The position numbers were made by a program, and so were the translations under genes. Below, in pieces: positions 1 through 33,196 of a DNA stretch of 33,196 nucleotides. The stretch's first letter is position 1. Each line of letters opens with the position of its first letter. Under the pieces are notes generated by a model. It saw nothing but the letters and a program-made list of their open reading frames with translations, ran no database searches and had not been told where the DNA came from. This DNA is from a virus, in the IMG/VR virus record IMGVR_UViG_3300010403_000356, positions 1 through 33,196 of that record; one strand, 5' to 3'.

Positions 1-119
1 GCAACGACCGGGTACGGCCCGGCATAGAGCCGCGCGTCTCGAGGTTCGTCCCAGGGATCGACATTCGGCAGGCCGAAGTAGCAACCACCTGTTTCGACGT
101 ATAGGGCGGCTACCATCAT
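1..119 (-). CDS. Conserved phage protein, N-terminal part (cut by window edge)
   Basis: The reading frame runs leftward off the window. Its first residues read MMVAALYVETGGCYFGLPN, followed by a DPWDEPRDARLYAGPYPVV-type stretch. From memory this matches a conserved phage family of unknown function that begins with a 'GG.YFGLP.VDPWD..RDAR.Y.GP.PVVAHPPC' block. The start is ATG at 119 or the adjacent ATG at 116. Both overlap the stop of the upstream 43-aa gene (ATGATG/TGATG), as expected for translational coupling. Function unknown; the remainder lies outside the window. Confidence 0.75.
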   Translation of the reverse strand, partial: MMVAALYVETGGCYFGLPNVDPWDEPRDARLYAGPYPVV

Positions 120-247
120 TCGCTCTTTCGATCAGGGCGCGTGAAGGAAACAGCCTTGGCCTTGATCCACTTCCACCAAATCTCCCATGGAGTGATCGGA
201 GGCAGTCGTTCGCCGCGTGTAGTCTTGTTCGTGACACCGCCGCACAT
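116..247 (-). CDS. Hypothetical 43-aa phage protein
   Basis: A short frame begins MCGGVTNKTTRGERLPPITP and continues with a Trp-rich segment (WEIWWKW) and a basic C-terminus. Its stop overlaps the start of the next gene. Its start lies just after the stop of the upstream gene, with an AGGA ribosome-binding site about 8 nt before the ATG. The tight packing fits the rest of the leftward operon. No family recognised. Confidence 0.6.
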   Translation of the reverse strand: MCGGVTNKTTRGERLPPITPWEIWWKWIKAKAVSFTRPDRKSE

Positions 248-249
248 GG

Positions 250-654
250 TCAAAGTCCTGTTCTTCGCAGCCGGCGCCATTCGAGGGCCTCCGGGCTTCG
301 CTCTGCATCGAGGTCGCGCTTGGGTTCTGAAGAGTAGTCTGGCGCGCTCTTGATCGCTTCAATCGCCCGGTCAAACCCCTTCATAAGATCGGCGGCCGGG
401 GACAGATCCATCAGCGTGTCAGCCTCCAGCTCTGCGCGGTAATCACACCACGCGCGGCGGAAAGCAGTCGCTTCTGGCTCGTTGATCCAGATCCCATTCT
501 CCCAAACGTCGTGCTCGAAATTCCATTTGGTGTGGCTGGTCACGACCATGATGCCGGGCACGCTGTTCTTGTCGTGCTTCTCAATGTGCTGCACGTCAGC
601 CATAGGGATGATCACGCTAGAGCCGCTGTAGATGCTTTCGGAGACTGTTTTCAT
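250..654 (-). CDS. Hypothetical phage protein, 134 aa
   Basis: The frame starts MKTVSESIYSGSSVIIPMAD and has an excellent Shine-Dalgarno (AGGAGG) about 9 nt upstream. The N-terminal half looks like a beta-rich small domain (VIIPMADVQHIEKH, PGIMVVTSHTKWNFE). The C-terminal part is charged, with an RRLRRTGL tail. It belongs to the leftward early operon. No enzymatic motif seen and no function assigned. Confidence 0.75.
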   Translation of the reverse strand: MKTVSESIYSGSSVIIPMADVQHIEKHDKNSVPGIMVVTSHTKWNFEHDVWENGIWINEPEATAFRRAWCDYRAELEADTLMDLSPAADLMKGFDRAIEAIKSAPDYSSEPKRDLDAERSPEALEWRRLRRTGL

Positions 655-670
655 TTGCTGTTTCCTCCTG

Positions 671-841
671 TCAAAGCCGATACCGCCATGGCTCGGGCTG
701 TGTTTTCGAGTCCGGCGGCGGCGGGCGGAACGAGTCAGCCAGCGGGCCGGCAGGAAGCTTGCCGAGTTGGTCGCGTGTCACGGGTTCGGCATAGCCGGGG
801 AACACCATTCGAAGCCACAGATCAAAAATTTCCATTCTCAT
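671..841 (-). CDS. Hypothetical 56-aa phage protein
   Basis: The start is placed at the ATG whose ATGA overlaps the stop of the upstream 165-aa gene, with an AAAGGAAA ribosome-binding site just before it. The protein begins MRMEIFDLWLRMVFPGYAEP and ends in a Pro-rich segment (FRPPPPDSKTQPEP). A longer frame exists upstream, but it would overlap the neighbour extensively. Unknown function. Confidence 0.6.
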   Translation of the reverse strand: MRMEIFDLWLRMVFPGYAEPVTRDQLGKLPAGPLADSFRPPPPDSKTQPEPWRYRL

Positions 842-1335
842 TTTCCTTTTTGATCTGGAGAGGAATCTGAGCCGTGCATGCAGCCGTGCGCCGAGCATTC
901 CGGCAAATAGCAGGGTCCGCCGTCATCACACTCGCGCAGGGTCGATGTGTCTACAAGAGCGGCAATGATCCGATCAGCCAAGGCCGCAGCGGAGGGGCGA
1001 CGTTCTGCCGGGCATTCACGCCAGACACGAACAAGCGACAGGATTGTTGCGTCTTGAGCGGCCGGCTGCGGTGCGATGCCAGGGAGTTTGCAGAAGGTCG
1101 CAACGATTTCCCGAAGTTCATGTTCTTTGAACTCGCTGATCCCGGCGCGAACGAAATCCTTAATGCTCGACACTGCTGGAGTTGGGGTATGACCGCGTAG
1201 GGCGGCGATGACCAATTCGCGGTCAGATCGATCAAGCATCACGTCTTCCATGTAGGTGGGCGGCGTGGACTGCTCAATATAATCGGCCAGTTCTGTTGCT
1301 CTGGCGGATACAGGAGATGATGGAAAGTCAGTCAT
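838..1335 (-). CDS. Hypothetical phage protein, 165 aa
   Basis: The protein begins MTDFPSSPVSARATELADYI and is largely helical in appearance. Near the C-terminus a Cys/His cluster (CDDGGPCYLPECSAHGCMHG) could bind metal. The start overlaps the stop of the upstream 29-aa gene, and the stop overlaps the next start, so it is translationally coupled on both sides. No known domain recognised. Confidence 0.7.
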   Translation of the reverse strand: MTDFPSSPVSARATELADYIEQSTPPTYMEDVMLDRSDRELVIAALRGHTPTPAVSSIKDFVRAGISEFKEHELREIVATFCKLPGIAPQPAAQDATILSLVRVWRECPAERRPSAAALADRIIAALVDTSTLRECDDGGPCYLPECSAHGCMHGSDSSPDQKGK

Positions 1336-1421
1336 AGCGCACCAAAAGCTTTGAGGATTGCGATAACGCCGCCGGCAACAAGGAAGCCGACCTCCACGTA
1401 GGCGATGAGATATCCGGTCAT
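1332..1421 (-). CDS. 29-aa hydrophobic microprotein
   Basis: The frame MTGYLIAYVEVGFLVAGGVI plus nine residues is one apolar helix long enough to span the membrane. The ATG overlaps the stop of the upstream gene (ATGA), and its own stop overlaps the next ATG. It fills the gap between two flanking genes exactly, which argues that it is translated. Function unknown; one of several tiny membrane proteins in this operon. Confidence 0.55.
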   Translation of the reverse strand: MTGYLIAYVEVGFLVAGGVIAILKAFGAL

Positions 1422-1696
1422 TTCGGCTCCTTGGGCTGGAGAGCGGCGCGGGCGACAGAGCCGAAGTCTCGCGTCACATCCATGCGATAAACCAAGTGTT
1501 CTGGCTGGAATGGATCATCAGGTAGCGGCGGCATGTTGGGCCCATCGTATCGGCCTGGATTTGCATAAAACCGCAGCGCCCATTCTAGGGCCTTGATGTG
1601 CTCCGCAGCCAGAAGATCTAGGTCGGAAGGCGCCGGCCACATGCGCTCGGAATCAATGCGATGCCGTTCCAGTAGCCGTTCAGAGATCGTGCTCAT
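1418..1696 (-). CDS. Hypothetical phage protein, 92 aa
   Basis: The chosen start (MSTISERLLERHRIDSERMW) overlaps the upstream stop as ATGA. The frame also opens further upstream, but that would overlap the neighbour. The protein is mixed helical with a central HIKALEWALRFYANPGRYDG segment. No recognisable domain. It is part of the leftward operon. Confidence 0.65.
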   Translation of the reverse strand: MSTISERLLERHRIDSERMWPAPSDLDLLAAEHIKALEWALRFYANPGRYDGPNMPPLPDDPFQPEHLVYRMDVTRDFGSVARAALQPKEPK

Positions 1697-1965
1697 CCGA
1701 CAGCTTTCCGCGCTCGCTCCAGAGCGGCGCCGAAAGTCCAGGGGAACGTGGCGCAAATCTCGCCATACTGCGTCGGTGTCCTGAACAGATCGGGATAGGA
1801 GTAATGATCAGTGGGATATTTCCACCCCTTCGCTGATCGCAGGTACTGGCAGACCGCACACTTATGGATGTTGTGCCAATCGTAAGACTGATCGGCCGGT
1901 TGCTTTTCCAGCCATGCAATGAAGCCTTCGAGAGAGGGGGCTTCCCATTTACGATCGAATAACAT
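1693..1965 (-). CDS. Hypothetical phage protein, 90 aa
   Basis: The frame starts MLFDRKWEAPSLEGFIAWLE and has an AAGGAG ribosome-binding site 7 nt upstream. It is rich in aromatic residues, with a CAVCQYL pair of cysteines and a YPTDHYSYPDLF stretch. From memory, similar small proteins occur in rhizobial and pseudomonad phages. Unknown function. Confidence 0.7.
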   Translation of the reverse strand: MLFDRKWEAPSLEGFIAWLEKQPADQSYDWHNIHKCAVCQYLRSAKGWKYPTDHYSYPDLFRTPTQYGEICATFPWTFGAALERARKAVG

Positions 1966-2094
1966 TCAGAATCTCCTTCGTTGAATTCGCTGCGATCGCC
2001 TGTCTGCCAGCCAACCGCCTAAGATCCAGAGCTTCCAGACCGGGATTAATGCAATCCCGAGGGCGATCAGGAGATAGCGGGCGACATGGATCAT
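1966..2094 (-). CDS. 42-aa membrane microprotein with basic tail
   Basis: The frame MIHVARYLLIALGIALIPVW followed by KLWILGGW gives one long hydrophobic helix. It ends in a strongly basic tail (DRRSQRIQRRRF), which would favour an N-out/C-in topology. The ATGA overlaps the stop of the ATPase gene, and the stop ends one base before the next start. Function unknown. Confidence 0.55.
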   Translation of the reverse strand: MIHVARYLLIALGIALIPVWKLWILGGWLADRRSQRIQRRRF

Positions 2095-3089
2095 GCCGGC
2101 GCCTTTGCATCAGCTTCCGTGGCCGACGGCTGGTGGCGATTGCGAAGCGCTGCCTCAAGTGTTTTCTTGAGCGGCTTCGGAACGGTGTTCCAGGTTTCGC
2201 GCAACGAATCCGTGCCCTGCAGGGCGGCGGTTGCGAGCTTGGAATCCCACGCCATCAGATCGTCCGTTGTTTCCTCAGCCGCCCCGGCAGCAGGCGCGAG
2301 CTGGGTTTCTGCCGGAGCGGCCGACCCGCCGCGCGCCCATGTCGCCAAAGCCGCGCCGGTGGATTCGTCGAGCGTCTTGTTCTCGGGAAAAACGCTTTCG
2401 AACTGCTTTGGCAGTTTCATCATCATGCGCTCGCCGATTTGATCGCTGCGCCATTGAGGGATGCCGCCCGACTTCGGAGGCAATAGGCAGTTGACGGTCT
2501 GCTCGAATAGCAATTCTTCGCCGGCGATCGGCATGAAGCCGAGCTCCTGAATGCCGCCGCCCTTGACGGGCTTCGTTTTCTCCTTCGCACGGAAGCAGAA
2601 AATGAAATTGGCGTTCATCTGCAGGATGCCGCTGATCATGCGCTGGCGAAGCGCCGACGGCTTAATCCAACCCGCCATTTTCACGCGCTCGCGCTTGGCA
2701 TAATCGTTGCCAGCCATCCGCTCGACTTCTGCATCCTGGGTAAGCAAATATCCGCCGGGACCGGAATGTTCGTGCGTCATAGAATCGATGACGATGACCT
2801 TCGCACCCTGTTTTATGCAGTGCTCGATCGCGGCTAGGTAGTCCAGCGAACCAAACGGCGCGTTGAACTCAATGTGCTTGAACTTGAACTGGTCGGCATA
2901 ATGCAGCATTCGACGGGCTTCGGTATCGATGCCGAAGATGTCGCCGCCAACCACTGACTGTATGCCAGTGGCGAGACGCAAAGCCGAAAATGTCTTCCCT
3001 GATCCGCTGCAGCCCATGAGGCCGACGAGTAGCGGGACGGATTCTCGAACAGCGGGCTTTGCTTCGAAAGTTCTGGTGTGTTGGTTCAT
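2091..3089 (-). CDS. Sak4/RecA-like phage ATPase (putative single-strand annealing recombinase)
   Basis: This is a 332-aa P-loop protein. Walker A is GCSGSGKT at residues 26-33. Walker B is VIVIDSMTH, with Asp at about 102. An FGIDTEARR segment follows the first strands, as in the AAA_24/Sak4 group of phage RecA-like ATPases that anneal single-stranded DNA. Residues after about 240 form an Ala/Pro-rich linker and an acidic-helical tail, making it longer than typical Sak4 (about 220 aa). The gene directly follows a RecE-like nuclease gene (0-nt gap), the usual exonuclease plus annealing-protein pair of phage recombination modules. An alternative is a general nucleotide-binding protein. Confidence is high for the ATPase, moderate for the annealing role. 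Confidence 0.8.
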   Translation of the reverse strand: MNQHTRTFEAKPAVRESVPLLVGLMGCSGSGKTFSALRLATGIQSVVGGDIFGIDTEARRMLHYADQFKFKHIEFNAPFGSLDYLAAIEHCIKQGAKVIVIDSMTHEHSGPGGYLLTQDAEVERMAGNDYAKRERVKMAGWIKPSALRQRMISGILQMNANFIFCFRAKEKTKPVKGGGIQELGFMPIAGEELLFEQTVNCLLPPKSGGIPQWRSDQIGERMMMKLPKQFESVFPENKTLDESTGAALATWARGGSAAPAETQLAPAAGAAEETTDDLMAWDSKLATAALQGTDSLRETWNTVPKPLKKTLEAALRNRHQPSATEADAKAPA

Positions 3090-3992
3090 TTATCCCGCCA
3101 TTATGAGAGAAGTGTCTTGCTCGAATTCGCCGGAGAACTCCCGCTCTAACCATTGCTTCTCTTTGAAGCCGGGATATTCGGGGATCACGGCCTTGGTGCC
3201 GTAGTTGCGCCAGTAGTTGTGCTCGACGGCTGGGCGCCACAGCGCGATGCCAGCCTCGACCTTCTTCCGGCCCATCGTTTGCCAATATTCGTTCATGTGC
3301 ATGACGGTGAGTGCGTGTGGCTTGTCAGTTTCCTGGGCGATAAAGCGGTAACGTCGGCGGCCGGCTCCTGCTGGATCGAGAATGTCCAGTCCCCGCTCGA
3401 TGAACGCAGCCTGCACATGCCAGCCCGCTGCCTCTGCGCGAATGCCGATGACGTGCGGTGCCATCGACATGCCGGACGACTTGTAGTCGTCGATCGTGCG
3501 CAAATCTTCGTGCAGCCAGTCGATCAGCGATCGAAACCAGATACCGTTCTCTTCCCAGGCAATCATCACCTCGGCATCGCCGTTGGTGAATGCGTCGCGG
3601 TCCTCGTGCTTAGAGAGTTGGTTCCATGCCGCAGTTGCCATGTCGGACGCTTGGTCGAATTGATGCTTGAGCACCGCGATCCTGCCCTGATCGGCTGCTA
3701 TCTCGCGGGCTTCCTGCGCGTCCTTCTTGCGCCAGTCGGCGTAGTCGAGCACCGTGATCTCTTTGCCGCGCCCTAGGATCAGCCGGTGCGCGATGTTTCC
3801 GAGGTCAAACTTAGTGTCATCATCATATTCGAACTGAGGATTGAGGCGCGGCGACTGCTCCCAAGCATGCTGCGGCGACCGCTCAATCAGCACTTTCACC
3901 AAACTCTGGGTCAGGCTGGGAGTCGGGCACGGGTCAGCGCGATAGTCCGCATCGCTGACGCCGCGAAAAATTCCTGGCTTGGTGATTTTCAT
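3090..3992 (-). CDS. PD-(D/E)XK nuclease, RecE/exonuclease VIII-like
   Basis: This 300-aa protein shows the features of the phage PDDEXK family that includes RecE-like and DUF3799 nucleases. They are a GNIAHRLILG segment (His at about 69), an acidic strand around residues 140-160 (RSLIDWL, Asp158) and the catalytic TIDDYKSS block (Asp169-Tyr-Lys171). It would process DNA ends for the neighbouring annealing ATPase. The ATG overlaps the upstream gene's stop by 4 nt, and its own stop abuts the ATPase start. Family assignment is by motif pattern only. Confidence 0.8.
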   Translation of the reverse strand: MKITKPGIFRGVSDADYRADPCPTPSLTQSLVKVLIERSPQHAWEQSPRLNPQFEYDDDTKFDLGNIAHRLILGRGKEITVLDYADWRKKDAQEAREIAADQGRIAVLKHQFDQASDMATAAWNQLSKHEDRDAFTNGDAEVMIAWEENGIWFRSLIDWLHEDLRTIDDYKSSGMSMAPHVIGIRAEAAGWHVQAAFIERGLDILDPAGAGRRRYRFIAQETDKPHALTVMHMNEYWQTMGRKKVEAGIALWRPAVEHNYWRNYGTKAVIPEYPGFKEKQWLEREFSGEFEQDTSLIMAG

Positions 3993-4189
3993 GCAGCCCT
4001 CGCTGTTACCAGCACCTGCCGGCCATTTCGGAGAAATCGGAGGTCACCGCGCCTAATCAGCGCGTGAACGGTCTGCGCGGCGTAGAAAGGGCCGGACTTC
4101 GTGTGGGCGAATCCGCGGCGAAGAAACACCAGAGGATCGATCGTCGCGGCGATCATGCAGGCACGCTGGGTGTCGGTGAGCGGTCTCAT
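3989..4189 (-). CDS. Small winged-helix-like phage protein, 66 aa
   Basis: The chosen start is MRPLTDTQRACMIAATIDPL, whose ATG overlaps the upstream stop as TGATG. The C-terminal half (FYAAQTVHALIRRGDLRFLR then GRQVLVTARAA) looks like a recognition helix followed by a beta wing. A small DNA-binding role is therefore plausible but unproven. It is coupled to the nuclease gene by a 4-nt overlap. Confidence 0.6.
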   Translation of the reverse strand: MRPLTDTQRACMIAATIDPLVFLRRGFAHTKSGPFYAAQTVHALIRRGDLRFLRNGRQVLVTARAA

Positions 4190-4305
4190 CACCGTCCCCT
4201 CAACTTGCGAATGGTCCAGTACAGCAGGCGCTCGCGCTGATACCGAGTGAGAATGAGTAAAACCGCGGCGTTGAGGCACAGGTATGCGAGGACAGCGTTC
4301 GTCAT
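4189..4305 (-). CDS. 38-aa membrane microprotein
   Basis: The sequence MTNAVLAYLCLNAAVLLILT is one membrane-length hydrophobic helix, followed by a basic amphipathic tail (RYQRERLLYWTIRKLRGR). The gene overlaps its neighbours on both sides (ATGA upstream, TGATG downstream). Unknown function. Confidence 0.55.
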   Translation of the reverse strand: MTNAVLAYLCLNAAVLLILTRYQRERLLYWTIRKLRGR

Positions 4306-4433
4306 AACGGAGCCGGGGTGTTGGCGATGATGATCCCGATTGCACAAGCCGCGATGAACAGGCCAACGGCGATCAACTCGCACAGGACAGGAATTGCGAT
4401 TAAGACGATCTCGACGGGTTCAGGCTTACGCAT
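4302..4433 (-). CDS. 43-aa membrane microprotein
   Basis: The frame MRKPEPVEIVLIAIPVLCEL continues into a long apolar run (IAVGLFIAACAIGIIIAN). It could form a helical hairpin or a single long span. Its stop overlaps the next start by 4 nt, and its start follows the upstream stop by one base. No family recognised. Confidence 0.55.
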   Translation of the reverse strand: MRKPEPVEIVLIAIPVLCELIAVGLFIAACAIGIIIANTPAPL

Positions 4434-4434
4434 G

Positions 4435-4827
4435 TCAGTCTCCGCTATCGATGGTCATGTCGAGGCCGCACTTGACGCACGCCCCGGGATTCCATCCGCG
4501 CGAGGGATTGGCTCCAGCACCCAACTTCTTTTCGTGCTTGCAGATTGCGAACCGGCCGACCTTGGGGTTGCCGTTGCCAGCGTAGATGCAGACATAGCCA
4601 GAGCCATCGACACCGCCGCCCATGTTCGAATAGTTCGTGAGGAAATAGTGCGCCCAAGGCTTGTAGTTGCCGTCAGCCTTTGCGTGGCCCCACTTCGGCG
4701 TCATGCTGTGGCCGCCGGATGCGAGTGCATTGCAGAAATATTCCGGCGTCACCGGTTCAAAATTGGGAAGTTCGATCTCGCCTGCGATGATCTGAGCGTA
4801 GTCGTCGACAGTGTAATGCTTACGCAT
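4435..4827 (-). CDS. Hypothetical phage protein with C-terminal Cys/His cluster, 130 aa
   Basis: The protein begins MRKHYTVDDYAQIIAGEIEL and has a GGGAGG ribosome-binding site before the ATG. The C-terminus carries CKHEKKLGAG...GACVKCGLDM, which may form a zinc site. The middle is Gly/Asn/aromatic-rich (HAKADGNYKPWAHYFLTNYS). No catalytic family recognised. Confidence 0.7.
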   Translation of the reverse strand: MRKHYTVDDYAQIIAGEIELPNFEPVTPEYFCNALASGGHSMTPKWGHAKADGNYKPWAHYFLTNYSNMGGGVDGSGYVCIYAGNGNPKVGRFAICKHEKKLGAGANPSRGWNPGACVKCGLDMTIDSGD

Positions 4828-4999
4828 CGGCCGCCTCCCGTACCATCTGGAGTGCCTTGATGCCCCCGATGTCGCGCTGCTTCGACCCCCAGACTTGGAG
4901 CAGAGCCACAGCCGTCGGCAGATCGGCCTGTTGAATCAGCGACGCTATTTCGGCTGCATCGTCCGGAAATTTGTTGATGTAGTCCTCGTCGCCCCTCAC
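4820..4999 (-). CDS. Hypothetical 59-aa phage protein (GTG start)
   Basis: A GTG start at 4999 overlaps the upstream stop as GTGA, the same coupling used elsewhere in the operon. The product reads (M)RGDEDYINKFPDDAAEIAS and continues helically to VREAADA. It overlaps the start of the following gene by 8 nt and includes that gene's ribosome-binding site. Unknown function. Confidence 0.55.
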   Translation of the reverse strand: MRGDEDYINKFPDDAAEIASLIQQADLPTAVALLQVWGSKQRDIGGIKALQMVREAADA

Positions 5000-5289
5000 G
5001 GCCGTGCTCCCGCCGCAACCGCATCAAGCCGCTGTTCGGAGGCCTTGGCGTCGACGAATCGCTCGATCAGCGCGGCGGCTTGCTCGATGTTGTCGAGGGC
5101 GCGAACGAGGATCGCCACGTCCATCGCAGTTGAGAGCGGGCGTTCGAATCGGAGGGGAAGGGGATCGGTCGAGCCCGTGAACTTCCCGAGCACGTCGCTG
5201 TCGGTGAAGCCACGGTCGCCGGGGCGCGGCTCATGCTTTCGCTCGTCGCGGAGGTGATCCCAATAGTGGGCATCGCGGGTGATGGGCAT
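4996..5289 (-). CDS. First gene of leftward operon, hypothetical 97 aa
   Basis: The protein starts MPITRDAHYWDHLRDERKHE. A GGAG ribosome-binding site lies 9-10 nt upstream, inside the short leader of the left promoter. It is basic at the N-terminus and helical at the C-terminus (IEQAAALIERFVDAKASEQR). As the first gene after the repressor-controlled promoter it would be expressed earliest, the position occupied in lambdoid phages by an antiterminator or host-takeover gene. No homology supports such a role. Confidence 0.7.
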   Translation of the reverse strand: MPITRDAHYWDHLRDERKHEPRPGDRGFTDSDVLGKFTGSTDPLPLRFERPLSTAMDVAILVRALDNIEQAAALIERFVDAKASEQRLDAVAAGARP

Positions 5290-5295
5290 GGCGGC

Positions 5296-5315
5296 GGTCT
5301 CCGTTGATGGAGACC
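5296..5315. repeat. Perfect inverted repeat at the left promoter start site
   Basis: The sequence is GGTCTCC-GTTGAT-GGAGACC: 7-bp arms and a 6-nt loop. It lies directly after the -10 of the left promoter, across the expected transcription start, and carries the GGAG ribosome-binding site of the first leftward gene in one arm. It could be a 5' hairpin that masks the ribosome-binding site, or a protein site. Confidence 0.6.
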
Positions 5316-5343
5316 ACCCTACCTAAATTTGGGTATATGTCAA
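5316..5343 (-). promoter_or_regulatory. Left early promoter (PL-like)
   Basis: On the minus strand, TTGACA (5343-5338) and TAGGGT (5321-5316) are separated by 16 bp. One operator dyad fills the spacer and a second begins at the -35. The geometry mirrors the right promoter exactly. Start is predicted near 5309, with a leader of about 20 nt before the ATG at 5289. Confidence 0.7.
5321..5334. promoter_or_regulatory. Repressor operator OL1
   Basis: ACCTAAATTTGGGT is a near-perfect dyad of ACCYAAA half-sites in the spacer of the left promoter. The identical 14-mer occurs at the right promoter. Confidence 0.75.
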
Positions 5344-5356
5344 CCTAAAAATGGGT
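5343..5356. promoter_or_regulatory. Repressor operator OL2
   Basis: ACCTAAAAATGGGT is a variant of the same dyad, with start-to-start spacing of 22 bp (two helical turns) from OL1. It lies against the left promoter -35 and just downstream of the repressor stop codon. Confidence 0.65.
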
Positions 5357-5357
5357 A

Positions 5358-5717
5358 TCAGCCAGTTTTACGCTTTTCCTTAGCGGCTGCAATGCGTTCT
5401 GCTATCTCGGCCGTGATGGCCGCCTGATCTTCAAGCGAAAGGATGTCGTAGTTTTCCCTTATTTCTTCGCCTGTCATCACTGGAGGTCCAATTTCCTTGG
5501 CACCGGTTCCCCAAAGCAGGTACTCGACGGGGGAGCGCAGGGCCTCAGATAAGGCCGCTGCAGAAGCTCGTGGACGCTTCATTGAGCCCTGTTCGATCCA
5601 GCCGATATTCGTCTGGCTGTAGCCCGAAAGCTTGCCCAGCTTCGCCTGGCTCAATCCGCGAGCCATTCGAAGATCACGCACGCGCTTGCCAAATTTTATG
5701 GGGTCGGGCTCTTTCAT
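5358..5717 (-). CDS. XRE-family phage repressor (CI-like, short form)
   Basis: The 119-aa protein begins MKEPDPIKFGKRVRDLRMAR, and residues 8-60 form a classic XRE helix-turn-helix (LSQAKLGKLSGYSQTNIGWI). The C-terminal 50 residues are helical and acidic/basic (EDQAAITAEIAERIAAAKEK). They lack the S24 peptidase domain of lambda CI or LexA-like repressors, so induction by RecA-stimulated self-cleavage is not expected. The start at 5717 is chosen because the HTH begins here; upstream in-frame sequence runs through the right operator region. It is transcribed against the YdaS/Cro-like gene, between two matching operator pairs, so it is most likely the lysogeny repressor. Confidence 0.85.
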   Translation of the reverse strand: MKEPDPIKFGKRVRDLRMARGLSQAKLGKLSGYSQTNIGWIEQGSMKRPRASAAALSEALRSPVEYLLWGTGAKEIGPPVMTGEEIRENYDILSLEDQAAITAEIAERIAAAKEKRKTG

Positions 5718-5729
5718 GGGTTCCAACCT

Positions 5730-5743
5730 ACCAAAATCTCGGT
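5730..5743. promoter_or_regulatory. Possible weak third right operator
   Basis: ACCAAAATCTCGGT keeps the outer ACC/GGT of the operator dyad. It lies 26 bp (start to start) from the next site, immediately upstream of the repressor start. It is degenerate and may be chance. Confidence 0.3.
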
Positions 5744-5755
5744 TGGGCGTCCTGC

Positions 5756-5769
5756 ACAGATTTTTAGGT
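5756..5769. promoter_or_regulatory. Repressor operator OR2
   Basis: On the minus strand this reads ACCTAAAAATCTGT and shares ACCTAAAAAT with OL2. Its start is 22 bp from OR1, exactly the left-side spacing, and it touches the right promoter -35. Confidence 0.55.
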
Positions 5770-5796
5770 TGACGATAACCTAAATTTGGGTATGGT
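5769..5796 (+). promoter_or_regulatory. Right early promoter (PR-like), predicted leaderless transcript
   Basis: TTGACG (5769-5774) and TATGGT (5791-5796) have a 16-bp spacer containing operator OR1. The ATG of the next gene is only 7 nt after the -10, so the transcript is predicted to begin at or within a base or two of the start codon. Confidence 0.7.
5778..5791. promoter_or_regulatory. Repressor operator OR1
   Basis: ACCTAAATTTGGGT, identical to OL1, lies between the -35 and -10 of the right promoter. Binding here would directly exclude RNA polymerase. Confidence 0.75.
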
Positions 5797-5802
5797 GAGC
5801 CC

Positions 5803-6033
5803 ATGTCCAATGAAGCACTGAAGCGCGCCTGCGAACTGGCTGGAGGGCAAAAGCCCTTAGCGGACCGCATCGGCACCACACAATCCCAGGTCTGGTATTG
5901 GCTCGAGCGATCGAAGCGCGGCGTTCCTGCCGAGTTCGTGTTGCCGATCGAACGTGAGACCGGCGTGTCCCGATCTTCGCTGCGTCCTGATCTCTGGCCT
6001 GACGAAGTTTCTTCTGAGGATTTGCGCGCATGA
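5803..6033 (+). CDS. YdaS/Cro-like HTH regulator
   Basis: The 76-aa protein begins MSNEALKRACELAGGQKPLA. Its pattern matches the YdaS/Cro-like family: ACELAGGQKPLADRIG, then TTQSQVWYWLERS, VPAEFVLPIERETGVSR and a terminal LRPDLWPDE. It is the first gene of the rightward operon and is divergent from the repressor, the position of Cro. It would repress the lysogenic promoter through the shared operators. No Shine-Dalgarno is visible at a usable distance, consistent with a leaderless mRNA. Confidence 0.85.
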   Translation: MSNEALKRACELAGGQKPLADRIGTTQSQVWYWLERSKRGVPAEFVLPIERETGVSRSSLRPDLWPDEVSSEDLRA

Positions 6034-6277
6034 CGCCGCGGCAGGCGAACTACTATTCCCATCTTTTTCTTGGCCCCTTTGTGGTGGCAAGGGGGCATCA
6101 AACCACAAGTGTTCACTACCGTACACTAAACTTTCGGTCGCATCGGGAAGAATCTGCAATGCATTGCAGCATGTTTCATTGCGGAACATTCGCAGGTAGT
6201 GCGCGGCGTTTCTTATCTTCGTTTCGATCTCGATTGACATCATTAGTAGCCAGTTTGTTGCGTAGAGGGGCGTTCCA
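6034..6277 (+). other. Non-coding leader between the Cro-like gene and the next HTH gene
   Basis: No convincing gene is seen in this 244-bp stretch. A frame beginning at 6030 (overlapping the Cro stop) stays open to 6581, but its sequence is not protein-like and it covers the following gene. The stretch holds a perfect 14-bp palindrome (6155-6168) and a 20-bp repeat AGTGT(10 nt)ACACT at 6108-6127. It may contain regulatory sites comparable to the nutR/CII region of lambdoid phages (inference). Confidence 0.45.
6155..6168. repeat. Perfect 14-bp palindrome TGCAATGCATTGCA
   Basis: A self-complementary 14-mer in the leader between the first two rightward genes. A dimeric DNA-binding protein could recognise it; the HTH protein encoded 110 bp downstream is one candidate. 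Confidence 0.6.
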
Positions 6278-6565
6278 ATGCATGGCAGTATGCATAAACG
6301 CGTGGATATCGCGCGTGAAATCATCCGGCCAAATGGTCGGGCGGTCGACCACTCGGTCGAATCCGTTCTCAAAGACATCGCCTACACGCTTTGGCCTGAA
6401 AACACTGCGCCTTCGCTCGCCGCGCTTTGTGGCTGCAGCGTTCGTGCCGCTGAGCGGTATCTCGGCGGCCAACGAGAATGGTCTGGCGATGCGATCGCCG
6501 CCATCGTTTCTGAAATCCTCCGTCGTCACAAAATGCGGAACGTCAAGGTCATTCCCAAATGGTGA
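6278..6565 (+). CDS. Small HTH-like protein in CII position, 95 aa
   Basis: The protein starts MHGSMHKRVDIAREIIRPNG, with a GAGGGG ribosome-binding site upstream; an alternative ATG lies four codons later. The central segment (LAALCGCSVRAAERYLGGQR) has the spacing of a helix-turn-helix, followed by a helical EWSGDAIAAIVSEILRRHKM. From memory, similar small proteins are common in Rhizobiales prophages. Its place after the Cro-like gene recalls CII, but sequence similarity to CII is not evident. Confidence 0.7.
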   Translation: MHGSMHKRVDIAREIIRPNGRAVDHSVESVLKDIAYTLWPENTAPSLAALCGCSVRAAERYLGGQREWSGDAIAAIVSEILRRHKMRNVKVIPKW

Positions 6566-6571
6566 TGGCCG

Positions 6572-6601
6572 CCCGTTTTAAGTAACTGCGTCCCCGTTTT
6601 A
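6572..6601. repeat. Direct repeat CCCGTTTTA, 21 bp apart
   Basis: CCCGTTTTA occurs at 6572-6580 and 6593-6601, in the gap before the gene at 6621. The two-helical-turn phasing would suit a pair of protein sites. Confidence 0.45.
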
Positions 6602-6620
6602 GGCATCCCACGAGGACATC

Positions 6621-7100
6621 ATGTCAAACCTGCCGTTATCACCGTTCGTTTCCGGCGAGCCCGTTGCCCCTTCGCCGGGTGAAGCCGCCGCGCCTCTCTG
6701 GCAAACGTCAGGCGTGGCGGCCGAAATCCCTGACGGATCGGCGTTGCTCGACTGTAGAGCAGCGTCCCAGTGCCTTAACGGCAATCTGGAACCCGATCCG
6801 TCAGAGACCGAACCCACCACCGATGGAGGAGGGCCCCAGGAATCGCCGGCGGCGGATGCAATGAACCCGCACGAGACCGTCGGCGATTTGGGCATCGACT
6901 GCATCGGCGAGATTTTCGCCGGCGCCCGCAAGTTGTTCGATCCGGATCCAGCCGCATACACGCGCGAGGACGAACTGCTCTACGACGTGCTCAGGGCGAT
7001 GGACGATCCTTACGCGGCCGACCTGATCGATATCCCCGCTGGCATGTGGGGAGAGTTCGATCCGCCGCCGTTGTTCCTGCAAGAGCAGATGCGGGCCTGA
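6621..7100 (+). CDS. Hypothetical acidic phage protein, 159 aa
   Basis: The protein begins MSNLPLSPFVSGEPVAPSPG, with a GAGGA ribosome-binding site. Residues 1-85 are low-complexity and Pro/Ser/Glu-rich, probably disordered. The C-terminal 75 residues look folded (ETVGDLGIDCIGEIFAGARK, ELLYDVLRAMDDPYAADLID). No domain recognised. It lies just ahead of the GapR gene in the replication operon. Confidence 0.65.
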   Translation: MSNLPLSPFVSGEPVAPSPGEAAAPLWQTSGVAAEIPDGSALLDCRAASQCLNGNLEPDPSETEPTTDGGGPQESPAADAMNPHETVGDLGIDCIGEIFAGARKLFDPDPAAYTREDELLYDVLRAMDDPYAADLIDIPAGMWGEFDPPPLFLQEQMRA

Positions 7101-7120
7101 TTTCACAAAGGAGAATGGGA

Positions 7121-7603
7121 ATGGCGCGAAAGAAGCGAATTGTCGAGGCTGAGCCAAAGATCGGACACAACGGTGGGCCGATGACTGAGGAGCGCAAAAA
7201 ACAGCTCAACGGCTACGTCAGCGAGATCGAACGCTGGGAACGCGAGAAGGCAGTCATCCAGGCTGACATTGGCGAAATCTACAACGCTGCGAAGGATGCC
7301 AACTTCGACGTCAAGGCCATTCGCAACGTCGTCAAGGAACGCAAGATCGAAAAGGCGAAGCGCGAGGCCTTCGAAGCTGTCTGTGACGTCTACAAGCACG
7401 CACTCGGCATGCTCTCTGATTTGCCCCTAGGCCGATCGGCGCTGTCCGCCGCGGTCGGAAAACTTGGCACTCCCACAGACCTGACCGACGAGGAAAAGGC
7501 CAAGGGATACACCCACGCCTTCATCGCCAAGGACGGCACGCGGATGGCGACCGATATCGGCAAGCAGGTCGATCTCGAGGAAGCAATCGCGAGCACTCAC
7601 TGA
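7121..7603 (+). CDS. gapR: GapR family (DUF2312) DNA-binding protein
   Basis: The start at 7121 is set by AAGGAG 7 nt upstream. The 160-aa protein reads MARKKRIVEAEPKIGHNGGP, then the GapR pattern LNGYVSEIERWEREKAVIQA, DIGEIYNAAKDANFDVKAIR and NVVKERKIEKAKR. GapR is an alphaproteobacterial nucleoid protein that binds overtwisted DNA and stimulates topoisomerases; the Caulobacter form is about 90 aa. This phage version has an extra 70 residues after the core (SALSAAVGKLGTPTDLTDEE onward). It lies within replication and recombination genes, so a role in topology during phage replication or transcription is likely but inferred. Confidence 0.85.
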   Translation: MARKKRIVEAEPKIGHNGGPMTEERKKQLNGYVSEIERWEREKAVIQADIGEIYNAAKDANFDVKAIRNVVKERKIEKAKREAFEAVCDVYKHALGMLSDLPLGRSALSAAVGKLGTPTDLTDEEKAKGYTHAFIAKDGTRMATDIGKQVDLEEAIASTH

Positions 7604-8052
7604 TGCGATGGAGCGAGCAGCAATTGGCTCACCACTTGGAGCGCACAGGCGTTCCGGGTCGACAGGTCAAGGTCGACACTAGCCATCCGCCGTTCGCTCT
7701 GCCGCCGGACATCGTGCTTGATCTGCCGCCGCCGATCTCGGTCAACCGCATCTGGCGGAAATCGAAGGCCGGTGTGATCAAGAGCATGGCGTATCTGCGA
7801 TGGATCAAGCGCGCTGACGCCATGTTGCTCGAGTTCGGTCAACTCAAGGGCGTCCGGCCAATCCCCGGAAAATTCACTGCTCTGATCCTGGTGAAGCGCT
7901 CAAACCTCGACCTCGACAATAATTCGAAATCAGTCCTCGATTTCCTGCAAAGCCGGAATTTCATCGTGAATGACAAGCTTTGCGAAGAACTGACCCTGCG
8001 CTGGGGCGACGCGCCGACCGGATGCCGCGTGACAGTGAAAGCTTTGACATAA
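7603..8052 (+). CDS. rusA: RusA-family Holliday junction resolvase
   Basis: The 149-aa protein contains the RusA signature: LPPPISVNRIWR near residue 41, then NLDLDNNSKSVLDFLQ, with acidic residues at 103, 105 and 124 and Lys109. The spacing equals that of the known RusA catalytic residues Asp70, Asp72, Lys76 and Asp91. It should resolve branched DNA made during phage replication and recombination before packaging. The ATG overlaps the gapR stop (TGATG). About 30 extra N-terminal residues precede the core compared with typical RusA (about 120 aa). Confidence 0.9.
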   Translation: MRWSEQQLAHHLERTGVPGRQVKVDTSHPPFALPPDIVLDLPPPISVNRIWRKSKAGVIKSMAYLRWIKRADAMLLEFGQLKGVRPIPGKFTALILVKRSNLDLDNNSKSVLDFLQSRNFIVNDKLCEELTLRWGDAPTGCRVTVKALT

Positions 8053-8645
8053 TGGCAGGTCTTTCATCAGGCACTGGCAACAAGCGCGCGGCCCTGAATA
8101 TTCGGCGAAACGATCTCTATGAGAGCCCGCCAGAAGCCGTCACGGCGTTGCTGCGTTCGGAAAAACTCCCGGAAGTGATCTGGGAGCCAGCATGCGGGCC
8201 GGGCTCTATCGTGCGCGTCCTGCGCGCCGCCGGGCATCAAGTTTACGCAACCGATCTGGTGAATTACTCATCTCCGGATCAGGACAATCATGGCTGGGAC
8301 TTCCTGTCGGAGCGACAGTTGCCGATTGGTGTGCAGGCGATCGTCACCAACCCGCCGTTCAAGAACGCTGGGGAGTTCGTGGCGCATGCGTTGGAGCTTT
8401 GCCCTCGCGTGGTGATGTTGCTGCGGCTTGCCTTCTTGGAGAGCCAGAAACGAACGCCCATCCTCGATAGCGGCCACCTTGCGCGCGTGCACGTATTCCG
8501 CAAGCGCCTTCCTATGATGCACCGCCACGGTTGGGACGGGCCAACCAATTCAAATTCTGGGATGGCCTTCGCTTGGTTCGTCTGGGACCGGAATCATCAA
8601 GGCCCAACCGAACTTCATCGCCTTTCGTGGGAATGCGCTGAATGA
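8052..8645 (+). CDS. Orphan SAM-dependent DNA methyltransferase (N6-adenine type)
   Basis: The start at 8052 overlaps the rusA stop (TAATG). In the 197-aa product, residues 44-52 (WEPACGPGS) form the SAM-binding motif I. Residues 99-103 (TNPPF) form the catalytic motif IV of N6-adenine methyltransferases. No target-recognition domain of usual size is present. The likely role is modifying phage DNA against host restriction, or altering regulation. A Vsr/DUF559-like nuclease gene lies 350 bp downstream, so a linked activity cannot be excluded. Confidence 0.8.
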   Translation: MAGLSSGTGNKRAALNIRRNDLYESPPEAVTALLRSEKLPEVIWEPACGPGSIVRVLRAAGHQVYATDLVNYSSPDQDNHGWDFLSERQLPIGVQAIVTNPPFKNAGEFVAHALELCPRVVMLLRLAFLESQKRTPILDSGHLARVHVFRKRLPMMHRHGWDGPTNSNSGMAFAWFVWDRNHQGPTELHRLSWECAE

Positions 8646-8812
8646 CCGACCGCGTCTTCAAATTCGCCAGATGGCCCGAGCTTGACGACTACGCCCGCAT
8701 GGGATGGCTCCCTCGCGTCGAAATCCTGGCCGGCACGCATCACGGTTTCTGGTCGTGCGCGGTGCAATGGGTTTGCGAATGCCCGGTGCCGATGCTGCGG
8801 AGGGAATCATGA
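8642..8812 (+). CDS. Hypothetical 56-aa phage protein
   Basis: The frame begins MTDRVFKFARWPELDDYARM and is coupled to the genes on both sides by ATGA overlaps. From memory, phages of Rhizobiales carry similar small proteins starting MTDRVF.FARW...AR.GW. The C-terminus holds a Trp/Cys-rich segment (FWSCAVQWVCECP). Function unknown. Confidence 0.65.
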   Translation: MTDRVFKFARWPELDDYARMGWLPRVEILAGTHHGFWSCAVQWVCECPVPMLRRES

Positions 8813-8997
8813 ACGAGCTAAAACTCGCGCGCCCCCGCGAAGTTCCAATGCTGCGAATGGCCGGCTATCGGCCGGTAATGCAGTGGTCCGACAGTTTCGT
8901 GATGATGCACCTTTCACGGGAAACCAACGACAACGTCACTGACCCGCTGGTCGACGGGGTCGCAGCACTCGCGGAAGAACTGGCGAGGTTGCCGTGA
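8809..8997 (+). CDS. Hypothetical 62-aa phage protein
   Basis: The chosen start MNELKLARPREVPMLRMAGY overlaps the upstream stop. The frame is open further 5', but that would overlap a plausible gene. The C-terminus is helical (LVDGVAALAEELARLP). No domain recognised; it is coupled to the following nuclease by GTGA. Confidence 0.6.
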   Translation: MNELKLARPREVPMLRMAGYRPVMQWSDSFVMMHLSRETNDNVTDPLVDGVAALAEELARLP

Positions 8998-9458
8998 GGA
9001 GCCCGATTTCAGTTTGGGAGCGACATATCGGGCTGACCGAAAGCCCGATCGAACTATTGTTCTTGAATGCTTTCTGCAAGCTCGCGCTTGATCACGGCTA
9101 TGGCGTCGAAAGGATGTCGACCGAGCCAGCATGGGTGATCACCGTCGAGCCGCAGCGCTGGTTTGGTCACTACCGCGTTGATTTCCTGATCTCCTACGCC
9201 TTTTTTGGCCGAACATTGCGGCTCGTCGTCGAGTGCGATGGGCATGATTTCCACGAGAGAACCAAAGCCCAGGCTATCAAGGACCGCCGACGCGACCGTG
9301 CGCTGCAGTCTCAGGGATTGAAGGTGTTCCGCTTCACAGGATCAGAAATCACCGCAGCACCGTCGCTGTGCGCGATGGAGGCGCTTGACGAGATAGAAAT
9401 ATTTCAAAGCCACTGCATCATGGACGCTTACGAAATCGCACGAAAGAAGGCAGCATGA
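8994..9458 (+). CDS. Vsr/DUF559-like PD-(D/E)XK endonuclease
   Basis: A GTG start overlaps the previous stop. The 154-aa protein contains TESPIELLFL (Glu20), YRVDFLI (Asp63) and VVECDGHDFHERTK (acidic residues 80 and 82). It then has KDRRRDRALQSQGLKVFRFT, the order and spacing of the Vsr/DUF559 branch of PD-(D/E)XK nucleases. It may nick or cut DNA during replication or host takeover, or recognise specific mismatches as Vsr does; its substrate cannot be told from sequence. Confidence 0.75.
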   Translation: MRSPISVWERHIGLTESPIELLFLNAFCKLALDHGYGVERMSTEPAWVITVEPQRWFGHYRVDFLISYAFFGRTLRLVVECDGHDFHERTKAQAIKDRRRDRALQSQGLKVFRFTGSEITAAPSLCAMEALDEIEIFQSHCIMDAYEIARKKAA

Positions 9459-10105
9459 ATCCGCCGAAAATGCCAATCCATCTCGGCGACTATCATCGCG
9501 ACACTGGCCATCTGCGCGCCGCGGAGCATGGTGCCTATTTGCTGCTAATGTTCCACTACTGGTCGACAGGAGGGCTTCCCGACAATGATGATCATCTCGC
9601 TACGATCGCCAGAATGTCACGGGGCGAGTGGAAGAAGGTCAAGCCGACCTTGCAAGCGTTCTTCAAGGATGGGTGGAAGCACGGTCGGATCGATTACGAT
9701 CTGGACAAGGCGCGCAACATTTCAGATGCGGCGAGAGAGGCAGGGAAGGCAAGCGGACGTTCTCGATCCGTTAAGAAGTCGTTGAACGTCCGTTCGAACG
9801 AATGTTCGTCTGCCGTTCAACCTACCTTAGAACCATTAAACCACTTGAAGAAAGAAGAAGATGCCGCTGGCGCGGCGCTTCCAGAGGCCGAGCTTTTCAG
9901 GCGCGGAAAGGAAATCCTCGGCAAAACCAGCGGTGGCGTTATCAAAAACCTACTGAAAGCCAAGCAAAATAGCGTTCCCCTTGCTCGTGCCGCTATCGAA
10001 CAAGCTTCCACGAAGGCAGATCCTCGCGAATACATCGGCGCCATCATTCGTGGGCGCGAAGAAAATAGTGGGATGCGCCCGGGGTTTGGGGACGATTGGG
10101 GATGA
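9455..10105 (+). CDS. DUF1376 replication protein
   Basis: The 216-aa protein begins MNPPKMPIHLGDYHRDTGHL, with the typical DUF1376 block AAEHGAYLLLMFHYWSTGGL and PDNDDHLATIARMSRGEW. The family is found in phage and prophage replication loci next to primases and helicases. Residues 95-145 are a disordered charged linker, and the C-terminal 75 residues are a separate helical domain. The ATG overlaps the nuclease stop, and the stop overlaps the primase start, placing it in the replication cluster. A replisome-organiser role is inferred from context. Confidence 0.85.
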   Translation: MNPPKMPIHLGDYHRDTGHLRAAEHGAYLLLMFHYWSTGGLPDNDDHLATIARMSRGEWKKVKPTLQAFFKDGWKHGRIDYDLDKARNISDAAREAGKASGRSRSVKKSLNVRSNECSSAVQPTLEPLNHLKKEEDAAGAALPEAELFRRGKEILGKTSGGVIKNLLKAKQNSVPLARAAIEQASTKADPREYIGAIIRGREENSGMRPGFGDDWG

Positions 10106-10392
10106 TCATCTACGGCCTCGAACGGCTCGGGATCCGAGCAAAAAACGTGGTCGGCGAACAGCGTGTGCAGTGTCCGGCGTGCAGTCCAACCAGACGAAAA
10201 AAGGGCGACAGATGCCTCTCGGTGAAGATCGATGAACATTCCGGTGTCTACAACTGCTGGCACTGTGGCTGGCACGGCGCAGTCTTTGCGGATCAGCGCA
10301 GCGGCCCTAGCGTGGTGCGAAAACCAGCGCGGGATAAGCCCAGCGACCTTGGCGCAGCTCAACGTCGCCTCCGGTACGGCGTTCTTTCCTGA
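10102..10392 (+). CDS. Zinc-binding primase domain (T7 gp4-like N-terminus), frame-separated from the helicase
   Basis: The 96-aa frame carries a zinc ribbon: CPAC at residues 24-27 and CWHCGWHG at 53-60, with a basic strand between. This is the DNA-reading zinc domain of T7 gp4-type primase-helicases. After residue about 65 the sequence becomes unlike primases (RSGPSVVRKPARDKPSDLGA) and stops at 10392. The continuing primase/helicase sequence is in the +1 frame (10232-11728). Read with one +1 shift near 10290-10312, the two parts give about 541 aa, close to T7 gp4 (566 aa). It may be a frameshift mutation, programmed frameshifting or a sequencing error, or the two parts may work as separate proteins. 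Confidence 0.75.
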   Translation: MIIYGLERLGIRAKNVVGEQRVQCPACSPTRRKKGDRCLSVKIDEHSGVYNCWHCGWHGAVFADQRSGPSVVRKPARDKPSDLGAAQRRLRYGVLS

Positions 10393-11728
10393 CGTCGGGG
10401 AGAAACTGGACGCGATCTATTTCCGCTACGATGACGGCTGGAAAGCCCGCGCATTCCCGGAAAAATCGTTCGTCGCCGGCAGCGGCTTCAAGCTCTCTTT
10501 CTGGAATATCGCTCGCGTGCTCGCCGCAGCACCCAGCACGGTTTACGTGGTCGAGGGCGAGTTTGACGCTTGCGCATTGGTCGAAGCCGGAATCCCAGCC
10601 ACCGCGGTGCTGTCGGTACCGAACGGCGCAAAAGCAAAACCAGTGGACGATCCGAAGGAATCCCGCGGCTATTCCTACGTTGAGGAAGCGCTGAAAGCCG
10701 GCCTTTCGCGCGTCAAGAAATTCATCTGGTGCGGCGATGCCGATGGTGCTGGCCACGCGCTGCGCGCCGACATGGTCAAGCTGATCGGCGCGGCACGGTT
10801 CTGGTTTGTCGACTGGCCGGAAGGCATCAAAGATGCCAACGAAATGCTGCTCAAGGACGGCGCTGCGTCATTGCGTGACCTAGTGACCGACGGAGCAATG
10901 CAGTGGCCGATCGCCGGGATTTATCGGCTCAGCGAGTTGCCGGAGCCAGCGCCGCTGACGTTGTGGCAGCCAGGGTTCGCTGAATGGGAGCACAAGGTGA
11001 TGCTGGCCCCGCGCACACTTAGCGTCGTCACGGGGCATCCAGGGCATGGCAAGACGGCATTGTGGAATCAAATCTGGTTTCAGGTGGTCAAGGCGTACGG
11101 AGTTCCGTTTTGCGGCGCATCGTTCGAGACCAGGCCAAAGCCGCACGTTCGAAGACAATTAAGGACGCTTCTAAGCGGCCGCCTCGAGCGCGATATGGAC
11201 GACGAGCAGCGCACGCGCGCCGACGCATGGATCGATGATAGATACCTGTTCCTCGTTCATCCAGAACAACGACCGACGCTCGAATGGTTTTTGGATATGG
11301 CCGAGGTGGCCGTCGTGCGTCACGGCGCCAGGATCATTCAGCTAGACCCATGGAACCGGCTGGAAGCGGCTCGGGCACCAAGCGAGAACGAGACGGAATA
11401 CATCGGCCGCTGCTTGCGCACGCTGCACGCCTTTGCGCACGATATGAACTGCCACGTCCAGATACTCGCGCATCCGGCCAAGATGGACAACCAGCGCCGC
11501 GGCCAGCCGCCCATGCTGGAAGATATCTCCGGTTCGAAGAATTGGGACAACATGGTCGACCAGGGATTCGTCGTGCACCGGCCGGAGATCTTTGAAGGCA
11601 GCACGCGCAAGACGGAAGCTTCGTTCTTTCATCGCAAGGCCCGGTTCGATGAACTCGGTCACCCCTGCAAACTAAAACTGGATTACAAACTGGAGCGAGG
11701 TCGATATGTGTCAATCGACTATGATTGA
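10232..11728 (+). CDS. Primase-helicase (Toprim plus DnaB-like domains), T7 gp4 type
   Basis: From about residue 22 (ISAAALAWCENQRGISPATL) the 498-aa frame matches T7 gp4-like proteins. The Toprim domain has VVEGEFDACAL (Glu108) and CGDADGAG (Asp169, Asp171). The helicase has Walker A GHPGHGKT (268-275), a RIIQLDPWNRL Walker B strand and a QILAHPAK motif. It would prime and unwind DNA at the phage fork. The first 21 residues (MNIPVSTTAGTVAGTAQSLR) are the zinc domain read in the wrong frame, and the ATG has only a weak ribosome-binding site. The natural N-terminus is probably the zinc frame at 10102. T7 also makes a zinc-less gp4B, but from an in-frame start. Confidence 0.88.
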   Translation: MNIPVSTTAGTVAGTAQSLRISAAALAWCENQRGISPATLAQLNVASGTAFFPDVGEKLDAIYFRYDDGWKARAFPEKSFVAGSGFKLSFWNIARVLAAAPSTVYVVEGEFDACALVEAGIPATAVLSVPNGAKAKPVDDPKESRGYSYVEEALKAGLSRVKKFIWCGDADGAGHALRADMVKLIGAARFWFVDWPEGIKDANEMLLKDGAASLRDLVTDGAMQWPIAGIYRLSELPEPAPLTLWQPGFAEWEHKVMLAPRTLSVVTGHPGHGKTALWNQIWFQVVKAYGVPFCGASFETRPKPHVRRQLRTLLSGRLERDMDDEQRTRADAWIDDRYLFLVHPEQRPTLEWFLDMAEVAVVRHGARIIQLDPWNRLEAARAPSENETEYIGRCLRTLHAFAHDMNCHVQILAHPAKMDNQRRGQPPMLEDISGSKNWDNMVDQGFVVHRPEIFEGSTRKTEASFFHRKARFDELGHPCKLKLDYKLERGRYVSIDYD

Positions 11729-11737
11729 GGCCGCAGA

Positions 11738-11941
11738 ATGAACCGCCTCACGCGCCGGGAAATCGAGGTTTGCGGCTATCTCTGCCGCGGCTGGAGCAAC
11801 GAGGAAATCAGCATCAAGCTCGGCATATCCAAGCGGACGGCTGAGGATCATCGGCACCACATCTTCAAGAAGTTTCGGGTCCGCAATGCGGTGCAGTTGG
11901 TCCGCCAGGTCTACCATCTCACCGACGAGGTGGTGATATGA
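11738..11941 (+). CDS. LuxR/GerE-type HTH-only regulator, 67 aa
   Basis: The whole protein is one LuxR-type DNA-binding domain: LTRREIEVCGYLCRGWSNEE, ISIKLGISKRTAEDHRHHIF and KKFRVRNAVQLV. It has no receiver or ligand-binding domain. A GAGG ribosome-binding site precedes the ATG. Such minimal GerE proteins occur in phages of alphaproteobacteria. Being near the end of the early operon, it could activate later genes, but its target is unknown. Confidence 0.85.
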   Translation: MNRLTRREIEVCGYLCRGWSNEEISIKLGISKRTAEDHRHHIFKKFRVRNAVQLVRQVYHLTDEVVI

Positions 11942-12093
11942 GGACCGGACAGCGAGAATCGCGATTCGAGCGCGCCCGTGACGCTGAGCACGGGGAATCG
12001 CGCGATCGAACTTCCAGTGAATGGCTACGTAAATTCCGGGATTATCGCGATTGCCTCGAGGTCACGGCCGCCAGCTCAGAGGCTGCCCGATGA
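11938..12093 (+). CDS. Hypothetical 51-aa charged protein
   Basis: An ATGA overlap couples this frame to the LuxR-type gene. It begins MRTGQRESRFERARDAEHGE, is very rich in Arg and Glu, and is probably helical. Its stop overlaps the next start by 4 nt. Function unknown. Confidence 0.5.
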   Translation: MRTGQRESRFERARDAEHGESRDRTSSEWLRKFRDYRDCLEVTAASSEAAR

Positions 12094-12281
12094 CCGAGCT
12101 CCTGTGCAGCCGTGGCCTCGCCATCCGCCTGGGTGCCATTGTGCCGGATACAATCCAGCACCATCGGTATCTGAAGCGGCGAGGTGCTCATTTGCTGGTT
12201 CGAGATATTGAGACGGACAGTCCTATGTTTTGGAAATGGGAATTGACGAAAGAGGATTTGGTTTCGGCGAGGTCAAGCTAG
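12090..12281 (+). CDS. Hypothetical 63-aa phage protein, last gene of the rightward operon
   Basis: The frame MTELLCSRGLAIRLGAIVPD is coupled to the upstream gene by ATGA and continues to DIETDSPMFWKWELTKEDLV. It ends where a leftward block arrives from the other side; its stop overlaps the stop of a possible opposing microprotein. Unknown function. Confidence 0.55.
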   Translation: MTELLCSRGLAIRLGAIVPDTIQHHRYLKRRGAHLLVRDIETDSPMFWKWELTKEDLVSARSS

Positions 12282-12361
12282 AAGTCAGGATGCTCAAGCC
12301 GCCAGAGAATAGCGAGCAGCAGCGCGGCAATAACAATCAGCATGACGGCACCAAATGACAT
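12278..12361 (-). CDS. Possible 27-aa membrane microprotein
   Basis: The frame MSFGAVMLIVIAALLLAILW plus RLEHPDF is a single hydrophobic helix downstream of the TetR gene. No clear ribosome-binding site is seen. It is supported mainly by resemblance to other phage microproteins here, so confidence is low. Confidence 0.35.
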   Translation of the reverse strand: MSFGAVMLIVIAALLLAILWRLEHPDF

Positions 12362-12380
12362 GCGGCCAAGCTATAGCGGA

Positions 12381-12926
12381 TTAGACTACCGCGCCAGCCC
12401 GCTTGTCGACCTTGACCCCCACAGCCCGTAGGACGGCCGTACATAGCGCCGGCTCGTCCCGGGGACGGATGTGGCCCGCGGCCTCGAATATCGCGCCGAA
12501 CGCCACCGCTGCTAGAAGAGGAGGGGATTCAGCAGCATCCGAGGCTCGAATCAAACGCGCCAGTTCGCGCCGGATACCCTCGCGATAGGCCGGGAAGCGG
12601 CCGATCTGCGAGATAGTGCGGTAATTGATAACCATTCTGGATGCTAGTGCAGCGACCGCACCGGGAAGGCCATCGGTATTAGATGCCGCCTTCATTGCTG
12701 TGAGATCACGCTCAAGACATTGCGCAACAACCGCCGCCAGCAATTCCGTCTTGTCCGGGAAATAGCGATAGAGCAGGCCAGCCGCGACGCCGGCGCGCTC
12801 GCACACCAGATCCGTGGTCAATCCGTCCAGCCCAACCTTCTCAATCACGTCGATCGCCGAGGCAATTAGCGAATTCCGCTTCGCCTCGAGCTGGGCCAGG
12901 ACTTTCTCGGTCTTGCGGTAGGCCAT
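12381..12926 (-). CDS. TetR-family transcriptional regulator
   Basis: With the start at 12926 (MAYRKTEKVLAQLEAKRNSL) the protein is 181 aa, the usual TetR length. The N-terminal HTH reads AIDVIEKVGLDGLTTDLVCE, RAGVAAGLLYRYFPDKTELL. The C-terminal ligand/dimer domain is helical and Ala-rich. A longer in-frame start at 12959 would run into a repeat copy and is less likely. TetR regulators are uncommon in phage early regions, so this may be cargo affecting the host or controlling neighbouring genes. Two exact 18-bp repeats upstream are candidate binding sites. Confidence 0.85.
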   Translation of the reverse strand: MAYRKTEKVLAQLEAKRNSLIASAIDVIEKVGLDGLTTDLVCERAGVAAGLLYRYFPDKTELLAAVVAQCLERDLTAMKAASNTDGLPGAVAALASRMVINYRTISQIGRFPAYREGIRRELARLIRASDAAESPPLLAAVAFGAIFEAAGHIRPRDEPALCTAVLRAVGVKVDKRAGAVV

Positions 12927-12935
12927 TTTCAATTG

Positions 12936-13014
12936 CTCACATTGCACGCGCGAGGGCACGATATTTTGAGGGATCAGTCAATGGTTGTTGCCTCGACTCA
13001 CATTGCACGCGCGA
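12936..13014. repeat. Two exact 18-bp direct repeats upstream of the TetR gene
   Basis: CTCACATTGCACGCGCGA occurs at 12936-12953 and 12997-13014, 61 bp apart. One copy is just before the TetR ATG. The other abuts the stop codon of the upstream HTH gene. A TTGACT -35-like element on the minus strand lies between them. They are likely regulator sites, possibly for the TetR protein itself. Confidence 0.6.
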
Positions 13015-13215
13015 CTAGGCCCGTTTTGACGCCCATTTAACCGCTTTGGCCCATTGTTGTTTCAGGTATTGGGCCCTGGAATCGGGATATTCCAGGGCCC
13101 AAATCCGGATTATCTGTTTCGATCGGCCGGACAATTCGGCTATCTCAATAGGATGTGCAAGGCCCTTTCGGAGCATGTATTGCGCCGCTCGTTTCATGGT
13201 ATTGTCATCAGCCAT
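13015..13215 (-). CDS. Small HTH protein, 66 aa
   Basis: The chosen start is MADDNTMKRAAQYMLRKGLA; the frame is open further upstream but loses protein character. IEIAELSGRSKQIIRIWALE has helix-turn-helix spacing, and the C-terminus is basic (KQQWAKAVKWASKRA). It may be a DNA-binding phage regulator. The stop codon overlaps one copy of the 18-bp repeat region. Confidence 0.65.
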   Translation of the reverse strand: MADDNTMKRAAQYMLRKGLAHPIEIAELSGRSKQIIRIWALEYPDSRAQYLKQQWAKAVKWASKRA

Positions 13216-13226
13216 TGTGGATTCCC

Positions 13227-13670
13227 CTATTCCTCTCGGGTAGCGGTTTGAAGCGGTGGCCGGCCCGGAGGGCGGCAATCCTCCGGGCCACCACGCTCTA
13301 AATAAGAGATCATTAATTGCAATATATCGATGCTTTCCTGGGCCTGTCCTAAGCCCGTATTGCAATGCTGGCATAGCCAACCCCTGAATCGTCCCGTGGT
13401 GTGGCAATGATCGAAATGAAGCCCGCGCTTCGGATTGCGATCGCCGCAGATTTCGCAAAGGGTAGGGCGCGGGCGCGTGGGCTGCTCAACAGGGACAGTT
13501 GGGCGTCCCCACCGCTTGGCGCGCCTTCTGGCGTCGCCCACCACGTCCTGGGGCCTTTTCCTGCGTGTAAGATACTCATTATCTCGAGACCCGGGCGTTT
13601 TTCGACGCAACTTCTTTTTCTCATTGTGCCGAGCTTTTTGCTCTGGCGTCATATCGGACCACCGCGACAT
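13227..13670 (-). CDS. Endonuclease VII-family recombination endonuclease
   Basis: The start at 13670 has a GGAGGAA ribosome-binding site. The 147-aa protein ends in the endonuclease VII core: TLCEICGDRNPKRGLHFDHC, HTTGRFRGWLCQHCNTGLG, then a helical ESIDILQLMISYLE. The CxxC...CxxC zinc site and the HFDHCH catalytic strand of the beta-beta-alpha fold are complete. In T4 this enzyme resolves branched DNA before packaging. The basic N-terminal 60 residues (KKKLRRKTPG) may aid DNA binding. It coexists here with RusA, giving the phage two resolvases. Confidence 0.85.
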   Translation of the reverse strand: MSRWSDMTPEQKARHNEKKKLRRKTPGSRDNEYLTRRKRPQDVVGDARRRAKRWGRPTVPVEQPTRPRPTLCEICGDRNPKRGLHFDHCHTTGRFRGWLCQHCNTGLGQAQESIDILQLMISYLERGGPEDCRPPGRPPLQTATREE

Positions 13671-13708
13671 CGCTATTCCTCCGTTTTCAAGCTGGCGCCC
13701 CACCTGGT

Positions 13709-13903
13709 TCAGGATACGCCGCAGTAGCCAGCCTCGGGACCGCGACCCTTTCCATCGGTCGGCACCCATGTCGGGATGCAGCGCTGGCAGACATAGGTGA
13801 TATCCTCGCCGAATTCTCCGTGGCAATACCAGCCTACTGGCTTCGTGGTCTTGGGATTGACGAAGCGGCCGCACCTGCATTTCGGCATCGTTTCCATACT
13901 CAT
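13709..13903 (-). CDS. Zinc-ribbon-like small protein, 64 aa
   Basis: The protein has a CRCGRF pair near residue 9, WYCHGEF at about 25 and YVCQRC at about 37, consistent with a zinc-binding fold. The ATG at 13903 overlaps the upstream stop (ATGA). A second ATG two codons later is possible. Function unknown. Confidence 0.65.
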   Translation of the reverse strand: MSMETMPKCRCGRFVNPKTTKPVGWYCHGEFGEDITYVCQRCIPTWVPTDGKGRGPEAGYCGVS

Positions 13904-14064
13904 CTTCCGTCTGTGTCCTCCTCAATGATCCGGATTACGTCGCCGTCGGCGAGATATGTGCCGGAAACCATCTTTATGACAGCCTCGGTAGTTTCCTCCT
14001 GAGTCTCAACCCAGCATTCGTCCAGCTTGCCGCCGATATTTTCCCAGATGATGTGATAGGTCAT
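13900..14064 (-). CDS. Hypothetical 54-aa phage protein
   Basis: The frame reads MTYHIIWENIGGKLDECWVE, then an acidic helical part ending RIIEEDTDGR. It is linked by 4-nt overlaps to the genes before and after, and has an alternating hydrophobic pattern typical of a small beta-alpha fold. Unknown function. Confidence 0.6.
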   Translation of the reverse strand: MTYHIIWENIGGKLDECWVETQEETTEAVIKMVSGTYLADGDVIRIIEEDTDGR

Positions 14065-14249
14065 TTTCCACCTACCGATGCTTCAATGCGGATTATGAAG
14101 TCAGAGAAATCTAGTGTGCTATCGGCGCGTCCGGCATGCATTCGCTCTTTCAAGCGCGCCACTGCGTCACGGCGAATTTGCTGCAAGACAGCGTGCGGCA
14201 CTTGGCTATGGTTTGCGTTGTAGTGTGCGACGAATTGCGAGAATGTCAT
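14061..14249 (-). CDS. Hypothetical 62-aa phage protein
   Basis: The sequence MTFSQFVAHYNANHSQVPHA continues into a basic helical segment (QQIRRDAVARLKERM). The stop overlaps the next ATG. An AGAG ribosome-binding site is upstream. No domain recognised. Confidence 0.6.
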   Translation of the reverse strand: MTFSQFVAHYNANHSQVPHAVLQQIRRDAVARLKERMHAGRADSTLDFSDFIIRIEASVGGK

Positions 14250-14270
14250 TTGATGCTCTTTCGCGGTTGC

Positions 14271-14292
14271 GAGTTATATTCTGAGTTATATT
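14271..14292. repeat. Tandem 12-bp repeat GAGTTATATT
   Basis: GAGTTATATT appears at 14271-14280 and 14283-14292, in the gap between two minus-strand genes. It is AT-rich against a GC-rich background and may form a promoter or protein site for the genes to its left. Confidence 0.5.
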
Positions 14293-14302
14293 TGTCGGCG
14301 GT

Positions 14303-14479
14303 TTAGTCGTGACGCTCGGTCCGAACGACGTCAAAAGGCTCCCCTTTGGTGACCTTGCGCAACCGCTCATGCAGAAACAGCACGCGCCGCACTGGCGATA
14401 GATAAGCCCAAGCTTGCGCATCGATGGTTGTTCGCGCTTCTTGCCCGGCAATATTGCGAATTGTAATGGTGATGGTCAT
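14303..14479 (-). CDS. Hypothetical 58-aa phage protein
   Basis: The start is placed at MTITITIRNIAGQEARTTID, with a strong GGAAGGAA ribosome-binding site. The frame continues upstream but without protein-like sequence. The product shows an amphipathic helical part (SPVRRVLFLHERLRKVTKGE). Unknown function. Confidence 0.6.
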   Translation of the reverse strand: MTITITIRNIAGQEARTTIDAQAWAYLSPVRRVLFLHERLRKVTKGEPFDVVRTERHD

Positions 14480-14523
14480 AGCTCGAGTTCCTTCCTTCTG
14501 GTTTGCTGTGTCGGAGAATAGGC

Positions 14524-14619
14524 TCAGATCCCCAACAGTCGGAGGACAACGGCAACCGGCGCGCCCATGAGCAGGCCGATTGCGGTGATTAGAAGCCAGT
14601 CGGTGCGATCGAAGGTCAT
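14524..14619 (-). CDS. 31-aa membrane microprotein
   Basis: MTFDRTDWLLITAIGLLMGA and the following PVAVVLRLLGI form one membrane-spanning helix. The ATG overlaps the stop of the 106-aa gene by 4 nt. Unknown function. Confidence 0.5.
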   Translation of the reverse strand: MTFDRTDWLLITAIGLLMGAPVAVVLRLLGI

Positions 14620-14936
14620 GGCTGCACCGCACGCTTTGCTGACTGCGCATCGGCCCATGCCTTGAACTCGGCAATGCGGCGTTCGCGGTCCGCCTGCCAA
14701 TCCATCTCGAGCCAGAAACGACGCCCCGGCGCAGGCTGAAAATTGGTGCAATGAATGCCGCGCTGAATGCGGCCGTCATCGAGCAGGATGTCGACCTTCC
14801 GATATCCCCATTTCGGATCAATCGGGTGGCGCTTGGTGATAACGCCATGGTCCGACGAATTGGCCATATCGCCCGTGTAATAGATCCGCACGCCTTCCTG
14901 CAGCGCATTCCATTCGACTTTCGGTCCGTATTGCAT
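14616..14936 (-). CDS. Hypothetical phage protein, 106 aa
   Basis: The protein begins MQYGPKVEWNALQEGVRIYY. The N-terminal half looks like a small beta-barrel (VRIYYTGDMAN, RKVDILLDDGRIQRGIHCTN). The C-terminal helix is DRERRIAEFKAWADAQ. No family recognised. Confidence 0.65.
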   Translation of the reverse strand: MQYGPKVEWNALQEGVRIYYTGDMANSSDHGVITKRHPIDPKWGYRKVDILLDDGRIQRGIHCTNFQPAPGRRFWLEMDWQADRERRIAEFKAWADAQSAKRAVQP

Positions 14937-14939
14937 GGC

Positions 14940-15266
14940 TCAGGCCTCCGCAAAGAGGGCGAGCAATTCCGCATATCGCGGCTCGCGTTCGAAAACGGAT
15001 TCGTGGTGATATTTCATATCCCCCTTGAAAATCGTGATGTGGCCATATCCGGTCAGCGTCGCGATGTAGGTGCGGCCGTCGTCACCGTCGACGATTCGCA
15101 TTTTGCGGGCGAACGTCAGTTTTTTCGGTGCACCGGTAGTGACGCGAACCGCGCGCTCGCCGCGCTTGGCATCAATCTCGATTGAGAATTGAGCCGTCAC
15201 GCGATGGCCGCCATTCGGCCAATCTTCAATGGTGGCGGACATTCTGGGATTCGAATAGTTCGTCAT
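14940..15266 (-). CDS. Hypothetical phage protein, 108 aa
   Basis: The start is placed at MTNYSNPRMSATIEDWPNGG because of the GAGAGGA ribosome-binding site in a leader that is duplicated upstream of the next gene. The product is beta-rich (HRVTAQFSIEID, RTYIATLTGYGHITIFKGD). No domain recognised. Confidence 0.65.
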   Translation of the reverse strand: MTNYSNPRMSATIEDWPNGGHRVTAQFSIEIDAKRGERAVRVTTGAPKKLTFARKMRIVDGDDGRTYIATLTGYGHITIFKGDMKYHHESVFEREPRYAELLALFAEA

Positions 15267-15545
15267 GGTGTAGTCCTCTCGGTTGAGCCCGCGGCAACGG
15301 GCGGTGGTGGTGACGATTTCAGTATCCGGCCCAATCACGCAGGGCGCGGAATGATTTGGTCCAAACGATCATGTTTTCGTGGTGCGTGATTGTTCCGTCC
15401 TTGTGCTGCTGCGAATAACGATCAACAACCTCGATGCAGTCCCCAATCATTCCGACAAACCAATCGTGAGACTTCGCCCAATTGATCTGCTGTGCGGTGA
15501 GTTGGTTGGTCATTTGGGCATCCTCTCGGTTTGTGCAGCGGCAAC
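15264..15545 (-). repeat. Duplicated 35-nt leader/ribosome-binding cassette before two adjacent genes
   Basis: Minus-strand segments 15298-15264 and 15545-15511 share GTTGCCGC, a 6-nt variable part, AACCGAGAGGA, a 7-nt variable part and ATG, with identical total length. Each feeds a gene starting MTN. A past duplication of the leader, or a shared post-transcriptional control site, is implied. Confidence 0.65.
15319..15513 (-). CDS. First gene of second leftward operon, hypothetical 64 aa
   Basis: The protein begins MTNQLTAQQINWAKSHDWFV and ends RALRDWAGY. It has a GAGAGGA ribosome-binding site in the first copy of a duplicated leader. From memory, small proteins with a 'W..SHDWF' pattern are frequent in phages. 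It lies closest to the divergent control region. Confidence 0.65.
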   Translation of the reverse strand: MTNQLTAQQINWAKSHDWFVGMIGDCIEVVDRYSQQHKDGTITHHENMIVWTKSFRALRDWAGY

Positions 15546-15562
15546 TGCGTTTCGATGTATTG

Positions 15563-15591
15563 AGAATGCGCTCACATCATTTGTTTGTCAA
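15563..15591 (-). promoter_or_regulatory. Promoter for the second leftward operon
   Basis: On the minus strand, TTGACA (15591-15586) and CATTCT (15568-15563) are 17 bp apart. The predicted start, near 15556, leads into the duplicated leader. The -35 lies inside a perfect inverted repeat, so the promoter is probably repressible. Confidence 0.5.
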
Positions 15592-15599
15592 CCGACAAA
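15584..15599. promoter_or_regulatory. Operator candidate TTTGTC-AACC-GACAAA
   Basis: A perfect 6-bp-arm dyad covering the -35 of the leftward promoter in the divergent intergenic region. Confidence 0.5.
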
Positions 15600-15633
15600 A
15601 TGCAGATTGGTGAAAATAGTTTGGGCGATGGTT

Positions 15634-15648
15634 CAAATCATTGATTTG
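15634..15648. promoter_or_regulatory. Operator candidate CAAATCA-T-TGATTTG
   Basis: A perfect palindrome with 7-bp arms, 16 bp upstream of the divergent rightward gene. Its centre is about 50 bp from the other dyad. Confidence 0.5.
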
Positions 15649-15663
15649 TGATAGTGTTTCGGC

Positions 15664-16263
15664 ATGCAAAAGCCGCGGCGACTGGTCGGAAACGTCAAAT
15701 GGTATTCGGAAAAACCGAAAGGCCGAAAGCGTCGACGCCGTTCCCCAATGCAGCTCGTCACACTCCGACTCAACGATCTCGCCAAACTATTCCGCGGCCG
15801 CTATGGCCACGTTCTGCCCGATGATGATGCCGGACGGGATGACATGCTTGTGGCGATCCATCATCTCGCCTGTCTGCCTCACCCGCAAAAGCCTATCGAT
15901 CACTGGCTCGAGATTTGGGCGCCCTGGCTGACAGTCAAAGAGCGAAAGGATATCGTCGGCGACGCATTGCAGAACCCGCAACGCTGGAAGGCTGATGCGC
16001 TCGCCTGGCGCTTGCGTCTCACTGCGGCCGATCGGCATGCGTTGGGAATCACCACAATCGGGGCAATTGACGAAAACAAGGCCGCGCGCACCAAACGACG
16101 CAAAGCACAAGCCCGGAAACGAATGCAGGCCTATCGAAAGGCCAGAGGCGCCAAGTCTCGCGCCACATATGAGGACAAGTCAGCGGAACAGACCATGCCA
16201 TGGATCGATCAAGGCATCAGCCGTGCCACATGGTATCGACGCCGCGCGCGTGAGACTGCGTGA
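15664..16263 (+). CDS. Putative HTH regulatory protein upstream of terminase, 199 aa
   Basis: The protein starts MQKPRRLVGNVKWYSEKPKG, with a very basic N-terminus (GRKRRRRS). A helical middle (LRLNDLAKLFRGRYGHVLPD) follows, then a linker ITTIGAIDENKAARTKRRK, and the C-terminus PWIDQGISRATWYRRR resembles a recognition helix. From memory, orphan proteins with this 'ITTIGA...GISR.TWYR' ending are widespread in rhizobial prophages, often just before small terminase. A role as late-gene regulator or packaging-site binder is inference. No ribosome-binding site is clear. Confidence 0.7.
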   Translation: MQKPRRLVGNVKWYSEKPKGRKRRRRSPMQLVTLRLNDLAKLFRGRYGHVLPDDDAGRDDMLVAIHHLACLPHPQKPIDHWLEIWAPWLTVKERKDIVGDALQNPQRWKADALAWRLRLTAADRHALGITTIGAIDENKAARTKRRKAQARKRMQAYRKARGAKSRATYEDKSAEQTMPWIDQGISRATWYRRRARETA

Positions 16264-16317
16264 GACAAGTGCGTGCGCACCATAAGTACTATATTGCTGC
16301 GCACGGACCAGTCTCAC
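16260..16317. repeat. 58-bp nested imperfect palindrome upstream of small terminase
   Basis: Outer arms GTGAGAC/GTCTCAC (16260-16266, 16311-16317) and inner arms GTGCGCA/TGCGCAC (16273-16279, 16298-16304) share one centre at 16288.5. The loop holds an AGTACT palindrome offset by one base. There is no T-tract, so it is not an ordinary terminator. Its place just before the small terminase gene makes a packaging (pac/cos) or operator site plausible. Confidence 0.65.
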
Positions 16318-16354
16318 CAAGGTAAGAAAGCCTGACCTATTCGCCGCACGCGGA

Positions 16355-16966
16355 TTGAACCAGCGCTCAAATCATGGCATCTATCAGCCGGACCAGACCA
16401 TTCGGGAACTGTACCGCAAAGCCATGCGACCAACCCTCAGCCGACGCCACGCGCTTTTCGTCCGGCACTATCGCAAAACAGGCATAGCCGCGCAGGCTTA
16501 CCTCGCCGCCGGCTACAAACCCACAACAAAGAACGCTCTCTATGTGTCAGCCTGCCAACTCCTAAGCCATCCTAATGTGCAACTGCGAATTCAGGAGCTA
16601 GACCGCCAGATGACCCAAAGAACACGCATAACCATCGAGAGTTTGCTGCATGATCTCGCTGAAGACAGAGCGCTTGCTCGAGAGACAAAGCAGGTTTCGG
16701 CCGCGATCGCAGCGACGCAGTTGAGCGCTAAGCTGGTGGGATTGTTGATAGATCGGAAAGAGAGCGGCCAGCCTGGAGACTTCTCCGATCTCACAAGCGC
16801 TGACGAGATACTGGCGCGCGTGCGAGCTGATCTCGGTGACGAGATGGCAGATGCAATCACGCAAGCCCTTGCAAAACAAGCTGATACGCCGGCGGAAACC
16901 AGCATAGATCCCGGGCCAGCGATCGGGCTTGATGCCGAGCGAGACAGCGACGCGACGTTGAACTAG
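16355..16966 (+). CDS. terS: Terminase small subunit
   Basis: The 203-aa product shows the Terminase_2 pattern: LSRRHALFVRHYRKTGIAAQ, AYLAAGYKPTTKNALYVSAC and QLLSHPNVQLRIQELD, an N-terminal DNA-binding HTH followed by helical oligomerisation segments. It selects phage DNA for packaging and recruits the large subunit. The start is uncertain: TTG at 16355 or ATG at 16424 (MRPTLSRR). Unusually, the large terminase gene is almost 11 kb away, beyond an opposing cargo operon. Confidence 0.85.
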   Translation: MNQRSNHGIYQPDQTIRELYRKAMRPTLSRRHALFVRHYRKTGIAAQAYLAAGYKPTTKNALYVSACQLLSHPNVQLRIQELDRQMTQRTRITIESLLHDLAEDRALARETKQVSAAIAATQLSAKLVGLLIDRKESGQPGDFSDLTSADEILARVRADLGDEMADAITQALAKQADTPAETSIDPGPAIGLDAERDSDATLN

Positions 16967-17026
16967 CGCAACAATGGCGCGTCTCTGACACGTGACCATG
17001 TTAACCCGTTGATATTGTTGGATTGA

Positions 17027-17047
17027 CATTCCCCTGTCTAGGGAATG
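17027..17047. repeat. Inverted repeat CATTCCC-(7)-GGGAATG
   Basis: A perfect 7-bp-arm hairpin 60 bp after the small terminase stop. It overlaps a TTGACA hexamer (17023-17028) that could be a -35 element, though no good -10 is seen. Confidence 0.5.
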
Positions 17048-17150
17048 CGCGGTCTCTCACAGAGTCCGGACCAGTTGCAACGTTGCGGTTTCCGCTGACA
17101 GATCAGCGCCAGGCATGCAGGCAGGGGAGGGCATCCCCCTCCCTCCCCAA

Positions 17151-17203
17151 GGGGAGCCGTACTCCCCGGTCCGGGCCTTTCCATCGGCCGCCGTCTTTTT
17201 TTT
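17151..17203 (+). terminator. Possible intrinsic terminator after small terminase
   Basis: Hairpin GGGGAG-CCGTA-CTCCCC (17151-17167) is followed by an imperfect CGGGCC/GGC-CCG stem (17172-17193, two-base bulge) and then TC plus eight T (17196-17203). The stem before the T-run is weak, so confidence is moderate. Confidence 0.4.
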
Positions 17204-17233
17204 ATTTTCCCCCACGCGTCTCAAATGGCCCCA

Positions 17234-17306
17234 TTTTTCCATACCTCCATTTTTCCGGATGGGTCCCTTTTTGTATGGGTGTCTGTTTTTCGGGGGATGT
17301 GTTTTT
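17234..17306. repeat. Regular array of five T5 tracts, 16-18 bp apart
   Basis: TTTTT starts at 17234, 17250, 17268, 17286 and 17302. The tracts are embedded in degenerate units such as CCATTTTTCC, GGGTCCCTTTTTG and GTGTTTTTGTGG. The period of about 17 bp is too regular for GC-rich phage DNA by chance. Confidence 0.55.
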
Positions 17307-17311
17307 GTGGA

Positions 17312-17337
17312 GGGACCCGTGGATGTGGATGGGTCCC
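17312..17337. repeat. Inverted repeat GGGACCC-(12)-GGGTCCC
   Basis: Perfect 7-bp arms immediately after the T-tract array. GGATGGGTCCC also occurs as an 11-bp direct repeat at 17257-17267 and 17327-17337. Confidence 0.5.
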
Positions 17338-17439
17338 ATCTGTTATATAGTTGAACCTGCGCTCATAGTATGGAACCATGCGGTTGGTCGTGCGTTAGGC
17401 GGTGCGATCTCGGCCCTGTCACGTAGAGGATAAGGTGCC

Positions 17440-17682
17440 ATGTCATGTTTTTCTTTAGCTTTCTGGCAGCAGGCTTGCATCTTGATCGTTATCGCGATCG
17501 GGCTGTGGTCGATCATCAAGTTGTTTTTGCCTTATCTGCTGGAGCGGCTTCCTGCCATCGTCGTTCAAATCATCAACATCATTATTTGGGTAGTGATAGC
17601 GATCATCTGCATCGTCGTTATTTTTGGGCTTCTGTCGTGCCTGATAAGCCTTGGCGGTGGCTTATTTCACTTTCCCCGTTGA
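17440..17682 (+). CDS. Small integral membrane protein, 80 aa
   Basis: The protein starts MSCFSLAFWQQACILIVIAI and has an AGAGGATAAGG ribosome-binding region. Two long hydrophobic spans are visible (residues 11-30 and 42-68), joined by LPYLLERLPAIVVQIINIII. From memory, similar 70-80-aa proteins with 'FWQQ..IL.IV' starts occur in phages of Rhizobiales. A holin-like role is possible, but no endolysin is visible nearby, so it is unassigned. Confidence 0.75.
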   Translation: MSCFSLAFWQQACILIVIAIGLWSIIKLFLPYLLERLPAIVVQIINIIIWVVIAIICIVVIFGLLSCLISLGGGLFHFPR

Positions 17683-17750
17683 GCAGTCGCAGGTTGCGCC
17701 ATTGCCTCCGATAGAACCGTTTAACCCGGGCGTCTGCCGAGGATGTTGAG

Positions 17751-18143
17751 ATGAAACTTGAAATCGATCTGTCGGACGTGAACGTCCACATTCACCTTGA
17801 CCAGCGGGAGGCTCCACGCTGGGCGAAGACACTGCACGACATGGTGAGCCACGTTCTAGCCAACCAGGAGAATAAGATCATGCCCACCATTGAAGAGATC
17901 CAAACCAAAGCCAAAGCGACTCTCGACGCGGTGACCGCCGAAACCGATCTGAACAATGCCGTCGCCAAGGTCGTCAATGACCAGCGCGCGACGATTACTG
18001 ACCTGAAAGCCCAGCTCGCCGCTGCTGGTACCGACCCGGTGAAGCTGCAAGAACTGAGCGACACGCTTGACGCGATCCTCGCTGCGGATACGGCCAACGA
18101 CAAGATCATCGTTGACGCGATTAACGCCAACACGACGCCGTGA
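17751..18143 (+). CDS. Hypothetical phage coiled-coil protein, 130 aa
   Basis: The N-terminus (MKLEIDLSDVNVHIHLDQRE) is a short beta segment. Residues from about 44 (MPTIEEIQTKAKATLDAVTA) to the end are helical, with heptad-like spacing (DLKAQLAAAGTDPVKLQELS). An internal ATG at residue 44 has a good AGGAGAA ribosome-binding site, so a shorter 87-aa product is possible. The gene ends just before a strong terminator. Function unknown; possibly a small virion or assembly protein. Confidence 0.7.
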   Translation: MKLEIDLSDVNVHIHLDQREAPRWAKTLHDMVSHVLANQENKIMPTIEEIQTKAKATLDAVTAETDLNNAVAKVVNDQRATITDLKAQLAAAGTDPVKLQELSDTLDAILAADTANDKIIVDAINANTTP

Positions 18144-18170
18144 GAAGCTGAGTTGGTTTTATGGAATGGA

Positions 18171-18200
18171 CTGGCCCTGTCATGGGGCCAGACTTTTTTT
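18171..18200 (+). terminator. Strong intrinsic terminator between late genes and cargo operon
   Basis: CTGGCCC-TGTCATG-GGGCCAG is followed by AC and seven T. It ends rightward transcription from the small terminase block. The stop codon of the opposing last cargo gene (18180-18182) lies in the loop, so the two transcription units meet here tail to tail. Confidence 0.85.
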
Positions 18201-19487
18201 GCCCTTGCTCGCCCTCAGATTGGCAAACAGGCCGAGGAACAGGAACAGGACGAGCGCGCCGCTGATGCTGCCGTGAGCGAGTCCCAATGTGGATGCGAAC
18301 ATCAGCCCGGACATTGCGAAGATCGAAGCGGCGTTTATCTGGCCACCGATCCCGGACATCAGGGACCAGAGAACGAGCCACATGATGGCGATCCCGGCGA
18401 TCCATCCCAGTTCGATGATTGCCTGCATGAAGATGTTATGCGGCGCGAAGCCGCGCAGGCAAGACATGCGTTGGAAGCTGTTGATGCCGTAGCCGAACCA
18501 GCCAGCGGTTGGCATGAAGTAGAAAGCATCCCGGGCCAGAGTTGTACGGATCTCGACCGACAAATCCATCCGGGTTTCGGCGAGGCAGCTCGGCGGCACT
18601 GCCGGCCTCCCCGACATCTGCCGCGAAAGCCACTCTTCCTTGGTCGCGAGGTCAGCCGCGGAGACCACTTCTGCGACGCTGCCAAGCACGGCGGTTCGCC
18701 GCAGGTTGGCACCGGTTATCATGCCCGCGATCGTCACCATCATGATCACGATCGACAACGTTCGAATCGACCTGAATTCGGGACGTGCAAACGACGTCAG
18801 GACCAGCGCACCGAGCAGGAACACGATCGCCATTGTCGTGAGCCTGACCAGCGCGATTGTGCTGATCGTCATTGATGCGAAAATCAGCACACATACGCAG
18901 ATCGAAAAAACCGATACTGCGCGACGGCCTGACGTGACAAACGAGATCACCAGAAAGCCGCAAGCGAAGGCGAACAGTGTCGCGGCGTGATCGAGCCCCA
19001 TGATGCCGATCTTGTTGTTCCCGGTCACCGCGACCGACAGCAACTGCCAGGCGGATACGGCAGTTGCCATGGTAACGATGGACAGACTGACCCAAAAGGT
19101 TGCGCGTCCTGCCGACTGTGGATCGGGCATGAAACGCGCCGCCACATAGAACGACAGCGAACAGCCGAACAGCGCGAGTTCCTTTAAATCCTCCGGATCG
19201 AAGTTGCGCAGCGAGGAAACCAGCGACGCCGCTACAAACGCCAGGAACAGGTAATCCGGCAGGATCAGCGTCGGCGCACGTCGCGGCCGGGAATTTATCA
19301 GTAGCAGCCCGAGCGGCGCCGCCACCATGCCGGCAGTAGCCAGACTATGCCCGGCCGACCCGGCCATGCCGTAGACGATTGTGATAATGGGAAAAATGAG
19401 TGCTGAAACCGCGAAAAAGGCCGCTGATGCGTTGATCACAGTACCCCCTGCTGCCAATGACGGCCGGGAGCCTAGCATCGCAACCAT
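18180..19487 (-). CDS. O-antigen polymerase/ligase-like membrane protein (Wzy/WaaL family)
   Basis: The 435-aa protein is mostly hydrophobic, with about ten membrane spans and one large periplasmic-type loop (roughly residues 270-350). After the loop comes GWFGYGINSFQRMSCLRGFA followed by PHNIFMQAIIELGWIAGI. This is the G.G...F...HN.F...E.G pattern of the O-antigen ligase/polymerase (Wzy_C) family, with the key His. It would act in the inner membrane, joining repeat units or transferring a glycan to lipid A core or to another acceptor. It is the last gene of the cargo operon and the only one with a gap (26 nt) to its upstream neighbour. Acceptor and linkage unknown. Confidence 0.8.
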   Translation of the reverse strand: MVAMLGSRPSLAAGGTVINASAAFFAVSALIFPIITIVYGMAGSAGHSLATAGMVAAPLGLLLINSRPRRAPTLILPDYLFLAFVAASLVSSLRNFDPEDLKELALFGCSLSFYVAARFMPDPQSAGRATFWVSLSIVTMATAVSAWQLLSVAVTGNNKIGIMGLDHAATLFAFACGFLVISFVTSGRRAVSVFSICVCVLIFASMTISTIALVRLTTMAIVFLLGALVLTSFARPEFRSIRTLSIVIMMVTIAGMITGANLRRTAVLGSVAEVVSAADLATKEEWLSRQMSGRPAVPPSCLAETRMDLSVEIRTTLARDAFYFMPTAGWFGYGINSFQRMSCLRGFAPHNIFMQAIIELGWIAGIAIMWLVLWSLMSGIGGQINAASIFAMSGLMFASTLGLAHGSISGALVLFLFLGLFANLRASKGKKSLAP

Positions 19488-19513
19488 ACAGCGAGCAACA
19501 GCCGATATTCGCC

Positions 19514-20176
19514 TTATGGGCTGCCTGTGGAAACTTTTTGCCGGATGTACGCAACCATCATGCGCAGGTCTTCCGCGTTGAGCGAGAACGCACTGTCCGG
19601 CGTTTCGACGGCGTCGAGCTTGAGGTGGTATTCGACCATCGGGGCACTGGCTGGCGGCACGATATTGCCGTGAGCGGACAGGCCGAGCGGCACCATCTCC
19701 CCACCGTAATCGGTGGCCTGCAGGAGGGTGACGCCGGCGCGCGGCCGCACGCTCATGACGATCGGCTTGCCGGTCTCGCGGACGGCCTTGATGATGTCCC
19801 AGTCGAGCATCTCGAACGCGGAAATCTTGTACCTAGGGCAGTCCAACATCTCGAGGAAGGCGACGTCGAGCGGGTCGAACACGGATGAGAACCAGGCGAT
19901 GTCGACCTCTTTGCATTGATCGATCAGGTGCGGAAACCATGCCTGCGGGGTGTGTACCCGGCGATAGAGGTCGATGAGGTCAGCCTCGCCAAAACTTGTG
20001 GCGGCGAGCTCAAGAACATCGGAACTGGCACCGCGCCGCGCCGCGAGCCGCTCGGGGTCGAAACATTGAAACTTGACCGCATCGGCCCCGGCTTGCTTGG
20101 CGTGCACGATCAGCTCGAGCGCGTTGGCAAGCGATCCGCCATGGTTACCGGAAATCTCTGCGACGATCTCGGTCAT
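19514..20176 (-). CDS. NeuB/PseI-like sugar acid synthase, compact form
   Basis: The 220-aa protein has the NeuB barrel start (VAEISGNHGGSL, GADAVKFQCF) and continues with YKISAFEM, ETGKPIVMS, LSAHGN and VEYHLKLD. Lysines 35 and 117, Ser167/His169 and Glu182/His184 fall where NeuB enzymes hold PEP and the metal. These enzymes condense a 6-carbon sugar with PEP to make 9-carbon nonulosonic acids. The usual length is about 340-350 aa. Here the stretch with the YP motif between the GKP strand and the S.H motif is largely missing, as is the whole C-terminal SAF domain. It is either a specialised minimal member or a decayed enzyme; the retained catalytic positions favour function. Confidence 0.75.
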   Translation of the reverse strand: MTEIVAEISGNHGGSLANALELIVHAKQAGADAVKFQCFDPERLAARRGASSDVLELAATSFGEADLIDLYRRVHTPQAWFPHLIDQCKEVDIAWFSSVFDPLDVAFLEMLDCPRYKISAFEMLDWDIIKAVRETGKPIVMSVRPRAGVTLLQATDYGGEMVPLGLSAHGNIVPPASAPMVEYHLKLDAVETPDSAFSLNAEDLRMMVAYIRQKVSTGSP

Positions 20177-20346
20177 TCGTCGTCTTCCTTCTCTGAATAG
20201 TCGTGATGGAAGCCAATGGCCTGAACGTCGCGCCTTGGATCGCGCAGGCGAGGCGTCAGCGGTCCGTCCTCCGGGATACGATAGGGATTGATCCGTCTGG
20301 GATCGTTCCTCCTGATCGGTCGCGGCTTCATCGGTCGGTCAGCCAT
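20173..20346 (-). CDS. 57-aa Arg/Pro-rich protein coupled between aminotransferase and NeuB-like genes
   Basis: The frame MADRPMKPRPIRRNDPRRIN, then PYRIPEDGPLTPRLRDPRRD, ends in an acidic tail (DYSEKEDDE). The ATG lies inside the end of the DegT gene (19-nt overlap), and the stop overlaps the NeuB-like start (ATGA). The tight coupling argues that it is translated. It is probably disordered, with a basic body and acidic end. No family recognised; it may be a small partner or regulator of the pathway enzymes. Confidence 0.6.
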   Translation of the reverse strand: MADRPMKPRPIRRNDPRRINPYRIPEDGPLTPRLRDPRRDVQAIGFHHDYSEKEDDE

Positions 20347-21446
20347 TTCTCCGCCGCCTTCTTGAACGCCTCTCCGACCTGCCTGATCTGCTCTGTCGTC
20401 AGATCCCACGCGCAATTCTCGAAATAGAGCAGCCGCCGGTCGTGCAGATCCTCCGCCACCGGACACGGCCGCGCGAACTGCGAGAACGCCGGCATGCGAT
20501 ACAGCGGATCGACGTAGCCCTCGACGATCGGCACGCCCTCGGCCCGCAGTGCCGCGCAGAACTCGGCCCGGTTTTTGTCGATCATGAACGGGATCGTGTA
20601 ATAGATGTGGGTGCATCCCTCCATCACCATTGGTGCGCGAAGACCTGGAATCTCGCCGATAGCCGCTATGATCGCTTCGGCCTGCTCGACGCGCCCACCG
20701 ATGATCTCCTTGCCGCGCCGTAGCTGCACCCGCGCGATCGCCGCGCAGACTTCCGGCATCCGCAGGTTCAAGCCGATTCGGTCGCTGACATGCTCTCCAT
20801 GATTGATGAAGGCCCGCATCCGTGCCGCGAGTTCGTCATCGTCGGTCGTGCATACGCCGCCTTCACCGCACTGGATCGGCTTGTGGATGTTGAGCGACCA
20901 GCAGCCGATGTGGCCGATGGTCCCGGCATACTTGCCGTTCTCCATCGCGAACGGTGATTGAGCGTTGTCCTCGATCAACTTCCATCCGCGCATGTCCGCC
21001 ATGGCCCGCGCCTTGTGCAATGAGGCCGGGTGTCCGAACAGGTTAGTGATCACCATGGCCTTCGTGGCCTTTATTTCATCGCTCCAAAACGGCCCGGCGA
21101 GACTGAAGGTCAACGGATCGACGTCTGCGAACGTGATATCTGCCCCCAAGAATGCGGGTGCCGCGGCTGTCGCTGACATAGTGAAAGGAGTGGTGATCAC
21201 ATTGGTATCCATCGAGATGTCGACAGCCTCGCACGCCGCAAGCAACGCGCTAGTCGCCGAGTTGCAGGCGATGGCATGCTTGACCCCGAACGTCTCGCAC
21301 CACGCATCCTCAAGCGCGCGCACAGAGAAGCCGCCGCGTTCTTGCCCGGCGAGGTAGCCAGAGAGCGGCCTCGTCACAACAGCGCCAGCCGCGGCGATCA
21401 TTTCTTCTTCGCCGATGGAGTTGAACGGCTTGATAGGCCCGATCAT
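20328..21446 (-). CDS. DegT/DnrJ/EryC1 sugar aminotransferase (PseC-like role)
   Basis: The 372-aa protein follows the family throughout: GYLAGQERGGFSVRALEDAW, CNSATSALLAACEAV, VITTPFTMSATAAAPAFLGA, LIEDNAQSPF (Asp160 binds the PLP ring) and SLNIHKPIQCGEGG (Lys189 forms the Schiff base). Such enzymes convert nucleotide-linked 4-keto sugars to amino sugars. With the neighbouring PseB-like dehydratase it would form the PseB-PseC pair that makes a 4-amino-4,6-dideoxy sugar. It overlaps the upstream methyltransferase by 4 nt. Confidence 0.9.
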   Translation of the reverse strand: MIGPIKPFNSIGEEEMIAAAGAVVTRPLSGYLAGQERGGFSVRALEDAWCETFGVKHAIACNSATSALLAACEAVDISMDTNVITTPFTMSATAAAPAFLGADITFADVDPLTFSLAGPFWSDEIKATKAMVITNLFGHPASLHKARAMADMRGWKLIEDNAQSPFAMENGKYAGTIGHIGCWSLNIHKPIQCGEGGVCTTDDDELAARMRAFINHGEHVSDRIGLNLRMPEVCAAIARVQLRRGKEIIGGRVEQAEAIIAAIGEIPGLRAPMVMEGCTHIYYTIPFMIDKNRAEFCAALRAEGVPIVEGYVDPLYRMPAFSQFARPCPVAEDLHDRRLLYFENCAWDLTTEQIRQVGEAFKKAAEKWLTDR

Positions 21447-22258
21447 AGCAAGTCATCCAGTTGGCGCAGCACGAACATGAAGTTCGGTGAGCAGGCGTAA
21501 TACTGTCCCAGCGAGGGGAGTTGCGCCGCGATGGCGTTGATCGGGTGGTTGTAGTCGGGCTCGATCCCCTGATCCTTGCAGAGCTTGGCATAGATCACGC
21601 GCGACGCGATGTAATACAGGTTGCCGATGTTTTCGACGTGCTCGATCTCAAAAAGATCGCCGCCAGCATTGGCCATGAATTCGGTGAACTCTTTCTGCGG
21701 AAGATACTTGTTGTGCCATCGCGCCTCGATAGGATCAAGGTCGAGCCTGGCGCGCAGGATGTTTAGCGAGTTGAGGCCTGCCTCGGTGTTCTCGACCAGG
21801 ATCAGCCTGCCGTTTGGCGCGAGCATCTTGAGCATTTCCATGATGCCCGCCTTCTGCTCCTCCCATGTCGCCAGGTTGATCAGGCAGCGCGTGCTCAAAA
21901 CGATGTCGAATTTCTGCCCGCGCAGGTTCTTGTTGCGCGACAGGGAAAGTACGTTGCCGTGGAAATACTCCACGTTCGGGATCACGGCCTTGTTCGCCTC
22001 TGATATCATCGGCTCGCTGTAATCGACCCCGGTGATCATCGCCTCCGGAAACTTCTTTCCTATTTTCACGGTCGAATATCCGTTGCCGCAGCCGACGTCG
22101 AGAATCGTCTCACGCCTCTTTATGTTGTCGATCACGCGAAGGATGCTGTCGATCTCGAGGGTGCGGTAGTGGTGATCCGGTGCCGTGGCCAGATCGGAAG
22201 CGCCGTGAGCCAGCGCCTGATCATCCCAGAATGCCTTCGTCTTGTCTTTCACGGTCAT
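21443..22258 (-). CDS. SAM-dependent methyltransferase (sugar cluster)
   Basis: The 271-aa class I methyltransferase has motif I ILDVGCGNGYSTVKIG at about residue 52, MITGVDYSEPM as motif II and VLSTRCLINLATWEEQK as the motif IV region. The C-terminal half has an extra helical segment (KEFTEFMANAGGDLFEIEHV) suited to substrate binding. The substrate is probably the sugar or its amino group, judged from position only. Both ends overlap neighbours by 4 nt. Confidence 0.8.
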   Translation of the reverse strand: MTVKDKTKAFWDDQALAHGASDLATAPDHHYRTLEIDSILRVIDNIKRRETILDVGCGNGYSTVKIGKKFPEAMITGVDYSEPMISEANKAVIPNVEYFHGNVLSLSRNKNLRGQKFDIVLSTRCLINLATWEEQKAGIMEMLKMLAPNGRLILVENTEAGLNSLNILRARLDLDPIEARWHNKYLPQKEFTEFMANAGGDLFEIEHVENIGNLYYIASRVIYAKLCKDQGIEPDYNHPINAIAAQLPSLGQYYACSPNFMFVLRQLDDLL

Positions 22259-23112
22259 GCCAGTTGCTCCCGCAATTCTGCCACCGTCATCCGGCGCGCC
22301 TTATCGCTGCTGTTGCCCGGTCCCATCGACTCATGCCTCTTTTCCCATTCCGGCAGCCCGCGCACATCCATCTTGGCACCCATGGCCTCGGCAAGATCAC
22401 TGAGGCGATAGGCGGGTAGGGTAGGAATTTCGATCTCGCCTCCGACCATATGCATCGACGTATTGAACACGAGGCTGACAGCTTCATCCATCGTCATAAA
22501 AAACCGCGTGCATTCCGGATCGGTCACGGGGACAGTATCGCTTGTCTCCAGCATCTTGCGCCACGTCGGAACTACCGAACCGGTCGAATTCCAAACGTTG
22601 CCGTACCGGACCACGGAGAAGCGCGGTCCGTTCCAACCGCGGGTGTTGTTCGCGGCGAGAAACAGGGACTCGGCGAACGCCTTGCTCGTTCCATAGGGAC
22701 TGATCGGCTCGTGGGCCTTGTCAGTTGAAAGCGCAACGACGCGACCCACATGGGCATCGGTTGCCGCCTCGATGACGTTTGCGGCACCGTCGATGTTCGT
22801 CTTCTTCACTTCGAGCGGATTGTAAGCTCCGACTTCGATGCGCTTCAGAGCGGCCGCATGAACGACGATCTCGATTCCATCCATCGCACGCTTCAGCCGG
22901 TCGCGGTCGCGCACATCTCCGATGAAATAGCGCATGCGATGTCGCGCCGTCGGATGTTCGGCTTCCAGTTCGCGCCGCAGTTCGGCCTGCCGATGTTCCG
23001 AACGAGAATAGATCACAATCCGCTGCGGCACGGTGTCGGTTATGCCGAGAAGATATTTGGCAAACGCCGTGCCGAACGCGCCGCTGCCCCCTGTAATCAA
23101 TACCGACTTCAC
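22255..23112 (-). CDS. PseB/FlaA1-type NDP-sugar dehydratase/epimerase
   Basis: The 285-aa short-chain dehydrogenase-fold protein begins MKSVLITGGSGAFGTAFAKY (NAD(P)-binding GxxGxxG). It carries ALSTDKAHEPISPYGTSKAF with Thr130-Asp131-Lys132 and Tyr140-x3-Lys144, as in the PseB/FlaA1/CapD group. These enzymes turn UDP-GlcNAc into a 4-keto-6-deoxy sugar, often with C5 inversion. FVIGD-like (YFIGDVRD) and HAAALKRIEVGAYNP segments are typical. It is shorter than PseB (about 330 aa) at the C-terminus. It likely makes the first committed intermediate of the cluster. Confidence 0.88.
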   Translation of the reverse strand: MKSVLITGGSGAFGTAFAKYLLGITDTVPQRIVIYSRSEHRQAELRRELEAEHPTARHRMRYFIGDVRDRDRLKRAMDGIEIVVHAAALKRIEVGAYNPLEVKKTNIDGAANVIEAATDAHVGRVVALSTDKAHEPISPYGTSKAFAESLFLAANNTRGWNGPRFSVVRYGNVWNSTGSVVPTWRKMLETSDTVPVTDPECTRFFMTMDEAVSLVFNTSMHMVGGEIEIPTLPAYRLSDLAEAMGAKMDVRGLPEWEKRHESMGPGNSSDKARRMTVAELREQLA

Positions 23113-25124
23113 GACGCCCTCACCATGGGTGCAACGGTCGCGCCGGCCAGCCGCTCGGCGATGTCGCCACTGTCGATGGAATCGCGGATGATGCCGAGGG
23201 TGTGGTCATAGCTTTTCAGGATGCGCTTGACCTCGCTCGGACCGTGCGCCGCACACACATTGTTGCTCGCTGCGATCAATGTGCCACTGGCGATCATCTC
23301 CTTGCGGAACAGCGCCGCGATCTGATCGTCACGGAACTTGATCCGCAGGAACGAGAGAACGCCATGAAGCTTGACGATGTCCTCCGAGATTCCGTGCTGT
23401 TTTGCGAGGCCCCAGAAGCCGGTCAGGATTTGCTTGCCGGTCTCGCGCAGTGTCGCAACGACGTTGTCGCGCTCCATCTTCTTGATCGTGGCGATCGATG
23501 CCGCGAGTGAAAGCGTCTCACCGAACATGGTTCCGCTGTAGAAAATGTTATCCGGCGGTTCGAAGCGCTTCATGATGTCCTTTCGGCCAACGATGGCGGA
23601 TAACGGCATGCCGTTCGCCATCGCCTTGCCGAACGTCGCCAGATCGGGCGTGACGCCGTACATCGCCTGCGCGCCGCCCAAGTGATAGCGGAAACCGGTG
23701 ATGACCTCGTCGAAGATCAGAATGGTGCCGTTGCGGTCGCACTGCTCTCGAAGATGGCGGAGCAAGGGCGCACCGCATTCTGGCTCAATGATGATGGCCG
23801 CATATTCGCAAGGACCACCGAAACCAAGACGTAGCGAGTACGCGTCCTCCATGCTGATGCGCGTGGTCAACTTCCGAATGTCCTTGGGAACGCCGAGGTT
23901 CCGCTCGACGCTCCAATCTTGCCAGCCGTGGTAGCCGCCGCAGATCAGGACGCGGTCCCGGCCGGTGAACGCGCGAGCCAGCCTTATCGCGGCCGACGTG
24001 ACGTCTGTACCGCTTTTGCCGAACCGGACGGCTTCGGCGCACGGGATGATGCGGCAGAGCGTTTCCGCGAGTTCGGCTTCGAGTTCAGTCGCAAGGGAAA
24101 AGGAGATACCGGATGCAAGTTGCCGGCGGACTGCCAAGTCAACATCCGGATCGCGATATCCAAGTATGTTTGGCAGCAGCGCAGCGACCATATCAACGTA
24201 CTCGTTCCCGTCGATGTCCCAGACGAGGCCTCCATCTCCATGGGAAAGGAAAAGAGGGCTGGGCTGCGGGTACTGGAGGTGGCTTTTGCTGAACGTTTGC
24301 GCGGCGAGCGGGATGACTTCGCTGGCTTTTTTGAACTGCGCTTGCGACCTTTCGTAGCTGCGGGCATAGATCGGCTCCTCGGCGAGAGCGTCGAAGTAAC
24401 GCTCGTTCATGATGGCGTTGGCGTTGAGCTTGCGGATGTCGGGATTGGCATCAAGGATGTCCAGGATGTCGATCTGCGACGGAGGTTCATTCCACGGCCA
24501 GTAGACCGCCACATTCTTGCAGAATTCGTAATCGGCGGTGGTATCGAGGACCCATCGTTCATCCCGCAACCCGGGAATCGGATTGATCACCGTCTCGGCC
24601 GGGAAGCGGGAGCGGTTGCGCCCGATCCATGTGGTGACGCAGTCCCGATCGATCGGCCTCGTCGCCTCGGCATCTGCCGCCATCAGGGCTTCATAGGTGA
24701 AGGCCTCAACGTCGAGACCGTCAGGATAGGTACGAGGACTGACATTCGAGCAGTAGGCAGCGCCAGTCTGCTTCTGAAGGCGAACAACGGCGCCGATGAC
24801 TTGCGGATCAAGGAGCGGGCAATCTCCCGTGATCCTCAAAAGTACATCGGCGCCGCTCGCGTTGGCGCATCCGACGAAGCGCGACAGCACATCCGTCTCA
24901 GACCCGCGCCAACAATGGACGGCGTTATCATCGCACCATTGCGCGATAACGTCGTCTTGATCCAACGTGGAAGTAGCGACCCATACGGCATCGACACCAG
25001 GAGCGGCCTCACAGGCGCGCACGCACCAAGCCAGCACCGGTCGGCCGCCGAGGTCCATTAAGACCTTCCCGGGCAGACGGGTCGATCCCATCCTCGCCTG
25101 AATTACCGCAACCACTTTGGTCAT
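23109..25124 (-). CDS. Fusion: SpsF-type cytidylyltransferase plus class III aminotransferase
   Basis: The 671-aa protein has two enzymes. Residues 1-235 are an SpsF/acylneuraminate cytidylyltransferase (VIQARMGSTRLPGKVL; LLRITGDCPLLDP; YPDGLDVEAF). Residues 260-655 are a glutamate-1-semialdehyde-type class III aminotransferase (GNEYVDMVAALLPNILGY; FGKSGTDVTSAAIRLAR; ILIFDEVITGFR with Asp472; ATFGKAMANGMP with PLP Lys500). The first domain would load CMP on a sugar acid; the second transfers or moves an amino group. From memory, such fusions occur in bacterial surface-sugar and flagellin-glycosylation clusters. It overlaps the genes before and after by 4 nt. Confidence 0.9.
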   Translation of the reverse strand: MTKVVAVIQARMGSTRLPGKVLMDLGGRPVLAWCVRACEAAPGVDAVWVATSTLDQDDVIAQWCDDNAVHCWRGSETDVLSRFVGCANASGADVLLRITGDCPLLDPQVIGAVVRLQKQTGAAYCSNVSPRTYPDGLDVEAFTYEALMAADAEATRPIDRDCVTTWIGRNRSRFPAETVINPIPGLRDERWVLDTTADYEFCKNVAVYWPWNEPPSQIDILDILDANPDIRKLNANAIMNERYFDALAEEPIYARSYERSQAQFKKASEVIPLAAQTFSKSHLQYPQPSPLFLSHGDGGLVWDIDGNEYVDMVAALLPNILGYRDPDVDLAVRRQLASGISFSLATELEAELAETLCRIIPCAEAVRFGKSGTDVTSAAIRLARAFTGRDRVLICGGYHGWQDWSVERNLGVPKDIRKLTTRISMEDAYSLRLGFGGPCEYAAIIIEPECGAPLLRHLREQCDRNGTILIFDEVITGFRYHLGGAQAMYGVTPDLATFGKAMANGMPLSAIVGRKDIMKRFEPPDNIFYSGTMFGETLSLAASIATIKKMERDNVVATLRETGKQILTGFWGLAKQHGISEDIVKLHGVLSFLRIKFRDDQIAALFRKEMIASGTLIAASNNVCAAHGPSEVKRILKSYDHTLGIIRDSIDSGDIAERLAGATVAPMVRAS

Positions 25125-25963
25125 AGAATTTCAGCCTTTTTTCTGACGTCGAGCAGCACCCTCAGCGTCGCAAGGCCATCGTGGCCTGAAGCTCCCGGCG
25201 CGAACACTCCGTTGATGCGGTCGATGAATGCGCGCATCTCGTTTAGGTAGTCGTCGTCGTATGATCCCGGTGCCTGCGTGGCTTCGGTTCCGAGCGACAT
25301 CCGCCGCGCGTCGATGTCGACGCCGATGTTCATTTTCTCTCCGGCGATCCAGAATTCGCGGATGCGATGAGGTGTCGCATGATCCAGCAGAAACGTGGAA
25401 CGCGTACCGCTGTCGTGCTGCAGGATGAAGTTTGCGGACTCTGGGGTCTCGCTCGAGACCACACACTTCGCCGGTCCGAAGAGATAAAGCGCAAGATCGA
25501 CCTCATGCGCTCCGGTGTTGAGGACCACGCCGTCGCTGGTGTATTTCTCGGTCGTGTGGGCGCAAATGAAGTTCGCCCACAACGGCTCGCCGATCTCTCC
25601 AGCGCCAAGACATTGCTTCACTCGCTGAATGCAAGGATGCAGGCGCAGATTGTTGCCCATCATGACGACAAGGGACTTGTCGTCGGCTGTCTGCAGCAGC
25701 TTCGGTAGCGTGCCAATGTTGGCGGCGATTGGCTTCTCGGCCAAGACATGCTTGCCGCGCTCGATGCAGCCACGGAGTGCCTGCTCGTGAAACATCGTCG
25801 GCGACGCCACCACGACCGCCTCGCACTCCTCGTAGATGTTACGTTCGAACTTCACATCGCGCTTGTTTGCGGGATCGTAGACCAGCACGTCATGCCCGAG
25901 AGTCTTGAGATTGCGCGCATGGCGACTGCCGATTGACCCGTGCCCGACCACACCGAACTTCAT
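25121..25963 (-). CDS. Gfo/Idh/MocA-family NAD(P) sugar oxidoreductase
   Basis: The 280-aa protein starts MKFGVVGHGSIGSRHARNLK (Rossmann GxGxxG at residues 7-12). It contains the signature HVLAEKPIA (Glu76-Lys77-Pro78) and TGAHEVDLAL (His153, Asp156), which places catalytic residues in the C-terminal sheet domain. Family members oxidise or reduce a ring hydroxyl of sugars and sugar nucleotides. It is shorter than usual (about 330 aa). In this operon it could create the keto group used by one of the aminotransferases. Confidence 0.88.
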   Translation of the reverse strand: MKFGVVGHGSIGSRHARNLKTLGHDVLVYDPANKRDVKFERNIYEECEAVVVASPTMFHEQALRGCIERGKHVLAEKPIAANIGTLPKLLQTADDKSLVVMMGNNLRLHPCIQRVKQCLGAGEIGEPLWANFICAHTTEKYTSDGVVLNTGAHEVDLALYLFGPAKCVVSSETPESANFILQHDSGTRSTFLLDHATPHRIREFWIAGEKMNIGVDIDARRMSLGTEATQAPGSYDDDYLNEMRAFIDRINGVFAPGASGHDGLATLRVLLDVRKKAEIL

Positions 25964-26565
25964 GGCCGCACCGGGATCGTTGTAGTGGCGGACTTCTTCA
26001 GCACGGTGACCATCTCGTCGTCGTTAACAATCGCGCGGGTTACCAGATGGTAAATCGGATTGCCGAGCCACAGATTGGCGAAGTCAAAATGATAGGAGAG
26101 GATGCCGTCGCGATGCTCGTAGTGGCGCGCGAACGGCTGGGCGGTGGCAGCGAAGTCATGGATGATCAGATGACCGCCGGCTACCAGCACCGAATCTCCT
26201 TCGGCCGCTATTCGCAGCCATTCGGACGGGTCGGCAAGGTATAGGCAGAAGCCGTAGATTACGAGATCAAATGGACCCGGCACGGCGAGGCTTGCGGCCG
26301 ATGCCTGCACCACGGGAATTCGCTTCTCCGCGGCTTCAAGCGCGGCCTGTCGGCTCGGTTCGACTCCGAACACTTCACATCCAAACCTGTCGCGAAGCTT
26401 CGCAAGCCGCCAGCCGTTCGAGCATCCAACTTCCAGCACGCGCTTGGGCTTGATGCCAGTGGCTATGACCGCGTTCCAAACTGGGTCTCGTTCGCCAAGC
26501 TTGTCGCGATTCCTCGAAAACCACGCATCGCCTTCCGAATTGAGAAACACGTCGGCCTGTCTCAT
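25960..26565 (-). CDS. SAM-dependent methyltransferase, small sugar-cluster type
   Basis: The 201-aa protein begins MRQADVFLNSEGDAWFSRNR, then motif I VLEVGCSNGWRLAKL, EVFGVEPSRQ, and FDLVIYGFCLYLADPSEWL. Class I methyltransferases with this 'GDAWF.RN' start commonly lie in surface-sugar and flagellin-glycosylation clusters (from memory). It probably methylates the cluster's sugar. It is the second methyltransferase in the operon, so two methylated positions or two substrates are likely. Confidence 0.8.
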   Translation of the reverse strand: MRQADVFLNSEGDAWFSRNRDKLGERDPVWNAVIATGIKPKRVLEVGCSNGWRLAKLRDRFGCEVFGVEPSRQAALEAAEKRIPVVQASAASLAVPGPFDLVIYGFCLYLADPSEWLRIAAEGDSVLVAGGHLIIHDFAATAQPFARHYEHRDGILSYHFDFANLWLGNPIYHLVTRAIVNDDEMVTVLKKSATTTIPVRP

Positions 26566-26831
26566 TTCGCACTCTCTTTGAGGCGCGCGGCTCTCCGATT
26601 ACGGATTTGCCGCCGCTCGTTCCATTCGCTAATCCACATGATCGGAAACACGATGACCATTACGACAAGCGAAAATGCAAACAGACCGACAACGAACATT
26701 ATCGGCCAGCCGAGCAGCCAACCGAATGTCCAAGCTGAGGACCAATCAAATTGCGCGCCCACGAATAGCGCATGAAGCATCGCCCCAATGCCGAGATAGA
26801 TCGCAAGTCCGATGAGTGCGAATAGCCTCAC
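26562..26831 (-). CDS. Small membrane protein in cargo operon, 89 aa
   Basis: MRLFALIGLAIYLGIGAMLH and a second span (WLLGWPIMFVVGLFAFSLVV, MVIVFPIMW) indicate two membrane helices. A basic cytoplasmic tail follows (NERRQIRNRRAARLKESAK). Both ends overlap neighbours by 4 nt. It does not resemble a flippase. Function unknown. Confidence 0.7.
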   Translation of the reverse strand: MRLFALIGLAIYLGIGAMLHALFVGAQFDWSSAWTFGWLLGWPIMFVVGLFAFSLVVMVIVFPIMWISEWNERRQIRNRRAARLKESAK

Positions 26832-27016
26832 TTCGCCAAGTCCTTCAGCAGGTCTGAGATGTTGGAGTCATTGGCATTGATGGCCGAGAGAACCTTCTTT
26901 GTCTGTTTGGGGGCCTTCTCAATCGCGATCTCGACCAACTGCATCCAGAGTACGTTGTTGTTTGCCCTCATCGAGGTGATCATCCCTATGATCTCGCGCT
27001 CGCGTTTGGTGGTCAT
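26828..27016 (-). CDS. Hypothetical 62-aa helical protein in cargo operon
   Basis: The start ATGA overlaps the GNAT stop, and its own stop overlaps the membrane-protein start. The sequence MTTKREREIIGMITSMRANN, NVLWMQLVEIAIEKAPKQTK and DSNISDLLKDLAK suggests three helices. From memory, short proteins of this kind lie beside methyltransferases in sugar clusters, but no function can be assigned. Confidence 0.65.
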   Translation of the reverse strand: MTTKREREIIGMITSMRANNNVLWMQLVEIAIEKAPKQTKKVLSAINANDSNISDLLKDLAK

Positions 27017-27528
27017 CGCATCCTCCCGAATAGCAGTGCCGACACCGGCGCGCCGTCGATCAAAAAATGATTCAACAGTTCGCCTTCCTGCTTGAAGCCG
27101 CTGCCCTGGATAATCTTCACCATGGCGAGGTTGCTGCGCGCGCAGCCGGCCTCCAGCTTGCGAATGTTGCCGCCATCCTTGTCGAGCAGCCATCCGCATG
27201 CTGCCTTCCATGCCTCTCCAGCGTAGCCTTTGCCCCAGAACGCGGACTCGCCGATCATGATGCCGACATCGGATACGTTGTTCGGATCGTCGTGCGTCGC
27301 GCTCAAATTACCGATGTGGTTGCCGCTGTCGGCGAGATAGATGCCCCACAAATGGGAGCGGCCGACGAAAGAGTTGATGTACCGGACCTGCGACGACAGC
27401 GTGTGCGTCTGATGCCGCTGCTGCGAATAACGGACGACGTCTCGGTCGAGCAGCCAGCCGATGTTGCGCGACGTGGCCTTGGTGAGCGGACGCAGGGTCA
27501 AGCGGTTCGTTGAGATTGACGGCGTCAC
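27013..27528 (-). CDS. GNAT N-acetyltransferase (PseH/RimJ-like)
   Basis: With a GTG start at 27528, whose GTGA overlaps the upstream stop, the protein is 171 aa. It begins (M)TPSISTNRLTLRPLTKATS, the usual RimJ/PseH-type start. A longer ATG start at 27591 would run deep into the upstream gene. Motif A is visible as GIMIGESAFWGKGYAGEAWK, with LEAGCARSNLAMVKIIQGSG as motif B, GF ending the fold. PseH acetylates the 4-amino group in the pseudaminic pathway. With the PseB- and PseC-like enzymes here, a sugar N-acetylation role is a reasonable inference. Confidence 0.82.
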   Translation of the reverse strand: MTPSISTNRLTLRPLTKATSRNIGWLLDRDVVRYSQQRHQTHTLSSQVRYINSFVGRSHLWGIYLADSGNHIGNLSATHDDPNNVSDVGIMIGESAFWGKGYAGEAWKAACGWLLDKDGGNIRKLEAGCARSNLAMVKIIQGSGFKQEGELLNHFLIDGAPVSALLFGRMR

Positions 27529-27683
27529 CGGAGGCGCTCCAACAAGTGATCGATCAGCTTTAACTGCCGCTCGGCCGTCGCGCGCGCCCATGCAGCACCG
27601 GCACCGTAGTCGCCCGCGCGTCGCATCTCTTCCAACTGCGCGATGGCTTCCTTGCGGATGGCGACCATTTCATCGCGGTTCAT
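27525..27683 (-). CDS. Hypothetical 52-aa protein, second gene of cargo operon
   Basis: The chosen start MNRDEMVAIRKEAIAQLEEM overlaps the end of the ribbon-helix-helix gene by 14 nt. The frame continues upstream in non-protein-like sequence, so the short form is preferred. The product is a charged helical protein ending AERQLKLIDHLLERLR. It may partner the upstream regulator, like a small antitoxin/toxin or co-regulator pair, but nothing proves this. Confidence 0.6.
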   Translation of the reverse strand: MNRDEMVAIRKEAIAQLEEMRRAGDYGAGAAWARATAERQLKLIDHLLERLR

Positions 27684-27831
27684 CGGTAGGCTCCTTTTCG
27701 CGCTGATACTTCTCCAGCAGCAAACCGGCGAGATTGGATACTGACCGCTTTTCCTCACGGGCCAGTTCCTCGACGCGTTCCTTTGCGGATGTTTCGAGCG
27801 TGATCCGCAGGTGGATAGATTCGGTTGCCAT
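27670..27831 (-). CDS. Ribbon-helix-helix DNA-binding protein, 53 aa
   Basis: The product reads MATESIHLRITLETSAKERV, EELAREEKRSVSNLAGLLLE, KYQREKEPTDEPR. An N-terminal beta ribbon (IHLRITL) followed by two helices with 'RSVSNLAGLLLEKY' is the Arc/CopG (RHH) pattern. It is the first gene of the cargo operon and probably regulates it. Repeats in the 70-bp region upstream fit an RHH operator. No Shine-Dalgarno is visible before the ATG. Confidence 0.75.
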   Translation of the reverse strand: MATESIHLRITLETSAKERVEELAREEKRSVSNLAGLLLEKYQREKEPTDEPR

Positions 27832-27837
27832 GTCGTG

Positions 27838-27889
27838 GACAAGAAGGAACTGATTTGAACTCTCTTGTCAATGGAATGAGCGATAGTTC
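27838..27889 (-). promoter_or_regulatory. Control region of cargo operon and large terminase
   Basis: An inverted repeat GACAAGA/TCTTGTC (27838-27844, 27863-27869) encloses direct repeats GAACT at 27847 and 27857 (10 bp apart); an inverse copy AGTTC lies at 27885-27889. A minus-strand TTGACA (27871-27866) could be the -35 of the cargo operon. The matching -10 (TCCTTC) is poor, and the start would be nearly leaderless. Ribbon-helix-helix proteins often bind such helically phased direct repeats. Confidence 0.45.
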
Positions 27890-27900
27890 ACAAAATAGAT

Positions 27901-29583
27901 GTGGACGCCTATGTTGCGGCCATGAACGTCTCTCAAAGCGCCCTCGTCACGCTCGCGAAGGCCGCCAAGCGCATCAAGGAAATCCGTGAGGCCGAAAGGC
28001 TCGAGGATTCGTTCTACGAATTCGTCAAAGCCGCGTGGCACGTGTTCGACCCGGCCGATTTCGTCGGAAATTGGCACCTTGAAGACCTCTGCGACCATCT
28101 CGAAGCGGTCGCGCGCGGCTATGCGAGCCGACTTTTGATCAACGTGCCGCCCCGAACAGCCAAAACGAACATCACGTCGATATGTTTTGTCGCATGGGTA
28201 TGGGCGCAGCGCGAAAAAGGGCCGCTGATGGGCCCGCAGGTCTCGTTTTTCTACGCCTCATATGCCGAACGGCTCGCGCTCGAGCACTCATTGAAGTGTC
28301 GCCGCCTGATCGAATCGCGCTGGTATCAAAAACATTGGGGATCGCGCTTCAAATTGATGGCTGACCGCAACACGGCGAGCCATTTCGAGAACGACAAGGG
28401 CGGATACCGCATGGCGTCGTCGGTTGACGCCCGCGCGACGGGCTATGGCGCCGATCTCCTCGTCGCCGACGACCCCCATCTGGTCAAAGAGGCCGAATCC
28501 GAACTGGTGCGAGAGAGCGTCGTGCGCTGGTGGTCGGAAACGATGCCGTCCCGCCTCAACAATCGACAGACCGGCGCGATGATCGTGGTGATGCAGCGCG
28601 TCCATGAGGGTGATTTGGCCGGCCACATCCTCGCGAACGACCTCGGATACGTCCATTTCTGCGTTCCCATGTCCTACGTGCCGTGCCAGCACGTAAATGT
28701 TTGGAACGGCGACAAAATCGAGACCGTAATCGGCGAAGAAGTCGATGAAATCGATGAGGAAAGCGTCTTTTGGGTCGATCGCCGACGGGAAGACGGCGAT
28801 TTGCTCTGGCCGGAGCGATTTCCGGCCAGTGAAGTCGCCAAAATCGAGAAGGAGCTCGGGCCATACGCCTATGCCGGGCAGTTTCAGCAGGACCCGGCGC
28901 CGCGCGGCGGCGGCATCATCCGAACGGAGTGGTGGCAGCCTTGGGATAAGGAGACCGCGGAGGAAAACGGCTGCGTTCCCGAGAAATATCCGGGCTTCGA
29001 ATACATTCTGGCCGCGCTCGACACCGCGTTGACGGAAAAAGAGGAAAACGATCCGAGCGCCATGACGATTTGGGGGATCTGGCGGGATCCGAATGGAAAC
29101 CCGAACATCTTTCTGATGTACGCATGGGCTGAGCGCTACCAGATCCATGATCTGGCCCGGCGCGTCGGTGAAGATTGCAAGCGGTTCAACGTCGATCGCG
29201 TCATCATCGAAAACAAAGCGGCCGGCCACAGTGTTTCCCAGGAACTGGTGAGGCTATTCGGTCCATCGGAGTTTGGTATTGAACTCGTCGACCCGCGGAC
29301 CGGGTTCATCCGCAGCCCGGACAAAGTCGCCCGCCTGCAAAGCGTCGTCTACCTGTTTAGCGAGGGGCTGGTGTACGCGCCCGATAAATCGTGGGCGGAT
29401 GACGTGATCAAGCAGTGCGCGACCGTCCCGCGATCGGTCCATGACGATTTGGCCGACACCGTAAGTCTGGCGTTGCTCTATCTGCGCCGCTCCAACCTGA
29501 TCATCCGGCGCGAGGAGCAGGCACTCGAACTGGAGGATGAGACCAAATACCGGCCCCGGAGCGGTTCGCTTTACCCCGTCTAG
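27901..29583 (+). CDS. terL: Terminase large subunit
   Basis: In the 560-aa protein, Walker A is VPPRTAKT (residues 82-89) and Walker B is DLLVADDPH. The coupling strand MIVVMQRVHEGDLAGHIL is typical of TerL ATPases. The C-terminal nuclease domain has an ILAALDTA acidic strand, VDRVIIENKAAG and an acidic HDDLADTVSLALLYL near the end. It pumps DNA into the prohead and cuts it. The start is uncertain: GTG at 27901 or ATG at 27922 (MNVSQSALV); neither has a clear ribosome-binding site. The gene is separated from small terminase by the cargo operon and a terminator, so it needs its own promoter or read-through. Confidence 0.92.
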   Translation: MDAYVAAMNVSQSALVTLAKAAKRIKEIREAERLEDSFYEFVKAAWHVFDPADFVGNWHLEDLCDHLEAVARGYASRLLINVPPRTAKTNITSICFVAWVWAQREKGPLMGPQVSFFYASYAERLALEHSLKCRRLIESRWYQKHWGSRFKLMADRNTASHFENDKGGYRMASSVDARATGYGADLLVADDPHLVKEAESELVRESVVRWWSETMPSRLNNRQTGAMIVVMQRVHEGDLAGHILANDLGYVHFCVPMSYVPCQHVNVWNGDKIETVIGEEVDEIDEESVFWVDRRREDGDLLWPERFPASEVAKIEKELGPYAYAGQFQQDPAPRGGGIIRTEWWQPWDKETAEENGCVPEKYPGFEYILAALDTALTEKEENDPSAMTIWGIWRDPNGNPNIFLMYAWAERYQIHDLARRVGEDCKRFNVDRVIIENKAAGHSVSQELVRLFGPSEFGIELVDPRTGFIRSPDKVARLQSVVYLFSEGLVYAPDKSWADDVIKQCATVPRSVHDDLADTVSLALLYLRRSNLIIRREEQALELEDETKYRPRSGSLYPV

Positions 29584-29642
29584 CGCAATAGCAATTGCCG
29601 TGGTAATGTATTGAGCGCTCGTTCAAAATTTGGAAAGGCCAT

Positions 29643-32126
29643 ATGGCCGCGCCGATCAGCCTTCGCATAGTCGATCCCGAGAAGCCACAGGACGAACTCG
29701 CCCCGGCGACGTTCGACCTCGGGGAGGGCGATTCGGCGGTCAAGATCAACGCCGACGGTGTGGCCGTTATCGAGAACGCCGACGGCAGCGTCACCTACGA
29801 TGAAAATCCCGATCTCAGTACGACGGAACCGGACGGCGCGGATTTTTATCGCAACATCGCCAAAGAGATAGAAGATACGGAACTGACCCAGATCGCATCC
29901 GAACTGTTGACCGGGATCGAACTGGATCAGCAGTCCCGGAAGGACTGGATGCAGACGCGCGCCACCGGGATCAGGCTGCTCGGGCTGAAGATCGAGGAGC
30001 CACGCGGCGACATGGGCGCTTCGTCTGCGCCGCTGGAGGGGATGTCGACCATCCGTCACCCGCTGCTGCTCGAAGCCACGATCCGCTTTCAGGCGACTGC
30101 GCGCGGCGAATTGCTGCCTTCTTCCGGTCCGGTGAAGGTCCGCAATGACCTGCCGATGCCGCCGGATGTGCCGGCCCCGCCGCCCGGCGCGCCGCCCGCG
30201 CCAGAGGCCCCGCCGCAGATGGGCGACAATGGCGGTCCGCCGCTCGCGCCCGAAGGGCAGGCGATGGACGATCTCGGCGACGCGCTCGAAAAGGACATGA
30301 ACCATTACCTAACGGTGACGGCGACTGAATACGTTCCGGACACCGATCGGATGCTGTTCTACGTCGGCTTCGGCGGTGACGGCTTCAAGAAGGTCTACAA
30401 CTGCCCGCTGCGCCGGCGCCCGGTGTCGGAATCGGTGGATGCCGAGGACATCATCATATCGAACGCCGCGACCGACATGCGTAACTGCGGCCGGGTCACG
30501 CACCGCATCAAGATGCGTCCGTCGATCCTCAAGCGGATGCAGATCATCGGCGCCTACCGCGACGTGGCACTGACTGCGCCGAACCCGTCCACGCAGACCA
30601 CGGCACCGGAAAAGGAAAAGGCAGAAGTCGGCGGCTACAAGGTGCAGCCGATGCAGCCAAAGGACGCCGAGTACGAGGTCTATGAGTGCTATTGCGAGCT
30701 CGACATCGCTAAATTCGCGCCGAAGCAGTTCAAGGACAAGGGCCTGCCGCTTCCGTATGTGGTGACGCTTGAAAAGGACAGCCGCCAGGTGCTGGCCGTC
30801 CGCCGGAATTGGGATGAAGACGACGAGCAGGCGCTCGCCAAGCAATTCTTCGTCCAGTTCCCGTTCATTCGCGGCCTCGGCTTCTACGGTCTCGGCCTGA
30901 TCCATATTCTCGGCAACGTGACGATGGCGCTGACCGCGATCTGGCGGATCATGATCGACAACGGCATGTTCGCGAACTTCCCGGGCTTCCTGTTCGCCAA
31001 GGCCGCCGGCCGGCAGAATACGAACCAGATACGGGTCCCACCCGGCGGCGGTTTCCCGGTCGACGTGCCTCCCGGCATGAGCATCCAGAATGCGTTCATG
31101 CCGCTTCCGTACAAGGAAACCGGCGCGGCGTTCACCGGGCTGGCCGCGCATATCGAGGAAGTCGGCCAGCGCCTCGGTCAGACCGCCGACGTCAATATCG
31201 GCGAAGGCAAACAGGACATGCCGGTCGGCACCACGATGGCGCTGATCGAGCAGGCCACCAAGATCATGGACTCCGTCCACAAGCGGCTGCACGCCGCGCA
31301 GATGGAGGAGTTCGGACTGTTGAAAGAGCGTTTCCGCGAAGACCCGGAGGCATTCTGGCGCCACAACAAGAAGACCCATCGTCCGGCTCGGAAATGGACC
31401 GAGGAGCAGTTCCGGGAGGCACTGGAGCAGCGCGAACTCGTCCCCGTCGCCGATCCGAACAACCCGACGAGTCTGCACCGCATTGCCAAGGCCACCATCA
31501 TCGACATGCTGGTGAGCAAATATCCGATGGACATGGACAAGCGCGCCGCACTGAAGCGGATCATGCGCATTGCGGACATCGACGCTGATGGGCTGATGAC
31601 GGCGCAGACCCAGCAGCCGCCTCCGGACCCGCGGATGGAAGCGATCAAGGCCAAGGCGATGGCCGAGCAGATGAAGGCAGAGATCGCCAAGGCCAAGGTG
31701 CTGATCCAGGCCCAGACCTCGCAGATGACCTTCGCCGACAAGGAGAAGGAGCGCGAGTTCAAGAAGGGTATTGCCGCTTTCGAGGCCCATCTCGAGCAAC
31801 TTCGCGTGCATGCCGACCTGATGCTCAGTCAGGACGAGATCAAGCGCGCCAACATGCAGACGCACGCGGATATCGCCGGCCAGAACGCCGAACTCACGCA
31901 CAACATCATCTCGAGCGAAACCAGCCATCGCATGGAGATGCAGCAGGACGCGGATCGGCACGCTCAGCAGATGGAAGCCGATCGCGCGCGTACTGCACTG
32001 CAACTCAGCACCGAGGAGGCGCGCGGCCAGCAGCAACTGGAATTGGCCCGCGAGAAGAACGACGCCCAGATCGAGCAGCAACGGAAGATGAATGCGCTGC
32101 GACCGAAACCGAAAGGGGACAAGTGA
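29643..32126 (+). CDS. Large portal protein with C-terminal coiled coil, 827 aa
   Basis: A GGAAAGG ribosome-binding site precedes ATG 29643. Early residues include a Pro-rich loop (VPAPPPGAPPAPEAPPQ, then MGDNGGPPL) at about 175-200. The core (DRMLFYVGFGGDGFKKVYNC, AEDIIISNAATDMRNCGRVT, GLGLIHILGNVTMALTAIWR) matches the long portal proteins of podovirus-like phages from memory. Residues 655-820 are Gln/Glu/Lys/Ala-rich and strongly coiled-coil (barrel-type extension). It forms the dodecameric DNA gate at one capsid vertex, partner of the large terminase encoded just upstream. Family level is certain enough; exact subtype is not. Confidence 0.85.
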   Translation: MAAPISLRIVDPEKPQDELAPATFDLGEGDSAVKINADGVAVIENADGSVTYDENPDLSTTEPDGADFYRNIAKEIEDTELTQIASELLTGIELDQQSRKDWMQTRATGIRLLGLKIEEPRGDMGASSAPLEGMSTIRHPLLLEATIRFQATARGELLPSSGPVKVRNDLPMPPDVPAPPPGAPPAPEAPPQMGDNGGPPLAPEGQAMDDLGDALEKDMNHYLTVTATEYVPDTDRMLFYVGFGGDGFKKVYNCPLRRRPVSESVDAEDIIISNAATDMRNCGRVTHRIKMRPSILKRMQIIGAYRDVALTAPNPSTQTTAPEKEKAEVGGYKVQPMQPKDAEYEVYECYCELDIAKFAPKQFKDKGLPLPYVVTLEKDSRQVLAVRRNWDEDDEQALAKQFFVQFPFIRGLGFYGLGLIHILGNVTMALTAIWRIMIDNGMFANFPGFLFAKAAGRQNTNQIRVPPGGGFPVDVPPGMSIQNAFMPLPYKETGAAFTGLAAHIEEVGQRLGQTADVNIGEGKQDMPVGTTMALIEQATKIMDSVHKRLHAAQMEEFGLLKERFREDPEAFWRHNKKTHRPARKWTEEQFREALEQRELVPVADPNNPTSLHRIAKATIIDMLVSKYPMDMDKRAALKRIMRIADIDADGLMTAQTQQPPPDPRMEAIKAKAMAEQMKAEIAKAKVLIQAQTSQMTFADKEKEREFKKGIAAFEAHLEQLRVHADLMLSQDEIKRANMQTHADIAGQNAELTHNIISSETSHRMEMQQDADRHAQQMEADRARTALQLSTEEARGQQQLELAREKNDAQIEQQRKMNALRPKPKGDK

Positions 32127-32326
32127 TGGCACATCCTTACGATTCTGAAGCAAAGACCGGTCAGGAGCGCGCGAAGTCCCGCTACGACTTCCCGCCCAAT
32201 AATTCCGCGCCGAAGGGCGTCGTTTATGAGGACGCGAAGGTCGAATCCCGGGGCGAGAAGGCCGAGGACAATTTCATCGGCGCGCCGGCGCGGCAGGTCT
32301 CGGAAACCGGAAAGGTGAGGAAATAG
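32126..32326 (+). CDS. Hypothetical 66-aa phage protein after portal
   Basis: ATG 32126 overlaps the portal stop (TGATG), with AAAGGGG upstream. The protein is hydrophilic: MAHPYDSEAKTGQERAKSRY, then VVYEDAKVESRGEKAEDNFI. It is likely disordered or a small assembly factor. Unknown function. Confidence 0.7.
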   Translation: MAHPYDSEAKTGQERAKSRYDFPPNNSAPKGVVYEDAKVESRGEKAEDNFIGAPARQVSETGKVRK

Positions 32327-32328
32327 CT

Positions 32329-32832
32329 ATGCACCCATTTCATGCACACCGCGAACATCAGGCCAGTCATCGGCGCGTCGCAACGCGCCTCAAGGATCAC
32401 CCCGGTGGCGCGATGAAGCACGCCGATGGCGGCGCATTCAGCAAGGTCACCAGCAAAACCGCAGCCGCGAGCCACGATAGCAGCGTCGAGGGTAAGGCGT
32501 CCCCGAAGCGCTATGCCCGCGGCGGCAAGGTCAAGGGCGCGACCACGAACATCGCGATCGTGCTGCCCGGCGGGAAGGGCGAGGGATCGGATATGCCGGG
32601 CCCGATGGCCGGCGGACCGCCCCCGATGCCGGGCCCGGGCCTGCCGCCCGGTGGCCCGCCTCCAGGAATGCCGATGCGCGCGAGCGGCGGCCGGGTTGGC
32701 GGCGAATCGACCAAGGAGAACATTTCCAAGATGGCATCGCGCGCCAAGGCGAACAGTTATTTCCGTGGCGGCGCGGCGACCGGAGTCGGTCGGGAAGAGA
32801 AGGCTGCGCGCATGAAACGTAAGGGAAAATGA
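32329..32832 (+). CDS. Gly/Pro-rich basic phage protein, 167 aa
   Basis: The protein begins MHPFHAHREHQASHRRVATR, with a GTGAGG ribosome-binding site. A segment KRYARGGKVKGATTNIAIVL is followed by a Pro/Gly repeat region (PGPMAGGPPPMPGPGLPPGG) and a basic C-terminus (AARMKRKGK). From memory, comparable 'ARGG..KG.TTN..I' proteins follow portal genes in alphaproteobacterial podovirus-like prophages. It is probably an assembly or scaffold-associated protein; function not established. Confidence 0.7.
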   Translation: MHPFHAHREHQASHRRVATRLKDHPGGAMKHADGGAFSKVTSKTAAASHDSSVEGKASPKRYARGGKVKGATTNIAIVLPGGKGEGSDMPGPMAGGPPPMPGPGLPPGGPPPGMPMRASGGRVGGESTKENISKMASRAKANSYFRGGAATGVGREEKAARMKRKGK

Positions 32833-33038
32833 CGGCGATCAAGAGCCAGCACTCGCGAATTTTCGAGCATAGCCTCGCCGCGCGTCGGCAGGAACTGCTC
32901 GAGTCGTTGGCCTCCGGTCTCGACGTAAACACCTATTGGCGGCTCGTGGGCCAGATCCAAGGCCTCGACGATGCCGTGAAGATATCCGAAGAATCCGATT
33001 TCAAAATCAGTGGAGACGAACCAGATGCCGGTGCTTAG
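32829..33038 (+). CDS. Small helical phage protein, 69 aa
   Basis: The protein is MTAIKSQHSRIFEHSLAARR, then QELLESLASGLDVNTYWRLV, GQIQGLDDAVKI. The pattern 'L..GL....Y...VG.I.GL.DA' is that of a widespread small phage protein encoded between portal and coat genes (from memory), of unknown function. Its ATG overlaps the preceding stop by 4 nt, and it overlaps the next gene by 14 nt. Confidence 0.7.
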   Translation: MTAIKSQHSRIFEHSLAARRQELLESLASGLDVNTYWRLVGQIQGLDDAVKISEESDFKISGDEPDAGA

Positions 33039-33196
33039 CGCCCCGAAGATTGAACAGCTTTCGCAGGCCCAGAATCCGAAGCAGGCGATCATCGCCGCGG
33101 TGGGTGACTTGTCCAAAGTCGATGTGTTTTCCGACCTCGTACTGGTGGCGACCTTCATCCGTTCCGAGAAGACCGCCGGCGGCATCATCCGCCCGC
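33025..33196 (+). CDS. GroES-like co-chaperonin, N-terminal part (cut by window edge)
   Basis: The 57 visible residues begin MPVLSAPKIEQLSQAQNPKQ and end VLVATFIRSEKTAGGIIRP. The last part matches the GroES roof-strand/mobile-loop region (typically 'D.VLVK......KT.GGII.P'). A GGAG ribosome-binding site lies about 9 nt before the ATG. GroES caps the chaperonin GroEL; phage versions such as T4 gp31 are needed to fold the major capsid protein. The N-terminal 35 residues are longer than in cellular GroES. Its site just before the expected coat genes fits a capsid-folding role. Confidence 0.7.
   Translation, partial: MPVLSAPKIEQLSQAQNPKQAIIAAVGDLSKVDVFSDLVLVATFIRSEKTAGGIIRP

Follow-up and report, generated by a model that had tools for sequence, protein, structure and literature searches.

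A nonulosonic-acid-type sugar operon between the terminase genes of an uncultivated soil phage lineage and its possible link to the virion

Nonulosonic acids (NulOs) are surface sugars of cells, and genes for making such a sugar are unusual between the two terminase genes of a phage. A block of this kind is found in the stretch of DNA analysed here (the window, 33,196 nt in all; record IMGVR_UViG_3300010403_000356), a metagenomic viral fragment of about 33 kb, which raises the question of what sugar it would make and where that sugar would go. A sequence-only reading had taken the block for a complete sugar-building operon serving lysogenic conversion of the lipopolysaccharide (LPS), capsule or flagellin of the host. 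We propose instead, with about even confidence, that the phage has a CMP-NulO pathway of pseudaminic-acid-like type that feeds its own transferase, here called F32, with a virion protein as the most likely acceptor.

Layout and enzymes of the operon

The operon consists of 13 ORFs, correcting an earlier count of 14 genes, which are tightly packed on the minus strand from 27842 to 18180 and flanked by terS and terL, both on the plus strand (Table 1). Its junctions are mostly 4-base overlaps, and the sole gap, of 26 bases, separates NeuB from the Wzy-like gene. Profile searches bore out the PseB-like, DegT, GNAT, NeuB-like and cytidylyltransferase signatures, each where the sequence-only reading had placed it and on the same strand, together with two methyltransferases and a Gfo/Idh oxidoreductase, and PHROG matches on both sides confirmed the unusual location between terS and terL. 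Two enzymes had to be redescribed: the cytidylyltransferase is present, not as a stand-alone enzyme but at the N terminus of a 671-aa fusion protein, joined to a glutamate-1-semialdehyde (GSA)-type aminotransferase domain, and the NeuB-like synthase is present but strongly shortened. What had been called a Wzy/WaaL-like protein is a match below the Pfam Wzy_C cut-off (31.7 bits) with eight hydrophobic segments in a crude scan; its gene, for which a scan of viral contigs found no viral relative, is the window's own and lies outside the conserved operon.

Table 1. Operon genes and flanking phage genes in the window
Feature	Position	Strand	Evidence
Small terminase (terS), flank	16355..16966	+	PHROG 51 terminase small subunit, E 1.8e-17
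Wzy/O-antigen-ligase-like membrane protein, multi-pass, 435 aa	18180..19487	-	Pfam Wzy_C 28.7 bits, sub-threshold
Miniature NeuB/PseI-type nonulosonate synthase, 220 aa	19514..20176	-	Pfam NeuB E 1.3e-32; best NCBIfam PseI
57-aa ORF, no assigned function, overlaps DegT and NeuB genes	20173..20346	-	Similar to frame in L005/L032
DegT/PseC-type sugar aminotransferase, 372 aa	20328..21446	-	Pfam DegT E 3e-62; best NCBIfam PseC, 144 bits
Methyltransferase MT2	21443..22258	-	Pfam Methyltransf_25; subset of relatives (L003, L041, L164, L261, L282, L289)
PseB-type UDP-GlcNAc 4,6-dehydratase, 285 aa, shortened C terminus	22255..23112	-	Pfam Polysacc_synt_2 E 1.4e-74
671-aa fusion, SpsF/PseF-type cytidylyltransferase and GSA-type aminotransferase	23109..25124	-	Pfam CTP_transf_3 and Aminotran_3
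Gfo/Idh/MocA oxidoreductase, 280 aa	25121..25963	-	Pfam GFO_IDH_MocA; nearest NCBIfam UDP-GlcNAc 3-dehydrogenase, sub-threshold
Methyltransferase MT1, conserved	25960..26565	-	Pfam Methyltransf_25; found in most operon contigs
89-aa protein, two hydrophobic segments	26562..26831	-	Weak PHROG 944 membrane protein match
62-aa small protein, operon-conserved	26828..27016	-	Relatives in L005, L034, L037, L039, L042 and others; no Pfam function
GNAT acetyltransferase, closest to terL of the conserved operon genes	27013..27525 (possible start 27591)	-	Pfam Acetyltransf_3 E 1.2e-18
105-aa ORF, opens operon, no assigned function	27525..27842	-	Relatives in several contigs
Large terminase (terL), flank	27901..29583	+	PHROG 38 E 4.8e-88
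Portal protein, flank	29643..32126	+	PHROG 1216 E 4.6e-24

For three of the operon enzymes the nearest NCBIfam models are PseB, PseC and PseI, and the PseB-type protein matches the H. pylori enzyme 2gn4 (E 2.1e-69) with its STDKA and Y-x3-K motifs aligned. All three miss the NCBIfam equivalog cut-offs (PseB 302 of 408, PseC 144 of 423.5 and PseI 149 of 340 bits), and judged by their sequences they would work like members of the pathway without being filed as members. The GNAT acetyltransferase of the operon matches no PseH model of NCBIfam, and a second GNAT is encoded in five relatives (L005, L034, L037, L039, L040). PseG (TIGR03590) was detected in both bacterial controls and in none of 23 phage contigs, which may be incomplete. 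Given the lack of PseG in these contigs and the missed cut-offs, “complete” was too strong a word for the operon, while NulO-type sugar synthesis within a phage packaging region is supported by enzyme families and motifs.

The operon would yield a CMP-activated, pseudaminic-acid-like NulO inside the infected cell. By family, the PseB-type enzyme would dehydrate and epimerise UDP-GlcNAc, DegT would aminate the sugar and GNAT would N-acylate it; release from UDP would need an enzyme that was not found in the phage, the miniature PseI would carry out the condensation with phosphoenolpyruvate, and the N-terminal domain of the fusion would activate the product with CTP. The Gfo/Idh protein, the methyltransferases and the second aminotransferase domain, that of the fusion, probably decorate the sugar, which would be transferred, most likely to a virion protein, by F32, whose gene lies with the virion genes in relatives.

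Conservation, origin and the miniature synthase

In 38 distinct viral TerL contexts the operon sits right before terL, in antisense orientation. All of these contexts fall in a single part of the TerL tree (3 changes, compared to 13.4 in shuffles). The same block recurs in dozens of independent contigs, among them L002 (TerL 98% identical), which repeats the junction, and therefore chance and misassembly, the latter named earlier as a possible refutation, are excluded; the check proposed at that time, whether relatives have this operon between their terminase genes, was positive far beyond the window. The NulO module is a fixed component of one uncultivated soil phage lineage, near-fixed rather than patchy. 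In the tree of the fusion protein, phage sequences occupy one side of a branch with support of 100, beside the Hyphomicrobiaceae/Hyphomicrobiales loci L043 and L047, and a matching enzyme set, PseG included, is found in alphaproteobacterial chromosomes. These sequences point to a probable single acquisition of the operon from a Hyphomicrobiales-like donor.

Among named phages, megablast with the operon gave no match, and protein searches found the fusion in none and only remote relatives of NeuB and TerL; the TerL search of plasmids likewise returned only remote matches. Pelagiphage HTVC023P is among the TerL search matches. At E 1e-90, a search of 392 Xanthobacteraceae genomes for prophages found none, a weak negative without a positive control, and 397 further genomes of the same order (Rhizobiales) gave one match (E 2e-137). 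We infer, rather than show, a Hyphomicrobiales-like host, because an empty prophage search without a positive control shows little.

The miniature synthase lacks about a third of the length of NeuB: the SAF domain and barrel helices 5-7 are gone and the eight strands are kept. One relative, L041, encodes a NeuB with both the NeuB and SAF domains. The AF2 model of the short protein (pLDDT 88.7) has eight strands with helices 5-7 missing, its best structural match is C. jejuni PseI 8h2c (Z 24.4), and a PseI-like barrel is predicted to be retained. Residues E7, K35, K117, S167, H169, E182 and H184 are shared without change between the short protein and full-length relatives; of these, H169 and H184 would be the metal ligands, as in N. 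meningitidis NeuB. The same short NeuB occurs in at least five diverged phages (the window and several relatives), and its Ka/Ks of about 0.16-0.29 indicates purifying selection. An enzyme of eight strands and few helices that is yet selected offers a natural test of the minimum working barrel enzyme.

A candidate transferase and the destination of the sugar

F32 is an unannotated family among the virion genes of relatives, about 280-360 aa long with a C-terminal coiled coil. It is present in 14 of the 15 operon contigs of at least 60 kb (the exception being G830, 61 kb) and in none of five operon-less TerL relatives of at least 40 kb, a co-occurrence whose Fisher p of 0.016 is only indicative because the contigs were retrieved by searching for these very genes. 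Contigs with a distant F32 (G791, G793, G801) carry NeuB and lack the fusion. In 14 other phage contigs, a few of which are near-duplicates, F32 lies 1.5-3.2 kb from NeuB on the same strand, and in some of the 14 it directly precedes terL. L154 and L178 have the order PseB...CMP-transferase...NeuB-terS-F32-terL-portal; in this other phage lineage F32 sits between terS and terL. That the window's own phage carries F32 we can only infer, because the 33-kb fragment stops before the region that holds it in relatives.

The F32 sequence has no Pfam or PHROG match, and a search with PF01973 (Maf/MptE-like) at an E cut-off of 0.1 matched nothing in 13 phage records, F32 contigs among them. Its best PDB profile match is weak (E 0.56), yet falls at the sialyltransferase motif TS..M..A..G..I.L.GID. 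The AF2 core best matches CstII 1ro7 (Z 11.1) and Maf 5mu5 (Z 11.0), over about 150 residues at rmsd 2.9-3.4, together with CstI; pterin and thiamin pyrophosphokinases (TPK/HPPK) are close behind (Z 8-10), and the absence of a family from the match list does not rule that family out. CstII, CstI and Maf are related to enzymes that use CMP-sialic acid or CMP-NulO (PMC11339370). F32 is on this predicted fold a candidate NulO transferase, and if it is one, it represents a transferase family that current libraries leave unannotated.

Given a fixed NulO operon and a sialyltransferase-fold protein among virion genes, the phage may coat its own particles and not only alter the host surface. The main rival holds that host enzymes, or F32, attach the CMP-NulO to LPS, capsule or flagellin, so that receptors are altered and superinfection is blocked, in lysogeny or infection. 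Running antisense to the late genes, the operon is probably a transcription unit of its own, relatives carry tyrosine integrases (G004, G783) and outer-membrane beta-barrel genes (G003, G782), the window holds an HTH repressor-like gene and a Wzy-like gene at the end of its operon, and Kapi1 and others provide precedents (PMC8787464). However, no glycosyltransferase was recognised within the operon or downstream of NeuB (reading of genes; PF01973 search) and no flippase in the conserved operon, the sub-threshold Wzy-like gene, the only candidate for part of an O-antigen-converting cassette, had no viral relative in the scan, the module is near-fixed rather than patchy, and no close prophage appeared among nearly 800 Rhizobiales genomes (a weak negative). 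Relatives instead carry F32, of sialyltransferase/Maf fold, among virion genes and tracking the NulO genes. Host-surface conversion is on this evidence not supported as the leading explanation and is less likely than not. The antisense orientation, a window with a Wzy-like gene and without F32, the PseG missing from 23 contigs, the F32-less G830, the weak sequence evidence for F32 as a glycosyltransferase and the pyrophosphokinases in its fold class are points against the proposed route from operon through F32 to the virion.

It is improbable that the sugar has another target, be it the DNA of the phage, a small molecule for secretion or a decoy that counters host defence. A non-glycan product could come from the additional aminotransferase, Gfo/Idh and methyltransferase genes, and glycan hypermodification of phage DNA is known (work cited in PMC12619734), but no DNA-hypermodification genes were recognised near the operon, cellular relatives sit in NulO clusters, and a cytidylyltransferase, a NulO synthase and a sialyltransferase-fold protein indicate glycoconjugates. 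Scarcely credible is a chimeric contig, or a block of host genes that were captured recently and are now decaying: a NeuB short enough to pass for a pseudogene and a metagenomic fragment as the source would fit, whereas the many TerL contexts, the repeated junction and a short NeuB with conserved residues, a confident fold and constrained Ka/Ks already contradict it, as far as sequence allows. Pseudogene, misassembly and recent host-gene capture were set aside on NeuB Ka/Ks, confinement in the TerL tree and the fusion-protein tree.

Virion decoration by F32 leads to a wider claim, held tentatively and a little short of even confidence, that many phages, belonging to two or more unrelated lineages, bear a virion coat of NulO made largely by phage enzymes, including a helix-poor synthase and F32. 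If true, a phage lineage with its own NulO pathway and transferase would widen known virion chemistry, and virion NulO could account for shielding against receptors or defences of the host. Neither a NulO pathway encoded by a phage nor phage virions bearing NulO turned up in a literature search, and a paper on pelagiphage auxiliary genes makes no mention of sialic acid or polysaccharide genes.

Comparison with known systems

Like the bacterial CMP-pseudaminic acid pathway (PseB-C-H-G-I-F), the phage operon unites PseB-, PseC-, GNAT-, PseI- and cytidylyltransferase-type enzymes; unlike it, the operon is phage-borne, has no detected PseG, shortened PseI and PseB, a cytidylyltransferase fused to a GSA-type aminotransferase, and extra Gfo/Idh and methyltransferase genes. 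Chromosomal NulO clusters of Hyphomicrobiales and Rhodospirillales share the same fusion with PseB, DegT and NeuB, and at some loci PIG-L, MT1 and Gfo, but there the enzymes are not shortened, and both of the chromosomes tested encode PseG. With the GT42 sialyltransferase CstII and the Maf flagellin NulO transferases, F32 shares the predicted core fold (Z about 11) and the motif, whereas it differs in its size and coiled coil, escapes PF01973 and is encoded in phage virion clusters. Mycobacteriophage virions carry glycans on their capsid and tail tube subunits (PMC12619734, a jumbo-phage paper citing Freeman 2023), and sugar on phage particles is proposed here as well. Phage-borne glycan genes occur in temperate phages, e.g., Kapi1 (PMC8787464). 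The seroconverting phages Kapi1, P22, Sf6 and D3 carry such genes too, but they alter the host O-antigen by acetylases or glucosylation cassettes, whereas the lineage described here conserves an entire pathway to an activated sugar, with a candidate transferase among the virion genes.

Gene content and descent of the sugar operon

In the 33,196-base IMG/VR record, the nonulosonic-acid (NulO) genes form a 9.7-kb minus-strand operon between terS and terL, as the sequence-only reading had proposed; reading the genes in place bore out this arrangement and the sugar enzymes listed, although 13 ORFs were counted instead of 14. Outward from terL the order is a 105-aa ORF, GNAT, a 62-aa ORF, an 89-aa protein with two hydrophobic segments, the conserved methyltransferase MT1, Gfo/Idh, a 671-aa fusion of SpsF-type cytidylyltransferase and glutamate-1-semialdehyde-type aminotransferase, PseB, the methyltransferase MT2, DegT, a 57-aa ORF, a 220-aa NeuB-type protein and a Wzy-like protein, of which the fusion and the shortened NeuB go beyond the earlier list. 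Junctions are mostly 4-base overlaps, the single gap (26 bases) lying between NeuB and the terminal Wzy-like gene. The 62-aa protein is kept in the operon at varying positions, for example before DegT in contig L042, and a TetR-type regulator gene in the early region is related to genes in contigs G003 and G004.

Coordinates of features in the window and in related contigs
Feature	Contig or locus	Position	Strand	Remark
Small terminase, terS	window	16355-16966	+	operon flank
Large terminase, terL	window	27901-29583	+	operon flank
62-aa protein	window	26828-27016		in operon
TetR-type regulator	window	12381-12959		early region
F32 example	L031 (G004)	16479-17561
F32 frame with one TGA	G827	8303-9025
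PIG-L deacetylase and ATP-grasp ligase	L005	1894-3380		between PseB and DegT
HAD phosphatase	L032 (G004)	19303-19728		between DegT and NeuB
Outer-membrane beta-barrel	L035	1869-2723		antisense to operon
Outer-membrane beta-barrel	L039	16870-17703		antisense to operon
NulO genes, terS, F32, terL, portal	L154	4052-17507	same strand	different phage lineage
NulO genes, terS, F32, terL, portal	L178	3964-18275	same strand	different phage lineage
NulO genes, terS, F32, terL, portal	L175		same strand	different phage lineage

It had also been suggested that the same operon be sought between terS and terL in related prophages, and IMG/VR scans with TerL, fusion and NeuB as queries recovered many relatives. 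The core GNAT-MT1-Gfo-fusion-PseB-DegT-NeuB, with its order mostly kept, recurs throughout them, lying directly upstream of terL on the opposite strand, with MT2, a second GNAT and an ATP-grasp and PIG-L deacetylase pair as optional genes; these independent contigs count against misassembly of the block. Within the window's TerL group (65-98% identity), all contigs that extend 1 kb or more beyond terL on its upstream side carry the first conserved operon gene or more of the operon. Among the 74 sequences of the TerL tree, the operon is present in 38, absent in 15 and not judgeable in 21, and the three rows without it that fall within the operon region have comparatively long terminal branches (0.62-0.83). 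In the fusion tree, a branch with support of 100 sets the phage proteins apart, and closest to them among cellular sequences are loci from Hyphomicrobiaceae and Hyphomicrobiales and a MAG bearing the label Planctomycetota. These trees suggest that the operon was acquired once from an alphaproteobacterium, with vertical descent thereafter. Such a history counts against recent cargo, as do the confinement on the TerL tree, where 3 changes suffice versus 13.4 for shuffled labels, and the well-supported phage branch; the operon is a fixed phage module.

In PseB, the STDKA and Y-x3-K motifs align with those of the matching H. pylori enzyme, 2gn4 (E 2.1e-69), and the best NCBIfam models were PseC for DegT and PseI for the NeuB protein. 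The fusion matches the solved cytidylyltransferase 6oew at its N terminus and glutamate-1-semialdehyde aminomutases at its C terminus, and clusters of the same enzymes are also present in alphaproteobacterial chromosomes. Since none of the window's pathway enzymes reached NCBIfam equivalog cut-offs and a search of 23 phage contigs did not find PseG, which both bacterial controls have, the operon is not filed as a CMP-pseudaminic acid pathway; it would work like one, with the UDP-releasing step as a gap. The PIG-L and ATP-grasp insertion, seen in L005, L040, L144 and L161, suggests N-acyl variants of the sugar, and the polynucleotide-kinase-type HAD phosphatase of G004 might supply the missing hydrolase step.

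A miniature NeuB

NeuB of L041, L042 and similar relatives has 334-359 aa, in L041 comprising the barrel and a SAF domain, whereas a shorter form of about 210-230 aa, which has lost the SAF domain together with stretches after strands 5, 6 and 7, occurs in the window and in five of its relatives (L034, L032, L037, L039 and L144). Residues E7, K35, K117, S167, H169, E182 and H184, among others, are invariant between short and full-length proteins. The AlphaFold2 model of the window protein (pLDDT 88.7, pTM 0.88) retains eight strands and helices 1-4 and 8, from an input alignment which held full-length proteins and may favour the barrel; among solved structures, C. jejuni PseI (8h2c, Z 24.4) is closest to it. 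Ka/Ks of about 0.16-0.29 against four phages, with Ks near saturation, indicates that the short gene is maintained. L161 carries a long NeuB, yet the TerL of the same contig (L224) falls among short-NeuB phages, so that shortening or replacement occurred more than once. Short NeuB genes of 215-265 aa are also present in other phage contigs (L146, L147, L148, L149, L163 and L170), accompanied by PseB and by cytidylyltransferase genes that are not fused; some of them closely precede a terL-like gene of the same orientation.

F32, a candidate transferase

No glycosyltransferase was recognised in the operon. F32, a family from the virion gene cluster of relatives, had no match in Pfam and PHROG searches; in L320 it follows the major head protein, and in G004, G782 and G783 it has the same conserved neighbours, ahead of tail genes. 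In the AlphaFold2 model of F32, the core (residues 58-223), with pLDDT over 90 for the most part, matched the sialyltransferases CstII (Z 11.1), CstI and that of P. multocida, as well as the Magnetospirillum Maf glycosyltransferase (Z 11.0); pterin and thiamin pyrophosphokinases scored lower (Z 8-10). Maf enzymes transfer nonulosonic acids to flagellin, and their central domain resembles Cst-II (PMC11339370). A sequence profile against solved structures placed a CMP-Neu5Ac sialyltransferase first, but with E 0.56, the alignment covering the TS..M..A..G..I.L.GID motif. The in-frame TGA in G827 may be sequencing error, decay or recoding.

The fusion was present in 8/8 F32 contigs above 70 kb tested, and F32 in 14 of 15 operon contigs of at least 60 kb (the exception being G830); both F32 and NeuB were absent from five operon-less TerL relatives of at least 40 kb. 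A Fisher test (contigs of at least 40 kb, p 0.016) is only indicative, because searches for these genes had supplied the contigs. Three contigs bearing a distant F32 (G791, G793, G801) carry NeuB without the fusion, and 14 contigs recovered through NeuB alone, a few of them near-duplicates, have F32 on the same strand 1.5-3.2 kb from NeuB. The association recurs in unrelated genomes, since two phages whose terminase and portal belong to other families, L154 and L178, have F32 beside PseB, DegT, cytidylyltransferase, methyltransferase, HisF-like His_biosynth protein, GNAT and NeuB genes; after NeuB come terS (a PHROG assignment in L178), F32, terL and portal. In G004, terS is separated from the operon by tail genes and F32, whereas terS of the window is only 1.2 kb from the operon end, either through another genome order or a permuted record.

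Virion or host surface as possible acceptor

A CMP-NulO pathway together with a sialyltransferase/Maf-fold protein among virion genes is most simply read as the phage's own glycosylation system, in which phage-encoded enzymes would make CMP-NulO and F32 would transfer NulO, most likely to the virion. The whole chain of pathway, F32 and virion acceptor has about an even chance in our judgement, and the pathway by itself is held with greater confidence; F32 in the window's phage is inferred from relatives, as the 33-kb fragment ends before that region. The main rival, that the sugar converts the host surface, is possible though doubtful. O-antigen conversion by phages is already known (PMC8787464), and tyrosine integrases in two relatives, the antisense position of the operon to late genes and the Wzy-like gene of the window all favour it, but this gene lies outside the conserved core and no viral relative was found in the scan. 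The window's phage may thus have acquired its own conversion function. The beta-barrel gene of L035 and L039, between operon and terS, is a possible surface-changing gene.

For virion glycosylation by the phage itself, glycosylated virions are known among mycobacteriophages, and NulO pathways are known too. A literature search returned no report of a phage-encoded NulO pathway or of phage virions bearing NulO; the case would be more novel should the sugar be confirmed on virions.
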